A DNA stretch of 64,000 bases. Source: Aristaeella lactis. GTDB taxonomy: Bacteria > Bacillota > Clostridia > Christensenellales > Aristaeellaceae. The notes beneath the pieces were generated by a model. The model worked only from the letters and a program-made list of their open reading frames with translations. It was not told where the DNA came from and ran no database searches. Below are positions 1 to 64,000 of this stretch, piece by piece (the first letter of the stretch is position 1; each line of letters opens with the position of its first letter). The translations under genes and the position numbers were made by a program. Where the stretch lies: positions 1,178,001-1,242,000 of the forward strand of contig NZ_CP069421.1 in NCBI RefSeq assembly GCF_018118585.1. Reading direction: 5' to 3'.

Positions 1-137
1 CTTGCAGGATCATTGCCGACCAGGATAACCGCCAGACCGGGAGTGAGGCCGCGCTCTTTGAGCGCTGAAACGCGCTCGGCAATTTCCTTTCTAAGTGATT
101 CAGACATTATTTTTCCACTCAAGATTTCTGCTGCCAT
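1..137 (-). CDS. folD: FolD, N-terminal part (runs off the window)
   Basis: This is the first 45 codons of bifunctional methylenetetrahydrofolate dehydrogenase/methenyltetrahydrofolate cyclohydrolase, a cytosolic enzyme interconverting one-carbon folates with NADP. The translation starts MAAEILSGKIMSESLRKEIA and reaches LTPGLAVILVGNDPA, the conserved substrate-binding beginning of the FolD family. The ATG at 137 is preceded by GGGAGG at a normal distance. It lies downstream of the asp23-nusB group on the same strand, as is common in Firmicutes, but is separated from it by 460 bp of repeats. The identification is firm; the rest of the gene is outside the window. Confidence 0.93.
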   Translation of the reverse strand, partial: MAAEILSGKIMSESLRKEIAERVSALKERGLTPGLAVILVGNDPA

Positions 138-160
138 GAAATTGCCTCCCGCGTTGTTTT

Positions 161-178
161 AATTCAGAATTCAGAATT
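161..178. repeat. Microsatellite AATTCAG, about 2.5 units
   Basis: Short tandem copies of AATTCAG just upstream of folD. The same kind of 7-8 bp tract recurs in many spacers of this window. Confidence 0.7.
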
Positions 179-230
179 ATGATTACTGTGTACTGATAAA
201 ACCTGTTTCGCCGACCATATCGCCCCAGGT

Positions 231-560
231 GTCATCCTGAGCAAGGCCGCAGGCCCAAATGTCATCTCGACCGGAGCCGTAAGGCGGAGCGGAGAGATCT
301 GTTTTATCTCCTACCTCCTACCTCCTACTTCCTACCTGTATAAAGTGTCATCCCGACCAAGGCCGCAGGCCCAAATGTCATCTCGACCGGAGCCGTAAGG
401 CGGAGTGGAGAGATCTGTTTTATCTCCTACCTCCTACTTCCTACCTGTATAAAGTGTCATCCCGACCAAGGCCGCAGGCCCAAGTGTCATCTCGACCGGA
501 GCCGTAAGGCGGAGTGGAGAGATCTGTTTTATCTCCTACCTCCTACCTCCTACTTCCTAT
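231..560. repeat. Three tandem copies of a ~110-bp intergenic repeat
   Basis: Three near-identical units begin at 231, 347 and 456 (116, 109 and about 105 bp). Each holds GTCATCYYGA, then GTCATCTCGACCGGAGCC, then GGAGAGATCT, then a pyrimidine tract made of CTCCTAC/TTCCTAC units. The units differ mainly in the number of CTCCTAC copies and a few point changes. They fill the spacer between folD and the TsaD-like gene and contain no credible gene. Confidence 0.9.
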
Positions 561-591
561 TATCCTATCGCCATTAGCCGTAACACTCTGT

Positions 592-624
592 CATTCTGCA
601 TTATGCATTCTGCATTCTGCATTG
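592..624. repeat. Microsatellite CATTCTG overlapping a gene end
   Basis: Tandem CATTCTG/CATTATG units. Read on the minus strand they encode the last residues of the TsaD-like protein and its surroundings. Confidence 0.8.
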
Positions 625-1581
625 GAGGCGTTGCACTCCAATGAGCGCAACGCCGACCGCATTGTCCCCTGACATCTCCGGCCGTCCGAATACGATCTCC
701 GGGCACCCCCGGGTCTTCGCCTTCCGTTCCGCCATCAGCTGCCTCAGCAATGCCGACGCGGCAACCCCGCCGGTCACCAGCGCTTCCCTGCACCCACTCT
801 TTTCTGCTCCGGCTTTGAGCATCCTCACCAGGGTCCTGGCCAGCAGGTCATAGATCTCCCTGGCCATATCCTCCCGGACCATGCTGCCTTCCCGGATCCA
901 CTGCTGGACCTTTGTCTCGGCGCCGCTCAGGTGGCAGGTCAGGTCCCCGTTCTCCAGGCTTACCCCCAGCAGAGCTCCGCTCTTCCCCTTCACGGCCAGC
1001 TTTTCCAGTTCCTCGCCCGAGGGAAACGGCAGCCCCATGGCCACTCCGGCCCGGTCCACCAGCTGTCCGGCGTGCAGGTCCGCGCTTCCGCCGATCTGCG
1101 TTACGCTGTCCGCGTCCATCACCAGCAGGTCTGTTGTCCCGCCGGAAAGATGTACCGCCAGGATCCGCTCCGCGCCTTCCAGCTTCGTTCCGGCCAGCGC
1201 CGCGGCCAGATGTCCCCGCTGGTGGGTCGTCTCATAAAACGGAACTCCCAGTGCCGCCGCCATCATGCTTCCGGCGGTGTGACCCACCTGGAACACCGGC
1301 ATGTAGCTTTCCCCGCCGTCCCGGGGTTTCGTGCTCGCCGCCACCGCGGCGATCCGCGTCCCCTTTAGCTTCTCCCGCAGCGCTTCCTCACTGTTTCGCA
1401 GCTGCCGGATATGCGCAAAAACGGCGTCGCTCTGGCGAAGCCCCCGCTCCCCGCTTGACACGGGCAGCAGTTCCCGGTGATTCACCAGGATCTCTCCGTC
1501 CAGCGTGACCGCCGCCACCGAGGTTCTGTAGTTGCTGGTATCAAAGCCGATGACTACCGGCGTTCCGTCAAGCTGACTCAC
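601..1581 (-). CDS. TsaD/Gcp-like M22-family protein (short paralog)
   Basis: A 326-residue protein of the ASKHA/M22 family related to TsaD, the enzyme that builds N6-threonylcarbamoyladenosine in tRNA. It opens with an ATPase-like segment (VIGFDTSNYRTSVAA, about 10-24), has a His pair in THQRGH (His120, His124) at the metal site position, and a phosphate-binding HLSGGTTDL near 145-153. It resembles the Clostridial short TsaD paralog annotated as O-sialoglycoprotein endopeptidase, whose role is not established. The start ATG overlaps the nusB stop by 4 nt (ATGA), so the two are translationally coupled. The last residues (QCRMQNA) are encoded by a microsatellite, so the C-terminus may vary between strains. 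Confidence 0.85.
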   Translation of the reverse strand: MSQLDGTPVVIGFDTSNYRTSVAAVTLDGEILVNHRELLPVSSGERGLRQSDAVFAHIRQLRNSEEALREKLKGTRIAAVAASTKPRDGGESYMPVFQVGHTAGSMMAAALGVPFYETTHQRGHLAAALAGTKLEGAERILAVHLSGGTTDLLVMDADSVTQIGGSADLHAGQLVDRAGVAMGLPFPSGEELEKLAVKGKSGALLGVSLENGDLTCHLSGAETKVQQWIREGSMVREDMAREIYDLLARTLVRMLKAGAEKSGCREALVTGGVAASALLRQLMAERKAKTRGCPEIVFGRPEMSGDNAVGVALIGVQRLQCRMQNA

Positions 1582-2033
1582 GCCTGCGCCTCGTGCTCCC
1601 GAAGGATGGTACCAAGGATACCGTTGACGAAGCCCTTGTCCTCCGGATCGGAGAACCGCTCCGTCAGTTCCATCGCTTCCGCGATGGAAACATTGCCGGG
1701 CACATCCTCAGCGTAGAGGATCTCCCAGACTGCCAGCCGCATGATCGTCAGGTTCACCAGGGAGATCCGTTCAATGGACCAGCCTTCCGCGGTGTTCTTT
1801 CCGATCAGCTCATCGATCTCGTCGATATGAGCCAGTACGCCCTCCAGGGCTGCCGTGATATACTCCCGGTCTTCCCCGTCCGGCTCCTTGCGGCCAATAT
1901 GCTCGACGCCGGGGAAGCCGTCTTCCCGCAGCTCGTCATAGACCATTTTCAGCGTGTCTTCACCGCCCTGTCCGCCGGAGATCTTCTCAAAGATCATCTG
2001 CATGGCGGCAGCGCGCGCAGTCGTCCGTGACAT
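1578..2033 (-). CDS. nusB: Transcription antitermination factor NusB
   Basis: A 151-residue NusB, the all-helical RNA-binding protein that joins NusE(S10) on boxA of rRNA leader transcripts to prevent premature termination. It starts MSRTTARAAAMQMIFE and holds the family signature around VNLTIMRLAVWEILY and the conserved C-terminal FVNGILGTI. The length is typical. AAGGAG lies 6 nt before the ATG. It is the fourth gene of asp23-amaP-DUF2273-nusB and overlaps the following TsaD-like gene by 4 nt, which indicates one transcript running toward 0.6 kb. Confidence 0.95.
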   Translation of the reverse strand: MSRTTARAAAMQMIFEKISGGQGGEDTLKMVYDELREDGFPGVEHIGRKEPDGEDREYITAALEGVLAHIDEIDELIGKNTAEGWSIERISLVNLTIMRLAVWEILYAEDVPGNVSIAEAMELTERFSDPEDKGFVNGILGTILREHEAQA

Positions 2034-2037
2034 CTTG

Positions 2038-2328
2038 TTACTCCTTACTCTTCGCTTCCGCTTCCACGGGCTCAGCCTGTTCCTGTTCCCGCTTCAGCTC
2101 GGTCTTGAAATCGATCACCTTGATCTCTTTATCCGGGATCAGCTTGTTGGCGGTGTTCTTCATGAACTCACGCTTGTTTTCCACCGTACCGAAGAAGTAG
2201 CCCAGGCCAAACAGCACGCACAGGGCAAGGGTCTTCCAGAAACCGATGATCATCACCAGCGCGCCCAGCAGCGTCAGCGCAGCGCCGCACGCAATACCGA
2301 AAGCGGGTGTTCCTTTTTTCAGATTCAT
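2038..2328 (-). CDS. DUF2273 small membrane protein
   Basis: A 96-residue protein with two hydrophobic segments (about 10-29 and 33-47) followed by a charged cytoplasmic tail. It matches the DUF2273 family that almost always sits between amaP and nusB in Firmicutes. Its start overlaps the amaP stop by 4 nt and nusB follows after 4 nt. It probably works with AmaP and Asp23 in anchoring the Asp23 complex at the membrane; that role is inferred from the neighbourhood. Confidence 0.85.
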   Translation of the reverse strand: MNLKKGTPAFGIACGAALTLLGALVMIIGFWKTLALCVLFGLGYFFGTVENKREFMKNTANKLIPDKEIKVIDFKTELKREQEQAEPVEAEAKSKE

Positions 2329-3311
2329 TTGTCTTCACGCTCCTCTTTGTTTTCTTCTTTATCGGCATCTTCCGCCTTGTCTTCCGCTTCTTCCGCAGCC
2401 TTTTCCACTGCTTTTTCAGCGGTTTCAGTCTTCTCTTCCACCGGAGGTTCCGGGGGCATGGGCATCACGCAGGGTTCTTCCTGGCTGGAGAAGAGACGCT
2501 GGTGCATAGGCCGGTCATCCTCTTCCTGCGGGGCTTCCTGTTTCAGCAGTTCCGCTGCCGCCGCAGCTGCCGCGGAGATCACCACCTGCGGTTCTTCCTC
2601 GGCTTCCTGCTCTTCTTCTTTTTCAGAAGCGGCAGGGGTTTCCGCCTTGATCTGCTCCAGTTCTTCCGGAGTGATTTCCGGAATGGCTTCCTCTTCCTTC
2701 GGCTCTTCAGCCTTCTCCTCCTTCACCTGGGAAGCAGGCAGGGCCTTTGCCGTCGGTGCCTCAATGGCATAGAGGGATTCCTTCGCGTCCTCACCGGAGG
2801 ACTCAATCTGCACGCGGATGTCTTTCACTTCCACACCGCTGCAGGCGGTCACATACTGCTTGATCTGTTGCTGCAGGGCGTCCACGGTCAGCGGAATGCT
2901 GACGCCGCCGGCCACTGTGCCGCGGATACGGATCAGCAGGCCGCCCTTCTGGTTTTCCAGGCGGACGGACTGAACACTCAGTTCCTTATGGGGATCCAGG
3001 CACTTCTGCACCATGCTCTCCATCGCCTTCAGGGAGATGGACAGCTCGCCGTTCTCGGTCTTCTGCATGACAAACTTGTCCCTGCGGCCGCGATGGCGGA
3101 ACAGGATCAGCAGGCAGTAGAGGCCCAGGACCAGAAGGATCACCAGGGCAATGATAAACCAGATACGGTAATTGGGGTCAGTAAGCAGTTTCGTGGCATA
3201 CCCGGCCACATCTTTTCCGAAGAACAGCTGCGCAGCCAGTCCGGCACAGCCGGCAAGCACCAGCAGCCCGGCGAGGGCAACCAGGATCCTGTCCAGAATA
3301 CGGATCTTCAC
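2325..3311 (-). CDS. amaP: AmaP, Asp23 membrane anchor
   Basis: A 328-residue homolog of AmaP, the alkaline-shock anchor that tethers Asp23 to the membrane. Two transmembrane segments lie at about 9-28 and 48-70, followed by the conserved AmaP cytoplasmic domain to about residue 185. Unusually, another roughly 140 residues rich in Glu, Ala and Pro follow; this acidic low-complexity tail is absent from short AmaP proteins. The start is GTG at 3311, preceded by AAAGGAGG. It overlaps the DUF2273 gene by 4 nt and lies about 100 bp downstream of the asp23-like gene. Confidence 0.85.
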   Translation of the reverse strand: MKIRILDRILVALAGLLVLAGCAGLAAQLFFGKDVAGYATKLLTDPNYRIWFIIALVILLVLGLYCLLILFRHRGRRDKFVMQKTENGELSISLKAMESMVQKCLDPHKELSVQSVRLENQKGGLLIRIRGTVAGGVSIPLTVDALQQQIKQYVTACSGVEVKDIRVQIESSGEDAKESLYAIEAPTAKALPASQVKEEKAEEPKEEEAIPEITPEELEQIKAETPAASEKEEEQEAEEEPQVVISAAAAAAAELLKQEAPQEEDDRPMHQRLFSSQEEPCVMPMPPEPPVEEKTETAEKAVEKAAEEAEDKAEDADKEENKEEREDK

Positions 3312-3409
3312 GCGTTTTTCCTCCTTTGCTTTCCCGGGCTGATTCCTTGAGGAAATCAGCTCTCTTTAAATGGGAAAAAGACAGAGGATTCCTCCCCTGT
3401 CAGACAATG

Positions 3410-4063
3410 TCAGACTTCCGCGGCGGGTGTATCGCCTTTGGCGTCATCCGCGGGTTTCTCAGCCTTTGCTTCAGGCTTCTTCTCAGCCTTGGCTTTGGGC
3501 TTTGCCTTGGGAGCGGGTTTCTTTTCAGGCTCCTGCGGGGCGGGTGCCGGTGCGGGCTCTTCTTTTTTCTCTTCCTTAACCGGTTTCACAGGCTCGGTCT
3601 CCGGGAGACGTGCGGCTTCCGCAACTTCTCCCGCGGCCAGGGCGGCCTGCTGTGCGCCGGCCTGCAGGGCTTTCTTGTCCTGCTCAAAACTGACGGACTG
3701 TACATGCACGTCCACCCGGACCACATGCAGGCCGGTCATGGATTCGATCGCCTTGCGTACATTTTCCTGCGCGTCAGCCGCGGCCCGTTGGATCGGAATG
3801 CCGTATTCAACGATAACATAAAGGTCAACGGCGACTTCTTCCGTGCCGACTTCGACCTTCACGCCCTTGGTGACATTGCGGTTTTTGCTCATGAGACTGC
3901 CGCTGACGGTGCACATGCCCGCAATGCCTTCCACCTCGTTGGCCGCCAGGCCCGCGATGATGGCTACCACTTCGTTATTGTATGTAATGTTGGAAGAGGG
4001 CGTCAGGTCCTCCGTGTTCAGCGGGAGGGAACCGGGTGCCTTTTTGTCTGTCTTTGCTGCCAT
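3410..4063 (-). CDS. Asp23/Gls24 family protein with Lys/Pro/Ala tail
   Basis: A 217-residue member of the Asp23/Gls24 envelope-stress family. Residues about 20-130 carry the family core (ITYNNEVVAIIAGLAANEVEGI through the IQRAAADAQENVRKAIE region). The rest is a low-complexity Lys/Glu/Pro/Ala tail. The AmaP partner encoded next has an acidic tail, so the two tails could be complementary in charge. That is inference. AGGAGG precedes the ATG. This is the first gene of the group that runs through nusB. Confidence 0.88.
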   Translation of the reverse strand: MAAKTDKKAPGSLPLNTEDLTPSSNITYNNEVVAIIAGLAANEVEGIAGMCTVSGSLMSKNRNVTKGVKVEVGTEEVAVDLYVIVEYGIPIQRAAADAQENVRKAIESMTGLHVVRVDVHVQSVSFEQDKKALQAGAQQAALAAGEVAEAARLPETEPVKPVKEEKKEEPAPAPAPQEPEKKPAPKAKPKAKAEKKPEAKAEKPADDAKGDTPAAEV

Positions 4064-4132
4064 AGAAGAACATCCTCCTTATCAGCGGAGTATCAGATAA
4101 ATCCTAGTTATTATACCAGAATACGGGCGGGA

Positions 4133-5914
4133 TTACAACTGCTCCGCCTCGTCCTTCACGATGGCGATATGCAGTTCATCCAGCTGTTTCTGCTCTACGG
4201 TTCCGGGAGCGCCCATCATGATATCCTGGGCATTCTTGTTCATCGGGAACGGAATGACCTCACGGATGGTTTCTGCGCCCACCAGCAGCATCACCATACG
4301 GTCCACACCGGGAGCGATGCCGGCATGCGGCGGCGCGCCGTAGCAGAAGGCGTTGTACATGGCCGGGAATTTCGCTTTCACGTCTTCCTCGCCCAGGCCC
4401 ACCAGCTGGAAGGCCTTGATCATGATCTCCGGATCATGGTTCCGGACAGCGCCGGAGGACAGCTCCACGCCGTTGCACACCAGGTCATACTGGAAGGCAG
4501 TAATGGACAGCGGATCCACTTCGCCGCTGGCTGCCTTTTCCAGGATATCCAGGCCGCCGTTGGGCATGGAGAAGGGGTTGTGGCAGAATTCCAGCTCGCC
4601 GCTTTCCTCGCCGATCTCGTACATCGGGAAGTCCACGATCCAGCAGAACTCATAGCGTTCCTTGTCCATGTGATCCGGGCACATCTCACCCAGCTTCTTT
4701 ACCAGCACGCCGGCGGTCTTCTGGGCAGCGCCCTTCTTGCCGGCGCTCAGGGCCACAAAGGTATTGGGCTGCAGGTTCAGTGCCGCGATGACCGCGTCCT
4801 TGCTCTCCTGCAGGAACTTGGCGATGCCGCCGACGATCTCGCCGTTCTCATCCAGGCGGAACCAGTAGCTCTTGTTGCCGCTGACCACTTCCACGTCCGC
4901 GATCAGCTTGTCGATCTGCTTGCGGGTGGCGTTGAAGTTCGTCACCGGCACAGCCTTGATCACGTTGCCTTCAAAGGGTCCGAAGCCGCAGCCGCCCAGC
5001 AGGTCGGTCACGTCCTTCACGGTCAGGTCAATGCGCAGGTCGGGCTTGTCGCTTCCGTAGGTCTCCATCGCTTCCAGGTAAGGAATGCGGCGGAAAGGCG
5101 CGGTGGAGGCGATATTGTAAGCGCCGTACTTCGCGAACACCGGAGGCAGTACGTCTTCCATTACGGCAAAGACGTCTTCCTGGGTGGCGAAGGCCATTTC
5201 CATGTCCAGCTGATAGAATTCACCGGGGCTGCGGTCGCCGCGGGCGTCCTCATCGCGGAAGCAGGGGGCGATCTGGAAATACTTGTCGAAACCGCTGGTC
5301 ATCAGCAGCTGCTTGAACTGCTGGGGCGCCTGCGGCAGGGCGTAGAACATGCCGGGATGCTTCCGGGCGGGCACCAGGTAGTCCCGGGCGCCTTCCGGAG
5401 AGGAGGCGGTCAGGATCGGCGTGGTGATTTCCAGGAAGCCATGCTCGTTCATGGCCTGGCGAAGGGCGGTTACCACGTTGCAGCGCAGGACGATGTTCTT
5501 CTTCACGTCCGGGTTGCGCAGATCCAGGTAGCGGTACTTCAGCCGGATGCTCTCATCCGCCTCGGTGCTGCGGCCGATCTGGAAAGGCAGCGCGTTGTAC
5601 CGGCACTTGCCCAGCACTTCCACGCTGTCCGGCACCACTTCAATGTCGCCGGTATCCATCTTCGGATTCTTGCTGGCCCGTTCCCGGACGGTACCGGTCA
5701 CGCAGACAACGCTCTCCTTATTCAGGTTCAGGAAAACCTGCAGGATCTTCTCATCTTCCACCACCAGCTGGGTGGTGCCGTAGAAGTCCCGCAGCACGAT
5801 GAAAGCCAGGTTTCCGCTGACTTCCCGCACGTTCTCCATCCAGCCGCTCAGTTTCACCTGCTTCCCGACATCGGAAAGACGGAGTTCATTACAAGTGTGA
5901 GTCCTATACTGCAT
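4133..5914 (-). CDS. aspS: Aspartyl-tRNA synthetase
   Basis: A 593-residue class II synthetase that charges tRNA-Asp. The N-terminal OB-fold anticodon-binding domain covers about 1-105 (VKLSGWMENVREVSGNLAFI). Class II motif 2 is FRDEDARGDR at 219-228, the bacterial GAD insertion lies in the middle, and motif 3 is GIAPGVDRMV near the C-terminus. Length and architecture are those of bacterial AspRS. GGAGAG precedes the ATG. The 3' end is 70 bp upstream of the asp23-like gene on the same strand, so read-through is possible. I saw no T-box leader. Confidence 0.97.
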   Translation of the reverse strand: MQYRTHTCNELRLSDVGKQVKLSGWMENVREVSGNLAFIVLRDFYGTTQLVVEDEKILQVFLNLNKESVVCVTGTVRERASKNPKMDTGDIEVVPDSVEVLGKCRYNALPFQIGRSTEADESIRLKYRYLDLRNPDVKKNIVLRCNVVTALRQAMNEHGFLEITTPILTASSPEGARDYLVPARKHPGMFYALPQAPQQFKQLLMTSGFDKYFQIAPCFRDEDARGDRSPGEFYQLDMEMAFATQEDVFAVMEDVLPPVFAKYGAYNIASTAPFRRIPYLEAMETYGSDKPDLRIDLTVKDVTDLLGGCGFGPFEGNVIKAVPVTNFNATRKQIDKLIADVEVVSGNKSYWFRLDENGEIVGGIAKFLQESKDAVIAALNLQPNTFVALSAGKKGAAQKTAGVLVKKLGEMCPDHMDKERYEFCWIVDFPMYEIGEESGELEFCHNPFSMPNGGLDILEKAASGEVDPLSITAFQYDLVCNGVELSSGAVRNHDPEIMIKAFQLVGLGEEDVKAKFPAMYNAFCYGAPPHAGIAPGVDRMVMLLVGAETIREVIPFPMNKNAQDIMMGAPGTVEQKQLDELHIAIVKDEAEQL

Positions 5915-5930
5915 GTCAATCTCTCCAATT

Positions 5931-5958
5931 CATAATGCATAATGCATAATGCATAATT
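5931..5958. repeat. Microsatellite GCATAAT
   Basis: Four tandem GCATAAT-type heptamers directly upstream of aspS, 17 bp from its start codon. Confidence 0.8.
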
Positions 5959-6027
5959 ATGATTACTTAATACCTAATAAATAGCTTCCCAAACGTTTAA
6001 TAGTTAAGACGGAATTACTTCCACATT

Positions 6028-6067
6028 GTCATCTCGACCGAAGCCGTCAGGCGTAGTGGAGAGATCT
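6028..6067. repeat. Dispersed element GTCATCTCGACC...GAGAGATCT
   Basis: A 40-bp element with borders GTCATCTCGACC and GGAGAGATCT, which can pair as an imperfect hairpin (ATCTC/GAGAT). The same element occurs at 6283 and, as variants, at 231-560, 7917, 10664, 10726 and 15023. Confidence 0.8.
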
Positions 6068-6153
6068 ATCCGCAATCTCAATGGTCGTGACTCTCCACCG
6101 GAGAGATCACTCCCTTTCGATTGACCTCTCGAGGCTGCCGCCCGTTTTTCGCT

Positions 6154-6178
6154 GAGAAAGAGCCACTGGCTCTTTCTC
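6154..6178. repeat. Perfect 11-bp stem-loop in the aspS-hisS spacer
   Basis: GAGAAAGAGCC, a 3-nt loop, then GGCTCTTTCTC. It lies in the 500-bp spacer between hisS and aspS together with two dispersed elements. No T tract follows, so it is not an obvious terminator. No gene is credible in this spacer. Confidence 0.6.
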
Positions 6179-6282
6179 CGGGCGCTCCAAACCCTCTGAC
6201 GATATTTCTGCCACCGGCAGTCCTCAGAGGTTCGCCCACGGATTCATCTCCACACTGTTCCATCCGAAGGAAATCCCATAAT

Positions 6283-6322
6283 GTCATCTCGACCGAAGCC
6301 GTCAGGCGGAGTGGAGAGATCT
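6283..6322. repeat. Dispersed element, second copy in this spacer
   Basis: Nearly identical to 6028-6067. A third, diverged copy begins at 6354 (GTCATTCCGACCGAAGCCG). Confidence 0.8.
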
Positions 6323-6400
6323 GTGTTAACTCCTGCCTCCTACCTGCTTAAGGTGTCATTCCGACCGAAGCCGCAAGCGTTGCGAATATCCCTTGATATA

Positions 6401-6432
6401 ATTCTGAATTCTGAATTCTTAATTCTGAATTA
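6401..6432. repeat. Microsatellite ATTCTGA overlapping the hisS stop
   Basis: Tandem ATTCTGA-type units. The hisS stop codon and the last two to three codons lie inside the tract. Confidence 0.8.
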
Positions 6433-7684
6433 AACCTTTTACGGCCTTTGCCGCTTCCTCAACCTTAACAACCTGCTCCGTCCCGTCCGCCATCTTCTTC
6501 AGCTTCACGGTACCATTCGCCGCCTCATCGTCCCCGATGACCGCGGTTACAGGCGCGCCGGTCTTGTTGGCATACTTGAACTGTGCCTTGAGGCTGCGTC
6601 CGCAGTGGTCCATGTCCGCCTTGATGCCGGCAGCCCGCAGCTGCTGCACCAGGGAGAAGGCATGCTGCTTGTTCTCACCCATGTAGGTGACGAACACTTC
6701 ATACCATTCCGGTTTCGGAATCTCAACGCCTTCCGCCTCCAGCAGCATCAGCACGCGCTCCTCGCCCATGCCGAATCCGGCAGCCGGAATGCTCTGCTCG
6801 CCGATTTCCTGAACCAGGTTGTCATACCGTCCGCCGCCGCAAACCGTCAGCTTGCCGTCCGGCGTTTCGGTCACAATCTCGAACACGGTCTTGGTGTAGT
6901 AATCCAGGCCGCGGACAATGCGGGAATTGACGCGGTACGGAATCCCGCTGCTGTCCAGGCACTTCTTCAGCTGCTCAAAGTGATCCTTGCACTCATCGCA
7001 CAAAAGGTCCAGCATGCTGGGCGCGTCCTTGGTCAGCTCCTGGCAGTGCTTTTCCTTGCAGTCCAGCACACGGAGCGGATTCCGCTCGAAGCGTTCCTGG
7101 CAGGTGGGGCACATTTCGTGGATCCGCTCCCCCAGGAATTCTTTCAGCCGTTTATGATACTCCGGCCGGCAGTTCGGGCAGCCGATGGAGTTGATTTCCA
7201 CGCTCAGGTTGCTGATGCCCAGGTCCTGCAGCAGGTGATAAGCCGTCAGAATCAGTTCCGCGTCCACAGTGGCTTCCTTCGCGCCAAAGCACTCCATACC
7301 AAACTGGTGGTGTTCACGCAGGCGTCCGCTCTGGGGATTCTCATAACGGAAGTGGGGTGAATACATATAATACAGCTTGCAGGGCAGCGGCTCCGCGTAC
7401 AGGTTGTGCTCCAGGAAGCTGCGCACAGCACCGGCTGTGCCTTCCGGCTTCAGGGTGATTGAACGCTTGCCCTTGTCCTCGAATGTGTACATTTCCTTCT
7501 GGACCACGTCCGTTGTATCCCCGATGCCACGCAGAAACAGTTCTGTATGCTCGAAAACAGGAGTGCGTGATTCACGATAGCCGGCCAGTGCGGCAGCCTT
7601 GCGCATCTTGTCTTCGATGAATTGCCAGCGATAGCTCTCCGCCGGCAGAACGTCCCTTGTCCCCTTAGGTGCCTGTGTAAGCAT
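6419..7684 (-). CDS. hisS: Histidyl-tRNA synthetase
   Basis: A 421-residue class II synthetase that charges tRNA-His. It has the N-terminal PKGTRDVLP motif, TLKPEGTAGAVR, motif 2 (FRYENPQSGRLREHHQF), the histidine-binding GLDYYTKTVFE and a C-terminal anticodon-binding domain. I prefer the ATG at 7684 over the in-frame ATG 21 nt upstream because GGGAGG lies between them at the right distance for the second. The terminal residues LIQN and the stop are encoded by an ATTCTGA microsatellite. Its expected neighbour aspS follows on the same strand, after 500 bp of repeats. Confidence 0.96.
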   Translation of the reverse strand: MLTQAPKGTRDVLPAESYRWQFIEDKMRKAAALAGYRESRTPVFEHTELFLRGIGDTTDVVQKEMYTFEDKGKRSITLKPEGTAGAVRSFLEHNLYAEPLPCKLYYMYSPHFRYENPQSGRLREHHQFGMECFGAKEATVDAELILTAYHLLQDLGISNLSVEINSIGCPNCRPEYHKRLKEFLGERIHEMCPTCQERFERNPLRVLDCKEKHCQELTKDAPSMLDLLCDECKDHFEQLKKCLDSSGIPYRVNSRIVRGLDYYTKTVFEIVTETPDGKLTVCGGGRYDNLVQEIGEQSIPAAGFGMGEERVLMLLEAEGVEIPKPEWYEVFVTYMGENKQHAFSLVQQLRAAGIKADMDHCGRSLKAQFKYANKTGAPVTAVIGDDEAANGTVKLKKMADGTEQVVKVEEAAKAVKGLIQN

Positions 7685-7783
7685 AGATTTCCTCCCATTT
7701 CCCACTTACAAAATAAACAAACTTGATTATATCACAAGATATATAGCTGGAAAAGATACTATTAATGATGAAATTACATATAA

Positions 7784-7891
7784 GTGAAATATTCGACTGC
7801 GTCGAATGTGAAATATTGGCCTTACGGCCAATGTGAAATATCCCGCTTACGCGGGATGTGAAATATTCGGCTGACGCCGAATGTGATATTT
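7784..7891. repeat. Array of four variable hairpins joined by TGTGAAATAT
   Basis: A constant linker (G)TGTGAAATAT alternates with four short palindromes of different sequence: TCGACTGCGTCGA, TTGGCCTTACGGCCAA, TCCCGCTTACGCGGGA and TTCGGCTGACGCCGAA. Both arms change together between units, so the structure and not the sequence is conserved. It lies upstream of hisS in a 500-bp spacer that has no gene. Confidence 0.9.
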
Positions 7892-7916
7892 ACTTTTGAC
7901 GGACAAGCGTTACAGG

Positions 7917-7960
7917 TGTCATCCTGAGCAAGCGAATGAAATGAGCGCGTCGAAGGATCT
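7917..7960. repeat. Dispersed element variant (GTCATCCTGAGC...AAGGATCT)
   Basis: A variant of the dispersed 40-bp element with borders GTCATCCTGAGC and CGAAGGATCT. Confidence 0.65.
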
Positions 7961-8006
7961 CCTACGAGTTCAGAGCGAAACAATTCGATCCGAAGGGAAT
8001 CCAAAA

Positions 8007-8124
8007 GGGAACGATAGGGACGGTCCTTTTCGTTCCCCGCAACAGATAAGTATCATGTTTTTAACTAAAGTATGCTTTCTTATAACCAAAAAGGGAACGA
8101 AAAGGACCGTCCCTATCGTTCCCC
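8007..8124. repeat. MITE/REP-like element with 31-bp inverted arms
   Basis: Two perfect 31-bp inverted arms (8007-8037 and 8093-8123) begin with GGGAACGA and end with TCGTTCCC. They flank about 55 bp of AT-rich DNA with no gene. Each arm is itself a partial palindrome (GGGAACGA/TCGTTCCC). Size and structure are those of a small non-autonomous palindromic element. A related fragment (GGGAACGATAGGGACG) occurs near 10694. Confidence 0.8.
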
Positions 8125-8178
8125 ATCTGCGAAGCAGATATTTCACATTGAGCGGCAAAGCCGCTCAATATTTCACTT
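8125..8178. repeat. Two more TATTTCAC-linked variable hairpins
   Basis: ATCTGCGAAGCAGAT and TTGAGCGGCAAAGCCGCTCAA are each followed by ATATTTCAC, the reverse complement of the linker at 7784-7891. The array abuts the inverted-arm element at 8007-8124. Confidence 0.85.
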
Positions 8179-8184
8179 ACCCGT

Positions 8185-8216
8185 AAAAAAGGCGTGAGCC
8201 TTAACTCACGCCTTTT
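8185..8216 (-). terminator. Intrinsic terminator of the SH3/PG-binding gene
   Basis: On the minus strand, GGCGTGAG, a 6-nt loop, CTCACGCC and a run of T. It lies 16 bp after the stop of the gene at 8232-9239. Confidence 0.85.
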
Positions 8217-8231
8217 GGTCTTACTTTTTTC

Positions 8232-9239
8232 TCACCAGCTATGCTTCAGCGCCTCTTTCACGCACTGCTGATGCATATCGTCCACTTTCTTGCTTCCATG
8301 GGTCTTGCTCCCGGAAAAGTGAATGCAGAAGTGGCCTTCGAAGTTGTTGTCGTCGATCGTCTGGGTTCCGTGGGGCATTCCGTTCATGGATGCCGCGTAC
8401 ACATGTCCGTCATACTTGACCAGAACCGCCCGGCGCTTCCAGCTCCATCCGCCGTAGATGCTCTTCAGGGTTGAAGTATCATCCTTGGATTTGGGCTCCG
8501 CGTCCAGGTGGTTGGCGCCGCTCCACCGCTTGCAGGTGAACACCTTGCCGGTCTTGATATCCTTCACCTTGAAGGTGGCGCCTTTCGGAATCTTCTTGCT
8601 TCCGCCGTTAAACCAGTCCAGCTTCTCGGTCTTCCCTGTTGTCTCAGATCCGGAGGCGCTGTCCGATTTGGTGGCTTTCTTCGCGTCTTTGGAATTCAGT
8701 TTCGCCAGGGTTTTCGCCCCGACCTTTCCGTCATCGTCCAGGCCGTTACGCTTCTGGAAGCTCTTGACGGCGCTTTTGGTTCCTTTGCCGTAATCCCCGT
8801 CTATGCTTCCGCTGTAATAGCCAAGACTTTTCAGTTTCTTCTGTACCTTTTTTACAGCACTGCCTGTGTCGCCCGGTCCGCAAGTCCCGTCATCCTTTTT
8901 CTTTTCGGACTTGTCGGATTTTTTGTCTTTTGAGTCGTTTTTCTTGTCTTCTTTTTTGTCAGACTTTTTTTCTTCAGTTACTTTAATGTACTTCTTATAA
9001 ACATAGCCGGTTTCCCCGCCAGCGGACACTTTGTACCAGTTGCCCGTGGTATCCTTGATGGTCACTTCTGCCCCTTCCTTGAGGACTTTGACCACTTTGC
9101 TGTCGGAATCTGCGCTTTTGCGCATATTCAGGGAGGTGGCTGTAACCTTGCCGGTCTTAGCGAGGGCGACACAGCAGGGAATCAGGCACAGAAGGAGTGT
9201 CAGGATCAAAAAGAGTTTGCATTTTTTCACCCTGCGCAC
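8232..9239 (-). CDS. Secreted SH3b / peptidoglycan-binding protein
   Basis: A 335-residue exported protein. A signal peptide covers about 1-26 (cleavage near ALA-KTG). A bacterial SH3 domain lies at about 30-85 (VTATSLNMRKSADSDSKVV). Next come a very Lys/Asp-rich linker (about 88-118) and a peptidoglycan-binding repeat (about 120-180, LKSLGYYSGSIDGDYGKGT). The C-terminal 120 residues contain AASMNGMPHGTQTI and HFCIHFSGSKTHG, a conserved-looking His-rich domain that I cannot name. The start is GTG, preceded by GAGGAAGG. It probably acts in the cell wall; an enzymatic role for the last domain is possible but unproven. Confidence 0.8.
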   Translation of the reverse strand: MRRVKKCKLFLILTLLLCLIPCCVALAKTGKVTATSLNMRKSADSDSKVVKVLKEGAEVTIKDTTGNWYKVSAGGETGYVYKKYIKVTEEKKSDKKEDKKNDSKDKKSDKSEKKKDDGTCGPGDTGSAVKKVQKKLKSLGYYSGSIDGDYGKGTKSAVKSFQKRNGLDDDGKVGAKTLAKLNSKDAKKATKSDSASGSETTGKTEKLDWFNGGSKKIPKGATFKVKDIKTGKVFTCKRWSGANHLDAEPKSKDDTSTLKSIYGGWSWKRRAVLVKYDGHVYAASMNGMPHGTQTIDDNNFEGHFCIHFSGSKTHGSKKVDDMHQQCVKEALKHSW

Positions 9240-9406
9240 CTGCCTTCCTCAATTGATTCAGGCTTATTTTATTACGCATTTGTTACAATGTCAAGGATTT
9301 TAGGCAAAAACTTGTAATAATTACGGTCATTTGGTAATAATTTTGACAATTTTTACAAATCCGGGTCATTCACCCCTTCCGAACCCTTCCTGTTTTCAGA
9401 AAATCC

Positions 9407-9435
9407 TTGACACATAAGTCTTCCTATGGTAATAT
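9407..9435 (+). promoter_or_regulatory. Sigma-A promoter of rplJ-rplL
   Basis: TTGACA (9407-9412), a 17-bp spacer, then TAATAT (9430-9435). This is close to the consensus and just upstream of the L10 leader. Confidence 0.88.
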
Positions 9436-9440
9436 AGCCA

Positions 9441-9535
9441 ACGGTTTCCGAAGAAACCAGTGCCGTAGACAGCCGGTATCGCAAGATTTAATGGGGTTTC
9501 CCGCCTGCCGAGGTGTAAGTGGATTTCGATTTTAT
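9441..9535 (+). promoter_or_regulatory. Ribosomal protein L10 leader
   Basis: Contains CCGTAGACAGCCGG, GCAAGATTTAAT and CCTGCCGAGGTG in the order found in L10 leader RNAs (the Rfam L10_leader type) of Firmicutes. In that family the L10-L12 complex binds the leader and represses expression. Here it lies between the promoter and the attenuator hairpin, upstream of rplJ, as expected. Confidence 0.9.
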
Positions 9536-9536
9536 T

Positions 9537-9568
9537 CCCTTGCGCCTGCACGCAAGGGTTTCTTTATT
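9537..9568 (+). terminator. Attenuator terminator in the rplJ leader
   Basis: CCCTTGCG, a 6-nt loop, CGCAAGGG, then TTTCTTTATT. It is placed between the L10 leader and rplJ, so leader folding can decide read-through. Confidence 0.85.
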
Positions 9569-9597
9569 CTGAACCGGAAAAGAGGTGCGCAAGAAGA

Positions 9598-10098
9598 ATG
9601 AGCGCTAATCTGGAAGCAAAAAAGCAGGTTGTATCCGACATCGTTGAGAAGCTGAAGAATGCTGAGTGCATGATGGTGGTTTCCTACAGCGGCCTGACCG
9701 TTGAACAGGTGACCGAGCTGCGTAAACAGTGCCGTGAGAACGATGTTCACTACTGTGTTCTGAAGAACCGCCTGGTGAACCGTGCCCTGCAGGAACTGAA
9801 TATCGAAGGTCTGGAAGGTCTGCTGGAAGGCCCCAACGCTTTCGTGTTCAGCGAAAAGGACGTTACTGCCGGCCCCAAGATCATTTCTCAGTTCATTGAG
9901 AAGAACAAGCTGACCTCCCTGGAGATCAAGGGTGGTCTGATGGGCACCGAAGTGATCGACGTCAAGGCCATCAAAGAACTGGCCGCTACCCCCAGCCGGG
10001 AAGAGCTGCTGGCCACCATGGTGGGCTGCCTGGTCTCCCCCGTCTCTGCCCTGGTTTCCGTTCTCGAGCAGATCGCCGAGAAGAAGGACGCCGCCTGA
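9598..10098 (+). CDS. rplJ: 50S ribosomal protein L10
   Basis: A 166-residue L10, the base of the ribosomal stalk, which binds 23S rRNA and the L7/L12 dimers through its C-terminal helix. It has the typical start (NLEAKKQVVSDIVEKLKNAE), the RNA-binding core (VVSYSGLTVEQVTELRKQCR, RLVNRAL) and the C-terminal stalk helix ending in IAEKKDAA. It is first in an rplJ-rplL operon with its own promoter, leader and attenuator. The usual upstream partners rplK-rplA are not here; rplA is at the other end of the window on the other strand. Confidence 0.97.
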   Translation: MSANLEAKKQVVSDIVEKLKNAECMMVVSYSGLTVEQVTELRKQCRENDVHYCVLKNRLVNRALQELNIEGLEGLLEGPNAFVFSEKDVTAGPKIISQFIEKNKLTSLEIKGGLMGTEVIDVKAIKELAATPSREELLATMVGCLVSPVSALVSVLEQIAEKKDAA

Positions 10099-10151
10099 TG
10101 ACAACCGCGGCATGATCGCCGCATGAACGAAAAAAAATGGAGGAAATGAAA

Positions 10152-10526
10152 ATGACTAATCAGGAAATTCTCGAAGCCATTGAGTCTATGACTCTGCTTC
10201 AGGTTAAAGAACTCGTTGACGAAATGAAAGAAAAGTTCGGCGTGACCGGCGCTATCGCCGTTGCCGGCGCTCCCGCTGCCGGTGGTGCTGCTGCCGCTGC
10301 TGAAGAAGAAAAGACCGAATTCGACGTCGTGCTGAAGGATGCCGGCGCTGAGAAGATCAAGGTCATCAAGGTTGTCCGTGAAGTCGTTGCCGGCCTGGGC
10401 CTGAAGGAAGCTAAGGACATCGTTGAGTCCGCTCCCAAGACCATCAAGGAAGCCGTCTCCAAGGAAGAAGCCGAGAAGATCGCCGAGCAGTTCAAGGCTG
10501 TTGGCGCTACCGTCGAAATCAAGTAA
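10152..10526 (+). CDS. rplL: 50S ribosomal protein L7/L12
   Basis: A 124-residue stalk protein that recruits translation GTPases. It has an N-terminal dimerisation domain (about 1-30), an Ala/Gly-rich hinge (about 35-55) and a C-terminal factor-binding domain ([20 protein letters not shown]). The ATG at 10152 is preferred over the in-frame ATG at 10137 because GGAGG (10139-10143) lies 8 nt before it. It follows rplJ by 53 bp and ends before a strong terminator. Confidence 0.97.
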
Positions 10527-10545
10527 TTTCAAACGGTGCTCTCAG

Positions 10546-10575
10546 GGCGGACGCAATCGCGTCCGCCTTGTTTTA
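10546..10575 (+). terminator. rplJ-rplL terminator
   Basis: GGCGGACGC, a 4-nt loop, GCGTCCGCC, then TTGTTTTA, 20 bp after the rplL stop. Confidence 0.92.
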
Positions 10576-10663
10576 TACCCTTTTTTACTTTATAATAGTC
10601 AAGTCCGCTGAAGAGGAACGATATTCGTTCCCACTAGAATACCAATCATCTGACTCGTTTATT

Positions 10664-10770
10664 GTCATCCCGAGCGTAGTCGAGGGATCTTCCGGGAACG
10701 ATAGGGACGAAGCATCGCTCCCTGTGTCATCTCGACCAAGCATACCAAAGGTATGCGCGTGGAGAGATCT
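10664..10770. repeat. Two dispersed elements around a GGGAACGATAGGGACG fragment
   Basis: GTCATCCCGAGCG...GAGGGATCT (10664-10690) and GTCATCTCGACC...GGAGAGATCT (10726-10770) are variants of the dispersed element. The second carries a CATACC/GGTATG palindrome in its centre. Between them lies a piece of the inverted-arm element seen at 8007. This fills most of the 370-bp spacer after rplL, which has no gene. Confidence 0.75.
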
Positions 10771-10845
10771 GATCCATGACGGTTTCTGATTTCACCCCGC
10801 AACAGGAAACGCCGGAATAACAATTATGAATTGTGAATTTGTGGT

Positions 10846-10932
10846 GTTGTCCAAATCTTTGATCTGGGTAACAACCCCATACTACAGTTGTCAAAGTTCC
10901 GGAATGTAAATGAACGGAACTTTGGTAACAAC
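10846..10932. repeat. Pair of variable hairpins with constant GTTGT / GTAACAAC borders
   Basis: Hairpin 1 (10846-10875) starts GTTGTCCA and ends TGGGTAACAAC. Hairpin 2 (10887-10932) starts GTTGTCAAAGTTCCG and ends CGGAACTTTGGTAACAAC. Both pair GTTGT with ACAAC, bulge the same three bases (GTA), and then have different, self-complementary inner stems. They end 14 bp before the CHAP-protein start. Confidence 0.75.
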
Positions 10933-10946
10933 GATCGGAATGAATT

Positions 10947-11858
10947 ATGAATTGTAATCTTAAACGCTTCCTTTCCCTACTCCTTCTCTTTGCGCTTTTC
11001 CTCACACCCGTTTGCGCCGAAGAGGAAATCATCCCTCCTGCCTGGGACGTCCCGGACTATGTGACGGCCCTGCTTGAGGTCGCTTCGGAGGAAGTGGGCT
11101 ACACGGAAGACCACGGCCGAACCAAGTACGGTGAATGGGCCGGGGATCCCGCTGCCCAGTGGTGCGCGGAATTCGTCTGCTGGTGCGTGGACCAGGTGGA
11201 TCAGCGGACCGGCACTTCCCTTCTGCGGAGCGTCTATCCCTACTATACCTCCTCCAACACGGGCAAAAACTGGTTCATCAAAGCGGGCCGCTATGTGGTC
11301 CGCAAGGGCCGTGTGGAAGGCTGGGGCTATGAATGGCTGAAGGGCAGCGATTCCTTCATCCAGTCCGGAGACTATATTCCCCAGCCCGGGGACTGGGTCT
11401 TCTTCAACTGGGGCGGCGGCACCGACACGGAGCATGTGGCCATGGTGGAATACTGCACCCGGGACCGGTTGGGAAATGTCACCGTTCACGTGATCGAGGG
11501 CAACAATCCCTCCTCTGTCCAGCGCAATGAATATGACCTGAACAGCGGATCCATCCTGGGCTATGGCACCGTGCATGACGTGGCTGATATCACCATGACC
11601 TTCGGCTGCCTGGGTGAAAAGGTCTATACCCTGCAGGAAAAGCTGGCCTACCTGGGCTATCTGGACCCCTCCCTGGTCACCGGCCGCTACGGTGACGGCA
11701 CCGTGGAAGCTGTCCGGGCCTACCAGGAAGCCCATAAGCTGAAGGTAAACGGCATCGCCAACCTCCAGACCCAGGCCAAACTGGACGCGGAGTATACACA
11801 AGCCTATGACAGCGACCCGGATATCTGGGGCGTTGTGGATGATGACGAAGACTTCTGA
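10947..11858 (+). CDS. Secreted CHAP amidase/endopeptidase with PG-binding domain
   Basis: A 303-residue exported protein. The signal peptide covers about 1-24 (PVCAEEE). The CHAP domain (about 35-200) carries the catalytic Cys73 in QWCAEF and His163 in TEHVAMVE, so it probably cleaves peptidoglycan amide or peptide bonds. A peptidoglycan-binding repeat follows (about 218-268, LQEKLAYLGYLDPSLVTGRY). The tail is acidic (DDDEDF). The ribosome-binding site is weak and the 5' end sits in an AATTATGAATTG-type tract. A paired-hairpin element lies directly upstream. Confidence 0.85.
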   Translation: MNCNLKRFLSLLLLFALFLTPVCAEEEIIPPAWDVPDYVTALLEVASEEVGYTEDHGRTKYGEWAGDPAAQWCAEFVCWCVDQVDQRTGTSLLRSVYPYYTSSNTGKNWFIKAGRYVVRKGRVEGWGYEWLKGSDSFIQSGDYIPQPGDWVFFNWGGGTDTEHVAMVEYCTRDRLGNVTVHVIEGNNPSSVQRNEYDLNSGSILGYGTVHDVADITMTFGCLGEKVYTLQEKLAYLGYLDPSLVTGRYGDGTVEAVRAYQEAHKLKVNGIANLQTQAKLDAEYTQAYDSDPDIWGVVDDDEDF

Positions 11859-11928
11859 TTTGAAATCACTTTTTCTGTGTGATAAAATAAAGTGTTAAAA
11901 CAACTTCCTGATGAAAGGAATCATTGCC

Positions 11929-13542
11929 ATGACAAGGCGGATCCTGTGCGTGCTATGCGCGTTATTCCTGCTGTTTTCCGTGCTCCCGGCCGCCGCTGAA
12001 GGCGGTACAGACGGCTGTCACAGCTATGATTTTGACCTGTCATTCTCCATGAACGCGGATGCCTTCCCAAAGCTCATGCGTTCCAGGATGTCCGGATACG
12101 CGGCCCTGGTAAACTGCCTCGGCCTGAAGGGAAACATCGCCTGGAGTGACGAAACCCGCGGTATGGAGCTGGATGCTGTCCTCTATTTCAAAGACAATCC
12201 CTCCCTTTCCTATCCGTTCCGTCTCTACGGCACAAAGGAACGCCTGTTCCTGTCTTCCCCCCTGCTGAAGGATGAGGTCATTTTCTTCAACATGGCCGCC
12301 ACCCTGGAGTTCGCCGTCAAGGCGAAAAACACCCTGGGGCTTCCGCTTCCCTATTTTGCCTTCCTTTCCCCCTATGTCTGGGAATGGTCTTTCGCCAGCA
12401 TGTCCGCCCACTGGGATGAAGCCATCGGAAACTACACCGAAAGCGGAACCGTCACCCTGGATCAGTTCCAGACCCTGGCGGAACTGTGGCATGAAGACCT
12501 GGAATACAACGAGCACGTCCAGCGCTGGATCAACGCCCTTGCCGAGGGCGCCGATAACCGCCAGGCCGCTGAAGCGATCAACAAAGGTTTCTATGACAAC
12601 CTGATCTATTATTATGAACTGATCACCATGAACCAACCGCTGACAGTAACGGTCAGCGACGGTTCCATCACCTGGGAAAACGTACTGGGAAAGAAACTGT
12701 TCTCCCGGGAGGAAACATCTGATTCCCTGTCTGTGCTTCTTGACCTTCCCGCTTCCGAGAACGGTTATGTACCGACCCTCTCCCTGGTCAGCAATGACAA
12801 CGGTGATACCTACAACTTCGAGCTCCGTGCCGACCTGTGCAAGGAAGGCTACGAGATCCCTGTGGACGGCGTCATCGAAAAAGCCAAAACTTCCAATGCA
12901 GCAGCGGAGGATATTCCTGATGAGATCATGGAAGAGGAAGTGATCGAACCGGAGGAAGAGGAAGAAGAAATCGTAGAGGAAGTCTACGAGGAATACGAAG
13001 ACGACTACAACTACGATTATGAGGATGAGGAATTCGATTCCTATGTCGAAGAAGAGGGTTTTGACGATGTAGCCGCCCTGCCGGACCTGCTGCTCCACGT
13101 CTACGCCAACGGCGAAAACCTCCCCAAGGAGCTTCCGGCGGATTCCTCCTTTGACCTGACCGGCACCACCTTCGGAGAGGTTTATCCGGACTATTCCTTC
13201 TGCCTGCACGGAGAAACAAAAAAAGACGGGTATCTGCTGCTCTCCCTCCGCAAGCCCAAGCCTGCGGATGATCCGACAGAACCCGAAGAAATCTTCAGCT
13301 GCAGCGGCTCCATGGTTCCCGCGGAACCCCGGGAAATCCCGGATTATATGCAGCTGTCCCTGGATACTTATTACAATGTCTTTTCTTTCAACGAAACCCG
13401 GCTGGCGGAGTTCCGGAACAAGGTGGTTCCCCTGGTCCTCAGGAGCGTGCTTTCCTTTGTGAACGCGATGCCCACTTCAGCCTGCCAGAGTTTCCTGGAT
13501 GACCTGACCGACAGCGGCGTGCTGAACATGCTGCTGGATTAA
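11929..13542 (+). CDS. Secreted protein with acidic linker, function unknown
   Basis: A 537-residue exported protein. The signal peptide covers about 1-26 (cleavage near AAA-EGG). A roughly 300-residue N-terminal part resembles beta-rich surface proteins but shows no motif I can name. Next comes an extremely Glu/Asp/Tyr-rich linker of about 60 residues, then a 170-residue C-terminal domain. The ATG at 11929 is preferred over the one at 11911, since AAAGGA lies between them at the right spacing. It follows the CHAP gene by 70 bp on the same strand. Its 3' end overlaps the convergent dapF by 4 bp. I do not assign a function. Confidence 0.7.
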   Translation: MTRRILCVLCALFLLFSVLPAAAEGGTDGCHSYDFDLSFSMNADAFPKLMRSRMSGYAALVNCLGLKGNIAWSDETRGMELDAVLYFKDNPSLSYPFRLYGTKERLFLSSPLLKDEVIFFNMAATLEFAVKAKNTLGLPLPYFAFLSPYVWEWSFASMSAHWDEAIGNYTESGTVTLDQFQTLAELWHEDLEYNEHVQRWINALAEGADNRQAAEAINKGFYDNLIYYYELITMNQPLTVTVSDGSITWENVLGKKLFSREETSDSLSVLLDLPASENGYVPTLSLVSNDNGDTYNFELRADLCKEGYEIPVDGVIEKAKTSNAAAEDIPDEIMEEEVIEPEEEEEEIVEEVYEEYEDDYNYDYEDEEFDSYVEEEGFDDVAALPDLLLHVYANGENLPKELPADSSFDLTGTTFGEVYPDYSFCLHGETKKDGYLLLSLRKPKPADDPTEPEEIFSCSGSMVPAEPREIPDYMQLSLDTYYNVFSFNETRLAEFRNKVVPLVLRSVLSFVNAMPTSACQSFLDDLTDSGVLNMLLD

Positions 13543-14372
13543 GCGTCATACTCCGCGTCGAACACAAACTCGGCCGGTCCCTCCTGGAACACATGATTGG
13601 TTTCAGTATCCCATTCCACCGTCAACGGTCCTCCGTTCAGTTCGAGGACCGCTTTTTTGTCGCACAAACCGTTCAGTACAGTGGCCACCAGTGTGGCGCA
13701 GGCACCTGTGCCGCAGGCCAGCGTTTCCCCGCTTCCCCGCTCCCAGACCCGCATCCGCAGGTGCGTCCGGTCTTTCACGGTCACAAACTCCACATTGGTC
13801 TTCCGGGGGAACAGCGGGTTCACCTCGATCTCCGCGCCGACGCCATGGACGTCAAAGCTGTCCGCGTCATCCACAAAGATCACCGCATGGGGATTACCCA
13901 TGCTCACGCAGGTCATGCGGAAAGGCTGTCCTTTTGCTTCCACGGCAGCCCCGACAACGGGATTTCCGGACACGTTCACCGGAATTTTCGCGCCTTCCAG
14001 CTCCGGTTCGCCCATATCCACCCGTACAGTTTCGGTGACGCCGTCCTTCACGGCCAGCTTCAGGATCTTGATCCCTGCGCCGGTCATCAGGCTGATCTCC
14101 GTCTTGTCGCTCAGGCCCCGGTCATGAATATACTTTCCGACGCAGCGGGACGCGTTGCCGCACATCTCAGCCTCGCTTCCGTCCGCGTTATACATCCGCA
14201 TGCGGAAATCCGCTTCCTCACAGGGCATGATCAGCACCAGGCCGTCCGATCCCACGCCGAAGTGACGGTCGCTGATCTTCCGGGCAAGCGCCGCGGGATC
14301 CGCCACCGTTTCCTCCAGGCAGTTTACATAGATATAATCGTTTCCCAGGCCCTGCATCTTGGTAATCTTCAT
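13539..14372 (-). CDS. dapF: Diaminopimelate epimerase
   Basis: A 277-residue PLP-independent epimerase converting LL- to meso-diaminopimelate for lysine and peptidoglycan. Both catalytic cysteines are present: Cys71 in EMCGNASRC and Cys220 in LACGTGACAT. The N-terminal KMQGLGNDYIYV is also diagnostic. The length is normal. Its ATG overlaps the stop of the preceding membrane-protein gene by 4 nt. It converges with the secreted-protein gene, sharing 4 bp at the 3' ends. Confidence 0.97.
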   Translation of the reverse strand: MKITKMQGLGNDYIYVNCLEETVADPAALARKISDRHFGVGSDGLVLIMPCEEADFRMRMYNADGSEAEMCGNASRCVGKYIHDRGLSDKTEISLMTGAGIKILKLAVKDGVTETVRVDMGEPELEGAKIPVNVSGNPVVGAAVEAKGQPFRMTCVSMGNPHAVIFVDDADSFDVHGVGAEIEVNPLFPRKTNVEFVTVKDRTHLRMRVWERGSGETLACGTGACATLVATVLNGLCDKKAVLELNGGPLTVEWDTETNHVFQEGPAEFVFDAEYDA

Positions 14373-14899
14373 CTGATCTCTCCTGTAGCCGCCACTGCCG
14401 CGCCGGGTGTGACTTCCGGCAGGAGTTCGGTTTCTTCTTCTTTGAGTCCCCTGCGGATAAACTTGTTCAGTTCCTGCAGGCGCTTAATGCGTCCTTCCAC
14501 CCGTTTCCCCGTCAGCGCCTTGCTGCGGTAGCGGTCAAACAGGGCCCGTACGCCCATGGTCACGGGGATGGCCGCCCAGAAGCCTGTAAGGCCCGTTACA
14601 GCCGCTCCGACGCCCATGGCCGCTCCGGTCTTCACCATGCGGTAGGCGCCGTCTTTCAGGCCTGTTTTGCCCGGTTTCCGTCCAAGCAGAACCTTCGATC
14701 CCTCACTGACGGAGATCACCATAAAGGGCAGAATGCCGGACACGCTTTCGGTCAGTTCGGTCAGCAGACCGGTTTCCTCCAGCAGTCCCGTATCCACCGC
14801 GATCTCATCCACATAAGTCAGTCCCGTCGCGATCGTATCCACAACGGTATCATGCTGACGCTTGCGGTATTCTTTTACGAGTTCTTCGTACGTTTTCAT
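14369..14899 (-). CDS. Conserved membrane-associated protein, unknown function
   Basis: A 176-residue protein with a glycine-rich hydrophobic stretch at about 90-118 (TGAAMGVGAAVTGLTGFWAA) and a moderately hydrophobic segment near 45-62. The rest is charged. It has weak resemblance to EcsC-like proteins in the hydrophobic part, but I cannot confirm this. GGGAGGTGAG lies before the ATG. The overlap with dapF (ATGA) shows co-transcription and coupling. Confidence 0.6.
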   Translation of the reverse strand: MKTYEELVKEYRKRQHDTVVDTIATGLTYVDEIAVDTGLLEETGLLTELTESVSGILPFMVISVSEGSKVLLGRKPGKTGLKDGAYRMVKTGAAMGVGAAVTGLTGFWAAIPVTMGVRALFDRYRSKALTGKRVEGRIKRLQELNKFIRRGLKEEETELLPEVTPGAAVAATGEIR

Positions 14900-14951
14900 C
14901 CAGGCTCACCTCCCGCCCAGAGGAACAACAGCCTTCGGTTGTTGTTCCTTC

Positions 14952-15062
14952 AATGCAGAATTCAGAATTCAGAATTCAGAATTATATAGTGTTTTCTTTC
15001 CTGTTAAGCATTCTTACATGCTGTCATTCCGAACGGAACGCAGTGAAGTCGAGGAATCCCTT
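14952..15062. repeat. CAGAATT microsatellite plus dispersed element
   Basis: Four CAGAATT-type units (14952-14984), then a variant dispersed element (15023-15062, GTCATTCCGAACGGAACG...GAGGAATCCC). This is the spacer between two minus-strand genes. Confidence 0.75.
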
Positions 15063-15118
15063 GCTAAATCGGCTGCGGTTCCAAATTGCCGAATCGTTCA
15101 CAACATTATGAGTGTCCA

Positions 15119-15562
15119 TCAGAAAAACTTATTGATCACCGTTACGAGAATCCACGCTGCTGCCGCGATGCTCACGATCAGCGTTATGCCTTTGATAATC
15201 CCGCCGGACTTTTTCTTATCTTTCGCGCTTGTCTTCGCCTGCTTTTCCAGCAGGGAAATGCGGCTCCGCAGTTCTGTCACAATCTTATCCTGCTCCCGGC
15301 GTTCTTCCTCAAGGGAAGTCTCCAGCACGTCGATGCTGCTCTCCAGCTTCTGGATGCGCTTATCCTCCTGGGCGGCGATCCCGTCCACTTCCTTGCGCAG
15401 CCGGGTCTGGTCCTCGCACAGGCCTTCCGCCACGAGGGTCATTTCCGCTGTAAACTGTTCGATCAGCTGGTTTGTATTCTCGCCCTTGACCATTTTCAGG
15501 GCGCCGTCCCACAGGGTGGGTTTCTTCGTTTTCTCAGCAGTGAGGGTCTTTTCTTCTTCCAT
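15119..15562 (-). CDS. Tail-anchored coiled-coil protein
   Basis: A 147-residue protein. A polar N-terminus is followed by a long heptad-rich coiled coil (about 45-115, with RIQKLESSIDVLETSLEEER) and a single C-terminal transmembrane segment (ITLIVSIAAAAWILVTVI), so it should be anchored with the coiled coil in the cytoplasm. The ATG at 15562 is chosen because GGGAGG lies just upstream; the open frame extends further without a site. The function is unknown. Confidence 0.7.
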   Translation of the reverse strand: MEEEKTLTAEKTKKPTLWDGALKMVKGENTNQLIEQFTAEMTLVAEGLCEDQTRLRKEVDGIAAQEDKRIQKLESSIDVLETSLEEERREQDKIVTELRSRISLLEKQAKTSAKDKKKSGGIIKGITLIVSIAAAAWILVTVINKFF

Positions 15563-15632
15563 ATAAACGCCTCCCTTCCCCCTGAATTGTACCATATTCG
15601 AATCTTTTGACTCAATAATCTTCCCGGGATTA

Positions 15633-16343
15633 TCAGATAGTGAACACAAAACGATCACCGCGGATCAGCTGGACATTGGTATGCAGGGGCCGTCCCCGCT
15701 GGTCGTAGATCACCTCATGCAGCCGGATCAGCGGAGCTCCTGTCTCCATTTCCAGTATCTTTGCTTCCTCTTCACTGGCATAGTGGATCGAAACGTCATG
15801 CAGCGCCAGTTTCGGTTCCACACCGTATTCCCGCAGAATTCCGTAAAGGCTTCCAGTCAGGTCCTGGTCCTGCAGCCAGGCATAGGCCATGGAGAAGTGA
15901 TTCCGTTCCAGCACCACCGGCACGCCGTCTCCCCTGCACACCCGCAGGACTTCGAGCACCTTTCCGCCCCGGCTCATATTCAGTTCCTCCGCAGCGTCAG
16001 CGTCTGCATCCGTTTCCTTCACATGGATCACATCGATGGAGGGACGCATTTTGTTCATCTTGCAGGAATCATGGAAGGTATGCAGGCTTTTCAGCGGCAG
16101 GCTTCCCCTGGGCGAGGCCACAAAGGTCCCCTTTCCCTGTTTCCGCTCCAGCAGGCCTTCCGTGGTCAGCTCCGCCAGCGCGCGGCGCACTGTCACCCGG
16201 CTGACCTGGTACAGCCGTTCCAGTTCGTGTTCCGGCGGGATCTTGCTGCCGATGGGATAGGTTCCCTGCTCAATGTCCGCCCTGATCCGCGTCATCAGCT
16301 GATGATACAGCGGGCTGTAGCTTTCTGCCTGTAAATTCTTCAT
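15633..16343 (-). CDS. GntR-family regulator (HutC/UTRA type)
   Basis: A 236-residue DNA-binding regulator. The GntR winged helix covers about 1-70 (SKIPPEHELERLYQVSRVTVRRALAEL). A UTRA ligand-binding domain covers about 90-235, ending in HTNVQLIRGDRFVF. The HutC subfamily usually senses a sugar phosphate or amino-acid metabolite, but no target gene lies next to it here. The ATG at 16343 is preferred because GGAAGG precedes it. A likely operator lies 40 bp upstream. The Tn7-like element is inserted 115 bp upstream, so any former divergent target may have been separated from it. Confidence 0.9.
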   Translation of the reverse strand: MKNLQAESYSPLYHQLMTRIRADIEQGTYPIGSKIPPEHELERLYQVSRVTVRRALAELTTEGLLERKQGKGTFVASPRGSLPLKSLHTFHDSCKMNKMRPSIDVIHVKETDADADAAEELNMSRGGKVLEVLRVCRGDGVPVVLERNHFSMAYAWLQDQDLTGSLYGILREYGVEPKLALHDVSIHYASEEEAKILEMETGAPLIRLHEVIYDQRGRPLHTNVQLIRGDRFVFTI

Positions 16344-16382
16344 GAATAACACCTTCCGGATCTCTGGGATCATTTGTCAATA

Positions 16383-16404
16383 TGTATTGATACATTTCAA
16401 TACA
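16383..16404 (-). promoter_or_regulatory. Probable GntR operator
   Basis: GTATTG (16384-16389) and CAATAC (16398-16403) form an inverted repeat upstream of the GntR gene, within an overlapping TGTATTGATACA near-palindrome. This suggests autoregulation. Confidence 0.5.
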
Positions 16405-16452
16405 ACATAACAATATTACCACTTCTCCGGCAGGAAATCAAATGACGTGCTG

Positions 16453-16457
16453 ATCTG
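16453..16457. repeat. Target-site duplication, left copy (ATCTG)
   Basis: ATCTG directly before the TGT of the left end. The same 5 bp follow the right end at 30848. The next base is T on both sides, so the repeat can be read as ATCTGT and the exact cut is ambiguous by 1 bp. Confidence 0.75.
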
Positions 16458-16639
16458 TGTCGGATTGTAATTATCTCGTTAATATTGCAATTATCCCGTT
16501 AATATGTTGCATGTTCATTGTAATTATCCTGTTAACAAGGACTGTTTTTCCAATTTCCATTGTAATTATCCTGTTAACAAGATAATTTCCATTGTAATTA
16601 TCCCGTTAACAGATTTTTCCATTGTAATTATTCTGTTAA
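16458..16639. repeat. Transposon left end with six TnsB-type sites
   Basis: Direct copies of TTGTAATTATCYYGTTAA begin at 16465, 16485, 16518, 16560, 16592 and 16622. Sites 1 and 2 are 20 bp apart and the others 30-42 bp. Variation is confined mainly to positions 4 and 11-13. The terminus is TGTCGGATTG. These are the expected binding sites of the TnsB-like transposase. Confidence 0.88.
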
Positions 16640-16644
16640 TAAGT

Positions 16645-16833
16645 TTATTTATCTTTTTCGCCTGCGTACACTCTCTCAAGAAAATATACTCTGGATATTT
16701 TCCCGGCTATAGTAATGAAACCTTTCTCTTTCAACTCCTTGTTAAGAGTTTGTATGATTTTATATGCTTTTGATTCTGACACACCCAAGTATTCGGCAAC
16801 GTCTGTTGCATTCAGGAATCTTTTATTATCCAT
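16645..16833 (-). CDS. Small HTH protein, Xis-like
   Basis: A 62-residue winged-helix DNA-binding protein (FLNATDVAEYLGVSESKAYK, then a basic wing ending in SRVYFLERVY). This type is common in integrative elements of Firmicutes as an excisionase or regulator. AGGAG precedes the ATG. It is the gene closest to the left end and its stop is 5 bp from the innermost TnsB-type site. No tyrosine recombinase or relaxase is present here, so it may be a relic of another element or a regulator. Confidence 0.75.
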   Translation of the reverse strand: MDNKRFLNATDVAEYLGVSESKAYKIIQTLNKELKEKGFITIAGKISRVYFLERVYAGEKDK

Positions 16834-16846
16834 ACTGCTTCTCCTC

Positions 16847-17101
16847 TCAGCCCTCTGCCTTTGCGGTCATAGCCTGGTACATTTTCATCAGTTCCGCAAC
16901 GCACTCGGATTCAGAATTCAGTTTGCCCCAGAATCCATAGGCTTCCATAACAGCACGGTCGTTCTTCTGGTGGGCGGTACGCAGTTCTGGTGGCATGGTC
17001 AATTCATCGTACAGATCCGCGAGGCTGCTGTTCGGATATTTGGAACGAGCGTCCAGAATCATCTGGGCAGTTTCTTCAATCTTTTGCCGCTGGCCATTCA
17101 T
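16847..17101 (-). pseudogene. C-terminal fragment of a class I DNA methyltransferase
   Basis: An 84-residue frame containing ILDARSKYPNSSLADLYDEL followed by TMPPELRTAHQKNDRAVMEAYGF. This matches the extreme C-terminus of large MmeI/YeeA-type DNA methyltransferases, in which this segment follows the target-recognition region. All catalytic motifs are missing. The frame begins exactly where the DUF4314 gene begins on the other strand (17099-17103), which looks like a recombination junction. It may be translated but cannot methylate DNA. Confidence 0.65.
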
Positions 17102-17102
17102 G

Positions 17103-17327
17103 ATGCAGATCAGGCCGGAGATGCTGAAAAAGCTCCGGGAGGATTACCCGACCGGATGCCGCGTGGAGCTTATTCAGATGTTTGAGGAACCGCGCAAGGA
17201 CATGGTTCCCGGACTGACCGGAGAGGTCATGTTCGTGGATGACGCGGGCGGCATTCATGTCGCCTGGTCAAACGGCTCAACCCTTGCTGCGATCCACGGC
17301 ATCGACGTCATCCGCAGAATCGACTGA
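17103..17327 (+). CDS. DUF4314 family protein
   Basis: A 74-residue protein with RPEMLKKLREDYPTGCRVEL, a VPGLTGEVMFVDDAGGIHVAW core and a GSTLAAIHGIDVIRRID end. It matches the small DUF4314 family of Firmicute prophages and integrative elements. The function is unknown; the fold is probably a small beta barrel. No good ribosome-binding site is visible and the start overlaps the oppositely oriented methyltransferase fragment, so its expression signals may have been lost. ATG at 17100 is an alternative start. Confidence 0.7.
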   Translation: MQIRPEMLKKLREDYPTGCRVELIQMFEEPRKDMVPGLTGEVMFVDDAGGIHVAWSNGSTLAAIHGIDVIRRID

Positions 17328-17346
17328 TCACAATCAACCGCCAAAG

Positions 17347-17372
17347 GGCCACCCGTCAAAAGGTGGCCTTTT
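17347..17372 (+). terminator. Terminator after the DUF4314 gene
   Basis: GGCCACC, an 8-nt loop, GGTGGCC, then TTTT, 20 bp after the stop and just before the tail gene. Confidence 0.65.
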
Positions 17373-17392
17373 GACGTATTTGGAGGAATACC

Positions 17393-18091
17393 ATGCAGGA
17401 CTTTTTTCTCTGGAACGGGGTGGACTGCCGCATCTACGGCATCCACGTGACGGAGCAGCCTCCCATCACCATACCGCTTGAGCGAAGCACCCAGACCAAT
17501 GTGCCCGGCAGGCCGGGAAGCCTGACACAGCTGGAAGGCGAAGACGTCTACGACGATATGATCCTCACCGCTACCTGTTTTATCTCTGATCCGGCGCAGA
17601 TCCCGGCCATCGCCGCATGGCTGAAGGGAGCAGGAACAGTCACCTTTGCCAACCGGACAGGCGGCTACTACAAAGCACGGATCGCTAACCAGATCCCTTT
17701 TGAAAAGGTGCTCCGGGGCAATCCGCACTGTACCTTTGCAGTCAACTTCCGCTGCTATCCGTTTTTCTATGCCGATGCCGCCGCTGACATCACCGTTACC
17801 ACATCCGGGACGATCATCACGAATCCGGGAAGCGTGTACTCCGAGCCGATCCTCACGGTGTATGGTTCCGGGGACATTACGCTCATGGTGGGTACAACCA
17901 TTGTGGAACTGGAGGATATTTCCGGGAGCATCATTCTCGACTGCGCTCTGAAGGAAGCCTACCTGGGCAGCACCCTGATGAACGACCATATGACCGGAGA
18001 GTTCCCGGTACTCAAGCCGGGGATGAATCCCATTAGTTGGACTGGAGCGGTGACGAAGGTGGTCATAAAGCCGAATTGGCGATATCTATAA
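17393..18091 (+). CDS. Phage distal tail protein (Dit family)
   Basis: A 232-residue siphophage distal tail protein, which forms the hub at the tail tip that links the tube to the tail-associated lysin. It starts FFLWNGVDCRIYGIHVTEQPP and has the N-terminal beta domain typical of the family, then a galectin-like C-terminal half. It appears full length. GGAGG precedes the ATG. In phages the tail endopeptidase gene follows at once; here a minus-strand cassette of about 2.2 kb lies in between. No other structural phage genes are near, so it is a relic. Confidence 0.85.
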   Translation: MQDFFLWNGVDCRIYGIHVTEQPPITIPLERSTQTNVPGRPGSLTQLEGEDVYDDMILTATCFISDPAQIPAIAAWLKGAGTVTFANRTGGYYKARIANQIPFEKVLRGNPHCTFAVNFRCYPFFYADAAADITVTTSGTIITNPGSVYSEPILTVYGSGDITLMVGTTIVELEDISGSIILDCALKEAYLGSTLMNDHMTGEFPVLKPGMNPISWTGAVTKVVIKPNWRYL

Positions 18092-18093
18092 TG

Positions 18094-18690
18094 TCACTTA
18101 CCAAGCAGATATGATAAAATGACGAATGCCAACAACGACGCTACGCCTCCGCCAACAATCTGCATTATAGTGTGTCTGTTCGTTTTTAAACTTGCAATGG
18201 CAACAAGCACTAAAATGATGCAACCGATGGGAAATGCTGGCCATAAACCATTTTGAATCAATAATAGCATAGGCCCGACTACGCCGCATATATGTCCGCT
18301 GATTTTCAGTTGAAAAGCTTTGTTGAACAGGATGATTATGATTCCACTCAACAGGTATTCAAGGCAGAAAAACCAGATTGAACGTGAAGCATTGCTTAGT
18401 ACGCACACAAGAATGGAAAGAATATAGCCTCCAACCGCAAATATCATGGCGAGATATCTTTGCCCAATACGACCTTGATCTTTAAAATGCGGTATGAACC
18501 TTTGAAGCGGGTATGCCATTAGCGGCAAGAGACCAAGACAAGCAATCAAAGCCCACAACTGCAGCACGTTTGAAAAAACATTCCTCCTGTGTATCCAAAG
18601 CAACGCGAGAGAAGCCATTGCCAGAATGGGTGCAGCCGTCATAATTCGGATGGCTTTCCAAATATCGTTTTTTTGTTCAGCAGATCTCAT
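18094..18690 (-). CDS. Polytopic membrane protein, PAP2-like
   Basis: A 198-residue protein with about six membrane segments. KISGHICG resembles the SGH motif of PAP2 phosphatases, and NRHTIMQ lies where the catalytic His motif would be, but the Arg/His/Asp set is incomplete, so activity is doubtful. It overlaps degV by 4 nt and is co-transcribed with it under the divergent TetR regulator. Its stop lies 2 bp from the stop of the convergent tail gene. Confidence 0.65.
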   Translation of the reverse strand: MRSAEQKNDIWKAIRIMTAAPILAMASLALLWIHRRNVFSNVLQLWALIACLGLLPLMAYPLQRFIPHFKDQGRIGQRYLAMIFAVGGYILSILVCVLSNASRSIWFFCLEYLLSGIIIILFNKAFQLKISGHICGVVGPMLLLIQNGLWPAFPIGCIILVLVAIASLKTNRHTIMQIVGGGVASLLAFVILSYLLGK

Positions 18691-19604
18691 TCATGTTCAC
18701 CTTCGTTCTTTGATGAATCGTTCATTTGGGGACGTTCATCTCCATAGAAGAATATCGCTACAGTTCCCGGCCCGCAGTGCGAAGCAATAATCGTGCCTAT
18801 ATCACAAATGCGGATATCCCCGTGGATTTTGGGGAAACGTTCCTGGAGGACGGCTTTCATTTGTTCTGCTACAGAAAGACAGTTTGAATGGCATATCCAG
18901 CATTTCCCGCTGTACTCTTTCCCTCTGTCAGCATGCTGTTCCATTTCATCCGCTGTGCGCAGAATCGCGTTTTTCTTTGTTCGGACTTTATTGTAAGCAA
19001 CAATTTTACCATCATAGTCCAGCCGCATGATCGGACAAATACTAAGCAATGTGCCAATGGCAGCAGCAGGGCCGGAAAGTCTTCCACTGCGGCGATAATA
19101 ACTGAGCGTGGTTGAGAAAAACTGATGATGCAGTCTTCGGCTATGACATTTGATCCATTCGACAATTTCGTCCAGGTCTTTCCCTGCGTCACGCAGATCC
19201 GCAACGTCATCCACCAGCATACCATAACCGGAAGAGGAACAGGTTGTATCAATGACAATAATCCGACGATCCGGATACTTCGCCTGCAGTTTTTCTCCCG
19301 CTGCAATTCCATTCAGAATGGATGGCGTCATCCCTGTCCCGAATCCAAGGTGAAGCACATCACCCTTCTGAAGGAGTCCTTCGAGATATGCCTCATACGC
19401 CATCTCTGTAATCTGAGATGTTTTCGGGATCACGCCATCTTCCAGAAAGCGATAAAATTGAGGCATACTGTCTGGATTTCTTCCCATATCATCAGGATAC
19501 TCCTGATCGTTTACCAGATAGGAGTACTCGATCACAGAGATCTTTCGGGACTGTATGTAAGACCAGGGTAAATCTACCGTGGATTCACAGGAAAGAGTGA
19601 ACAT
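18687..19604 (-). CDS. DegV family fatty-acid-binding protein
   Basis: A 305-residue DegV protein. In this family a bound fatty acid is held between two domains, and some members (FakB) present it to the kinase FakA. Seen here are the N-terminal STVDLPWSYI, the PKTSQITEMAYEAY loop whose Thr/Ser contact the carboxylate, LHLGFGTGMTPS, and YYRRSGRLSG. It is divergent from a TetR gene with a strong palindromic operator between them, and coupled to a PAP2-like membrane gene. The set probably forms a lipid-related cassette carried by the transposon. Confidence 0.88.
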   Translation of the reverse strand: MFTLSCESTVDLPWSYIQSRKISVIEYSYLVNDQEYPDDMGRNPDSMPQFYRFLEDGVIPKTSQITEMAYEAYLEGLLQKGDVLHLGFGTGMTPSILNGIAAGEKLQAKYPDRRIIVIDTTCSSSGYGMLVDDVADLRDAGKDLDEIVEWIKCHSRRLHHQFFSTTLSYYRRSGRLSGPAAAIGTLLSICPIMRLDYDGKIVAYNKVRTKKNAILRTADEMEQHADRGKEYSGKCWICHSNCLSVAEQMKAVLQERFPKIHGDIRICDIGTIIASHCGPGTVAIFFYGDERPQMNDSSKNEGEHE

Positions 19605-19655
19605 TGCAAAGCCTCCCTTCGCGCTTCAACAAAGGGATTGTATCATTCAATACTT

Positions 19656-19711
19656 TGCGCTACAATAGTAGCGCAGGCATCTGCTACAGTCATAACAAAA
19701 TTGTAGCGCAT
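19656..19711 (+). promoter_or_regulatory. TetR operator between degV and tetR
   Basis: A perfect palindrome TGCGCTAC-AATA-GTAGCGCA (19656-19675) and a further half-site TTGTAGCGCA (19701-19710), placed between the divergent genes. It is the likely binding site of the regulator at 19725. Confidence 0.8.
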
Positions 19712-19724
19712 CAGGAGGAATAGC

Positions 19725-20288
19725 ATGTACCATATTCGGGAAGACAAACGATCAGCACAATCGGCGGAACTCATATATCAGTGTATTCTGAAATTGATGG
19801 ATCAAAAATCCTATGACCTGATTTCGGTGACTGATATACAGCGTAAATCAGGAATTGCGCGAACTACTTTTTATCGCTGCTTTGACAACATATCTGATGT
19901 GTTTCTCTGGAAATGCGATGAAGCATTTCATACTGCTTTCAGCACATACCATCCGCCAGCCTTTCGTGGCGAATTCGATCTGGCTCGGCATTTTGTCAAT
20001 TACTGGATACAGAATTACAAAATCCTCGAAATACTCATGAGGATCAATCGTCTGGACATCATTTTTACCTGCCACATGAAAAATGCTTATATTCTGGAAG
20101 AAAAATACGGCGTTCTTCCTAATTTGCCTCGGGCACATACGGAATACTATGTGTCTGTCAGAACAGGATTCACAATCAGCATCCTGCTTGCCTGGCTGAA
20201 AGGCGGCAGAAAGGAAAACGCGGATGAGATTATTGAAATTATCAGAGAACAGTTTGCGGTACTAAAAAACGATATGGACATTCTTTAG
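19725..20288 (+). CDS. TetR/AcrR-family regulator
   Basis: A 187-residue repressor. The N-terminal HTH (about 10-60) includes ISVTDIQRKSGIARTTFYRC. The helical C-terminal domain carries FTISILLAWLKGGRKENADEI, as in the DhaS-like TetR group with DUF-type C-termini. GGAGG precedes the ATG. It is divergent from degV, with a strong operator in between, so it probably represses both itself and the degV/membrane pair. A terminator follows 28 bp after its stop. Confidence 0.88.
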   Translation: MYHIREDKRSAQSAELIYQCILKLMDQKSYDLISVTDIQRKSGIARTTFYRCFDNISDVFLWKCDEAFHTAFSTYHPPAFRGEFDLARHFVNYWIQNYKILEILMRINRLDIIFTCHMKNAYILEEKYGVLPNLPRAHTEYYVSVRTGFTISILLAWLKGGRKENADEIIEIIREQFAVLKNDMDIL

Positions 20289-20316
20289 TGCATGCTCACA
20301 CCTAAGATAATCGATC

Positions 20317-20340
20317 AGTGTCCGAAGAGGACACTTTTTT
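20317..20340 (+). terminator. Terminator of the tetR gene
   Basis: AGTGTCC, a short loop, GGACACT, then TTTTT. Confidence 0.85.
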
Positions 20341-20368
20341 AAATTCTTCAGGATTGGAGATGATTCCC

Positions 20369-20989
20369 ATGATCTGTGTCTATCCCGCCGACTGCACCGA
20401 CTTTTCCACCAACGGAAACGGCACCCTGTCTCCGCTGTCCGCGAACGTGACGGAAACCCTGAACGGCGAATATGAACTGCAACTGGTGCATCCCATCGAT
20501 GAAGCCGGAAAATGGCAGCGGCTGGTAGAGGGCTGCATCCTCCGCGCTCCAGTTCCAGCCGCAATGACGCCACGCGTGAACTTCTCCGCGCCGGGCGACG
20601 ACAGCGGAACGGAAATCTGGCGGGTGAACACTGATTTCTCCGGTGCGGAAACCCGGAAAGGCACGCTCCGGCTCCGTTCCGGGCCGGGCACGAAATACAA
20701 AATCCTGGCCAGCTATAAGCACGGTTCCATGGTGCAGGTCGTGGCCAAAACAAACGGCAGCTGGTACGAGGTAACCGCGCCAGATGGAAAACACGGATAC
20801 ATGTCCACCACCTATCTGGTGTTTGATCACAGGGAAGGCTCCGCTTCGCAGGCGGTTTCTTCTACGGTAGAGGAACGCCAGCTGCGGGATCAGCCCTTCC
20901 GCATTTACCGGGTGGTACCGGAACTGGACAAGATCACGGTATATGCCCGGCATATCTTCTATGACCTTCTCGACAATATGATTCATTGA
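20369..20989 (+). pseudogene. Truncated phage tail endopeptidase (Tal N-terminal region) with SH3
   Basis: A 206-residue frame. The N-terminal MICVYPADCTDFSTNGNGTL and LNGEYELQLVHPIDEAGKW match the start of siphophage tail-associated endopeptidases. A bacterial SH3-like domain (about 95-150, GTLRLRSGPGTKYKILASY) is inserted. The tail protein then resumes (FRIYRVVPELDKITVYARHI) and stops at NMIH, whereas family members usually continue for several hundred residues. It therefore lacks the catalytic part. GGAG precedes ATG 20369. It would follow the distal tail gene directly if the degV cassette were removed. Confidence 0.75.
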
Positions 20990-21110
20990 AAATTTGTCCT
21001 TAAAAAAGGATCCCACTAATTATATTACATATTTTTTTAATTTTTTCAGCAACCCGAAGAAAATATTTTTTTTGAACCTAATTAATATAATATCTTTTAG
21101 AGGTGAGTTT

Positions 21111-21305
21111 ATGAAAAGGAATCCCGAAATTTGTCCTTACTGCTGTCATGTGATTCTTGACGACGATCAGGAATACTGTGACTACTGCGGTATGGATATA
21201 GAAGAAGAAGTCCCGGGCGAAAAGGCTTCTGGATCCTGCTTCGGAAGCATCGGGACATTCATACTTGTAATTCTTCTGTTTATTTACCTTGTTGCGAAAA
21301 AGTGA
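21111..21305 (+). CDS. Zinc-ribbon, single-TM small protein
   Basis: A 64-residue protein. Two CxxC pairs (CPYCCH and CDYCG) form a zinc ribbon, followed by an acidic linker and one C-terminal membrane segment (FGSIGTFILVILLFIYLV). AGAGGTGAG precedes the ATG. The 120 bp upstream are very AT-rich, and the gene begins the AT-rich part of the transposon. The function is unknown. Confidence 0.7.
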   Translation: MKRNPEICPYCCHVILDDDQEYCDYCGMDIEEEVPGEKASGSCFGSIGTFILVILLFIYLVAKK

Positions 21306-21343
21306 TATTAACTAAATTGTATTGAGTAATACGATAAGAGTGT

Positions 21344-22543
21344 TTATTCTGGGAGTAAGCCGTTAAGTGCCTTTTCTGTTATCTCAAACCCTCTGATATC
21401 CATATCCTCCCGTATAGCAAAGTCTTTTTCTTTTTCATACAGATCAATCGGCCCAACCACGTTATGGATTACAAATCCGGTTCTTTTCCCTGCGTATTTT
21501 ACTTTTTGTCTCCACATGTCGTTATCATACATAACATGCAGCATTATCGATTCGAATGATGCCTTTTTCCCAACCCATTTGTCTATAACACTTCGAATTG
21601 TATCGACAACTGCTTTCTCGACTGCGAAATGCCGTGAATTGCAAATATCGCCCTTGATTTCCATTATTATTTTCTTTACTTGTTTCTTCCCTGATTCCGA
21701 GTCTGGAATTCCATTTGCCCAGCGTAGGAGCGGTAAAATAAACTTTTCGTCGGTTATGTCTTTATCCGGCTGTAATAGTGTTGATAATTCTGACACTCCA
21801 TCGTATTCAGGTAATAATCTTTCAAATTCGTGTCGTAACTCACGTCGGTTCACAGCTAATTCCGCTTCAGGAAACGCATCGTGTAATGCTTTGTTTATAC
21901 CTGGAACATAATCGTATCGTATTTTTCGCACTTTTTCCCGGTTTTCAAACCGTTTGCATTCGTCGATAAAACCCTTCTCTGAATAATCCTTAACAAAACC
22001 AACCAGGCCGCCGTTTCCATTACTTGTTTCTGCTACAACGCAATGCTTTGTTTCATCATGGACGCAGGAAAATGAACCAAAGTATAATTGTTCATATCCG
22101 TCAATATGTTGAATATCATAAAATGTTTCTGCAAGATCAGTTTCCCATTGTTCGAGGTTTGAGTCGTCTATGCCAAAATTGGCTGAACAGCTTCTTATTG
22201 ATCTATAGTTTCCGCTCATCCATGCATTTATAACCAGATTGCGATATTCCGGGCTGATACCGTTTTTCCATTCGGATGTTTCTTCATAGTCTGCCCCAAA
22301 TGTTGCTCCGCAGCCCTTACAACGCCAGCGTTTTCGAAACACTTGCAAAACTGTTGGCTGCTTGTCAAGCACCGCAAATACTTTGTGAGGAGTCAAGTCC
22401 GGGTTCCATATCGCAAAATACGGACTATCACAGTTTTTTTCCTTGCAGCGAGTTGGCTCCGCGATATATTCCGCCTTCGTATAAACAACGTTCTCTTTCT
22501 GGACTCTCTCCAAAACTTTGTAGCGGTTCAGATGAATGCTCAT
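21344..22543 (-). CDS. ISL3-transposase-like protein without the catalytic triad
   Basis: A 399-residue protein with the plan of ISL3-family transposases. An N-terminal zinc ribbon (CKEKNCDS and RWRCKGCGATFG) is followed by a helical HTH-like region and a core with YDYVPGINKALHDAFPEAEL, which matches the ISL3 segment before the second Asp. The catalytic positions differ: LYFGSF stands where IDEF is expected, VNRREL where VxDRFH is expected, and no TNG..EG.N segment exists near the C-terminus. The likely state is a DNA-binding protein that no longer cuts. ATG 22543 is preferred (GGAG upstream); ATG 22558 is possible. It is divergent from the LexA-like gene. Confidence 0.7.
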   Translation of the reverse strand: MSIHLNRYKVLERVQKENVVYTKAEYIAEPTRCKEKNCDSPYFAIWNPDLTPHKVFAVLDKQPTVLQVFRKRWRCKGCGATFGADYEETSEWKNGISPEYRNLVINAWMSGNYRSIRSCSANFGIDDSNLEQWETDLAETFYDIQHIDGYEQLYFGSFSCVHDETKHCVVAETSNGNGGLVGFVKDYSEKGFIDECKRFENREKVRKIRYDYVPGINKALHDAFPEAELAVNRRELRHEFERLLPEYDGVSELSTLLQPDKDITDEKFILPLLRWANGIPDSESGKKQVKKIIMEIKGDICNSRHFAVEKAVVDTIRSVIDKWVGKKASFESIMLHVMYDNDMWRQKVKYAGKRTGFVIHNVVGPIDLYEKEKDFAIREDMDIRGFEITEKALNGLLPE

Positions 22544-22632
22544 AGGCCATCGCTCCAATCAAGACATCTATCACTGACAAGTATATCCATATTTGTATGT
22601 GTATACAAGCTTTAATACTTCACTTCAATACA

Positions 22633-22712
22633 TTTCCCGCATGGTCAACAACTTTCCCGCATGATCAACATCAATCCAGCATAAACAATATGAATCCCGC
22701 ATGAAAAAACGC
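22633..22712. repeat. Four 20-bp iterons between the ISL3-like and lexA-like genes
   Basis: Exactly 20-bp periodic units start at 22633, 22653, 22673 and 22693. Units 1 and 2 read TTTCCCGCATGRTCAACA; units 3 and 4 are diverged but keep ATCCMGCAT. The spacing puts all sites on one face of the helix. They lie in the 307-bp divergent promoter region and differ from the transposon-end sites. Confidence 0.8.
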
Positions 22713-22778
22713 GTAATGGCTATATTCACATAGCGAGAATATAATAAAAGCGCAGTAATAAAGTAATCAGTTACCCAC

Positions 22779-22807
22779 TTGCTGCAGCTCCATAATTTGG
22801 ATATAAT
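22779..22807 (+). promoter_or_regulatory. Promoter of the lexA-like gene
   Basis: TTGCTG (22779-22784), a 17-bp spacer, TATAAT (22802-22807), followed by AAGGAG before the ATG at 22851. Confidence 0.8.
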
Positions 22808-22850
22808 ATAAACGAACATTTGCACCATTAATCAAGAAAGGAGTCTGAAA

Positions 22851-23444
22851 ATGCGGAAAATCAACCATGAACGCAGGGTAAAGCTTTACACATTCATGCG
22901 TTCATACTTTGAAGAATACGGTCGCCTTCCGACGTATAGAAGGATTCTTCGAGAGCCTCTTGGTTATTCGTCTATGGCAACGATCACCGCTGACATCAAC
23001 CGTCTCAAAGAAGAAGGACGGCTATGCGAAGATGACGAAAAGAGAACTGCCATTGTTGGAATGAAGCCATTTTCTCCGTCTGTCGTTGGTTCCGTTTCTT
23101 GTGGATACCCGGCGGAAGCGGTCGAGGAAAGAGGAGCAGATCTGATTTCTTCTCTTTTTGAAGGCATGTGCCACAACTTGGTCGTTATTATCGCATCTGG
23201 CAACAGCATGACCGGGCGCGGAATCTACAATGGCGATAAACTGATTGTAAAGAGACAGCCAAACGCCGAACCGGGAGATGTTGTAATTGCCATGATTGAT
23301 GGAGAAACCACATGTAAGACCCTGGCAAAGGACGATAAAGGACAGTATTTGAAAGCGGAAAACCCGGCTTATCCGGACATCAGACCCAATTATGAATGGT
23401 CACTTTACGGTGTAGTCAAGTATGTAATCCATCGGATAGATTAA
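22851..23444 (+). CDS. LexA-like S24 self-cleaving repressor
   Basis: A 197-residue LexA-type protein. The winged-helix domain is at about 1-65. The presumed self-cleavage site is Cys84-Gly85 (SVSCGYPAEA) in place of the usual Ala-Gly. The catalytic dyad is Ser119 (SGNSMT) and Lys156 (TTCKTLAK), the same positions as in E. coli LexA. A Cys-Gly site is known from UmuD. Located at the head of the transposition genes with its own promoter, it probably represses the element and could release it on DNA damage. It is not the host LexA by context. Confidence 0.85.
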   Translation: MRKINHERRVKLYTFMRSYFEEYGRLPTYRRILREPLGYSSMATITADINRLKEEGRLCEDDEKRTAIVGMKPFSPSVVGSVSCGYPAEAVEERGADLISSLFEGMCHNLVVIIASGNSMTGRGIYNGDKLIVKRQPNAEPGDVVIAMIDGETTCKTLAKDDKGQYLKAENPAYPDIRPNYEWSLYGVVKYVIHRID

Positions 23445-23445
23445 A

Positions 23446-23505
23446 GCCCAGAGCTGTTTGCGGCAACTCTGGGCAGCCCCGGTACAGTTTGCGGCTGATT
23501 CCGGG
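23446..23505 (+). other. Twin stem-loops with a shared loop motif
   Basis: Hairpin 1 (23446-23474) pairs GCCCAGAG with CTCTGGGC. Hairpin 2 (23478-23505) pairs CCCGG with CCGGG. Both loops contain GTTTGCGGC. No T tract follows directly. They begin 1 bp after the lexA-like stop and may be a weak terminator, an RNA structure or a protein site. Confidence 0.5.
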
Positions 23506-23628
23506 AAAAGATACTCCCCTCGTTACAGGAAGCGATCTATATGTATTATACACGATTTGAAATAAAAATCGATGGTTTTACAAAAAATCGCTTCTATTTG
23601 GATTATTTTCAAAAAGGAAGTGGTTTTT

Positions 23629-25218
23629 TTGTTGAATGTTCCGCCTCTTAACCCTGGCATGATGCTTGTATCATGGTTGGATCTGTTCGCCAAAGTTAAT
23701 TGTTATGACTCCTTTTTAAGCTTTCGTAAAGAATATCTCACGAGGAACGGCCTGGTGAATAGAAAAATATCGTTAGCGAGAACTGCCTTGTTTCCAACCT
23801 TGTATGGTCGGGACGCTGCTATTGATTACGCTCTCGACATGTTGTGTTCTGAACAGTCTGACATGAATATACGACGGATAATATATGGCAACACTCTTTT
23901 TCCTGCATTCACAGCCTTTTACAGCAAACCGCAACAAGCACAATTTAAAGCAATTACTGATTTCGACTTGCCAATAGATAGAGACACTATAACCGAAGAA
24001 TACAATCAATTCTGCCATTTCCAAGGAATTGACAACATTCTATGCACAAAATGTGATTTCATAAACAGAATCAAATCACAGAATGGGTCTGAACTTCGTT
24101 ACTGTCCTCATTGTATGAATGATGATATCAACGCATTTGGCGCTCCTGTTGCTCATTTGTTTCATAACTTCCCATATGTGTACATCTGCCCTATTCACAA
24201 CGAAGAACTTGTTGTTTTTCCTGACGGAATTACGGAACAGGGAAATGATTATCGTGTTGCAAATCCCCATATTCCGCCCGAAAACCTTCAATATGCATCT
24301 TTTGTCTACGACCTTATTAAATATGTTCAAGAAGAAAACCGCCCTATTGATCTTACATCATTTACATACTCTGTTTATCAAATGCAGAAAGCTCTCCGCG
24401 TATCGTCATGGCGCATACTATGTTCAATAATACACGAAGGCTACATTGATAGCGATTTTTTGGGCCTTGAAGTACGCAGGTATCCAAGCGGCATTACTTA
24501 CAATTACTATGAAGATGAAACATTAAATTACTTTCTCTATGAACCAGAGAACATGATTTGTGTCCTTCTCTATCTCGTCGGGTCTTTTGATAAGTTCATT
24601 CCTTTTCTTGAGGACAGAAACTATGAACCGCCAAAGTCCTTTATTGACGACTATCACCAGAGGAACGACTCTAATTACTGCATCAAAACACTTAATAAAA
24701 TGACTACCGATGAACTTCGTAATGTGATAGAAGAAAAGACAAACGGGAACTGTTACTTGTCACACATCGATCAGGGGAAATGCTTTGTTCGATATAACGA
24801 ATTGCCACCCTGTAAACAGTTTAAGAAATATATGTTAGACAAGAACAGCCATCGAATTCTTACGCTCAACTATGAGGAAGTCGTAAATGACTTATCTCAA
24901 AACAAGATATATATGTTCTTGCCAGTCAAATCAGAAGATATAAAGTATTGCCCTCCGATTAAAAAGAACGATCAAGCCGCTCTCTTCAGCGGCTACTGTG
25001 AATCGGTGCTTCGAGAAATCAAGTCGAAGAAAGTGACTGAAATTGATCTCAGAAGGTTGCTTCCTATGTTACCTCGTAATTCGTTTGGCCTTTTAAACCA
25101 AGCAGATTGCCATCGCATTCTGATGGAAGTCATTGAGAAACATCATGAACTGGAATGTACTACAGGGAAATATCCATTTCTAAGAATCAATTATAACGAG
25201 GAGGTAGTTGGCGCATGA
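23629..25218 (+). CDS. TniQ/TnsD-type target-selection protein
   Basis: About 529 residues. The N-terminal PPLNPGMMLVSWLDLFAKVN matches the TniQ start. A zinc-binding set follows: Cys139 and Cys142 (CTKC), Cys159 and Cys162 (CPHC), then CPIH at 187-190. The long C-terminal half resembles TnsD, not the short CRISPR-associated TniQ. In Tn7, TnsD binds a chromosomal site and recruits TnsC. No ATG fits. A TTG at 23629 (or 23632) has GGAAG 8 nt upstream and is preferred over the upstream ATG at 23572. Its stop overlaps tnsA by 4 nt. Having tniQ first is unlike Tn7, where tnsD follows tnsC. Confidence 0.85.
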   Translation: MLNVPPLNPGMMLVSWLDLFAKVNCYDSFLSFRKEYLTRNGLVNRKISLARTALFPTLYGRDAAIDYALDMLCSEQSDMNIRRIIYGNTLFPAFTAFYSKPQQAQFKAITDFDLPIDRDTITEEYNQFCHFQGIDNILCTKCDFINRIKSQNGSELRYCPHCMNDDINAFGAPVAHLFHNFPYVYICPIHNEELVVFPDGITEQGNDYRVANPHIPPENLQYASFVYDLIKYVQEENRPIDLTSFTYSVYQMQKALRVSSWRILCSIIHEGYIDSDFLGLEVRRYPSGITYNYYEDETLNYFLYEPENMICVLLYLVGSFDKFIPFLEDRNYEPPKSFIDDYHQRNDSNYCIKTLNKMTTDELRNVIEEKTNGNCYLSHIDQGKCFVRYNELPPCKQFKKYMLDKNSHRILTLNYEEVVNDLSQNKIYMFLPVKSEDIKYCPPIKKNDQAALFSGYCESVLREIKSKKVTEIDLRRLLPMLPRNSFGLLNQADCHRILMEVIEKHHELECTTGKYPFLRINYNEEVVGA

Positions 25219-25904
25219 GTAAATACCATATTAGCGATGAAACAAAATTCAAAGAAGGCCGTTGTTCTAAACTCGGAAAAGACTGGATACCTTGGATTAA
25301 AGCTTTTGAATTCTCTTCCCTTGGCACCAGAAGTATATTGATTGATTGGAAGACCGGAAGGCAGGTACACTGTCTCTCTATGGGAGAGAGAGCATGGTAT
25401 CTTATTCATCGTTGGGACGATAGTATTCTTGATATCAATGAGCAGGTTGTCCTGTATAAAGACAGCAGCAAAGAAGTCATGGGAACTACTGAAATAGCAA
25501 ACAAACTTGGAGTAAGAGCGATTTGCAATGGACAGAAATGCACAACATCTGATTTTCGTGTTTTTCATTCTGATGGTTCCGTTGAAGTTGTGTGTTTCAA
25601 AGCGTCAGAGGAAGCTGTATTTGCTCCAAAGAAAGAACGTTTGCGCCAGCGGCTTTCCATTGAACAGGCATACTGGGAATGGCAAGAAAGACCCGTGTCG
25701 TGGTCTCTTGATTATTACACAAAACAGAATTTTATTCTTGCCGACAATATTGATATGGTCACAAGATTTTTTGACAAAAGCAAAGTATTTGATGATGTAA
25801 GCTACCTCAAGCATTTGATCGCAACGAAGCAAATTGTTGTCGATATGGAGTCTGAGATACTCTGCTGTGGGGAGATGGTTAAAAATGGGATCTATAATAA
25901 ATAA
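25215..25904 (+). CDS. tnsA: TnsA-type endonuclease
   Basis: A 229-residue protein related to TnsA, the restriction-like nuclease that cuts the 5' ends of the transposon while TnsB cuts the 3' ends. The PD-(D/E)XK-type residues are Glu58 (MGERAW), Asp113 (TTSDF) and Lys129 (VVCFKAS), close to Glu63, Asp114 and Lys132 of Tn7 TnsA. The C-terminal half (about 140-229) would be the TnsC-contacting winged-helix region. With TnsA present, movement should be cut-and-paste. The gene overlaps tniQ by 4 nt and tnsB by 20 nt. Confidence 0.82.
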   Translation: MSKYHISDETKFKEGRCSKLGKDWIPWIKAFEFSSLGTRSILIDWKTGRQVHCLSMGERAWYLIHRWDDSILDINEQVVLYKDSSKEVMGTTEIANKLGVRAICNGQKCTTSDFRVFHSDGSVEVVCFKASEEAVFAPKKERLRQRLSIEQAYWEWQERPVSWSLDYYTKQNFILADNIDMVTRFFDKSKVFDDVSYLKHLIATKQIVVDMESEILCCGEMVKNGIYNK

Positions 25905-28083
25905 AGTTCAAAGCAAACTAAAACTGCAGGTTCATGTCGGGGATGTTGTTGCATATCTAAATAAAACATATTCTGTTGTTTTCGTTGATCATGCCAATGG
26001 TCAGGTTGTTCTTTTTGATAAATACAGCTCCGAACTTAGTTGCATTACTAAAAGCACCGAAAATCTTTTTGCAGAATACCTGATTGGAGCTGTATCTGTT
26101 ACCCCTGGCGATCATTATATTGTCATTCCGAACGACAACAATCCCATTTATCTTAAACGCCTCGCTGTTCTTAATGACATAATTGATGCTTATGGGCCAA
26201 CCTATCTTGATCTTGTTGGGAAAAACAGCAAGCCGGAGCTTAAAGATATAATTCATAAGCACAATATTTCAGGCGTTCTTGCTTGGAAAATCATTCATCT
26301 CTTTCTGAAAAATGGCTGCGATAGAACTGCATTGTATCCCAAAACAACAAAAGACCGAAATCTTGATCCAAACAAAACCTATGCCCGTAGAGGAGCAAAG
26401 GCAAAAGACGCAGACCTGCAATCTGAAGTTGTTGCGCAAAATAACCCTGAAATCCTTTCGATTTTTAATGAATACAAGGAGAAAATTCTTAGTAAACACT
26501 TTTTTGGGCCTACTGCTGCTTATGAAGATATGATGTGCAAGTATTTCTTGCAAACATTTTATAGCCGTGATGAAGCAGGTGTTTTGTATCTGGATGTAAA
26601 ACTGCTTCCGCCCGCCCTTATTCCAACTTTTTTTCAGTTTTATAGTTGGTATAAAAAAAACACAACATACAGAGAACGGGAAACCGCTAAAATTGGCGTT
26701 CTTGCATATAAAAACGAACGACGTCTGCAATATGGAGACACTTTCTCTTGCACTCATGGAGCCGGGCATTTTTTCGAAAGTGACCACTGGGAAGTCCCTG
26801 TTTATCTTATATCCCAGTTTTCAAATGACACGGTTTCAAAAGCGATTTTATCTGTAATGATCGATGTTTATACTGGGCATCCTGTTGCTATAAATCTTTC
26901 TTTTGATAACAACTCAAATAGAGCATTTACTTCAATGGTTCTATCTTTGGGGCGGTCTAAAATGGAATTGTGTAAAGAATATGGTGTACACCTTGAGAGT
27001 GAATCTGACTGGCCTTCACAATATTTGCCGAGAAGTATGCGTATTGATTCCGGCTCTGACTTTACTTCAATAAACACAGCTCGTTTTTGCAAAGAGAACG
27101 ACATAGTCCCTGTTCCTGTAACTCCTGGATGTGGCTCGTACAAGCCCAATGTTGAACGATTTTTTGGGGCTCTTAATACTTATCTCGCCAGTCTTCTGGA
27201 AGATGATGGATATATAACAGGAATGCCAAACTCTCACCCCGAAAAGAAGGCCCACTTAACAATAAAGCAACTTTTTAAAATCATTCTTGAATTCACTGTT
27301 GCTTACATAAAAACGCCACGCCTGAACTTCAAACGAACAGAGGACATGCGAAGGAAAAATATCGGTACTACTCCCCTCGATCTTTTTCAGTACAGCATTG
27401 AAAGGTATGGCGCTCCTACTCCAATTATCAACAAAAATCAATTTTTATGGTCTTTACTTATGGATGATGTTACATCAACAATCTCTTCTAATCATGCTTT
27501 GCATATTAAAGAATGGGATTTGGAATATGCAGACATAAAAAACAAGGAACTTTCTGACATGATGGAGGCAGCGGGTGAAAATGGAAAGCCGTTCCCCGTT
27601 CGATATGATCCTCGCAATATAGCAAACGTCTATTACTTGAAAGATGGAGTTCCTACACCAGTACATCTAAAACCTGCATACAGAAGTTATGCTGATACGA
27701 CTCTGTATGAATACTTGAAAAAACGGGAAAAAGAAAATACAAAAAAACGCCATGACCGGAGGAAGCGCTTGGAACAGAAAGTTGCTGCCAGATATCATGG
27801 AAAGCAAACTATTTCCTTGTCGCGTTCTGCCCATAAGTTTAAACCCGGCACAAAGTTCATGAGAAATAATACAATATTTGAAAAAGAAGCAACTGCAAAA
27901 ATCCATACTATTGCAGACGAGTTGGAAAATGAAAATACAACTACACTGTGCATTGAGGCACCTGCAAGTACAATTATTGCTGAAAGCAAGCCCTTGCCCA
28001 AAGTCGAAGCTTCACACACGCTTAACCAAAGTGCTTCTCAACGCATGATTGCATTAAGAAAGAACATGGATTCAGCAACATAA
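25885..28083 (+). CDS. tnsB: TnsB-type DDE transposase
   Basis: A 732-residue retroviral-integrase-type transposase. The catalytic residues are Asp300 (ESDHW), Asp388 (RIDSGSD) and Glu424 (PNVERFF), with 87 and 35 residues between them, close to Tn7 TnsB. An N-terminal DNA-binding part (about 1-270) should recognise the 18-bp end sites. A basic C-terminal region (YLKKREKENTKKRHDRRKRL) precedes a tail that could contact TnsC. ATG 25885 has GGGGAGATGG upstream and is preferred over an in-frame ATG at 25834. It overlaps tnsA by 20 nt and is followed by tnsC after 16 bp. Confidence 0.92.
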   Translation: MGSIINKVQSKLKLQVHVGDVVAYLNKTYSVVFVDHANGQVVLFDKYSSELSCITKSTENLFAEYLIGAVSVTPGDHYIVIPNDNNPIYLKRLAVLNDIIDAYGPTYLDLVGKNSKPELKDIIHKHNISGVLAWKIIHLFLKNGCDRTALYPKTTKDRNLDPNKTYARRGAKAKDADLQSEVVAQNNPEILSIFNEYKEKILSKHFFGPTAAYEDMMCKYFLQTFYSRDEAGVLYLDVKLLPPALIPTFFQFYSWYKKNTTYRERETAKIGVLAYKNERRLQYGDTFSCTHGAGHFFESDHWEVPVYLISQFSNDTVSKAILSVMIDVYTGHPVAINLSFDNNSNRAFTSMVLSLGRSKMELCKEYGVHLESESDWPSQYLPRSMRIDSGSDFTSINTARFCKENDIVPVPVTPGCGSYKPNVERFFGALNTYLASLLEDDGYITGMPNSHPEKKAHLTIKQLFKIILEFTVAYIKTPRLNFKRTEDMRRKNIGTTPLDLFQYSIERYGAPTPIINKNQFLWSLLMDDVTSTISSNHALHIKEWDLEYADIKNKELSDMMEAAGENGKPFPVRYDPRNIANVYYLKDGVPTPVHLKPAYRSYADTTLYEYLKKREKENTKKRHDRRKRLEQKVAARYHGKQTISLSRSAHKFKPGTKFMRNNTIFEKEATAKIHTIADELENENTTTLCIEAPASTIIAESKPLPKVEASHTLNQSASQRMIALRKNMDSAT

Positions 28084-28099
28084 AAGAGGAGATGATATT

Positions 28100-29767
28100 T
28101 TGTCAATTAATTTGCAAAGCTTTATAAAGCCTATTACCTATTCTGAGATTGGTCACAATGGTTACCAATATGATAAAAGGATATTCGAAAAAGGAGAAAT
28201 TGTTGAAGCAAGACATATTAAAATTCCATACATTCTTCCCAACCCTCTATATTCTTGCCTGCCTCCTGCTGCTACAGAAGAAGAGCTTGCAGAGGCCGCA
28301 ACAACGAGAATAGATTTCAACCATAACGAGATAATCAAATTGCCCGATGTCGTACAACATGAAATCATTGGACAAATAAAAGAAAACATAAATATATATC
28401 TTCCAATGTATTACGATTCGAGTATAAATGTCCGTGCTTGTCTGCAATCATCCTATTTAAGAAGAGGCTTCCCAAAGAACGATACAAACCTAAATGACAT
28501 TACAAATCCATTATATGTTTATCCGAGAACTGAAATACAGAAACATGGAACTGATGGCGGCTGCCAGATTATAGGCGGTAGTGGTTGTGGCAAATCAACA
28601 TCCCTTGATCCGATACTGTCTTTCTATCCTCAAGGAATACGACATCTCCTTACAAATGGCGGTGATTTTACACAAATTGTATATTTAAGAGTTGATTGTC
28701 CTGTAAATAATGTTTCGGAATTATATGGAAGAATAGGCATTCAAATCGATTACATCCTGCAACGTAGGCATTGCCATGAATTTGAAAACATGCTCAGAGG
28801 AAGCAATAGAACAACAAACTCGAATAGATCTACAACACTTACCAATTTGGTCAACGCATTTGGCATTGGGATCATTATTCTGGACGAAGCGCAAAATCTC
28901 AATCTTACCGACAAAGAAATCATTGAATTGGTGAATATCAGTAATACCACAGGAGTCAACTTTATATTTGTCAGCACAAAACCCCTGTTTCCTGAGTATA
29001 AAGTAAACGAAGACAACAGAAAAGTAATACGCCGCTTTGGAGTTGGAAATATAGCTGATCGTTATTGTCAAGATACTAATCTGTTTTATTCGATTATTTA
29101 TGAGTTGAGTAATTACCAGCTTTTCGAGCCAGAAATCCATATGGTTGATATGATTATCGACTCAAACAATATCCCCAGATTTGTAATCAACGAAAAATAT
29201 GCAGACGTACTGGATGAAATACATTACTTCTCTCAGGGCAGGATCGGTGCCATTTTATCACTTTGGATTGAAATGAATAATCTATATATTGAGGATGGAC
29301 GTAATGAAAACATTGATTTGAATTTTGTTCGTAAAGTCATTCATCTGAAATTGCACCAGCAGGGACTTATTTCGGAAAAGGAATCTCGGATAGCAAGAGA
29401 TGCCTTCCAGCACAAACTGCGTATCGCGCTATATGATAAAGACGATATCTCTCAGGATTATTACATCAACGATATTCCAAGCGACGCTGATCGCGATGTA
29501 GATATTTGCTGCGAATTGGCATGTAATGTGTTTAACAATTTGCATAGTCAGCTAAAGGATAATTATGACGACCAGGTTCTGCGTGATGCTGTATTCTCCG
29601 CATCTCTCAACCTTGCCAGCAAGAAAAAAACGATATCTGAAGACGCTTTGCGTCAAGAGACTATAACAATACTGACTGGTGCCAAAAGAAAGAAAGCCAA
29701 GAAACAAACCAACCCTGCAAGCAAAGATGAGTTTTTCGCCAGCAAGCTAAATAATTCATCTACATAA
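28100..29767 (+). CDS. tnsC: TnsC-type AAA+ ATPase
   Basis: A 555-residue regulator ATPase. Walker A is GGSGCGKST (Lys165) and Walker B is IIILDEAQNL (Asp262, Glu263), followed by sensor-like TGVNFIFVSTKP. In Tn7, TnsC polymerises on target DNA marked by TnsD and activates TnsAB. The length matches Tn7 TnsC and is longer than the minimal TniB/CAST type. The start is TTG at 28100 with AGAGGAG upstream. The C-terminus is Lys-rich (KRKKAKKQTNP). Confidence 0.9.
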   Translation: MSINLQSFIKPITYSEIGHNGYQYDKRIFEKGEIVEARHIKIPYILPNPLYSCLPPAATEEELAEAATTRIDFNHNEIIKLPDVVQHEIIGQIKENINIYLPMYYDSSINVRACLQSSYLRRGFPKNDTNLNDITNPLYVYPRTEIQKHGTDGGCQIIGGSGCGKSTSLDPILSFYPQGIRHLLTNGGDFTQIVYLRVDCPVNNVSELYGRIGIQIDYILQRRHCHEFENMLRGSNRTTNSNRSTTLTNLVNAFGIGIIILDEAQNLNLTDKEIIELVNISNTTGVNFIFVSTKPLFPEYKVNEDNRKVIRRFGVGNIADRYCQDTNLFYSIIYELSNYQLFEPEIHMVDMIIDSNNIPRFVINEKYADVLDEIHYFSQGRIGAILSLWIEMNNLYIEDGRNENIDLNFVRKVIHLKLHQQGLISEKESRIARDAFQHKLRIALYDKDDISQDYYINDIPSDADRDVDICCELACNVFNNLHSQLKDNYDDQVLRDAVFSASLNLASKKKTISEDALRQETITILTGAKRKKAKKQTNPASKDEFFASKLNNSST

Positions 29768-29781
29768 ATGGAGAAGCAATT

Positions 29782-30660
29782 ATGATAGTATCACGCGATG
29801 AAAAATGGAAAATAGGGCTTTCTCATCTTAATGAGTATTATGGATCACATGGACATTGCAATGTTCCGCACCGATATATCTCACCAGATGGTTATCATTT
29901 GGGTATATGGGTACAGAATCAGCGGACTGCTGTTAAGCGCGGCAAATTATCTCATGAAAAGATTGAACTGCTTTCCAAATTGCATTTTACATTTATCGTT
30001 AATGATTACAATTCAATGTGGTTGAATGGATACAATCATTTGCTCGATTATTACAATAACTGTGGGGATGCAAATGTTCCGCACCGATATATCTCACCAG
30101 ATGGTTATCATTTGGGTCAGTGGGTAAAGAATCAGCGAACTGCTATTAAGCGCGGTAAATTGTGCCGTGAAAGGTATGAACTACTTTCCAACTTGAATTT
30201 CAGATTTAACGTTAAAAATACAAATACAATGTGGTTGAACGGATATAATCATTTGATCGATTATTTCAATAATTGTGGGAATGTAAATGTTCCGCAATCT
30301 TATATTTCTCCTGATGGTTATCGTTTGGGTCAATGGGTGTTTCAACAGCGACAAGTTTTTAAGCGCAACCGTTTAGACCACGAAAGATATGAATTGCTTA
30401 AAAAGATCAAGTTTTCGTTTGATACAAATAGATCAAATCCCGAACCTGCATGGGAGAATGGCTATAATCACTTAATTGATTATTGTAGAATTCATAAATC
30501 TGTCAAAGTTCCGGCAAGATATATTTCTCCTGATGGGTTTAAATTGGGGTATTGGGTATTTTACAATCAAATCAACTATAAATTATTATCAATTACACAG
30601 ATTAAAAAACTTGAGGCAACTGGGTTTTTCCCTCTCTGGCATGAAACTCATACATGGTAA
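29782..30660 (+). CDS. Protein of four helicase-associated (HA) repeats
   Basis: A 292-residue protein built of four roughly 70-residue repeats, each with W-x-x-G-[FY]-x-H-L-x-[DE]-Y, a cysteine or histidine, NVPxxYISPDGYxLGxWV and a basic helix ending at ELL. This is the helicase-associated (HA, PF03457-type) module, a small helical DNA-binding domain usually found after helicases. No helicase is attached. It starts 14 bp after tnsC and ends 29 bp before the innermost right-end site, so it is the last gene of the transposition operon. It may be an accessory DNA-binding or target factor; this is inference. Repeats 1-3 are highly similar even in DNA. Confidence 0.82.
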   Translation: MIVSRDEKWKIGLSHLNEYYGSHGHCNVPHRYISPDGYHLGIWVQNQRTAVKRGKLSHEKIELLSKLHFTFIVNDYNSMWLNGYNHLLDYYNNCGDANVPHRYISPDGYHLGQWVKNQRTAIKRGKLCRERYELLSNLNFRFNVKNTNTMWLNGYNHLIDYFNNCGNVNVPQSYISPDGYRLGQWVFQQRQVFKRNRLDHERYELLKKIKFSFDTNRSNPEPAWENGYNHLIDYCRIHKSVKVPARYISPDGFKLGYWVFYNQINYKLLSITQIKKLEATGFFPLWHETHTW

Positions 30661-30688
30661 TAATTTTTTTTTATTTGCTATATCCTTG

Positions 30689-30847
30689 TTAACGCAATAA
30701 TTACAATGCGTTTTTTTGTTAACGGAATAATTACAATGAGGTTTTAGACATAAAAAACGCAACATATTAACGCGATATTTACAAGTAGCATACTCCAGAA
30801 ACGTTTATTTTCCGTCAATCTTGTTAACGAGATAATTCAAAACTCAC
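30689..30847. repeat. Transposon right end with four inverted TnsB-type sites
   Basis: TTAACGNNATAATTACAA-type sites begin at 30689, 30719, 30767 and 30824 (the last is TTAACGAGATAATTCAA). They are inverted relative to the left end. The end reads AACTCAC next to the duplicated ATCTG. The site number is unequal between ends (6 and 4), as in Tn7-like elements. Confidence 0.88.
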
Positions 30848-30852
30848 ATCTG
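30848..30852. repeat. Target-site duplication, right copy (ATCTG)
   Basis: Matches 16453-16457. It lies 30 bp from the stop codon of the hydrolase gene. Confidence 0.75.
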
Positions 30853-30882
30853 TTTTTCAGTTTTACTGCTGAAATGCTTATT

Positions 30883-32367
30883 TTACTTTAAATCACTGTA
30901 CAGGATTTTCCCTACGCAGATCATATCCGGATCCATCCGTTCCCGGAAGGATTCGAGGGCCAGCTTTTCCGAAGGGTTCACCTGCAGGGTATATTCGCCT
31001 TTGGGCGTGATAAGGGTAACCGGACGGCCGGTATCCACCATGCCGGCCAGGAAAAGAATCGCAAAATCGCCGTTGACCGCCTCGTCCGGTATAACGGTAT
31101 ATGTATTGCTGACGCTGTCAAAAGACGCGCGAATGATTCCCGTGTTTACTGAAGGTTCCGCCTCCAGCCAGTACCAGGAAGTGATCTCCCTGCCTGCCGC
31201 CCGGGTTCCCAGGTCCCAGACCAGTTCCGGAGGAACAGGATTCCGTACATACTGTGAAACCCAGCGAACCGCGTTCGTGTTCGCCTCCGCCAGTTCCAGG
31301 CCGAATGTATCGCCAACCAGGCTGGTGACAGCCTGGTCAAACGCTTCGTCATCCCCGTAGACCCAATATGACAGGTAGATGATGTCATCGGTGTCCAGCT
31401 TCTCCTGCGTGACCTGCAGCATGGCCGTCAGCATGTCTTCCGCTTCTTCCCTCTCCGCGAAGGCTGTCGGATCAGCCAGCACCAGGCCGTGTGAATCAGC
31501 ATAGTCAATATAATTGTGGCCTTCCGGCACATGAATCCATACCTGGTGTTCATACCCGAAGCCATACTTATCCCGGTAATCTTCCAGCGTTTTCTCAAAC
31601 TCCGCGCAGCGCACGGATCTTTTGGCGTCTTCAGTATAGTAATCCCGGATCCCGGCCTGCAGGCAGATCGGACAGTTGGCTGTGTTCAGCAGGCTGACCC
31701 CGTTCGGGTGCCCGGAAGACATGTTCACCGCCGCAAAGCGATCCGCAAGCCGCGGGGCGAGCTGATATACTCCGTCTCCCCCGGCTGAAAAGCCCAGCAG
31801 GTAAACACGGTTCTGATCCGCATGTTCCATGACCGACATATACGTGATCAGTTCATCCAGCAGCGGATAGGTTTCCTCCCGGAAATGCAGGTCCCAGGTA
31901 TCCGATACGCCGCGCACGGAGACATAGATACCGTTTTCCACGCTTCTCCTGTAATAGTGAAACATATCGATCCACTGATCGTTGTTCATTTCCTCCGGGC
32001 CGCCTCCGCCACCGTGAAGGGTAATATAAAGGGGATATCGTCCGGATTCATCTGCTTCCCCCACCGTTTCTTTCATGAAACGCAGTTTCTCCCCTCCGTG
32101 CCGCAGGGTATAGACGGTCTGCGGTTCATCGGCATACCAATCGCTCGGAACCGTTTCTGTCACCACAGTGACCTCATCCGCAAAAAAGGATTGTATCTCT
32201 GTGCTCTCCATGGTTTCCTTCAGGACGGCATCCACCATGGCGGCCGTTTCCTCTGCTGTTCCCGGAGCAGATTCAGGATTGACGATGATCGTTTCTTCCG
32301 CGCCGGCATAAACCGTAAACAGAAGCAGGGAAAGAACCAGCCCGAAAGCCACCATTTTCATTTTCAT
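30883..32367 (-). CDS. Secreted alpha/beta hydrolase (esterase-like)
   Basis: A 494-residue exported serine hydrolase. The signal peptide covers about 1-24. The oxyanion segment is LHGGGGG (about 118-123) and the nucleophile is Ser194 in LGFSAGGDG. A likely catalytic His is in PEGHNYIDY. A beta-rich C-terminal domain of roughly 140 residues follows. It resembles the polyhydroxyalkanoate-depolymerase/feruloyl-esterase-like group; the substrate is unknown. ATG 32367 is chosen for its normal signal peptide; ATG 32388 is possible. The Tn7-like element sits directly downstream. Confidence 0.82.
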   Translation of the reverse strand: MKMKMVAFGLVLSLLLFTVYAGAEETIIVNPESAPGTAEETAAMVDAVLKETMESTEIQSFFADEVTVVTETVPSDWYADEPQTVYTLRHGGEKLRFMKETVGEADESGRYPLYITLHGGGGGPEEMNNDQWIDMFHYYRRSVENGIYVSVRGVSDTWDLHFREETYPLLDELITYMSVMEHADQNRVYLLGFSAGGDGVYQLAPRLADRFAAVNMSSGHPNGVSLLNTANCPICLQAGIRDYYTEDAKRSVRCAEFEKTLEDYRDKYGFGYEHQVWIHVPEGHNYIDYADSHGLVLADPTAFAEREEAEDMLTAMLQVTQEKLDTDDIIYLSYWVYGDDEAFDQAVTSLVGDTFGLELAEANTNAVRWVSQYVRNPVPPELVWDLGTRAAGREITSWYWLEAEPSVNTGIIRASFDSVSNTYTVIPDEAVNGDFAILFLAGMVDTGRPVTLITPKGEYTLQVNPSEKLALESFRERMDPDMICVGKILYSDLK

Positions 32368-32515
32368 GAGCGAATCTCTCTTTTCCATATATTTGGCATC
32401 CTGATTACTGATGCCGGGCAGCGAAATCCAAACATATGGTTATTGTATTTCGGCATAAGACAAAGGATTCCTGTTTGTCTGTAAAATATAATCCCCTGCG
32501 GCAATATGGATATCC

Positions 32516-32557
32516 TAAAGAAGCTGCCGGAGGCTATCTCCCTGGCAGCTTTCTTTT
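32516..32557 (-). terminator. Terminator after the gene at 32572
   Basis: On the minus strand, AAGCTGCC, a 15-nt loop, GGCAGCTT, then CTTTAGG. The other strand ends in TTTCTTTT, so it may work both ways. Confidence 0.65.
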
Positions 32558-32571
32558 ATTCCCATGACACT

Positions 32572-33132
32572 TCAGTTTTTCCGGACCGGTGTGTACCTGA
32601 TCTCATGTAATTTGTATTTGATGAACACATCAATCTTCATTGCATCGGTTTCCCAGCCATACATCGGGCCCGATCCGCTCATCATATTAACCAATTGAAG
32701 CATTCCTAATTCCTCAGGTATTTCAACCTTACCATATACTTTTTCCATTTGGAGCATGATCTCATTCACCAGATCCTCATCATCGAAGGCTGCTCCGAAC
32801 TGGATCAGCTGATTGTCATCAAACTCGAACACAACATTCAGGTTTTTGCCATGATAATCCCGTACCTCATGAAGATAAAGATCTGACACACTCGCCGTGG
32901 CGGTTTCACCGTTTTCCAGCTGAACCTCGATCCTGTCCGTGTCAAACGCGTACTTTTCAAACTGGTCTTCTCCAAACTTCGCATATACCTCATCCAGTGA
33001 CATGCCCAGTTCCAGCCCCGGATACAGATCCAGGATCGGATCCGTCGCCATTTCCACAGTGGTTTCCGCAAACACCGTCACAACAGTCATCATCAGGATC
33101 ACCATCAGGATACCTGCCAGGATCTTCTTCAT
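32572..33132 (-). CDS. Small secreted protein, unknown
   Basis: A 186-residue exported protein with a signal peptide at about 1-22 (TVFAETT). LGMSLDEVYAKFGED near residues 42-56 resembles the start of SmpA/BamE-like folds, in which a helix pair precedes a small beta sheet. No cysteine for lipidation is seen. It is followed by a terminator and preceded by a membrane/zinc-ribbon gene on the same strand 28 bp upstream, so the two are probably co-transcribed. The function is unknown. Confidence 0.65.
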   Translation of the reverse strand: MKKILAGILMVILMMTVVTVFAETTVEMATDPILDLYPGLELGMSLDEVYAKFGEDQFEKYAFDTDRIEVQLENGETATASVSDLYLHEVRDYHGKNLNVVFEFDDNQLIQFGAAFDDEDLVNEIMLQMEKVYGKVEIPEELGMLQLVNMMSGSGPMYGWETDAMKIDVFIKYKLHEIRYTPVRKN

Positions 33133-33160
33133 TTCGTTTCACCTTCCAACCGGTTCGTTC

Positions 33161-33592
33161 TCAATCTTCTCCTGCCTGCACATCCCGTTTATGTACACCG
33201 CAGACACACGTAGTTGTATAACTGTTGTTCACCCGTCCGCACGAGCATTTCCAGCCGCCTTCATCCAGTATCTTCTTTTCCCTGGCTTCTTTCCCGGCTT
33301 CCTCCAGTTTGTTTTCAACCGACTCCGTAGTCCTCAGCATTCTGTCAATATTTTTGTCAATGTTCGTTGTCTTTTCGATCAGTTCCCCAAAGCCATACAT
33401 CATAAAAGAGACAATCACAGTTGCAAGCAGACCCTCAGCCAGCCCGATCAGTCCGAGCAGGAAGGTACTATGCCATGAATTGCCCTGTGCCCAGATCCAG
33501 ATGGTATAAACCACTGTGAAAATGATCCCCAGCCAGAAAAGAAGCTTTGCCAGTTTCTTGATGTCCCTGCTGATGTTATTAAACAACCCCAT
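33161..33592 (-). CDS. Two-TM protein with C-terminal zinc ribbon
   Basis: A 143-residue protein. Two membrane segments lie at about 16-36 and 46-68, followed by a short coiled coil (NIDKNIDRMLRTTESVENKL) and a C-terminal zinc ribbon (KCSCGRVN and CVCGVHK). GAGGGAG precedes the ATG. It lies upstream of a small secreted-protein gene. The function is unknown. Confidence 0.65.
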   Translation of the reverse strand: MGLFNNISRDIKKLAKLLFWLGIIFTVVYTIWIWAQGNSWHSTFLLGLIGLAEGLLATVIVSFMMYGFGELIEKTTNIDKNIDRMLRTTESVENKLEEAGKEAREKKILDEGGWKCSCGRVNNSYTTTCVCGVHKRDVQAGED

Positions 33593-33802
33593 ACACTCCC
33601 TCTGTTCAGTTTTGAAAGCCCTGCTTCCGGTCTTTCAGCATGACAAAGTATAGCATAGTTATTTCCCGAACGGTGTTACAGTGTGGTAAATATCTGTAAC
33701 AATCCGGTAAATTCCTTTTCTGTTGCCGGGACGGGCTCCCTGTTTCCTGGTGTATGCCTGTGTTTTGCCCCTGTACCGGACAGAAAGCCGGCTTCCGCGG
33801 CA

Positions 33803-33850
33803 GAAAGAAAAACACCCGGAGGATCAGCGCGCTGCCTGTCCTTCCGGGCG
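33803..33850 (-). terminator. Terminator of the LacI gene
   Basis: On the minus strand, CCCGGA, a 22-nt loop, TCCGGG, then GTTTTTCTTT. It lies 40 bp after the LacI stop. The other 240 bp of this spacer show no gene. Confidence 0.6.
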
Positions 33851-33890
33851 TATGGTATCTTTTTATGAGCCCCGGTATCCTTTTACCTGC

Positions 33891-34874
33891 TCAGGCCGTT
33901 TCACCCTCGATCAGGTGTCCGGCCACCGTGATTTTTTTCGGTACATGCTGATCCGGATTCTCGATCGCGTCTGTCAGAAGGAGGAAAGCCTCCCGGGCAA
34001 TCCGGAACGTATCCTGGCTGTACGTGGTCAGCCGCGGCACGATATTCTGTCCCATGGCGATCCCGTCATACCCGACCAGGGCAATATCTTCCGGAACCCG
34101 GATCCCTTTCGCCTGCAGCTGGAGGATCGCGCCGATAACGCTTGAATCATCCGGACAAAGGACACAGGTGGGCGGCAGCGGAAGCCTGAGGAATTCCATA
34201 ATATATTCAGAGCATTCGGAAGCATTCTGGAAAAGGCCTTCTTTGATGTACTCCACCGGAACGCGGATCCCCAGTTCCGTGCAGATCTTATAGAAGCCGG
34301 CAAGCCGTTCACAGCTGACCGTTCCCTTCTGTCCCTGGATAAAAGCGATCCTGCGGTGGCCGCGTCCGTAGAGATAACGGACGATCTGTTCCATGCTGGC
34401 CCGGTTGTCCGCAAGGACACAGTCGGCGCCTTCATAGCTATGGTCGATCACAACGGTAGGGATGCTGCTGGTCGCAAGCCGCAGGATACCCGCTGCCTCA
34501 AACTCCGCCTGGACCACAATGACTCCGTCCATGTTCCGCTGCCGGGCATGCTCATAATAATGCCGGCCTGTAAAGTCATCACGGTCAATAAACGTCAGAT
34601 CCAGCTTCCGTATCTCAGCCTCCCGCCGGATTGAGTCAAAAAGCCTGCTGAAATATGCATGGGTCATCAGGTCCTGATAGATAACGCCTATGTTGTTGGA
34701 TCTGCTCGTTTTGAGCGTTCGCGCGGCATTATTCGGATAATAGCCCATTTCATTGGCCATTCTGCAGATGAAAGCGGTTTTTTCCCGGTTTTCATTCACC
34801 TGTCCGTTCAGCGCGCGGGATACCGTCGCAATGGAAACTCCGCATGCTTCAGCGATATCTTTCAGCTTTACCAT
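33891..34874 (-). CDS. LacI-family regulator
   Basis: A 327-residue repressor. The N-terminal HTH (about 3-48) contains LKDIAEACGVSIATVSRALN with a hinge helix at NNAARTLKT. The periplasmic-binding-like domain covers about 60-327 and includes DGVIVVQAEF, FIQGQ and VGYDGIAMGQNIVPRLTT. Such regulators normally sense a sugar or sugar phosphate. No sugar-utilisation genes adjoin it here, so the target is unknown. An operator-like site lies 26 bp upstream of the start. Confidence 0.92.
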   Translation of the reverse strand: MVKLKDIAEACGVSIATVSRALNGQVNENREKTAFICRMANEMGYYPNNAARTLKTSRSNNIGVIYQDLMTHAYFSRLFDSIRREAEIRKLDLTFIDRDDFTGRHYYEHARQRNMDGVIVVQAEFEAAGILRLATSSIPTVVIDHSYEGADCVLADNRASMEQIVRYLYGRGHRRIAFIQGQKGTVSCERLAGFYKICTELGIRVPVEYIKEGLFQNASECSEYIMEFLRLPLPPTCVLCPDDSSVIGAILQLQAKGIRVPEDIALVGYDGIAMGQNIVPRLTTYSQDTFRIAREAFLLLTDAIENPDQHVPKKITVAGHLIEGETA

Positions 34875-34899
34875 ATCCCGAACCTTCCTTCCGATGATT

Positions 34900-34911
34900 G
34901 TAATCGTTTAC
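34900..34911 (-). promoter_or_regulatory. LacI-type operator
   Basis: GTAATCGTTTAC is a near-palindrome with the central CG typical of LacI-family sites. A second half-like AGTAAACTA lies at about 34926. The rest of the 300-bp spacer up to the tRNA shows no gene. Confidence 0.55.
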
Positions 34912-35175
34912 CATCTCTTTTCAATAGTAAACTAATTTTGTTAATTATGTCAATGAAAAACAAGTGAAACTGTTGAAAATGAAAACAAAAGCGTGTTTTC
35001 CGTCTGCTGCGGATCCTTTTATGTGAAGATTATCTGTTTTTAATCTGAAATATAGCGTTTTATCATGTTCTTCTGCCCCGCCCTGTGATACAATAAGCGG
35101 GTGCTTTCGGGCTCCGGACCGGAAAAAGGGTACAAAAAAACCCAGGGCCCATTGATGCAACGTGCTCCAGGTTCA

Positions 35176-35251
<76 letters not shown>

Positions 35252-35342
35252 ATGCTGTCTTTCGACAACGTGCGTATTCTATCATAACGAATGTGAAAAA
35301 GCAAGACTTTTTTTCACTCTTTCGCATTCGGAAAGGAACCCG

Positions 35343-37703
35343 ATGAAAAAAGACCTGACACTGCCCTCTGAACTGCCCGAAAACTTTGAGTTTACCGACC
35401 CTTCCGGCCTCGGCTCCGCCGAGGCGGAAGAGCGTCTTTCCCTGGGTCTCGGCAATAAAATGACAGACCCGGATCAAAAAACTTTACCGCGGATCCTGCT
35501 GAACCACCTGCTGACCCTTTTTAACCTGCTGAACTTTTCCCTGGCGCTGTGCCTGCTGCTGGTGGGCAGCTACCGGAACATGCTGTTCATGCTGGTGGTG
35601 GTCTCCAATACCGTGATCGGCGCTGTACAGGAATTCCGTGCCCGGAAGACCATCTGCGAGCTGAAGCTGCTGAATGCCCCGTCCGTCCATGTGCTGCGGA
35701 ACGGCAAAGAGATCACGGTCTCCGCGGAAGAAGCGGTTGAAGGTGATCTGGTAATCCTGCGGGGCGGCGACCAGGTGGTGGCCGACGCCGTCGTGGTGGA
35801 CGGCACCGGAGCGGCCATGGAATCCCTGCTGACCGGTGAAAGTAATGCTATTCACAAAACAGTCAACAGCTGGCTTTATTCCGGCTCCTACATCGCGGAA
35901 GGCCGTCTTACCGCCCAGCTGGTCTATGTCGGCGATGAAAGCTATGCCGGCCGCCTGACCAACGAAGCCCGGAAGGACGCCCGTCCCGCCTCCCGGCTGA
36001 TGTCAGACCTGAACCGGCTGATCCGGTTTGATTCCATGATCCTGATCCCCCTGGGCCTCCTGCTCTTCCTGAAGCAGATCCTGCTCAGGCACGTTTCTGT
36101 CGCGGTGGCTGTTCCTTCCTCCATTGCCGCCATGATCGGCATGATCCCGGAAGGCCTGATCCTGCTGACCAGCGTTGCCATGGCCGTAGGCGTAGTCAAG
36201 CTGGGCAGGCGCAACGCGCTGGTACAGGAGCTTTCCGGTATTGAAACCCTGGCCCGGGCGGACGTTTTGTGCCTGGATAAGACCGGCACCCTGACCACCG
36301 GCACCATGGAACTGGAATCCATTGAAGGCATCGACCGCACCCGGGAGGAAACGGAGCGGGGCCTCGCCCGCCTGCTGGGTGTGTTTGACGAAAAGAGCGC
36401 TACCCTGGACGCACTGCGGGCGAAGATCACTCCCGCGGATGAGAAACCCAGGGCAGTCCTTCCCTTCTCCTCCGAACGAAAAAAATCCGCCGCCACCTTC
36501 TATGACGGCACCATGCTGGTCATGGGCGCGCCGGAATTTGTCCTGGGTGATCTGTATACGCCTGCCCTGCGGTCCCGGGTGGAAACCTACGCCGCGGAAG
36601 GCCGCCGTGTGCTGGTGCTCGCGGAAGGCCAGGGCCTTGTGACAGAGGAAACCCTGCCGCCCATCAAGGCCATCTGCGGCCTGTGCGTGCTGACAGACCA
36701 GCTGCGTCCGTCCGTGGACCAGACCCTGCGTTATTTCCGGGACCAGGAGGTGGATATCCGGATCATCTCCGGCGACAATCCCCTCACGGTTTCCCGTATT
36801 GCCCGCCGTGCCGGCCTTGCCTCCTGGGACAGCTGGGTGGACGCTTCCACCCTCACCACAGAGGAAGCCCTGGCGGAAGCCTGTGACAAATATACCGTCT
36901 TCGGCCGGGTGACACCGGAACAGAAAAAATCCCTGGTGCTGGCCCTGAAGCAAAAAGGCCACAACGTGGCCATGACCGGCGACGGCGTGAACGATATTCC
37001 CGCCCTGAAGGCCGCGGACTGCTCCATCGCTATGGCCGGCGGCGCCGACGCGGCTCGCAGTGCCGCCCAGCTGACGCTGCTTTCTTCTGATTTCAGCGTC
37101 ATGCCGGAGATCGTGCTGGAAGGCCGCCGGGTCATCAACAACATTACCCGGGCCGCTTCCCTGTTCCTCACAAAAACCATCTTCAGCTTCCTGCTGAGCG
37201 TCCTGATGCTGGTGCTGCCCGCCGTTTACCCCTTCCAGCCCATCCAGCTGACGCTGATCTCTTCCCTGATGATCGGCCTGCCCGGCTTTGTATTGGCCCT
37301 GGAACCCAGCGGAGAACGGATCCGAGGCAACTTCCTGCGCACGGTGCTCCTGCGCGCCCTGCCCGGCGGTATCGCCGCCTGCTGCTGCGCTTCCATCTCC
37401 ATGGCTATGTCCTGGGCCGGCTGGTCCCGGGAGCTGTGCAGCACCCTTGCAGTCCTTTCCGCCGGTGCCGTCTGCTGGATTGTCCTGGTACGCTCCTGCC
37501 TGCCCCTGAACCAGCTCCGCACCCTCCTGCTGATCGTGACAGCCGCGGCCTTTACCCTGGCCTTCCTGTTCTTCGGGCATATCTTCTTCCTGGTCCCGCT
37601 TACCGGCTCCGCCGTCCTGCTTTTCGGCGGCCTGGTACTGCTTGGAGGCGGCCTGGTCTACCTCAGTGACCTGATTCTCACCCGGATGGATAAAACCGCT
37701 TAA
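35343..37703 (+). CDS. P-type cation ATPase (CtpE-like)
   Basis: A 786-residue P-type ATPase. The actuator motif is TGES (about 164-167). PEGL in the fourth membrane helix, the phosphorylation site DKTGTLT (Asp312), and the hinge TGDGVND (about 543-549) are present. About ten membrane segments fit: two pairs before the catalytic loop and six after it. IPEGLILLTSVAMAVGVVKL resembles CtpE-type pumps, which have been linked to calcium in Mycobacterium. The ion is thus inferred as Ca2+ or another divalent cation. AAAGGA precedes the ATG. The N-terminus has no metal-binding CxxC. Confidence 0.88.
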   Translation: MKKDLTLPSELPENFEFTDPSGLGSAEAEERLSLGLGNKMTDPDQKTLPRILLNHLLTLFNLLNFSLALCLLLVGSYRNMLFMLVVVSNTVIGAVQEFRARKTICELKLLNAPSVHVLRNGKEITVSAEEAVEGDLVILRGGDQVVADAVVVDGTGAAMESLLTGESNAIHKTVNSWLYSGSYIAEGRLTAQLVYVGDESYAGRLTNEARKDARPASRLMSDLNRLIRFDSMILIPLGLLLFLKQILLRHVSVAVAVPSSIAAMIGMIPEGLILLTSVAMAVGVVKLGRRNALVQELSGIETLARADVLCLDKTGTLTTGTMELESIEGIDRTREETERGLARLLGVFDEKSATLDALRAKITPADEKPRAVLPFSSERKKSAATFYDGTMLVMGAPEFVLGDLYTPALRSRVETYAAEGRRVLVLAEGQGLVTEETLPPIKAICGLCVLTDQLRPSVDQTLRYFRDQEVDIRIISGDNPLTVSRIARRAGLASWDSWVDASTLTTEEALAEACDKYTVFGRVTPEQKKSLVLALKQKGHNVAMTGDGVNDIPALKAADCSIAMAGGADAARSAAQLTLLSSDFSVMPEIVLEGRRVINNITRAASLFLTKTIFSFLLSVLMLVLPAVYPFQPIQLTLISSLMIGLPGFVLALEPSGERIRGNFLRTVLLRALPGGIAACCCASISMAMSWAGWSRELCSTLAVLSAGAVCWIVLVRSCLPLNQLRTLLLIVTAAAFTLAFLFFGHIFFLVPLTGSAVLLFGGLVLLGGGLVYLSDLILTRMDKTA

Positions 37704-37757
37704 AACGTATCCTTTACGCCTGTTTTCTGCTATAATACCCGTCAGGGGGGATGGGCC

Positions 37758-38774
37758 TTGAGAATCAAGCATTTTATCGCGCTGCTGCTGACTGCGGCAC
37801 TGCTGCTTTCCGCGGCTGTTTCACCGGCTGAAGAAGCTGCTTACACCGTGGATCCCTGCGGCCTGCGCGGATGGGATCTGAATGCCGGTTACCAGTATGT
37901 CATCATGGGAGTTTATCCCTATGAAAAGGACGGCACCAAAGCGCCTGTCCTCTGGCAGGTGCTGGCGGTGGAAGACGGCAAAGCGCTGCTCTATACCACC
38001 TATATCATCGAGGTCCACCAGCCTACGGAAGTTTCCGGCACCAGCGCCGAGAAACATAAATATCCCGAGATTTCCGACTATGGCGATACCGACCTGAACC
38101 GCTGGCTTAACGAGGTCATGATCAATGACCTCCTGGGAAGCGAGCCTGTCCTCGCCGCTGTTACAGAAGAGCAGTACGGCCGCCTGTATCCCCTGACCGA
38201 TGCCGACCTGATGAATGAAAAATACGGCTTCACCAACCAGCGTTTCTATGAGGTGCGTTCCCGCTGGGCCTTCGCCACGCCCTACGCCCTGGACCGGAAG
38301 CTCTATCCCGACTACGGCAGCAAGCTTTCCCGTGACCGGAAATACGGCACCTCTTCCTACTGGGTGGCTGCCCTGAAGCGGAACAGCAACGGTGACCAGA
38401 TCCCCGGCAAATACCTGCAGCTTTGCGCCGGTATCGCCGATCCCCATGAGCAGGGCGGTACCAACATCGGCCACCTGAGCTTCGGCTACCTGAACCGCAC
38501 CACCGTCGGCCTGCGTCTCGCGGTTCGGCTGGATACCGCAAAGATCCAGGTCATCTCCGGCAATGGTTCCCTTTTTGATCCCTGCCGCCTGGCCTATGTG
38601 GAGGACAAAACAGCACAGGAGCCGGTGATCCGGACGCCGGAAGTCTTCCCGGATTCCACCCCGGTTCCGACGCCTCCCGCTACAGTTAAGGGAAGGCCGA
38701 AGATTGAGGGGCCCGATCCGGAGGCCACGCCGGTTCCTGTACCGGAGGAGTATAAAGAAAAAGGAGCAGATTAA
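37758..38774 (+). CDS. Secreted DUF6273-type protein
   Basis: A 338-residue exported protein. The signal peptide covers about 1-24 (VSPAEEA). The central domain (about 45-270) has VIMGVYPYEKDGTKAPVLWQVLA, YGDTDLNRWLNE and SYWVAALKRNSNG, which fit the DUF6273 surface-domain family of Clostridia. The C-terminus is a Pro/Thr/Val-rich repeat (TPVPTPP, ATPVPVPEE), like a wall-spanning linker, without a sorting signal. The start is TTG 37758 behind a GGGGGG site. It follows the ATPase by 54 bp and its stop lies inside its own terminator hairpin. Confidence 0.75.
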   Translation: MRIKHFIALLLTAALLLSAAVSPAEEAAYTVDPCGLRGWDLNAGYQYVIMGVYPYEKDGTKAPVLWQVLAVEDGKALLYTTYIIEVHQPTEVSGTSAEKHKYPEISDYGDTDLNRWLNEVMINDLLGSEPVLAAVTEEQYGRLYPLTDADLMNEKYGFTNQRFYEVRSRWAFATPYALDRKLYPDYGSKLSRDRKYGTSSYWVAALKRNSNGDQIPGKYLQLCAGIADPHEQGGTNIGHLSFGYLNRTTVGLRLAVRLDTAKIQVISGNGSLFDPCRLAYVEDKTAQEPVIRTPEVFPDSTPVPTPPATVKGRPKIEGPDPEATPVPVPEEYKEKGAD

Positions 38775-38788
38775 TCTGCTCCTTTTTT
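38763..38788 (+). terminator. Terminator overlapping the DUF6273 stop codon
   Basis: GGAGCAGA-TTAA-TCTGCTCC then TTTTTT. The loop is the stop codon region. Confidence 0.9.
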
Positions 38789-38832
38789 ACTGAAAAATGA
38801 ATACTGAAGACTTAAAAATGAATAATGATAGA
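38789..38832. repeat. AT-rich tract AAAATGAATA/GACTTAAA
   Basis: Short imperfect repeats of the same type as the tracts at 43428, 43549 and 63561. Confidence 0.4.
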
Positions 38833-38835
38833 TAC

Positions 38836-38868
38836 TTTAAAACCGCATCGGAAGAATCCGATGCGGTT
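38836..38868 (-). terminator. Terminator of the AAA-partner gene
   Basis: On the minus strand, ACCGCATCGG, a 6-nt loop, CCGATGCGGT, then TTTAAAG, about 20 bp after the stop at 38886. Confidence 0.85.
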
Positions 38869-38885
38869 GAACTATTTGGGGTTGA

Positions 38886-39548
38886 TCAGGCGAAAATGGC
38901 GCCGCATTCCTGGGAGAGTTCGATGGGATCCACGAACATGAAGTTGCGGTGCAGCAGCTGCTGACGGGGATAAGTGACGGTAAACACGTCCTTTTCCTCG
39001 AAAGTGCCCTTCACCACAACCTCCTCCACCGGGAGGCAGGCCAGCAGGTCCCGGGCGATCCGGAGACCCATGGCGGAAAGATACAGCTTCCGGTTCTTCT
39101 CCAGCAGGTCACCCTTGCAGACAAAGACGCTTTCCAGCTGCGCTTCCGTGACGGCCCGCATGCTGATATGTTCCGCAAAGTCCGTCAGCTCGCCCAGCGG
39201 GTTCGCCTTCTGCAGCACTTCGGTATAGGCTGTCAGGTCGCCGGAGAGGACTTTCTCCGCGTTCTTGTGATAGAAAGCCCACATTTTCGGTCCGGTCAAC
39301 CCGTCTGTCGGCGCGCTGTGGGACAGGGCATCCGTCCAGTCAATGGTTTCGTCCGCGGTCTTCCAGAGATTCCGGATATCCGTTCCGGGCTTTTCCTGGG
39401 GCTTGGGAGCGGGCTTGGACTGCTGTGCGGGCGCGGCAGGCGTTTCCGATGCCACGGGCATCACACCGCCCCACAGGTCGGAAGCAATGGCCTTCATCCG
39501 CTTCATGAACTCATTTTGGTCCATGGGGTTGTTGTTCTGTTCACTCAT
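38886..39548 (-). CDS. Partner protein of the AAA+ ATPase, unknown function
   Basis: A 220-residue soluble protein. A short N-terminal segment (MDQNEFMKRMKAIASDLWGG) is followed by a Pro/Ala/Lys linker (about 32-55) and a 160-residue C-terminal domain with no motif I recognise (SQECGAIFA at the end). The gene overlaps the 3' end of the AAA+ gene by 8 nt, so the two products are probably made together and interact. It is the last gene of the VTC-CapA-AAA transcript. Confidence 0.65.
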   Translation of the reverse strand: MSEQNNNPMDQNEFMKRMKAIASDLWGGVMPVASETPAAPAQQSKPAPKPQEKPGTDIRNLWKTADETIDWTDALSHSAPTDGLTGPKMWAFYHKNAEKVLSGDLTAYTEVLQKANPLGELTDFAEHISMRAVTEAQLESVFVCKGDLLEKNRKLYLSAMGLRIARDLLACLPVEEVVVKGTFEEKDVFTVTYPRQQLLHRNFMFVDPIELSQECGAIFA

Positions 39549-41445
39549 CTTTTCCGGCCTCCTCCCTGCGGCAGATCACGCTCGGCGGATTCGCCGTCGT
39601 GTTGAAGCCTTCGATTACGATATCCGCGTCCCCGGAGATCTCGTTGTCAAACAGCCAGCGGCTCAGCGGGTTGATCAGCAGGCTTTCCACCTGGTTGCCG
39701 ATACCACGTCCGCCGTTGGACAGGTCGAAAGTCGCCGCTTCCTGCAGGCTGCTGTAGGCAAAATCCTCGATGCGGATACGGATATTCTTCTGCTCCCGCA
39801 GGCGGCTGATGATCTTGTTCACCTGGCCCTTCAGGATCAGCTCCGCGGCTTCACGGCGGATATAGTCGAACACCACGATGTTCTCACCGATACGGTTCAG
39901 GATCTCCGGCCGTCCCAGTTCCAGCTTGAAGTAATCCTCAATGGCGGAACGGACCTTGGTCTGGACCTCGGAATAAGGCATATCCATGGTCACGTTGGGT
40001 TCCCGGTTGCCAAAGGCATCCTTGACGTAAATACCCAGGTTGCTGGTGAAGATGATGATCGTTTCAGAGAAATAAACTGTATTCCCCTGCCCGTCCGTCA
40101 TCCGGCCGTCCTCCAGGATCTGCAGGAACTTATCCAGGATGGTGGAGTGGGCCTTTTCAATTTCATCAAACAGCAGGATACAGAAGGGATTCTTCTTCAC
40201 GGCATTGGTCAGCTGGCCGCCGGCTTCGTATCCCACATATCCGGGAGGCGCACCCATCAGCTTCTGGTCGGAATGGCTCTGGCCGTATTCACTCATGTCA
40301 AAACGGATACAGGTGCTCTCATCGCCGAACAGCTTTTCCGCCAGTGCCTTGGCCGTCTCCGTTTTACCGGTACCGGTGGGGCCGGCGAAGAACAGCACGC
40401 CCTTGGGCTTGCCGGTGGAAGAGGAGTTCACCCCGTTCATGCCGGTCACCGCGCGCTTCACCACGTCCAGCGTACGTTCCAGCGCGGTATCCTGGCCCTT
40501 GATCCGCTTTTCAAAGTCCTGCTTCGCCGTCTTCAGGCTCTGCATGTTCAGGCGGCTCCAGGGGTTCTCCTTGATGCCGTATTTATACAGGTCCACCACC
40601 GTGCACAGGTCACGGATCGGGATCTCTTCCTTCTTGCACAGCAGGCGCATCTCGTCCAGTTCGGTGAAGGTCATGCCTTCCGTCAGGCCGACAAAACGCT
40701 CCTTGATCCGCTCCAGTTCATCCGGATGCTCCGTGTAGTAAGGCAGGTCCCGCCGGTACACGGTGCCGGAGAAGAAGGCGGCAAAGTTGTTGCCGGTCAT
40801 CATGCGCTTGCGCTCTTCCCGGTCCGGGGCTTCCAGCCGCAGGATCTTGCAGACCGGATTGTTCAGGTAGAACCAGGCCGGCAGGTCATTCAGCTTGTTC
40901 ACCAGCAGGATCAGCAGGTTCTGCTTCTTGCCCTGGGTGGTCCGGACCCAGGAAGCGCTCAGGGCGCTCTGCATCAGGATGTTGAAGCTGTTCACATCCT
41001 GCTGGTCCATGCGTTCGGGTGTGGTGATATAATGGCTGGCCATCTCCATCACGGTCACAGTGGCCGCTTTCCGCTGGAACATAGCCCGGCGGATGACGTT
41101 CGGCGCGGTATCAGCGCCGTTGCCCTTGAATTCAGACTGGATGGCGCCATCCTTGATGGTTGTGCCGGTGTTCGCCGCGTAACGGGTCAGCATGGAGGGA
41201 TCATAAGGGCTCATAAAGCCCACCAGGTTGCTGTAGAAGATCACCTGGTCATAGCCGTTGTCCGCGAAAAAGGTATGCAGGTACCGGCTCAGCGGAATGA
41301 TCTCATCCTGCGCCACTGATCCATGCAGGGGATAACGGTACTGGTCCAGCACGTTTCCTTCCAGGATCAGCAGGGGTTTGATCCCGCCGAACAGTTCAAG
41401 TTCCCTGTGCCACTTGGGAATCAGGATTTCCGTGTTCTCGCTCAT
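39541..41445 (-). CDS. AAA+ ATPase with ClpB-type second domain
   Basis: A 634-residue protein. The N-terminal half (about 20-290) looks like an AAA domain (LLILEGNVLDQY) but has no GxxxxGK[ST], so it cannot bind ATP in the usual way. The C-terminal half is a full ClpB/HSP100-type module: Walker A GPTGTGKT (Lys361), pore loop GYVGYEAGG, Walker B LLFDEIEKA (Asp427, Glu428), sensor IFTSNLG and a small lid domain. There is no Clp N-domain, middle domain or ClpP tripeptide. It could be a remodelling motor for the envelope cluster upstream; this is inference. Confidence 0.82.
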   Translation of the reverse strand: MSENTEILIPKWHRELELFGGIKPLLILEGNVLDQYRYPLHGSVAQDEIIPLSRYLHTFFADNGYDQVIFYSNLVGFMSPYDPSMLTRYAANTGTTIKDGAIQSEFKGNGADTAPNVIRRAMFQRKAATVTVMEMASHYITTPERMDQQDVNSFNILMQSALSASWVRTTQGKKQNLLILLVNKLNDLPAWFYLNNPVCKILRLEAPDREERKRMMTGNNFAAFFSGTVYRRDLPYYTEHPDELERIKERFVGLTEGMTFTELDEMRLLCKKEEIPIRDLCTVVDLYKYGIKENPWSRLNMQSLKTAKQDFEKRIKGQDTALERTLDVVKRAVTGMNGVNSSSTGKPKGVLFFAGPTGTGKTETAKALAEKLFGDESTCIRFDMSEYGQSHSDQKLMGAPPGYVGYEAGGQLTNAVKKNPFCILLFDEIEKAHSTILDKFLQILEDGRMTDGQGNTVYFSETIIIFTSNLGIYVKDAFGNREPNVTMDMPYSEVQTKVRSAIEDYFKLELGRPEILNRIGENIVVFDYIRREAAELILKGQVNKIISRLREQKNIRIRIEDFAYSSLQEAATFDLSNGGRGIGNQVESLLINPLSRWLFDNEISGDADIVIEGFNTTANPPSVICRREEAGKDE

Positions 41446-41469
41446 ATCTGATATCTCCCTTGGAGTTTG

Positions 41470-42657
41470 TCATTCTCCCTTGGTTTTCCGTGTCGGCGCG
41501 GCAGCCGGGGCTTCCGGGGCGCCCAGCGTCATCTGCTGCTCCCCTTCCGGAACAAGCACTTCATCAAAAGCAGCCTGGTATTCCATCTCGATCCGGGTCA
41601 TGCCGTTCTCATCCGTGGTCACCGGCGGCAGTTCAAAGGCCGTATCCCGCTGGATGGCAAAACGGACCGCTTCCGCCTCCTCAGCCGTAGCCCTACGGGG
41701 CTGGTAGTTGTTCACCGGGTCTGTGCCCGTGGTCACGGCAGGCAGGATCGTCACCTGCTGGCCCATATACCGTCCGTCATTGGTAAAGACCAGCTTGGCC
41801 TGCACAACCGCGGTATACAGGGAGGTCACCGTCTGGTCGATCAGGTGCTTCCTGGTCTCAATTTTGCTGTTTCCGCCGAAGACGAAGTTGCCCAGGGAAT
41901 AGAATACGGTCCGGTTATTGAACACATTCATGCCCTGCAGCACGTGCGGATGATTGACGATGATCAGGTCCGCGCCGGCTTTGATCACGTTGCGGGCGTT
42001 CCGCTCCGTGCCTTCCTCGTGGTTGCCCCTGTATTCCAGGCCTGTATGCCAGCAGACAACAAAGGCATTGACTTCGCCGCTGGCTTTCATATCGCTGATC
42101 AGCTTCCGGAGCTTTTCAGATCCCTTGTTATAGGTGATGTTGTCCAGCGCCATGAAACCAATCTTTATTCCGTCTTTTTCATACACATAGACATTGAAGC
42201 CCTGAAACCAGGAAATGCCGTTCTCTTCCAGCGTTTTCTTGGTGCTTTCCTCGCCCTGTTTGCCAAAGTCCCCGATGTGGTTGTTGGCCAGGGAGCAGGC
42301 TTCAATAGAACTGCCTGTCAGGATCTTCGCGAAATCCGTCGGTCCGCGGAAACGGTAGGTCTTCCGCTGGGATTCCTGGGCACGGCTGTCTGAAAGGACA
42401 CCCTCGAAGTTGATCACTGTCAGGTCATCCGCCTCAAACAGTTCCCGGAAGTTGGCAAAGAAATAGTCATAGCCCTGGGAAGCGGCCATGGTGTCAAAAG
42501 AATCTTCCCTCGCGCGGGTCCTTTCCTCGCTGCCGATGGTACAGTCGCCTGTAAAGGTCAGCAGAATGGTTTTTTCCGCCGCGGCAAAACCGGTTGCCAG
42601 CAGCAGGCTCATGGTCAGCAGGATCGCACAGACGGCGCGGAAGGTCTTCTTTTGCAT
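41470..42657 (-). CDS. CapA-family protein (PGA_cap metallophosphatase-like)
   Basis: A 395-residue exported protein of the CapA/PgsA family. The signal peptide covers about 1-27 (FAAAEKT). The metallophosphoesterase-like core includes LTFTGDCTIGSEER, CSLANNHIGDFG, VCWHTGLEYR and IVNHPHVLQG, the Asp/Asn/His positions of the family. CapA proteins act in poly-gamma-glutamate capsule export, but no capBC genes are present, so a different envelope role is likely. A variable C-terminal tail ends in RKTKGE. It lies 2 bp after the VTC gene and 24 bp before the AAA+ gene. Confidence 0.85.
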   Translation of the reverse strand: MQKKTFRAVCAILLTMSLLLATGFAAAEKTILLTFTGDCTIGSEERTRAREDSFDTMAASQGYDYFFANFRELFEADDLTVINFEGVLSDSRAQESQRKTYRFRGPTDFAKILTGSSIEACSLANNHIGDFGKQGEESTKKTLEENGISWFQGFNVYVYEKDGIKIGFMALDNITYNKGSEKLRKLISDMKASGEVNAFVVCWHTGLEYRGNHEEGTERNARNVIKAGADLIIVNHPHVLQGMNVFNNRTVFYSLGNFVFGGNSKIETRKHLIDQTVTSLYTAVVQAKLVFTNDGRYMGQQVTILPAVTTGTDPVNNYQPRRATAEEAEAVRFAIQRDTAFELPPVTTDENGMTRIEMEYQAAFDEVLVPEGEQQMTLGAPEAPAAAPTRKTKGE

Positions 42658-42659
42658 AG

Positions 42660-43376
42660 TTATGCTTCCTCTCCCGGAAATTCAAATCGGCGGCACCAGG
42701 TATATTTGCTGATGGCGCTTGCGCAGGCGCCCTGGCAGTAGGTATTCAGGATATCCCTTATGTAGGAGGGCAGGCTCTTGTTATACTTGACTTCCAGGAT
42801 CATCAGGTTTTCATTGAAGGGCGGAATCGTGGGAACATAGGGATTGAAAAGGTCCTTGCTCCACAGGCCGGTCCTCAACTGCTTGTCAAAGGTGATCCGC
42901 ACCTCTTCAGCCGGGTGCAGGTAAGCTTCCCGCACATAGTCCACCAGAACCGCAGGGCGCAGCAGGTTCACCGTCATCTCCCGGTAAACGTCATTCAGCA
43001 GGCCGCTGCGCGTGGTCTCCAGGCCGGTGGGATCTCCCGCCATCAGCTGCTCGCACAGCAGTTTCGGGATGGTGATGCTCCGCTTGGAGATCAGGCTCCC
43101 CACCTTGGTCTTGCATTCCATCTTGATGATCTTATCGCTGAAGTTGTAGATCCGGATCCGGTACTTGTCACGGTTCTGCACACCGTTCATCTTGTCATAG
43201 AACGCGTTGTTGAATACCGTGTCGAAATACAGGGACCGGATATGATACTCGTTATACTCATCCCCGTTGGGATCACGGTTCAGGATCCCGTCCAGCACGC
43301 CGGACAGCACAAAATACTGCCGCTCGTTGATAAAGTACTTCAGCTCATGCCGAAGCGGCAATGTATTCATCGCCAT
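42660..43376 (-). CDS. VTC-domain polyphosphate polymerase-like protein
   Basis: A 238-residue protein of the VTC catalytic-domain family, the fold that makes polyphosphate in yeast Vtc4. It has RHELKYFINERQYF at the start, basic RDKYRIRIYNF, the IKMECKTKVG strand, VDYVREAY and the acidic-basic ILEVKYNKSLP, all of which line the tunnel in the family. No SPX domain or membrane segment is present, as is usual for bacterial members. AGGAGGTG precedes the ATG. It is first in VTC-CapA-AAA. The DUF4956 and CotH genes, its usual partners, lie just upstream. Confidence 0.88.
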   Translation of the reverse strand: MAMNTLPLRHELKYFINERQYFVLSGVLDGILNRDPNGDEYNEYHIRSLYFDTVFNNAFYDKMNGVQNRDKYRIRIYNFSDKIIKMECKTKVGSLISKRSITIPKLLCEQLMAGDPTGLETTRSGLLNDVYREMTVNLLRPAVLVDYVREAYLHPAEEVRITFDKQLRTGLWSKDLFNPYVPTIPPFNENLMILEVKYNKSLPSYIRDILNTYCQGACASAISKYTWCRRFEFPGEEA

Positions 43377-43427
43377 AGGGACCCATCACCTCCTTAAATG
43401 ACCTTTTCCTCCGGAAAAGGTTAATGA

Positions 43428-43467
43428 AAACTTAAAACTTAAAACTTAAGAACGTATAATATTATAC
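43428..43467. promoter_or_regulatory. AACTTAA tract and a 14-bp perfect palindrome
   Basis: AACTTAAA units (43428-43450) are followed by the perfect palindrome GTATAATATTATAC (43454-43467), which includes a TATAAT on both strands. It lies about 80 bp upstream of the VTC gene and may hold its promoter or an operator. Confidence 0.4.
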
Positions 43468-43548
43468 TGATCGTCCTGGATGTCTGCTTTAAGATTGAAT
43501 AATGAAAAGATGAATCCTGAATTAAAATATTGGCGAAAACACTAATAT

Positions 43549-43585
43549 TTTTAAGTTTTCAGTTTTAAGTTTTCATTATTCATTA
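43549..43585. repeat. Tract TTTTAAGTTTTCAG
   Basis: Tandem TTAAGTTTTCAG/TTTTAAGTTTTCA units just downstream of the DUF4956 terminator. A near copy lies at 63561-63597. Confidence 0.65.
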
Positions 43586-43589
43586 CGCA

Positions 43590-43618
43590 TAAAATCTGAT
43601 TCGAAGAATCAGATTTTG
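43590..43618 (-). terminator. Terminator after the DUF4956 gene
   Basis: A 12-bp stem AAAATCTGATTC/GAATCAGATTTT with a 3-nt loop, directly after the stop at 43627. It separates CotH-DUF4956 from VTC-CapA-AAA. Confidence 0.85.
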
Positions 43619-43626
43619 TGCGTTTC

Positions 43627-44337
43627 TCAGGTGCCTGCCTCTACTTGACATGCTACGAGTGTAGCGTCGTGCACGCCTTCGATGTTCAGCACAGCGCTGA
43701 CCAGGTCCTGCTTGCTGTCCAGACGGACTTCAACGGTCATTTCCGCGCCGGAGCGGGTCACGGTCTTGCTGCGCAGCTTCCGCTGACGCACAGTGCGCCG
43801 CAGCAGCTGGGTGATATCCTGCTCGGCATAGTCGTCATAGTGAACCACCAGCAGGTAGGAATCGGGATTGCGGAAGCGTACGAAGGTCATCAGCATCAGG
43901 ATCACGCCAATGCCCAGCACAACCGCCACCGCGTGAACGTACAGTTCAGCGCCCAGCAGAATGCCCATCGTCAGGGCCCAGAACATGTAAGCCGTGTCCA
44001 TGGGATCCTTCACTGCCGTACGGAAACGAACGATACTCAGGGCGCCGACCATACCCATACTCAGGGAGATGTTGCTCTTGATACACATAACCACCGGGGT
44101 GGTGATCAGCGTCAGCATCATCAGCGTCATGGCGAAGGTGGGGCTGTACAGCACGCCGCGGTAGCAGCGCTTATACACGAAAGCGATGATCAGGCCGACG
44201 ATGAGACCCATCACCAGGCCGATCACGATCTTCCACGGAGTCAGGTTCTCAAACTGACTCATGAAGTATTCGCTCAGGGCAGAGTCACTTTTCACAGCTG
44301 ATTTGATTCCATCCGCAAGGGCAGTTGAGATAAACAT
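43627..44337 (-). CDS. DUF4956 membrane protein
   Basis: A 236-residue protein. Four membrane segments lie between about 35 and 150 (with a conserved GMVGALSIVRFRTAVKDP loop that marks DUF4956), followed by a C-terminal soluble domain with a ferredoxin-like alpha/beta pattern (about 160-236). The family nearly always lies beside VTC and CotH genes. It may form a channel or assembly platform for the polymer made by the VTC protein; that is inference. GGAGGG precedes the ATG. It follows CotH by 30 bp. Confidence 0.88.
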   Translation of the reverse strand: MFISTALADGIKSAVKSDSALSEYFMSQFENLTPWKIVIGLVMGLIVGLIIAFVYKRCYRGVLYSPTFAMTLMMLTLITTPVVMCIKSNISLSMGMVGALSIVRFRTAVKDPMDTAYMFWALTMGILLGAELYVHAVAVVLGIGVILMLMTFVRFRNPDSYLLVVHYDDYAEQDITQLLRRTVRQRKLRSKTVTRSGAEMTVEVRLDSKQDLVSAVLNIEGVHDATLVACQVEAGT

Positions 44338-44367
44338 GGGATTCCCTCCTTGAAAAATAGATCAGAA

Positions 44368-47300
44368 TTAAATGGCATCCGGCGGCATTTCCGGCCGCGG
44401 TCCAAAGTATTTTTCCATTTCCGCGTTGGTCAGGTTGAAGACGTTCTGGTTCATCTCCCACAGGAGATTGGGGCGTTTCTTCAGCGTATTCCGCAGCCGG
44501 TTGATCCGGTTTTCCCAGTAGCGGTAAGCACCGTCAGACGTGACCGGCAGTTCAGCAATGATCGCCTTATCATTGAGTTCGCCCCACTTGTCAAAGTGCA
44601 TGCTCATCTCCGGCTTGATCAGGTCCACCAGTTTCTCCAGCCTGTACATCATAAAATCAGTAGTCAGCTGCTTGAACAGGTTTCCGTAGATCGTCAGGTA
44701 TTTATCCTTGTACTCCGGAACGCTCAGCAGGGCGCGGAAAATCGTGTTGTCAATCTTCTGGTCACCCATGCCCTTCGGGTTTGTAAAACTCTTGGGACTG
44801 TTAAAGCTGGAAGAGAACAGGCCGTAGTCCAGGTCATACAGCACCCAGCGCCACTTGCTTCCTTCCGTCTTGTAACGGTAGAAGCGTGTATTACCGATAT
44901 CACTGTTGCCGAAGAACATTTCATAGGCCATGTACTCGAACAGGTTGTCCACATCCACATTGTCCAGGATGTACTGCAGATCTTCGGGATTCTTCGCGGG
45001 ATTGCCGGCTTTGATCTTCTTGATCATTGCCTTGAATTCCTTGTTCGAACCGTAGTTGGCCTTGCCGCTGGCTTCCAGCAGGTCCATATTGTCTGCCTCT
45101 TCCAGGGGAAGACCGTCCTGCTGCGCGATCATGTACCTGTCCGCCCGTTCCCGCAGGTTCATATGGCCCCAGTACATTCCGTCCAGGTATACCACGTAAG
45201 GTTTCCAGGCCTGGTGAGCCACGGTACAGCCTGTATCGTCCATCAGCCGGCTCTGGAGGCCGTCCAGCAGGCGCGTCCACACACAGTCATTGCCGCTGTT
45301 GCGAAGCACAAATCCCTTATATTCCGTAAACTTCCGGTCAGGGAACAGTTTTGCCGCGAAGGTCTTATTGCCGTACTTGCTCTTGGCCCGGAACTTCATG
45401 CTCTTCTGCGGCATATCCAGGGAATACTGGCCCATCAGGGAGAATTCCGCGTCCTGGCTGATCAGGTTGTTGCCGCTGTCATCATACAGTTCCACATGGC
45501 ACTCATACCGGGCACCCTGTTTTTTCATGGCACGGTATATCGTATTCTTGAAGGGAATACCCTTCGATTTATCCACGTTGTTGCCCGCGGTCAGCATGCC
45601 GGTGTTTTCATTCCACAGGTTATCCGGATCGGACACTATGGAAACCACCGGAAGCGAATGAAACTTGTTGATGAAGAAGGTGCCCGTCAGCACATCGCTG
45701 GGCTTCATATTTCCGCCGGCGAAGGCCCTGGCCCGCAGCACAGTGATATCCCGCAGTTCCAGCCGTTCTCCTGTATAGGGGTTGGAATTCTGGGTCGGCA
45801 CGGAACTGTCTGTGGTATAGAAGACCTGGGTCCCTTCCGGAATATTGAACTGCACATAGGTCACACCGTCATACAGACCGGGTTCTGTTGTGAAGGAGGG
45901 CATCTCCGCATACCCGGTAAAACCTTCCCCGTTGGCCTGGAAAGGTGTGGGCGTATCATAATAAAAAAGCCCCGCGATCCCGAGGGTGCGGCCGTAGGAG
46001 ACATCCGTTCTCATTTCCGGCAGGTTGACCTTGTCCAGCACTCTGCCTGTCGGATCTGTCAGGGTGATGGTCTCCATTTTCTGCTTTCCGACCTTAAAGG
46101 CCGCATGCGGTTCCGCGGCGCTGTTTCTGTCGGTCATCCTGTCGCACATGACGACCTTATACTCGCCGGCGCCGATGACAGTTCCCTGCGGAAACTGCCA
46201 TTTCCGGCCGTGATCAAGCCGGTCGCTTAACCCCCATCCGCTTATATCCACTGAATTACTGCTGGAGTTATAGATCTCAATCCAGTCTGATTTGGCAGCG
46301 TTCGGATAAGCGACGATCGTATCATTGCTCGCCAGGACTTCGCTGATGTAAACACCGGTTTTGTTCATGGCTCGCAGGTTAAAATCCATCTGGTTAAAAC
46401 CTGTCTGGTTATTCGAGAGCGTCGGGGTCGGCACCTGGAAAACCTGCATCTGTCCGTTTTCATTCCGTCCCCAGCTGCAGTCCAGCGGCAGGTTGTCGAT
46501 CATGACCCGGTCCAGCACATGGCCCTTGCTGTCCGTCAGGATGATCGTCTCGCGCTCCGCGCTGATCCTGAAATTCGTATGGGGTACATTTTTTCTGGCC
46601 GTATCCATCCGGTCCTTGCCGGTACAGAAGACAAGATAATAACCGTGAGCCTGGATCACCGCGTCATCCGGGAAACGCCACTTCAGCGGCTTTCCTTCAT
46701 TGTCGCTCAGGCCCAGACCGGACAGGGAAATATCCCGGCCGGTGGTGTTATACAGTTCCACCCAGTCGCACAGTTCATCGTCATCGTCACGGATACCGGT
46801 GACCGGATCCGCCATGATCTCATTGATGATAATGGAGCCGTCCGCCACAGAGACACTCTCGCGGTACAGGCGGTTGCCCTCCTCGGTATTCTCAAAACCG
46901 GGGCTGTACCAGGAAACCTTCTGGAATCCTTCATCAGTCAGGGCGTAGCTTTCATCGCTGCCCATGATCGGGTATTTGCAGCTGTCGATCAGGTATCCGT
47001 TCTGATCAAACAGGAAAACGGTCTCTCCCGTGCTGCTCAGGCCGAATTTGGCATGGAAAGTGCTGTTGGGAGAAGCCTGGTTGGTTTTGTCACAGAAAAC
47101 AACGACCCGTCCGCCCGGCTCCAGGTTGATCTTCGGGAAAAGGAAACGGATCCGGTCGCCCTTGTCGCTCAGGCCGATGCCTTCCAGTTTCATCCTCCGG
47201 TCAGAACTATTCCAGATCTCGACCCAGTCACCGTACTTGCCGTTTTCATCGGTCACGGCAGCCTTATTGGCAGACATAACCTCACTGATCACCAGTCCGT

Positions 47301-47526
47301 TATAGGCGCCGACAACCTCGTTCTCTTCGCCCTCCACCAGGCCGGACTCGGTCGCGGCGGAATAGGTTGCGCGGTAATTCGGCTCTTTAGGCGTGATGAG
47401 CACCAGCAGGATGAGCACCGCGATAAAACCGGCCAGCAGGATAAAGTTCATCCTGCTCTTCCGGCGGCGAAGCTTAGTCGCGCGGGAAGCCGCACGGCGG
47501 CCCTGGTTATTCGGTTCCCTTTCCAT
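44368..47526 (-). CDS. CotH kinase-domain protein with three lamin-tail domains
   Basis: A 1052-residue surface protein. A membrane segment at about 28-45 is followed by three lamin-tail domains (about 76-185, 230-345 and 390-500, each with DWVE or DWIE and a GLSD motif), a chitobiase-like domain (about 545-620, VFYTTDSSVPT) and a CotH kinase domain (about 620-1020). The last contains YLDGMYWGHMNLRERADR and WRWVLYDLDYGLF, the ATP/metal-binding region. CotH kinases phosphorylate proteins in spore coats, but this one is membrane-anchored and multidomain. It leads the CotH-DUF4956 operon. GGGAG precedes the ATG. Confidence 0.9.
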   Translation of the reverse strand: MEREPNNQGRRAASRATKLRRRKSRMNFILLAGFIAVLILLVLITPKEPNYRATYSAATESGLVEGEENEVVGAYNGLVISEVMSANKAAVTDENGKYGDWVEIWNSSDRRMKLEGIGLSDKGDRIRFLFPKINLEPGGRVVVFCDKTNQASPNSTFHAKFGLSSTGETVFLFDQNGYLIDSCKYPIMGSDESYALTDEGFQKVSWYSPGFENTEEGNRLYRESVSVADGSIIINEIMADPVTGIRDDDDELCDWVELYNTTGRDISLSGLGLSDNEGKPLKWRFPDDAVIQAHGYYLVFCTGKDRMDTARKNVPHTNFRISAERETIILTDSKGHVLDRVMIDNLPLDCSWGRNENGQMQVFQVPTPTLSNNQTGFNQMDFNLRAMNKTGVYISEVLASNDTIVAYPNAAKSDWIEIYNSSSNSVDISGWGLSDRLDHGRKWQFPQGTVIGAGEYKVVMCDRMTDRNSAAEPHAAFKVGKQKMETITLTDPTGRVLDKVNLPEMRTDVSYGRTLGIAGLFYYDTPTPFQANGEGFTGYAEMPSFTTEPGLYDGVTYVQFNIPEGTQVFYTTDSSVPTQNSNPYTGERLELRDITVLRARAFAGGNMKPSDVLTGTFFINKFHSLPVVSIVSDPDNLWNENTGMLTAGNNVDKSKGIPFKNTIYRAMKKQGARYECHVELYDDSGNNLISQDAEFSLMGQYSLDMPQKSMKFRAKSKYGNKTFAAKLFPDRKFTEYKGFVLRNSGNDCVWTRLLDGLQSRLMDDTGCTVAHQAWKPYVVYLDGMYWGHMNLRERADRYMIAQQDGLPLEEADNMDLLEASGKANYGSNKEFKAMIKKIKAGNPAKNPEDLQYILDNVDVDNLFEYMAYEMFFGNSDIGNTRFYRYKTEGSKWRWVLYDLDYGLFSSSFNSPKSFTNPKGMGDQKIDNTIFRALLSVPEYKDKYLTIYGNLFKQLTTDFMMYRLEKLVDLIKPEMSMHFDKWGELNDKAIIAELPVTSDGAYRYWENRINRLRNTLKKRPNLLWEMNQNVFNLTNAEMEKYFGPRPEMPPDAI

Positions 47527-47612
47527 GCGTCTCCCTCACTTTCTGTAAGTCACAAATCTTATAAAGTATACCACAAACTGTACCTCACTGCAATCACGTA
47601 CAGGGTATGAGT

Positions 47613-47648
47613 AATGCAGAATGCAGAATGCAGAATTCAGAATTATTA
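47613..47648. repeat. Microsatellite CAGAATG/CAGAATT
   Basis: Five heptamer units upstream of the CotH gene. Confidence 0.8.
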
Positions 47649-47759
47649 CTGTCTTTGCCTCATCATGCCCCCGGAATATATGAACGAACAAAACCATCCT
47701 TTTCTTCCGCATTCTTGCAGGGAAATACAAAGCGCTCCGCTTACAGGCCAAATCCATCT

Positions 47760-47946
47760 TTCACATTCGTCGAAGACGAATATTTCACATTGAACGGCTT
47801 GCCGTTCAATATTTCACATCGGCCGTCAGGCCGATATTTCACATTTGAGGAAGGCCTCCTGGCCTTCCTCAAATATTTCACTTATACCTGGACCTTCCTC
47901 AAATATTTCATTGGGCGCTTTCCGAATAAGCAAAGCTTATTCGAAA
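47760..47946. repeat. Third array of TATTTCACA-linked variable hairpins
   Basis: ATTCGTCGAAGACGAAT, TTGAACGGCTTGCCGTTCAA, TCGGCCGTCAGGCCGA and a longer TTGAGGAAGGCC/GGCCTTCCTCAA hairpin are each followed by TATTTCAC(A). A partial duplication of the last arm (CCTTCCTCAAATATTTCA) follows. A final hairpin, CGAATAAGC/GCTTATTCG, overlaps the stop codon of the SNF2 gene. The 400-bp spacer holds no gene. Confidence 0.88.
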
Positions 47947-50900
47947 AGTGCCCTGATCTCCTGTTCGCTCATAGCGCTGATCACTGTCTCTCCCGGTGTG
48001 ATCAGCCGTTCAAACAGCGCCTTCTTCCGGGCTCCCAGCTCCACCACCTGCTCCTCAATGGTCTCGCCGGTCACCATCCGGATCACGGTCACCTTCTTTT
48101 CCTGTCCGATCCGGTGAGCCCGGTCCGTGGCCTGTTCTTCCGCTGCCGGGTTCCACCAGGGATCATACAGGATGACCATATCCGCACCGGTCAGGTTCAG
48201 GCCGGAGCCTCCCGCCTTCAGGCTGATGAGGAAGATCTGTCCCTCGCCCTGGTTAAACCGTTCCGTAAGCGCCAGCCGCTCCCCTGCCGGGGTCTCCCCG
48301 TCCAGGTAAAGCGTGCTGAATCCGTTTTCCTCCAGCCGGGCCCGCAGCAGTTTCAGCATGCTGGTGAACTGGCTGAAGAGCAGCACGCGCCGTCCGTCCC
48401 GGATCATTTCCGGCAGCAGCTCCAGGAGCATTTCCTCCTTGCCGCTTCCACCCCGGTAATCCGACATCACCAGGGAGGGATGACAGCAGATCTCCCGCAG
48501 TTCCGTAATGGCGCTGAGAACCTCGATCCGTCCCCTCGCCGCGCCTTTTTCCTCCAGGAGTTTATTGATCTGCGGACGCAGACGCTCCAGCGCCGCCCGG
48601 TAGATCTTCTCCTGCTCCGGTGTCATCCGCGCCGTCAGGGTGGTCTCCATCTTGTCCGGCAGTTCCTCCAGCACGTCCTGCTTCAGGCGCCGGATCAGGA
48701 ACGGATGGATCTTTTTCAGCAGGTCATCCGCGTTTTCCCCGTCCTGGTACTTCCGCAGGAAGGTGTTGTAGCCCGGCAGGTATCCCGGCAGCACAAAGTC
48801 AAACAGGCTCCACAGCTCGCCCACCCCGTTCTCCATGGGGGTTCCGGTGAGGGCAAAACGGGTATCTGCCTGCAGCTGCTTCACCGCCTGGGCCGCCACG
48901 CTGCCGGCGTTCTTGATATTCTGTGCCTCGTCCAGGATCACAAAACGGAATTGATGATCCTTCAGCAGGCCGATATCCCGGCGGATCAGCGGATAGCTGG
49001 TGATCACCACATCCACGTCCCCGTTGCTGATGATATGGCGGATCAGGCCCGCCCGCTGGGTGCCGTTGCCACTGAGTACGGTCACGCTCAGGTTCGGCGC
49101 GAATTTCCGGAACTCGCTCAGCCAGTTATAGGTCAGGGACGTGGGCGCCACCACCAGGCTGGTCCGCCCGGCTTCCCGGGTGGCGATCAGCAGGGCAATG
49201 ATCTGCGCGGTCTTGCCCAGTCCCATATCATCCGCCAGGATGCCGCCCATATGCATCCGGTCCAGGGCGATCATCCACTCATATCCGCGCTTCTGGTAGT
49301 CCCGCAGGCTCACGCCGGAAGCCATCTCCGGCGCGTCTGTTTCCTTTCCGCCGGCAGCCAGGCTTTCCGAAAGCTCCCTGACCTTTTCGTCCAGTTCAAT
49401 TTTGATCCCGCTGTTTTCCAGCATGCTGGTCAGGTAGCCGGCCCGGTACGCCCGCAGCACGATGGTATCCCGGTTCAGTTCATTTCCGTCCCGTACCGCA
49501 GCCTCATAGATTCCCGCCGCGGTTTCCTGCCATCCCGCCAGGTCTTCCAGATCCAGGAACTCGCCGCTGCGCAGGCGGAAATACCGCCGTTTCCGGCTCA
49601 GGGCTTCCATCAGCTCCAGGATCTCATCAATCGGTTCCCCGTCCCGGGTCAGCATCAGCTCAATCCGGTCGCCGTTCATCCGCATGCTGCCGGACATAAT
49701 AGGCCGCCTGGGCACAATGCGCTTGAACTCCCGGCTCAGGAACACATCCGCCGCTTCCTGCAGCCGCTTGACGCCCTTTCCGACAAAGTCAAACACAGCG
49801 TCTGTGCCGCTCAGGCGGATGTTGTCCTTTCCGACGCGGAATCCTGCATTCGCCAGGATATCCAGCACCCGGTGCTCACCCTCCGCGTCCCGAAGCAGCA
49901 GCTGTTCTCCCTTGTCCAGGGTGATCTTCTTTTCATTCGCCCCGAAGGGATTCAGGGTGATATCGCCGTACCGGAACAGGATGGTGGCTATAACGCTCTT
50001 GCCATCCCGGTCCAGGTATACTTCTGTTTTCAACGGCAGGCGGACCAGCCGCTTCCGCAGGGTTTCGCCGATCTCCACCGCCCCGCGGATCTTCAGGTAC
50101 GGCAGGATCTCGCCGATGACCCGTTCCGTATCGCTGAGGGGATATTCCATCAGGCAGCGGCCTTCATACTGGTTTTCATAGATCAGCCGGATCAGGCGGA
50201 TCTGCTCCCTTTCCGTCCGGATCAGGCTGCCGCCCGCAATGATCCAGGTGCAGGCCGCTGTCACCGGCTGCAGGTCCGGCGGGATCCGCCCGCTCACCTG
50301 CAGGCCCCGGGGGCCCAGGTTCACCGCGAAGTGCAGGGGCACCTGCGCGCCGCGGACAGGTTTCCCGTGCTGGATCTTTCCACTCTGGTCCATCACCCGC
50401 AGGGTTGTCTCCCCGATGGTTTCCAGCAGTTCCTCCGCAAAGGGTTCCGGCAGGCGCATCAGCCGGTTGGCTGCCGGATTGCCGGCGGTGGTCCCGGGTT
50501 CCCGGGCAGAGCAAAGCTTCCGCAGCAGTTCCAGCACCCGCATATCGTCATCGGAATAGCGCATCCATTCCGGCTGGTAAACAAAATCCTTTCCCAGTTC
50601 GATGGTTTCTCCCGCCTCCAGGGACGTGAGAAAATGCCTGATATCCTTGATCACATAGAGCTTCTTTTCACCCGTCCGCAGGCCGACCCGCAGTTCCTGT
50701 CCCGCCTTCTGGGGCAGCACAAGGGTCACTTCCAGGCGGACGTTCGCCTCCGCCGGCATTTCCTGCAGGATCATTTCGGAAAGCTCCGCGGCGGTTTCAG
50801 GCGCCTGCTTCTTCATCATGCTTTCCGGCACCTTCCGGCGGTCCGCGTACAGCCAGACCGCCACCGCGTGCCTGCAGCAGCCTTTATGCAGGAAGACGTC

Positions 50901-51089
50901 ACAGTCGCAGTGGATCACCAGGCGCCGTGTCAGCGTCACGGAATGCGGCGGCTGACCCGCCACCGTATAGCGGATCATTCCCCGGTCTTCCTCAGCCGTC
51001 TTCACCGCGCCGATCTCTTCCAGGTCCCGTCCCGCGGCGTATTCCTCTTCCCCGGCCAGTTTTTCCATCAGCAAAGGATTCAGTCTCAT
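47937..51089 (-). CDS. SNF2-family helicase with SWIM zinc finger
   Basis: A 1050-residue SF2 translocase. A SWIM zinc finger near 60-80 (CDCDVFLHKGCCRH) is followed by a long SNF2-associated region to about 600, then the ATPase core with Walker A DDMGLGKT (Lys about 625), Walker B DEAQ (about 718) and the C-terminal lobe with GGSGLNLTGAD and DRAHRIGQ. Such bacterial Rad54/HepA relatives remodel protein-DNA complexes. ATG 51089 is chosen; an in-frame GTG at 51140 has its Shine-Dalgarno sequence too close. The last codons overlap a hairpin of the neighbouring array. Confidence 0.92.
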   Translation of the reverse strand: MRLNPLLMEKLAGEEEYAAGRDLEEIGAVKTAEEDRGMIRYTVAGQPPHSVTLTRRLVIHCDCDVFLHKGCCRHAVAVWLYADRRKVPESMMKKQAPETAAELSEMILQEMPAEANVRLEVTLVLPQKAGQELRVGLRTGEKKLYVIKDIRHFLTSLEAGETIELGKDFVYQPEWMRYSDDDMRVLELLRKLCSAREPGTTAGNPAANRLMRLPEPFAEELLETIGETTLRVMDQSGKIQHGKPVRGAQVPLHFAVNLGPRGLQVSGRIPPDLQPVTAACTWIIAGGSLIRTEREQIRLIRLIYENQYEGRCLMEYPLSDTERVIGEILPYLKIRGAVEIGETLRKRLVRLPLKTEVYLDRDGKSVIATILFRYGDITLNPFGANEKKITLDKGEQLLLRDAEGEHRVLDILANAGFRVGKDNIRLSGTDAVFDFVGKGVKRLQEAADVFLSREFKRIVPRRPIMSGSMRMNGDRIELMLTRDGEPIDEILELMEALSRKRRYFRLRSGEFLDLEDLAGWQETAAGIYEAAVRDGNELNRDTIVLRAYRAGYLTSMLENSGIKIELDEKVRELSESLAAGGKETDAPEMASGVSLRDYQKRGYEWMIALDRMHMGGILADDMGLGKTAQIIALLIATREAGRTSLVVAPTSLTYNWLSEFRKFAPNLSVTVLSGNGTQRAGLIRHIISNGDVDVVITSYPLIRRDIGLLKDHQFRFVILDEAQNIKNAGSVAAQAVKQLQADTRFALTGTPMENGVGELWSLFDFVLPGYLPGYNTFLRKYQDGENADDLLKKIHPFLIRRLKQDVLEELPDKMETTLTARMTPEQEKIYRAALERLRPQINKLLEEKGAARGRIEVLSAITELREICCHPSLVMSDYRGGSGKEEMLLELLPEMIRDGRRVLLFSQFTSMLKLLRARLEENGFSTLYLDGETPAGERLALTERFNQGEGQIFLISLKAGGSGLNLTGADMVILYDPWWNPAAEEQATDRAHRIGQEKKVTVIRMVTGETIEEQVVELGARKKALFERLITPGETVISAMSEQEIRALFE

Positions 51090-51191
51090 GCTCTCTTCCC
51101 CGCTCACAAAAATATCGAACCTATAATAATTCTCCCCCACTCCTGCTTTTTCCTTTTGCGAAACTGCTTTGTTAACCCATAAATCAAAAAC

Positions 51192-51227
51192 AAAAAAAAC
51201 AGACAGCTGCTTTTACGCAGCTGCCTG
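51192..51227 (-). terminator. Terminator of the thioesterase gene
   Basis: On the minus strand, CAGGCAGCTGC, a 6-nt loop, GCAGCTGTCTG, then eight T. Confidence 0.92.
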
Positions 51228-51256
51228 AATCCCCAATAACTGTTATAACACTTTAT

Positions 51257-51288
51257 CATTCTGCATTCTTAATTCTGCATTCTGCATT
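51257..51288. repeat. Microsatellite CATTCTG
   Basis: CATTCTG/CTTAATT heptamers between the thioesterase stop and its terminator. Confidence 0.75.
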
Positions 51289-51299
51289 GATGAAAAGTA

Positions 51300-51716
51300 T
51301 TATGCCTCCAGCATAATACTTTTCATCTTCCCGTCCAGGTCCGGGCAGGTTTTCTTCACTGCCACCGGCCTGCCCTCCGCGTCGATAAAGCAGTGGGCGG
51401 ATGTCGCTTCCGCCACCACATTCCCGGTGCGGATATTCCTCATCACATAGGAAAGCACAAACTTGACCCCGGTATACTGCGTCAGCCTGACCTCGATCCC
51501 GATCTCATCGTCATAGGTGCTCGGATACTTATAATCGCAGGTGACTGAGACCACAGGAGAAGTGATGCCCTCCGCCTCCAGCCTGGTCATCGTAAAGCCT
51601 GTTTCATTGAGGTAGTTCATCCGCGCCTCTTCCATGAAGCGGATATAGTTGGAGTGATGGGTGATCCCCATCTTGTCTGTCTCATAATAATGGACCTTAT
51701 GGATATATCTGCTCAT
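51300..51716 (-). CDS. Acyl-CoA thioesterase, YbgC/4HBT type
   Basis: A 138-residue hot-dog-fold thioesterase that hydrolyses acyl-CoA or acyl-ACP thioesters. The catalytic region is YYETDKMGITHHSNYIRFME, with Asp14 as the presumed catalytic residue, followed by RMNYL and the long central helix. It starts 3 bp after the regulator stop, so it is in the same transcript, and it lies near the fatty-acid genes. It could release or recycle acyl chains. Confidence 0.9.
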   Translation of the reverse strand: MSRYIHKVHYYETDKMGITHHSNYIRFMEEARMNYLNETGFTMTRLEAEGITSPVVSVTCDYKYPSTYDDEIGIEVRLTQYTGVKFVLSYVMRNIRTGNVVAEATSAHCFIDAEGRPVAVKKTCPDLDGKMKSIMLEA

Positions 51717-51719
51717 TGC

Positions 51720-53711
51720 TTACTCCGGTTTATTCGATAGTTCGCCGAGGGTGGTTTCGCCCCAGCTGTAATTCGTCAGATAGCTGCCCCTGAACAGGCC
51801 GGCATATTCCTCCCTGCCGGTGCAGTACTGGTATAGGTCACACTGGACCTTTTCCATCACGATGCGGCGCTTTCCGTCCACCGCCTCAACGATATCCGAA
51901 ATGCCGTATTCCTCCAGGGTGTTTTTCAGGCGAAGGGCCACCTTGCGGTACCTGGACATGGTCACCGTATTGGCCGGTTCATCCTCCCACAGGAAGCCGA
52001 TGGCTTCCTCCGAAGTGACATAGCCCCCCCTGCGGTCCACCAGCAGCGCCAGCAGTTCCTTGGATTTTTTATTCCGGAACGCGATGGGCTTATCCCCGAC
52101 AAACACGTCAAAGTAGCCGAAGGTTCGGATCGTCACTGTGCGGTTCTCCGGCAGGTTCTTTTTCCTGTCCGTTTCCGTATCCTCAACCTGGTACAGCATA
52201 ACATACCGCGGGGAGCTGTTTCCGGCTTCCTTCGGGGAGCAGATCGCCTTGATCTTCCGTTCCGTTTCCGTACCGTAGTCGAAATAGGTATACTCCGCCT
52301 CGCCGGTTCTCAGCAGCTCGGCAAAATCTTCGTACGCCGCCTCGCTGTAAGCCACAAAGGTTTCAATGGGCGTGTACTTTTCGGTCAGGGGAAGCCATTC
52401 CTCTTCCGTATAGCCGAAGAACTCCTGCACGTTATCGCTGGCATACAGCGGCTTAACCATGCCGTCCGCCGAAACCTCAAAGGCGGCGATGCCGTCGGAA
52501 AACTGCATGACCAGATCCTTCATTTTCTGCTTCAGCTCATCGTTTTCCGTCTGCAGGTCGTTCTCCCGGCCGGTTTCCTGGATATGGCGGCAGCAGTAAT
52601 AGCTGACCGAGTCATCCACCTTGATAAAGATGCCCCGATACTGCCTCATCTCGCCGGTAGAGCAGCGCGCTGTATAGGTGATCTGCGGCGGCTTCGCGTC
52701 CGGCTCGTAAAGTTTCTTCTGGCTGAAATCCCGGAAAAACCCGCGGATGCGGTCCCGGGATTCCGGCTCCACCGCGCCCAGGATCCACCTGTCCAGCGCC
52801 TCTTCCATAAACATGGGGACATCCTCAAACATCTTGAAGGAGGAGCTGTCTTCGCAGTGCAGGCACTTCACCGTATTGGAGTCCAGGTTGAATTCAAAGA
52901 TCTTGTCATAGACGTCGGTCAGGGCCTTCATGTACCGCCGGGTCTCAGCATCCTTCCGCATCTGGTGCCGGGCGGTGATATCCATACAGGCGCTCTGGAA
53001 TTCCTCCACGCCTTCCTCATTGACAGTCTTGATGACCCAGCCGGACACATAGGCCCTGGTCCCGTCGCAGCGAAGGAGCGCCATCTCCCCGGCAAGAGGC
53101 GCGTCCGCGGAATAGACCCGGTTCAGGTATTTGGAAAACCTGCGGCGTTCCTCCATCGGAACCATCAGGAAGATATTCCCCTTATACATTTCCAGGTAAT
53201 CCAGTTCGCCCTCGCGGACAGGAGGACAGCGCAGGATATCGATCATTTTCTGGTTGATATAGGTGATCTTCGGCTGTTTTTCACAGGTATATTTCATAAA
53301 CCCGCAGGGGATGGTCTCGTTCAGGAACCGCAGGTCGCTGTTTTCCTTTTTCAGGTCACTGATATCCGTTAACACGGAGTCGCCGGCCAGCGTGCCGTCC
53401 TCCTCTTTCCGGACGGAAACCGTATCCCGCACCCAGATAACCCGGCCGTCCTTTTTCACAAGGCGGTATTCCGCGGCCAGGTTCTGCGCCCCTTTCGCCA
53501 GTTCCGTGATGAACCCGGCATACTGCTCCCGGTCAGCCGGGTGCACAAGCTGCGCGTAAAGGTCCCTGTTCTCATCAAGCAGTTCGTTTTCCGCATATCC
53601 CGTCATATCGCAAAGATTCAGGCTCACATAAGTCAGATGAACCGGCCCGTCCAGCCTGTACTGATGGAAACCGCTGATCTGCCGGCTGAGGATGTCCTCT
53701 GTATTCAGCAT
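51720..53711 (-). CDS. Multi-PAS sensor with C-terminal SARP-like winged helix
   Basis: A 663-residue regulator. Three or more PAS-like domains occupy about 15-510 (AEYRLVKKDGRVIWVRDTVS is a clear PAS/PAC core). The last 140 residues (TVTIRTFGYFDVFVGDKPIA) form an OmpR-like winged helix as in SARP/BTAD regulators, with an incomplete BTAD part. No kinase or receiver domain is present, so ligand sensing and DNA binding are joined in one chain. ATG 53711 has AAAGGAG 13 nt upstream; the open frame extends to 53942 into the acyl-CoA synthetase gene and is unlikely. It is co-transcribed with the thioesterase. Confidence 0.8.
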   Translation of the reverse strand: MLNTEDILSRQISGFHQYRLDGPVHLTYVSLNLCDMTGYAENELLDENRDLYAQLVHPADREQYAGFITELAKGAQNLAAEYRLVKKDGRVIWVRDTVSVRKEEDGTLAGDSVLTDISDLKKENSDLRFLNETIPCGFMKYTCEKQPKITYINQKMIDILRCPPVREGELDYLEMYKGNIFLMVPMEERRRFSKYLNRVYSADAPLAGEMALLRCDGTRAYVSGWVIKTVNEEGVEEFQSACMDITARHQMRKDAETRRYMKALTDVYDKIFEFNLDSNTVKCLHCEDSSSFKMFEDVPMFMEEALDRWILGAVEPESRDRIRGFFRDFSQKKLYEPDAKPPQITYTARCSTGEMRQYRGIFIKVDDSVSYYCCRHIQETGRENDLQTENDELKQKMKDLVMQFSDGIAAFEVSADGMVKPLYASDNVQEFFGYTEEEWLPLTEKYTPIETFVAYSEAAYEDFAELLRTGEAEYTYFDYGTETERKIKAICSPKEAGNSSPRYVMLYQVEDTETDRKKNLPENRTVTIRTFGYFDVFVGDKPIAFRNKKSKELLALLVDRRGGYVTSEEAIGFLWEDEPANTVTMSRYRKVALRLKNTLEEYGISDIVEAVDGKRRIVMEKVQCDLYQYCTGREEYAGLFRGSYLTNYSWGETTLGELSNKPE

Positions 53712-53845
53712 CTGTTCATCACAGCTCCTTTCGCGGAAACGGATCTCCCTGCCAATTGATTTTGAAAGCAATGAAAAGTTGTATTGTACATATTTATAGC
53801 TGATTTTCGTTTTTTTTGCAAATCCATCCTTTTCCCAATCCCCGT

Positions 53846-55489
53846 TCAGCGCGCGCAGGCCTGCTTCCGCATGATATTCTTCCGGATTTTCCCGCTGATG
53901 GTCTTCGGCATTTCCTGCGCGAATTCGATCAGGCGGATCCACTTGTACTCGGCCAGCCGCAGGTTGCAGAATTCCTTGATCTCATGCTCCAGTTCCCTGG
54001 AGGGCGGGTATTCCTGTCCGGGAACGATCACCGCTTTGATCGCCTGGCCCCTGAGCGGGTCCGGCACCCCGAACACGCTGCACTCAGCAACAGCGGGATG
54101 CTCCAGCAGCACGTTCTCCACCTCATAGGGGCCTACGCGGTAACCGCCGGTCTTGATGATATCGTCAAAACGTCCCCGGAACCAGTATCGCCCGTTTTCG
54201 TCCATGCTGGCCGCGTCTCCCGTATGATAAACGCCGCCGCGCCACACATATTCATACTGCTTTTCATTGTCCAGGTAAGCCATGAACACGCCGGTCTGCC
54301 TGCCGGGCTCCTCCGGAACGATGACAACCTCCCCGGTCTCGTTCACTCCCGCGGGCTTCCCCTGGCGGTTGCGCAGTTCGATGTGATAGAAAGGAGACGG
54401 CACGCCCATGGAACCTTCCGCGGCAGGCATTCCCCTGAAATTGGCAAGCAGCAGGGTCGTCTCCGTCTGGCCGTACCCTTCACACAGTTCCAGCCCCGTG
54501 CGCTCCGTAAACTTCCGGAACACTTCAGGCGCCAGCATCTCACCCGCCGTGGACGCGTGCTTCAGCGTCGGCATGTCCGGAATCCCCTTCCGGACCAGGT
54601 AGCGGTAAACCGTCGGCGGCGCGCAGAAAGAGGTGACGCCGTATTTGTTGATGATCTGGGTCAGCTGTTTCGGATCAAAGCTGTCAAAGTCATAGACCAT
54701 GACAGCGCTGCCCACCAGCCACTGCCCGTAGATCTTTCCCCAGGATGCCTTGGCCCAGCCGGTTTCCGCAACGGTAAAGTGAAGTCCGTTATCCTCCGCC
54801 TGCTGCCAGTACCGGGCTGTCACAATATGCGCCAGCGGATAGGTATAGGAGTGGATCACGCCTTTGGGATAGCCGGTGGTGCCGGATGTGAAATACAGGA
54901 TCATCGGATCAGCCGCTTTGGTGGAGATCCGCTCCAGGTCTTCAGGCGCCGTCTGCATCGCTTCCGTCAGGTTTTCAAAGCCCTCCGCGTTCCCCTGCAC
55001 GCACCAGAGTCGGGCCGTAAGCCCTGCCTGTGCCAGCGCTTCCTTCACTTTTCCGGGTACATTGCTCTGCGCTGTACACACGATCGCCCTGACCCCGGAT
55101 GCCTTCAGGCGGTATTCCAGGTCGCTGACGGTCAGCATATGGGTCACGGGAATCATCACCGCGCCGATCTTGTGCAGTGCCACCGCCGCGAACCAGTATT
55201 CATAGTGGCGCTTCAGGATCAGCATCACCCGGTTCCCGCGCCCGATGCCCGCGGCCCGGAACACGTTCGCGATCCGGTTGCTGCAGCGTCTGATATCCGA
55301 GAAGGTAAAGATATGTTCTTCGCCTTCCGCGTTGCACCATACGATTGCTCTTTTGTCCGGGGTTTCGCCTGCCACCCGGTCGACCACGTCATACCCGAAG
55401 TTGAAATCCTCCGGATAATCCAGGGTGATCTTCTTCAGCATCCCGTTTTCATCGGTAATCTCGTGGCAGAATTCCCTGTAGATACTCAT
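53846..55489 (-). CDS. AMP-forming acyl-CoA synthetase (medium-chain type)
   Basis: A 547-residue ANL-family ligase that activates a carboxylic acid to acyl-CoA through acyl-AMP. P-loop YFTSGTTGYPKGV (about 205-217), EGYGQTET, YHTGDAA and the C-terminal hinge and Lys (RGRFDDIIKTGGYRVGP, PKTISGKIRK) are intact. It is closest in pattern to medium-chain (ACSM-like) synthetases. Its start overlaps accA by 4 nt, so it is translationally coupled to the fatty-acid operon, which is an unusual place for such an enzyme. It may feed exogenous or branched acids into lipid synthesis. Confidence 0.9.
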   Translation of the reverse strand: MSIYREFCHEITDENGMLKKITLDYPEDFNFGYDVVDRVAGETPDKRAIVWCNAEGEEHIFTFSDIRRCSNRIANVFRAAGIGRGNRVMLILKRHYEYWFAAVALHKIGAVMIPVTHMLTVSDLEYRLKASGVRAIVCTAQSNVPGKVKEALAQAGLTARLWCVQGNAEGFENLTEAMQTAPEDLERISTKAADPMILYFTSGTTGYPKGVIHSYTYPLAHIVTARYWQQAEDNGLHFTVAETGWAKASWGKIYGQWLVGSAVMVYDFDSFDPKQLTQIINKYGVTSFCAPPTVYRYLVRKGIPDMPTLKHASTAGEMLAPEVFRKFTERTGLELCEGYGQTETTLLLANFRGMPAAEGSMGVPSPFYHIELRNRQGKPAGVNETGEVVIVPEEPGRQTGVFMAYLDNEKQYEYVWRGGVYHTGDAASMDENGRYWFRGRFDDIIKTGGYRVGPYEVENVLLEHPAVAECSVFGVPDPLRGQAIKAVIVPGQEYPPSRELEHEIKEFCNLRLAEYKWIRLIEFAQEMPKTISGKIRKNIMRKQACAR

Positions 55490-56283
55490 ACTGACTCCTT
55501 CATGACCGCACCGGTGCCGATCCTGCGGAACCGTTCATAGCGTTTCCCAACCAGGTCGGCATCCTTCGCGAGGATTTCCGTTTCCTCCTTCAGGAGATCA
55601 CGGATCCTGTCATAGAATGCTTTGCTTCCGATCTCCTTTTCGGAAAGGATGCGTTCGATCACGCCCAGGCTCCGGGCGTCCTCCGCGGTCAGTTTCAGGC
55701 TTTCCGCCGCGGTTTCCGCCTTTTCCGGATCCTTCCAGAGAATGCTGGCGCAGCCTTCCGGAGAGATTACCGAATAGACCGCGTTCTGCAGCATCCACAC
55801 CCGGTCGGCCACTGCCAGGGCCAGGGCTCCGCCGCTGCCTCCCTCGCCGATCAGGATGGAAATGATCGGAACGCACAGCGTGGACATCCTCATCAGGTTT
55901 TCGGCGATGGCCTGTCCCTGTCCCCGTTCCTCCGCGCCGATCCCGCAGAAAGCGCCGGATGTGTCGATAAAGCAGATCACCGGCCTTCCGAACTTCTCAG
56001 CCTGCTCCATCAGCCGCAGGGCTTTGCGGTAGCCTTCCGGATTCGGCGCGCCGAAATTCCGGCAGGTACGTTCCTTTGCGGTATGCCCTTTTTCAATGGC
56101 GATCACCGTTACCGGAACGCCATCCAGCCTGGCAATCCCGCCGATCACAGCCGGATCGTCCGCATACCGCCGGTCGCCGTGGAATTCCGTAAATTCCCTG
56201 AATATGTTCCGGATGTAATCCTGCCCCATCGGCCTGCCGTTATTGCGGGCGATCCTGACCCGCTTATATGCTGACTCGCTCAT
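55486..56283 (-). CDS. accA: Acetyl-CoA carboxylase carboxyltransferase, alpha
   Basis: A 265-residue AccA, shorter than the E. coli protein because it lacks the N-terminal coiled coil, as is usual in Clostridia. Family segments include DDPAVIGGIARLDG, GAPNPEGYRKALRLM, CFIDTSGAFCGIGAEERGQG and IGEGGSGGALALAVAD. With AccD it transfers the carboxyl from carboxybiotin to acetyl-CoA. Its start overlaps the accD stop by 1 nt and its end overlaps the acyl-CoA synthetase. Confidence 0.96.
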   Translation of the reverse strand: MSESAYKRVRIARNNGRPMGQDYIRNIFREFTEFHGDRRYADDPAVIGGIARLDGVPVTVIAIEKGHTAKERTCRNFGAPNPEGYRKALRLMEQAEKFGRPVICFIDTSGAFCGIGAEERGQGQAIAENLMRMSTLCVPIISILIGEGGSGGALALAVADRVWMLQNAVYSVISPEGCASILWKDPEKAETAAESLKLTAEDARSLGVIERILSEKEIGSKAFYDRIRDLLKEETEILAKDADLVGKRYERFRRIGTGAVMKESV

Positions 56284-57140
56284 CAGGCCGTCCTCCCGTC
56301 ATGCATCTTCAGGATCCCGGCCAGGTATTTCTTCTGTCCCGGCCGCGGAACAATGCTGTCCACGAAGCCATGTTCCAGCAGGAATTCCGCCGTCTGGAAC
56401 CCCTCCGGCAGCGGTTTTTTCGTGGTCTGCTCGATCACCCGCGCCCCGGCAAAACCCACCGTCGCGCCGGGCTCCGCCAGGATGATATCCGCCTCCATGG
56501 CAAAGCTGGCCGTAACTCCGCCCGTTGTGGGATCCGTCAGCACCGCGATATACAGGAGTCCCGCGTCGCTGTGCCTCTTCACCGCCGCGCTGGTCTTGGC
56601 CATCTGCATCAGGGACAGAAGCCCTTCCTGCATCCGGGCTCCTCCTGATACGCTAAAGCCCACCACCGGCAGGCGGAACCGGACGGCATACTCAAATAGC
56701 GAGGTGATCTTTTCCCCCACCGCGCTGCCCATGCTGCCCATCATAAAATAGGATTCCATGACAAACAGGCAGCACGGCTGCTTCCCGATGGCCGCTGTGC
56801 CGCACACAACCGCTTCCTGTTCCCCGCTGGCCACCCGGACTGTTTCGATCTTTTCGCTGTATCCGGGGAAATTCAGCGGATTATCCGATTTCATTCCGGA
56901 AAACAGTTCCCGGAAGCTGCCCCGGTCGGCGATCATCTGGATGCGCTGGCGTGCCTTCATCCGGAAATGATATCCGCAGGGACAGACCAGGTCATTGGCC
57001 CACAGGCGGCTCAGGGGGATTTCCTTACGGCAGTTCGGGCACTTCTTTTCAGGCTCCCCGTCATCACGCTGGACAGGCGCGGCAGTGCGTCCGCCCTCCT
57101 CCAGCTGATTCATGGGTTTCATAAAATTCAGCATTGCCAT
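56283..57140 (-). CDS. accD: Acetyl-CoA carboxylase carboxyltransferase, beta
   Basis: A 285-residue AccD. The N-terminal zinc ribbon (CPNC and CPCGYHF, about 35-60) is followed by the crotonase-like core with VGFSVSGGARMQEGLLSLMQ and TDPTTGGVTASFA. ATG 57140 (MAMLNFMKP) is chosen, with GGTGATGAG before it. The open frame extends upstream into accC but without a start signal. It lies 4 bp after the accC stop. Confidence 0.95.
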   Translation of the reverse strand: MAMLNFMKPMNQLEEGGRTAAPVQRDDGEPEKKCPNCRKEIPLSRLWANDLVCPCGYHFRMKARQRIQMIADRGSFRELFSGMKSDNPLNFPGYSEKIETVRVASGEQEAVVCGTAAIGKQPCCLFVMESYFMMGSMGSAVGEKITSLFEYAVRFRLPVVGFSVSGGARMQEGLLSLMQMAKTSAAVKRHSDAGLLYIAVLTDPTTGGVTASFAMEADIILAEPGATVGFAGARVIEQTTKKPLPEGFQTAEFLLEHGFVDSIVPRPGQKKYLAGILKMHDGRTA

Positions 57141-57144
57141 CTCA

Positions 57145-58452
57145 TCACCTGTTTCCCATAAATGACAGATCATACCTGCCGGAGATAAAACGCTCATCCT
57201 CCACAATCCGAAGCTGTTCCACAATATTGGTCTGGATTCCCTCAATAACCAGTTCGCAAAGGGCTGCCCGCATTTTGCGCAGGGTTTCCTCCCGGGTCCT
57301 GGCGAAAACCACCAGTTTCCCCAGCAGCGAATCGTAATACGGGGATACCGCCGTTCCCTCCACCAGGCAGGTATCAAAGCGTACCGAGGGGCCTCCCGGT
57401 ACATGGAGCATTTTCAGCCGTCCGCAGCTTCCCGCGTTGATCCGGCATTCCACAGCGGATCCGGTCATCCGGATCTCCTCCTGCGTAAAATTCAGCGGGA
57501 TTCCCGCCGCGATCCGGATCTGCCATTTCACAATATCGATGCCTGTCAGCATTTCGGTCACGCAATGTTCCACCTGCAGGCGGACGTTCATCTCCATAAA
57601 CCAGAACTTCCCGTCCCCGTCCAGCAGGAATTCCAGCGTCCCTGCCCCCACATACCCGATCTTCTTCACCGCGTCCACCGCCAGCTCCGTGATCTGCCGG
57701 CGCTGTTCATCACTCACCGCGGGTGAAGGGGTTTCTTCAAGCAGTTTCTGATTCCGCCGCTGCAGAGAGCAGTCCCGGTCCCCCAGGCATACCGCGTTCC
57801 CGTGCTCATCCGCCAGGATCTGGAGCTCCACATGCCTGGCCGGGAAGATATATTTCTCCAGGTAAACGCTGCCGTCCCCGAAGGCGCTGACCGCTTCCGC
57901 GGTCGCCTGCATGTAGGCGTCTTCCAGTTCATCCTCCGTGTGGATCAGCCGGATCCCCCGGCCGCCGCCGCCCGCGCAGGCCTTCAGCATCACAGGATAG
58001 CCGATCTTTGCCGCCGCCTTCTTCGCTTCCTCCGCGGATGCCACGGCTTTGGTACCGGGGATTACCGAAAGGCCCGTCTCCCGGATCAGTTCCTTCAGCA
58101 CCGCCTTGTCGCTGAGACGTTCCATGTTCTCGGGATCGGGGCCGATAAAGACCAGCCCGTTTTTCCTGCAAAGCCTGGCAAAATGCGCGTTTTCCGAGAG
58201 GAAGCCATAGCCCGGGTGGATCGCCTGGGCTCCCGCCAGGATGGCAACAGAAATAATCTGGTTTTCATTCAGGTAACTGCCGGACGCCTCCGCGCCGCCG
58301 ATGCAGTAGCTCTGGTCCGCCAGCGCCACATGCAGGGCATTCCTGTCCTCCTCTGAATAGACCGCCACTGTGGCCACGCCCATTTCCTTGCAGGCCCGGA
58401 TGATGCGGACAGCGATCTCTCCCCGGTTGGCAATGAGTATCTTTGAAAACAT
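57145..58452 (-). CDS. accC: Biotin carboxylase
   Basis: A 435-residue ATP-grasp enzyme that carboxylates the biotin of AccB. N-terminal FSKILIANRGEIAVRIIRAC, the glycine-rich ATP loop KACAGGGGRGIR, CSLQRRNQKLLEETPSP and the catalytic FMEMNVRLQVEH segment are intact. The C-terminus is slightly shorter than in E. coli. It lies between fabZ (3 bp) and accD (4 bp). Confidence 0.97.
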   Translation of the reverse strand: MFSKILIANRGEIAVRIIRACKEMGVATVAVYSEEDRNALHVALADQSYCIGGAEASGSYLNENQIISVAILAGAQAIHPGYGFLSENAHFARLCRKNGLVFIGPDPENMERLSDKAVLKELIRETGLSVIPGTKAVASAEEAKKAAAKIGYPVMLKACAGGGGRGIRLIHTEDELEDAYMQATAEAVSAFGDGSVYLEKYIFPARHVELQILADEHGNAVCLGDRDCSLQRRNQKLLEETPSPAVSDEQRRQITELAVDAVKKIGYVGAGTLEFLLDGDGKFWFMEMNVRLQVEHCVTEMLTGIDIVKWQIRIAAGIPLNFTQEEIRMTGSAVECRINAGSCGRLKMLHVPGGPSVRFDTCLVEGTAVSPYYDSLLGKLVVFARTREETLRKMRAALCELVIEGIQTNIVEQLRIVEDERFISGRYDLSFMGNR

Positions 58453-58455
58453 CGT

Positions 58456-58872
58456 TTACGCTCCTGTAATCGCTACGGAGAACTCAGCGGACACGCAGAG
58501 CCTGCCGTCCACAGTGACCCTGCCCTCCGCAAAGTAAAAGGGATGCTTGACCCTTTTGATGCGGCAGCGGGTTTCCACCCGGTCCCCCGGCTTCACAGGG
58601 GAACGGAACTTTACGTTGTTGAGGCCTGTGTAGACCGTCAGCTCCCCTTCCTTCATCACGTCCTTAAGCAGCACGCAGGCGGACTGGGCCAGGATCTCGC
58701 ACAGGATCACCCCGGGAACGATCGGATTGCCCGGAAAATGCCCCTTCAGGAAAAACTCATCCCCGCGCACAGCGTAATGCCCGACTGATTCGCCGTCCTG
58801 TTCCTCCACGTCGTCCAGGAGCAGCATCGGCTCCCTGTGCGGCAGGACCCGCATGATCTCGTCTCTGTTCAC
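58456..58872 (-). CDS. fabZ: 3-hydroxyacyl-ACP dehydratase FabZ
   Basis: A 138-residue hot-dog dehydratase. The catalytic His45 is in GHFPGNPIVPGV and Glu59 in ILCEILAQ. The start is GTG 58872 (AGGAG upstream), not the ATG at 58917, which lies inside accB. It follows accB by 4 bp. With FabK, which is not an isomerase, unsaturated fatty acids would need another route (for example FabM or FabN), not seen here. Confidence 0.94.
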   Translation of the reverse strand: MNRDEIMRVLPHREPMLLLDDVEEQDGESVGHYAVRGDEFFLKGHFPGNPIVPGVILCEILAQSACVLLKDVMKEGELTVYTGLNNVKFRSPVKPGDRVETRCRIKRVKHPFYFAEGRVTVDGRLCVSAEFSVAITGA

Positions 58873-58876
58873 AGCC

Positions 58877-59299
58877 TTATCTCCTGATCCGGAACAGCTC
58901 TGTTCCGTATTCCACAACCTGCCCGTTGGTCACGCAGACTTCCGAGATCACGCCGTCTTCCTCGGCAACGATCTCGTTCATCAGCTTCATGGCTTCGATA
59001 ATACAGAGCGTCTGTCCCTTATTCACCGAATCCCCCGCTTTCACAAAGGATTCCGCCTTCTCCGCCGGCGCGGCATAGAACACGCCGACGATCGGGGATT
59101 TTACGCTGATATAGTCCCTGTTTTCAGCGGCCTGTACCGGTGCGGAAGACGTCTCCGGAACAGCGTATACGGTTTTTTCCGCCTGTGCCGGAACCGCCCG
59201 TTCCAGGCGGACCGTGCCGTTCCCATCCGTCAGTTCCAGGCCGGTCAGGCCCAGTTCCTTCATCAGCCCCGCGTATTTGCGAATATCTGTTTCCTTCAT
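58877..59299 (-). CDS. accB: Biotin carboxyl carrier protein
   Basis: A 140-residue BCCP. The N-terminal helix (TDIRKYAGLMKELGLTGLEL), a Pro/Ala linker (about 36-62) and the C-terminal biotinyl domain with the biotin-accepting Lys105 in IEAMKLMNE are present. ATG 59299 has AAGGAA upstream. It lies 4 bp after fabF. Confidence 0.95.
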   Translation of the reverse strand: MKETDIRKYAGLMKELGLTGLELTDGNGTVRLERAVPAQAEKTVYAVPETSSAPVQAAENRDYISVKSPIVGVFYAAPAEKAESFVKAGDSVNKGQTLCIIEAMKLMNEIVAEEDGVISEVCVTNGQVVEYGTELFRIRR

Positions 59300-59303
59300 T
59301 TCC

Positions 59304-60542
59304 TTACACCTTTCTGAAAGCAAGGCACGCGTTGTGACCGCCAAAGCCCAGGGAATTGGAAAGCGCCAGGGTAATATCCGCTTTCACCGCACGATTCGGC
59401 GTGCAGTTCAGGTCACAGGCCTCATCCTGTTCTTTCAGGTTGATCGTGGGCGGAATGATGCCTTCATCCAGCGCCAGCAGGCAGGCCAGGGCTTCCACAG
59501 CTCCCGCCGCGCCCAGCATATGACCGGTCATGGACTTGGTGGAGCTGACCAGGGCTTTCTTCGCGCCCTCTTCCCCAAGCGCTTTTTTGATCGCCAGGGT
59601 CTCGATCACATCGTTCATCGGCGTGCCGGTACCGTGGGCATTGATATAGACCATGTCCTTTTCCGAGTAATCCGCTTCCTTCATGGCATCCTCCATGGCC
59701 CGGGCGCCGCCGCGGGCTTCCGGATGGGGCGCGGTGATGTGATACGCGTCACAGGTGGAGCCGTAGCCGCATACCTCGCCGTAGATCCTGGCTCCGCGTT
59801 TTTTCGCGTGGCCGTATTCCTCCAGGATGAGCGCCGCAGCGCCTTCTCCCATGACGAAACCGCCCCTGCGTTTATCAAAAGGAAGTGAGGCTTCATCCGG
59901 ATCCTGTGAGACAGACAAAGCCTGCATATTGGCAAAGCCGGCGATGGCAGAAGGAATGATCGCGGCTTCCGCGCCGCCGGTGATCGCCGCGTCCGCGTAT
60001 CCGTGGCGGATCAGGTGCATGGCTTCCCCGATGGCATTGGAACCGGAAGCACAGGCTGTTACCGCCGGCATGACGGAGTTCCGGCAGTCATGCCGGATGG
60101 CGATCAGTCCGGCCGCCATGTTCCCGATCATCATCGGAACCATCAGCGGAGAAACCCGGCGTGGGCCTTTCTCCAGCAGCGTGCTGTGTTCCTTTTCAAA
60201 GGTGCTGATCCCGCCGATACCCGTACCGAAAATGACGGCGAAGCGTTCCGGCTCAACCGTCCCTTCGATGCCGCTTTCATAAGCCGCCTGCTTCGCCGCG
60301 GCCACCGCGAACTGCGCGTAGCGGTCCGTGCGGAGGATCTCCTTTACTTCCAGGTATTCCTTCGGATCGAAGTTCCTGACTTCCGCCGCCAGCTTCGCCT
60401 TGAAATTCTCCGTATCAAACAGGGTGATCGGCCCGATGCCGTTCTTCCCGTTTTTCATGCCTTCCCAGGTGTCCGCCGCGCTGTTCCCCAACGGGGTCAC
60501 CGCGCCGATCCCGGTCACAACGACTCTTCTGTATTCGCTCAT
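59304..60542 (-). CDS. fabF: Beta-ketoacyl-ACP synthase II
   Basis: A 412-residue KAS II. The catalytic triad is Cys164 (TACASGSNA), His303 (NAHGTGTP) and His341 (KSMTGHMLGAAG), nearly the same positions as in E. coli FabF. It elongates acyl-ACP with malonyl-ACP. It is the only ketosynthase in the operon; no fabH is present. It lies 11 bp after fabG. Confidence 0.97.
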   Translation of the reverse strand: MSEYRRVVVTGIGAVTPLGNSAADTWEGMKNGKNGIGPITLFDTENFKAKLAAEVRNFDPKEYLEVKEILRTDRYAQFAVAAAKQAAYESGIEGTVEPERFAVIFGTGIGGISTFEKEHSTLLEKGPRRVSPLMVPMMIGNMAAGLIAIRHDCRNSVMPAVTACASGSNAIGEAMHLIRHGYADAAITGGAEAAIIPSAIAGFANMQALSVSQDPDEASLPFDKRRGGFVMGEGAAALILEEYGHAKKRGARIYGEVCGYGSTCDAYHITAPHPEARGGARAMEDAMKEADYSEKDMVYINAHGTGTPMNDVIETLAIKKALGEEGAKKALVSSTKSMTGHMLGAAGAVEALACLLALDEGIIPPTINLKEQDEACDLNCTPNRAVKADITLALSNSLGFGGHNACLAFRKV

Positions 60543-60553
60543 CCTTTTTCTCC

Positions 60554-61282
60554 TTACATCGCGATTCCGCCGTCAACCCGGAGGACTTCGCCCGTCACAT
60601 ATTCAGCGCATGCCAGGAACGCCGCCGCGTCGGCCACGTCTTCCGCCTTGCCCATCCGGCCCAGCGGGATCTTCTCCAGCAGCGGATTCTCCGCCTGGCT
60701 TTCTGTCATGTCCGTCGCGATAAACCCCGGGGCAATGGCGTTGCAGCGAATCCCCTTCGGTGCCAGTTCCCTGGCGACGGATTTCGTCAGGCCGATCAGG
60801 CCCGCCTTGGACGCGGCATAATTGCATTGTCCCGCGTTGCCCATGATCCCCGCCACAGAAGTGATATTGATCACGCAGCCCTCCCGGTTCCGGATAAACA
60901 GGCCGGCACAGTGGCGGATCATGTTGAAAGCGCCCTTGAGGTTGGTATCCAGGACGGCGTCATAATCCTCTTCCTTCATCATGGCCAGCAGCCCGTCCCG
61001 GGTGATCCCCGCGTTGTTCACCAGGATATGCGCCGTTCCGAAATCTGCTTTGATCTGTGCCACGTTTTCTTTTACAGTGGCATAATCCGCCACGTCACAC
61101 CGGTAAGCCTTCGCGTTTACGCCGTATTCCTCCCGGCACTGCCGGCTGACAGCTTCCGCCGCATCCGTGTTTCCCGCGTAAATAACGGCGATATCCGCTC
61201 CCATGGAGGCCAGTTTCAGCGCGATGGCTTTGCCGATCCCCCGGGAACCGCCGGTCACGATCGCTGTTTTTTCCTTTAACAT
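60554..61282 (-). CDS. fabG: 3-oxoacyl-ACP reductase FabG
   Basis: A 242-residue short-chain dehydrogenase. The NADPH-binding loop is TGGSRGIG (10-17), NNAG is at 89-92, and the catalytic Ser142, Tyr155 and Lys159 (YAASK) are present. The C-terminus (VTGEVLRVDGGIAM) is typical. It overlaps fabD by 7 nt. Confidence 0.97.
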   Translation of the reverse strand: MLKEKTAIVTGGSRGIGKAIALKLASMGADIAVIYAGNTDAAEAVSRQCREEYGVNAKAYRCDVADYATVKENVAQIKADFGTAHILVNNAGITRDGLLAMMKEEDYDAVLDTNLKGAFNMIRHCAGLFIRNREGCVINITSVAGIMGNAGQCNYAASKAGLIGLTKSVARELAPKGIRCNAIAPGFIATDMTESQAENPLLEKIPLGRMGKAEDVADAAAFLACAEYVTGEVLRVDGGIAM

Positions 61283-62175
61283 GCTTCCACCTCAGAAAGA
61301 TATTCTGTCACGCTGACCGCCGTGACGTCGCTGCTGATCCTCCGGATCATATTGCAGAGCGTCTTCCCGGGGCCGATCTCAATGAAGGTGTCAACCCCGC
61401 CCTTGATCATATTGCGGATGATCTTTTCCCACAGCACCGGGCTGAAGATCTGCCCGGAAAGCAGCTCCGCCGCGTTTCCGGCGTAAAGCCCGGCTGTCAT
61501 ATTGGAGTACAGCGGAATGGTGTTTTCCCTGATCTCCGCCTGCGCCAGCGCTTCGGCAAAATCATCGGCCGCCTTCCGCATAAACGGTGAATGGAAAGCG
61601 CCTTTCACTTTCAGGGGAATAGCCCGGCCGCCCGCGGCTTTCACATCCTCAAAAAATCCAGCCATCTGTGAGGAAAGGCCGGAAACCGTGACCTGCCCCG
61701 GGCAGTTGAAGTTTACAGGATACACTTCCTCATGCCTGCCGCAGATCTCCCGAACCTGTTCTTCGGTCAGCTTCACCACCGCAGCCATGGACGTATCCTG
61801 CTTTTCCGCTTCTCGCTGCATCAGTTCCCCGCGCCTGCAGACAAGCCGGAAACCTGTTTCCATATCAAACAGCCCGCAGGCCGCGGCCGCCGCCACCTCG
61901 CCCAGGGAAAAGCCCGCCGCCGCGTCAGGCACAACGCCTTTGTCCATCAGCACGGACGCAGCCGCAAGCTCCGTGGCAAAGAGGCAGGGCTGTGTGTTCC
62001 GGGTTTCCTTCAGTTCTTCCTCTGAGCCCGCGAAGCACTGGGCGGATGTGCCGGGGCGGATGGCATCGCAGGCGGCAAATACTGCTTCCGCGGCCGCATA
62101 CTTTTCCGCCAGCTCCTTGCCCATGCCCGGATACTGGTCTCCCTGTCCTGAAAACACGAATGCTATTTTACCCAT
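61276..62175 (-). CDS. fabD: Malonyl-CoA:ACP transacylase
   Basis: A 299-residue transacylase. It starts KIAFVFSGQGDQYPGMG. The nucleophile is Ser90 in AGFSLGEVAA and the catalytic His195 is in KGAFHSPFM. It overlaps both fabK (13 nt) and fabG (7 nt). Confidence 0.96.
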   Translation of the reverse strand: MGKIAFVFSGQGDQYPGMGKELAEKYAAAEAVFAACDAIRPGTSAQCFAGSEEELKETRNTQPCLFATELAAASVLMDKGVVPDAAAGFSLGEVAAAAACGLFDMETGFRLVCRRGELMQREAEKQDTSMAAVVKLTEEQVREICGRHEEVYPVNFNCPGQVTVSGLSSQMAGFFEDVKAAGGRAIPLKVKGAFHSPFMRKAADDFAEALAQAEIRENTIPLYSNMTAGLYAGNAAELLSGQIFSPVLWEKIIRNMIKGGVDTFIEIGPGKTLCNMIRRISSDVTAVSVTEYLSEVEAC

Positions 62176-63107
62176 TGAGATGCCCTCCGGAGGAGCGGTT
62201 CCGCTCCTTCCGCAACTTCCCTGATAATCTCCGCAGCCGGCTGTTCCTTACGGACCATGGCCGCGATCTGTCCCGACAGGAAACAGCCCTTTTCGCTGTC
62301 TCCTTCCTGCACCGCAAGCCTGAGAGCTCCCCGTCCCAGGGCTTCCAGGTTCTCATCCGGCATTCCGCCGTATTCCGCTTTCGCGTATTCCCTGGCGAAA
62401 GGTGTACGCAGGCTGCGGACCGGATGGCCCAGCCGCCTGCCGGTCACCATGGTGCAAAGATCCGTAGCTTTCAGGATCTTCTCCTTATAGGAAGGATGAA
62501 TGGTACATTCTTCCGCGCTCAGGAAGCGGGTTCCCATCTGGACACCGCAGGCGCCCAGCATAAAGGCAGCTGCCATTCCCCGTCCGTCGGCGATACCGCC
62601 CGCCGCGATCACAGGGAGGTTCGTTGCGTCACAGACTTGCGGAACCAGCACCATGGTGGTCAGTTCCCCCACATGGCCGCCGCTTTCGCCGCCTTCCGCG
62701 ATCAGCGCGGAAGCGCCGAGACGGGTCATCAGTTTCGCCATGGCCACTGAAGCCACCACCGGAATGACCTTTATGCCCGCCGCGAGCCAGTCTTTGATAT
62801 ACGCGGAAGGATTACCGGCACCCGTTGTGACCACTTCCACCTTTTCCTCTGTCACAACACGGGCCACTTCCTCCGCAAAAGGGCTGAGCAGCATGATGTT
62901 GACGCCCACCGGTTTTCCGGTCAGCTTCCTGGCTTCCCGAACCTGCTGCCTGACGTAATCCCCCGGCGCGTTTCCGGCCGCGATGATCCCGAGGCCGCCG
63001 CCGTTGGACACCGCTGCCGCCAGCTTTGCGTCGGCGATCCAGGCCATACCTCCCTGGAAAACGGGATAGCGTATCCCCAGCATCTCACAAATGGCTGACT
63101 GTATCAT
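62163..63107 (-). CDS. fabK: Enoyl-ACP reductase II (FabK)
   Basis: A 314-residue FMN-dependent enoyl-ACP reductase of the 2-nitropropane-dioxygenase fold. PVFQGGMAWIADAKLAAAVS, NGGGLGIIAAG, EGGESGGHVG (about 140-149) and AAGGIADGRGMAAAF with GVQMGTRFL at the phosphate site are intact. ATG 63107 (MIQSAIC) is chosen over an ATG at 63152 that would lie inside the ACP gene. It replaces FabI, as in many Clostridia and streptococci. Confidence 0.93.
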   Translation of the reverse strand: MIQSAICEMLGIRYPVFQGGMAWIADAKLAAAVSNGGGLGIIAAGNAPGDYVRQQVREARKLTGKPVGVNIMLLSPFAEEVARVVTEEKVEVVTTGAGNPSAYIKDWLAAGIKVIPVVASVAMAKLMTRLGASALIAEGGESGGHVGELTTMVLVPQVCDATNLPVIAAGGIADGRGMAAAFMLGACGVQMGTRFLSAEECTIHPSYKEKILKATDLCTMVTGRRLGHPVRSLRTPFAREYAKAEYGGMPDENLEALGRGALRLAVQEGDSEKGCFLSGQIAAMVRKEQPAAEIIREVAEGAEPLLRRASQWVK

Positions 63108-63111
63108 GTTC

Positions 63112-63333
63112 TTATCCCTGCCTGCTCTGGATAAACTTGTCCAGGTCATCAATGGTTTCCACTTTCCGGTCCAGTTCGATCTCGATGCCGATCTCGTCCT
63201 CCAGGTTCATCAGCAGTTCCTCAGTGTCCAGGGAGTCGATCCCCAGTTCGGCGAATTTGCTTTCCGGTTTGATCGCGGCAACATCCACGCCGGTCCGTTC
63301 CGATACGATTTTTGCGATAGCCTCAAAGTACAT
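63112..63333 (-). CDS. acpP: Acyl carrier protein
   Basis: A 73-residue ACP, first gene of the fatty-acid operon. The phosphopantetheine-bearing Ser34 is in ELGIDSLDTEEL. ATG 63333 has GGAGGG upstream; the frame is open to 63423 but without a site. FabK follows after 4 bp. Confidence 0.95.
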   Translation of the reverse strand: MYFEAIAKIVSERTGVDVAAIKPESKFAELGIDSLDTEELLMNLEDEIGIEIELDRKVETIDDLDKFIQSRQG

Positions 63334-63448
63334 AGTCCATTCCCTCCGGTCTTTTATTCCGGCAGCATTCCGCCGCCCGATGCAATATTCTACAGACGGG
63401 ATGTTCCAAAAAGGGCTGCTCAACGTTCCACATCCGTTCCCCGGTAAA

Positions 63449-63474
63449 AATTCAGAATTCAGAATTCAGAATTA
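63449..63474. repeat. Microsatellite CAGAATT
   Basis: Tandem CAGAATT units upstream of the fatty-acid operon. The 310-bp spacer up to rplA also holds two terminators and an AT tract. No gene and no clear operator were seen in it. Confidence 0.75.
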
Positions 63475-63515
63475 ATGGTTGAACTCCATATCCCGTTTTT
63501 CACACTGCATCAAAT

Positions 63516-63550
63516 CAAAAAGGACAGCTTCCGATTATCGGAAGCTGTCC
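63516..63550 (-). terminator. Second minus-strand terminator after rplA
   Basis: A 13- to 14-bp stem (GGACAGCTTCCGA paired with its complement) with TTTTT on the minus-strand side. It lies about 50 bp past the rplA terminator, with no gene between. Confidence 0.85.
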
Positions 63551-63560
63551 TATCCACTAT

Positions 63561-63597
63561 TTTTAAGTTTTCAGTTTTCAGTTTTCATTATTCATTA
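63561..63597. repeat. Tract TTTTAAGTTTTCAGTTTTCAG
   Basis: A near copy of the tract at 43549-43585, placed between the two terminators. Confidence 0.6.
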
Positions 63598-63603
63598 AAC
63601 ATG

Positions 63604-63634
63604 AAAAGAGTCCGGCTTTTCAGCCGGACTCTTT
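63604..63634 (-). terminator. rplA terminator
   Basis: On the minus strand, AAAGAGTCCGGCT, a 4-nt loop, AGCCGGACTCTTT, then TC, directly after the rplA stop. Confidence 0.88.
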
Positions 63635-63644
63635 ATCATGTTCA

Positions 63645-64000
63645 TCAGAACTTCAGCGGATTCACGCGGACGGCGGGACCCATGGTGCTGGAGAGATAAA
63701 CACTCTTCATATAGGTACCCTTGGCAGCCGCGGGCTTCGCCTTGTTGATGGCGTCCATCAGCACGCTCAGGTTCTCCTGAAGCTTTTCCTTGCCGAAGGA
63801 AACCTTGCCAATCGGGCAGTGGATGATAGCGGTCTTGTCCAGACGGTATTCCACTTTACCGGCTTTGATGTCGTTCACCGCACGGGCGATGTCCATGGTC
63901 ACGGTGCCGGACTTCGGGTTGGGCATGAGGCCCTTCGGGCCCAGCACACGACCGATGCGGCCGACCATACCCATCATATCGGGGGTGGCAACGCAGACGT
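63645..64000 (-). CDS. rplA: 50S ribosomal protein L1, C-terminal part
   Basis: The last 118 residues of L1. Before the internal Met at 63977 the frame continues as VCVATPD, so the full gene starts outside the window. [20 protein letters not shown] and the C-terminal [17 protein letters not shown] are diagnostic. L1 binds 23S rRNA at the E-site stalk. Its usual downstream neighbours rplJ-rplL are not here. Confidence 0.95.

Follow-up and report, generated by a model that had tools for sequence, protein, structure and literature searches.

CRISPR-guided transposons descend from Tn7-like elements, whose adaptor for new targeting modules is TniQ. Tn7 ends are of the TGT...ACA type and carry several TnsB sites each. 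In Tn6022 a separate DNA-binding protein, TnsF, lies beside TniQ and is proposed to recruit it; TnsF is related to tyrosine recombinases and its catalytic site is missing (PMC10293859). Repressors have been described for CRISPR-associated transposons (CASTs) as well, namely Xre in I-F3 (PMC11406308) and the MerR-type CvkR in V-K (PMC9938897).

We analysed a window of 64 kb, the whole stretch of DNA under study, and found a 14.4-kb element (16458-30848) with TGT...ACA termini. We read it, with a probability of about 0.88, as a member of a deeply divergent lineage of Tn7-like transposons. Its G+C content is 42% overall and 39% for 21.3-30.8 kb, compared with 56% in the remaining window, and a whole-genome search found one copy in the host. 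Like Tn7 (tnsABCDE, E. coli; R721 copy), it encodes homologues of TnsA, TnsB, TnsC and TniQ/TnsD, and its termini likewise enclose repeated sites that are TnsB-type by sequence. It differs from Tn7 in that tniQ precedes tnsA, no TnsE was seen, TniQ has no detectable TnsD domain, and the right flank is an esterase gene instead of glmS. As predicted, TnsA, TnsB, TnsC and TniQ all grouped with the Tn7 superfamily by homology. A Tn5053/Tn402 type (tniABQ, without tnsA) was rejected because the element carries tnsA. A CRISPR-associated transposon was also rejected: no array was found among the 20 repeat families listed out of at least 60, and no cas match among the element proteins scanned (small ORFs in part). 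The element resembles CASTs with their own repressors in that a repressor gene adjoins the transposition genes, but this repressor is of the LexA/UmuD type rather than Xre or MerR, and no CRISPR or cas genes were seen. A separate DNA-binding protein beside TniQ, as in the case of TnsF, would also fit the element, but its candidate proteins are of other types (HA repeats, dead ISL3-like protein).

Table 1. Features of the element and its immediate flanks, in window coordinates; the genes from 16847 to 20989 are cargo
Feature	Coordinates	Strand	Remarks
Left flank ATCTG	16453..16457		last four bases TCTG match right flank
Left end	16458..16652	+	TGT terminus, six direct TnsB-type sites
Type IIG restriction-methyltransferase, 84-aa C-terminal fragment	16847..17101	-	PADLOC PDLC03598, E 1.6e-27; match spans profile 833-910 of 912
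Small phage-type protein	17040..17327	+	phrog_3782/2431
Phage distal tail protein (Dit)	17393..18091	+	phrog_33, E 5e-33
198-aa cargo protein	18094..18690	-	no Pfam match
Cargo gene, presumably DegV-like protein	18687..19604	-	
TetR-type regulator	19725..20288	+	NCBIfam matches under cut-offs, best 2.4e-7
Phage tail protein fragment with SH3 domain	20318..20989	+	
ISL3-transposase-like protein	21344..22558	-	NCBIfam ISL3 E 8e-6, under cut-off
20-bp-spaced repeats TCCCGCATGA	22635..22704	+	copies at 22635, 22655, 22695; weaker at 22675
LexA/UmuD-type S24 repressor	22851..23444	+	Ser119, Lys156, Cys84-Gly85
TniQ	23632..25218	+	528 aa, TTG start at 23632; frame open from 23572
TnsA	25215..25904	+	229 aa, shortened C-terminal part
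TnsB	25885..28083	+	732 aa from Met18 of open frame 25834-28083
TnsC AAA+ ATPase	28100..29767	+	555 aa
Four-HA-repeat protein	29782..30660	+	Pfam HA, 4 stretches, E 8e-69
Right end	30687..30848	-	four inverted sites, ACA terminus
Right flank TCTG	30849..30852		

The six left-end and four right-end sites of the original prediction were borne out, and one further inverted match, overlapping left-end sites, was found at 16572. The direct sites on the left start at 16465, 16485, 16518, 16560, 16592 and 16622, and the inverted sites on the right at 30687, 30717, 30765 and 30822. All 11 scored at least 17/20 against the consensus, and nothing else in the 64 kb exceeded 15/20. The two ends (391 bp) gave 11 matches scoring at least 14, whereas 500 first-order Markov sequences averaged 0.45 and reached 4 at most, an enrichment that is partly circular because the consensus was derived from these same sites. 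The right border, previously placed at 30847, is most likely 30848, since this puts the outermost site of each end 7 bp in from a TGT/ACA terminus. A flanking ATCTG had also been claimed: TCTG is indeed common to 16454-16457 and 30849-30852, but ATCTG is obtained only if A30848 is counted twice. The flanks agree over 4 bp, or represent a 5-bp duplication minus one A; a clean 5-bp duplication is not seen.

With ends at 16458 and 30848, the expected empty-site junction is GCTGATCTGTTTTT. No empty site was found among the relatives compared, which included six with homology to the left flank. This homology stops at 16428-16446 in five of the six and at 16334 in the sixth; it resumes at about 35015-35022 by a tRNA-Thr in four of the six, with other genes lying between. 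The esterase gene on the right, 35 bp from the element, is matched in 16 of the 45 genomes of the genus including the host, and only one non-host match is nearly full-stretch. Given so few near-full matches in the genus, it would be a poor conserved target and was rejected as attachment gene. A GntR gene on the left was also dropped as the basis of target logic, no supporting evidence having been found.

Among the core proteins, TnsC scored above the Pfam AAA_22 cut-off and matched Tn7 TnsC with an E value of 1e-9 over 148-294; the Walker residues named earlier, K165 and D262-E263, are invariant among nine aligned TnsCs. TnsB matched Tn7 TnsB (7pik) in phmmer with an E value of 5e-10 over residues 36-678. 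It is about 20% identical to the Tn7 protein and misses Pfam cut-offs, and its predicted D300/D388/E424 (numbered from Met18; D317/D405/E441 in the open frame) are invariant among ten aligned TnsBs. In the TnsB tree it branches outside 106 comparison proteins with an end branch of 4.9, a placement that may partly reflect long-branch attraction. TnsA, 27-31% identical to nine relatives (best E value 2e-19), falls below the Pfam TnsA_C cut-off. Of its proposed catalytic residues, E58 and D113 are invariant among ten sequences, but K129 lies outside the catalytic-lysine column of the MAFFT alignment, which is occupied by E133. Judged by sequence, K129 is likely the catalytic lysine, an assignment that fits only with a loop about four residues shorter. 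The earlier description of the element as complete-looking is best narrowed to its ends and core genes, which are present with most catalytic residues; mobility would be carried over from Tn7.

The probable start of tniQ, which overlaps tnsA, is TTG 23632 rather than 23572, as suggested by an upstream GGAAG and a TniQ-like N-terminus. Its product gave an E value of 2.8e-5 with Pfam TniQ (25.2 bits against a cut-off of 27). The best fold match of its structure model (pLDDT 60) was Tn7 TnsD (8glu; E 1.8e-3, probability 1.00), and no match in this search reached an E value of 0.001 or better. The TnsD domain (PF15978) was matched by 49 of the 51 TniQ proteins scanned, and the window TniQ is one of the two without a match, which may only reflect divergence.

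The unusual order tniQ-tnsA-tnsB-tnsC was confirmed by comparison with 100 related loci: tniQ follows tnsC in 86, no tniQ is shown in 13, and it stands in front only in L081 (contig G119:C63, from a genome of the host's family), where it precedes tnsB and tnsC. The L081 TnsC, 28-30% identical to that of the window, is its sister in the TnsC tree (SH-aLRT 99), and the TnsB motif GxGSxKxNVExFF is common to both elements. L081 is decayed: its tniQ is frameshifted, and tnsA and the first part of tnsB are missing, the deletion running from the TniQ zinc finger into tnsB. Three other Tn7-like elements of the host family (L079, L080 and L082) likewise hold TnsABC and TniQ in one operon, but in the order tnsABC-tniQ; the window TnsB is 22, 19 and 17% identical to theirs, respectively. 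No close relative was found in a single-protein scan of genome contigs, and none in viral contigs. An alignment scan that relied on QIDAT- and QF[RY]YW-type patterns retained 80 of the 449 loci confirmed and could miss close kin, because the window TnsB is without those patterns. The order in L081 and its sister position in the TnsC tree together indicate that the tniQ-first operon probably characterises a small lineage.

Three further genes accompany the core. The HA gene starts 15 bp past the tnsC stop on the same strand. Among 44 other genus genomes it has one match, weak and partial, and the gene was therefore probably brought in by the element. Among 72,556 plasmid records, 391 contain HA proteins, the matches listed being mostly annotated helicases or HA-domain proteins; the structure model of the window protein (pLDDT 42) was unusable. 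The repressor carries what we take to be a Ser/Lys dyad (Ser119/Lys156) and a cleavage site (Cys84-Gly85). These, together with a weakly matched LexA-type DNA-binding domain (Pfam 0.028), place it in the LexA/UmuD S24 group; it falls under the TIGR00498 lexA cut-off (84 vs 111 bits). A search for LexA operators gave, as the nearest GAAC-N4-GTTC-like candidate, a site at 22813 that deviates at three positions, as do very many others in the window. Between the upstream regions of this gene and tniQ, no common 18-mer stood out from 25 shuffles (13 matches, compared with 12-15). The ISL3-like protein keeps its zinc-ribbon cysteines and is without DDE (D to G, D to N and E to F in an alignment with three ISL3 transposases), and with these three residues missing it was rejected as a working insertion sequence transposase. 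It has only host matches among 120 family genomes, none in phages and none in plasmids at 1e-5; raising the plasmid limit to 10 gave weak ISL3 matches only (best E 0.9). The 20-bp-spaced repeats sit between this gene and the divergently oriented LexA-like gene. All three genes are real, as had been noted, but nothing among the relatives ties them to the transposition system. As no homologue was found at the 100 related loci, their roles can only be inferred. None is on the L081 contig, which ends 0.5 kb before tniQ, and no HA gene follows tnsC there.

Cut-and-paste movement, mobility and targeting would follow Tn7. TnsB would occupy the six sites on the left and the four on the right and join the 3' ends, and cutting of the 5' strands by TnsA would give cut-and-paste movement. 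The TnsC ATPase would bridge transposase and TniQ, and TniQ would mark the target. Position and domain type suggest that the LexA-like repressor ahead of tniQ most likely controls expression and that the HA-repeat protein beside tnsC would be the foremost candidate for an accessory target factor that binds DNA.

That the HA, LexA-like and ISL3-like genes play no part in transposition and are ordinary cargo, TniQ alone finding the target as TnsD does, comes close to an even bet. Their absence from related loci and the presence of HA proteins on plasmids agree with this, as does neighbouring cargo that is clearly scrap (type IIG methyltransferase, phage tail fragments). However, the scrap lies toward the other end, with HA close behind tnsC and the LexA-like gene directly before tniQ, and the sole sister is decayed, on a contig that stops 0.5 kb ahead of its tniQ. 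It is somewhat unlikely that target selection is performed in trans by the HA-repeat protein, which would bind DNA, recruit TniQ and replace the DNA-binding C-terminal part of most TniQ/TnsD proteins. The position of its gene and the missed TnsD profile would fit, a separate partner that binds DNA has a precedent in TnsF (PMC10293859), and HA, for helicase-associated domain, is among the abbreviations in the Figure 4 legend on TniQ domain organisation (PMC11406308). Yet no HA gene was found at the 100 related loci, L081 included, no TniQ-HA fusion occurs among the 51 TniQs, the profile miss may mirror divergence, and the HA model is poor. The length of TniQ also argues for direct targeting, which more than 400 aa suggests in dual loci (PMC10293859). 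We consider improbable a new deep Tn7-like branch in which a TniQ lacking the TnsD domain shares targeting with a separate DNA-binding protein of the HA-repeat (or dead ISL3) type, with a self-cleaving LexA-type repressor tying transposition to DNA damage.

An old insertion with altered junctions, now immobile or decaying, is unlikely. Flanks sharing only 4 bp beside TGT/ACA ends, a shortened TnsA, internal phage fragments, a single copy and a broken sister would be expected of it, but the two ends remain well preserved, the core reading frames are open at full length, and TnsB and TnsC keep their catalytic residues. Finally, the tniQ-first order could be an accident of one genome, by rearrangement or assembly, being common to only one of 100 other loci, and that one degraded. 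The 3.4-Mb host contig, the overlap of tniQ with tnsA, and the same order and TnsC clade in L081 make this highly improbable.

Taken as a deeply divergent Tn7-like transposon, the element on our best reading represents a variant lineage with a very long branch, a target-choosing gene heading the operon, and extra DNA-binding genes. Since its TnsA, TnsB and TniQ all fall under Pfam cut-offs, this lineage is likely to escape annotation-based surveys. The extra DNA-binding genes may control when and where the element jumps, and separate DNA-binding partners would make a convenient system for testing how target selectors are newly recruited.

The transposon spans 16458-30848 (14.4 kb), and its tniQ, tnsA, tnsB and tnsC genes lie on one strand, overlapping or closely spaced. 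TnsB aligns with Tn7 TnsB (structure 7pik) over most of its length (E 5e-10), and the TnsC ATPase core, residues 148-294, matches Tn7 TnsC with an E of 1e-9. The best match of TnsA to the TnsA of relatives has an E of 2e-19, with 27-31% identity to nine of them. TniQ scores 25.2 bits against Pfam TniQ, below the cut-off of 27 bits; a fold search with its moderate-confidence model (pLDDT 60) gave Tn7 TnsD (8glu) as the best match (E 1.8e-3, probability 1.00) and no match reaching E 0.001. Most of the catalytic residues are in place: TnsA E58 and D113 and TnsC K165 and D262-E263, all named in the original prediction, fall in invariant alignment columns, as do TnsB D317/D405/E441. MAFFT did not place the predicted TnsA K129 in the catalytic-lysine column, and the C-terminal part of TnsA is shortened.

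Genes of the element and their positions in the window
Gene	Coordinates	Strand
ISL3-like	21344-22558	
LexA-like	22851-23444	
tniQ	23632-25218	same as tnsA, tnsB, tnsC
tnsA	25215-25904	same as tniQ, tnsB, tnsC
tnsB	25885-28083	same as tniQ, tnsA, tnsC
tnsC	28100-29767	same as tniQ, tnsA, tnsB
HA-repeat protein	29782-30660	

TnsA, TnsB and TniQ all fall below the curated Pfam cut-offs, and only the AAA domain of TnsC lies above. A TnsB tree of 108 rows (105 different), built by a quick method and rooted on one TniA, places the window, on an end branch of 4.89, apart from the remaining 106 (Tn7 among them). The program warned that window and outgroup both have long branches and that these meet. 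Searches of the host family used an E limit of 1e-3 for TnsB, which matched 13 of 300 genomes, and of 1e-6 for TnsC, which matched 8 of 308, host included in both; G119, another genome of the family, alone had a TnsC clearly nearer to that of the window than the others did (30% identity, E 5e-28). No close TnsB was found in the order sample (5 of 396 at E 1e-10) or the phylum sample (11 of 398 at E 1e-10), again with the host included, the best identities being 22-27%. The host's family and order also contain a clade of short tns operons (L086-L088 and L090) with a TnsA of 115-146 aa and a TnsB of about 600 aa.

Six direct copies of a roughly 20-bp site, plus one extra overlapping inverted match, occupy the left end, and four inverted copies the right end; nowhere else in the 64-kb window is the site matched at 20-bp length by at least 16 positions. 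A TGT/ACA terminus stands 7 bp outside the outermost site on both sides. Because of this symmetric distance, 30848 is the most likely position of the right end, one base past the 30847 first proposed. Defined this way, the element has flanks that agree in TCTG alone, and ATCTG is common to them only when the last A of the element is counted for both. The clean 5-bp duplication originally predicted is thus unconfirmed; loss of one A would explain its absence.

In five of six genus relatives the left homology ends within 16428-16446, and in the sixth it ends at 16334; in four of the six it resumes by tRNA-Thr at about 35015-35022. Gene content between the GntR gene and tRNA-Thr (16447-35018) differs between relatives and window: those four relatives (L074-L077) have other genes there, in a stretch of about 2 to 6 kb and partly common among themselves, so this is a variable interval. 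No empty site was found among the genus relatives examined. Cargo at 16847-20989 is mostly scrap, with DegV-like and TetR-type genes separating a C-terminal fragment of a type IIG methyltransferase, a Dit gene and a fragment of a tail protein. The roughly 45-bp sequence at 14944-14995 resembles a dispersed intergenic repeat: it recurs, at about 88-98% identity, in several more locations within the host genome and also in further genomes of the genus.

The placement of tniQ in front, noted as unusual in the original prediction, is indeed rare. The 100 related loci compared, of which whole genomes supplied 20 and genome_contigs 80, include some near-identical duplicates and several loci cut by contig ends; L089 and L112 have identical TnsB. 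The tniQ gene lies after tnsC in 86, three of which have a second tniQ in front, and is not visible in 13. In the Tn7-like loci L096, L116 and L122, tnsA is preceded and tnsC followed by a tniQ gene. The single locus with tniQ only in front of tnsB and tnsC is L081, the element carried by G119. It is a ruin, in which an N-terminal TniQ fragment is followed by a stop and the TniQ zinc finger; the zinc finger runs straight into the later portion of TnsB, which is in a different frame, and TnsC comes next. Its TnsC is the sister of the window TnsC (SH-aLRT 99; 28% identity over tree columns) in a tree covering 58 of 95 rows, and a GxGSxKxNVExFF motif is common to both TnsB proteins. Given this order, the sister TnsC and the shared motif, the tniQ-first order was probably inherited in a small lineage of the window element and L081, one decayed sister being thin evidence.

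Before tniQ lies a gene for a LexA/UmuD-type protein that has a Cys-Gly cleavage site as well as the Ser/Lys dyad. An ISL3-transposase-like gene precedes it on the other strand; its product has lost all three DDE residues and kept the zinc-ribbon cysteines, and a search of 119 other genomes of the family gave no match to it. Between these divergent genes, repeats of TCCCGCATGA at 20-bp spacing (22635-22704; three good copies and one weaker) form a possible operator array. SOS control via the LexA-like protein is plausible; a search for a LexA operator found none. Known CRISPR-associated transposons, in contrast, have Xre (PMC11406308, excerpt) or MerR repressors (PMC9938897, excerpt). One open paper mentions LexA together with Tn7-like, TniQ and tnsABC, and one mentions ISL3 with Tn7-like and TniQ; no open paper combining Tn7 with LexA-like and TnsC was found.

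No homologues of the LexA-like and ISL3-like proteins, or of the helicase-associated (HA) repeat protein encoded 15 bp after tnsC, were found at the 100 related loci, which in many cases fall short of the element in length. The HA protein has four repeats; such proteins are rare in the genus, with one match, weak and partial, among its 44 other genomes, and 391 of 72,556 plasmid records have matches, those listed being mostly annotated helicases or HA-domain proteins. One might speculate that it is a separate target module of the element, as its gene adjoins tnsC and the window TniQ has no TnsD match, against 49 of 51 scanned TniQs with one. TnsF offers a precedent (PMC10293859, excerpt), and HA is among the abbreviations in a TniQ-domain figure legend (excerpt of PMC11406308). 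However, the gene is not conserved at related loci, TniQ itself is 528 aa long, and a TniQ-HA fusion is absent among the 51 TniQs. No open paper combining Tn7-like with "helicase associated domain" was found, the hyphenated "helicase-associated" occurring in the excerpt of PMC11406308.

The analysis establishes the ends of the element, its core genes, most of the catalytic residues and its lineage. By analogy with Tn7, TnsB would bind the end sites and join the 3' ends, TnsA would free the 5' ends, and TnsC would provide the link to TniQ, which would mark the target.
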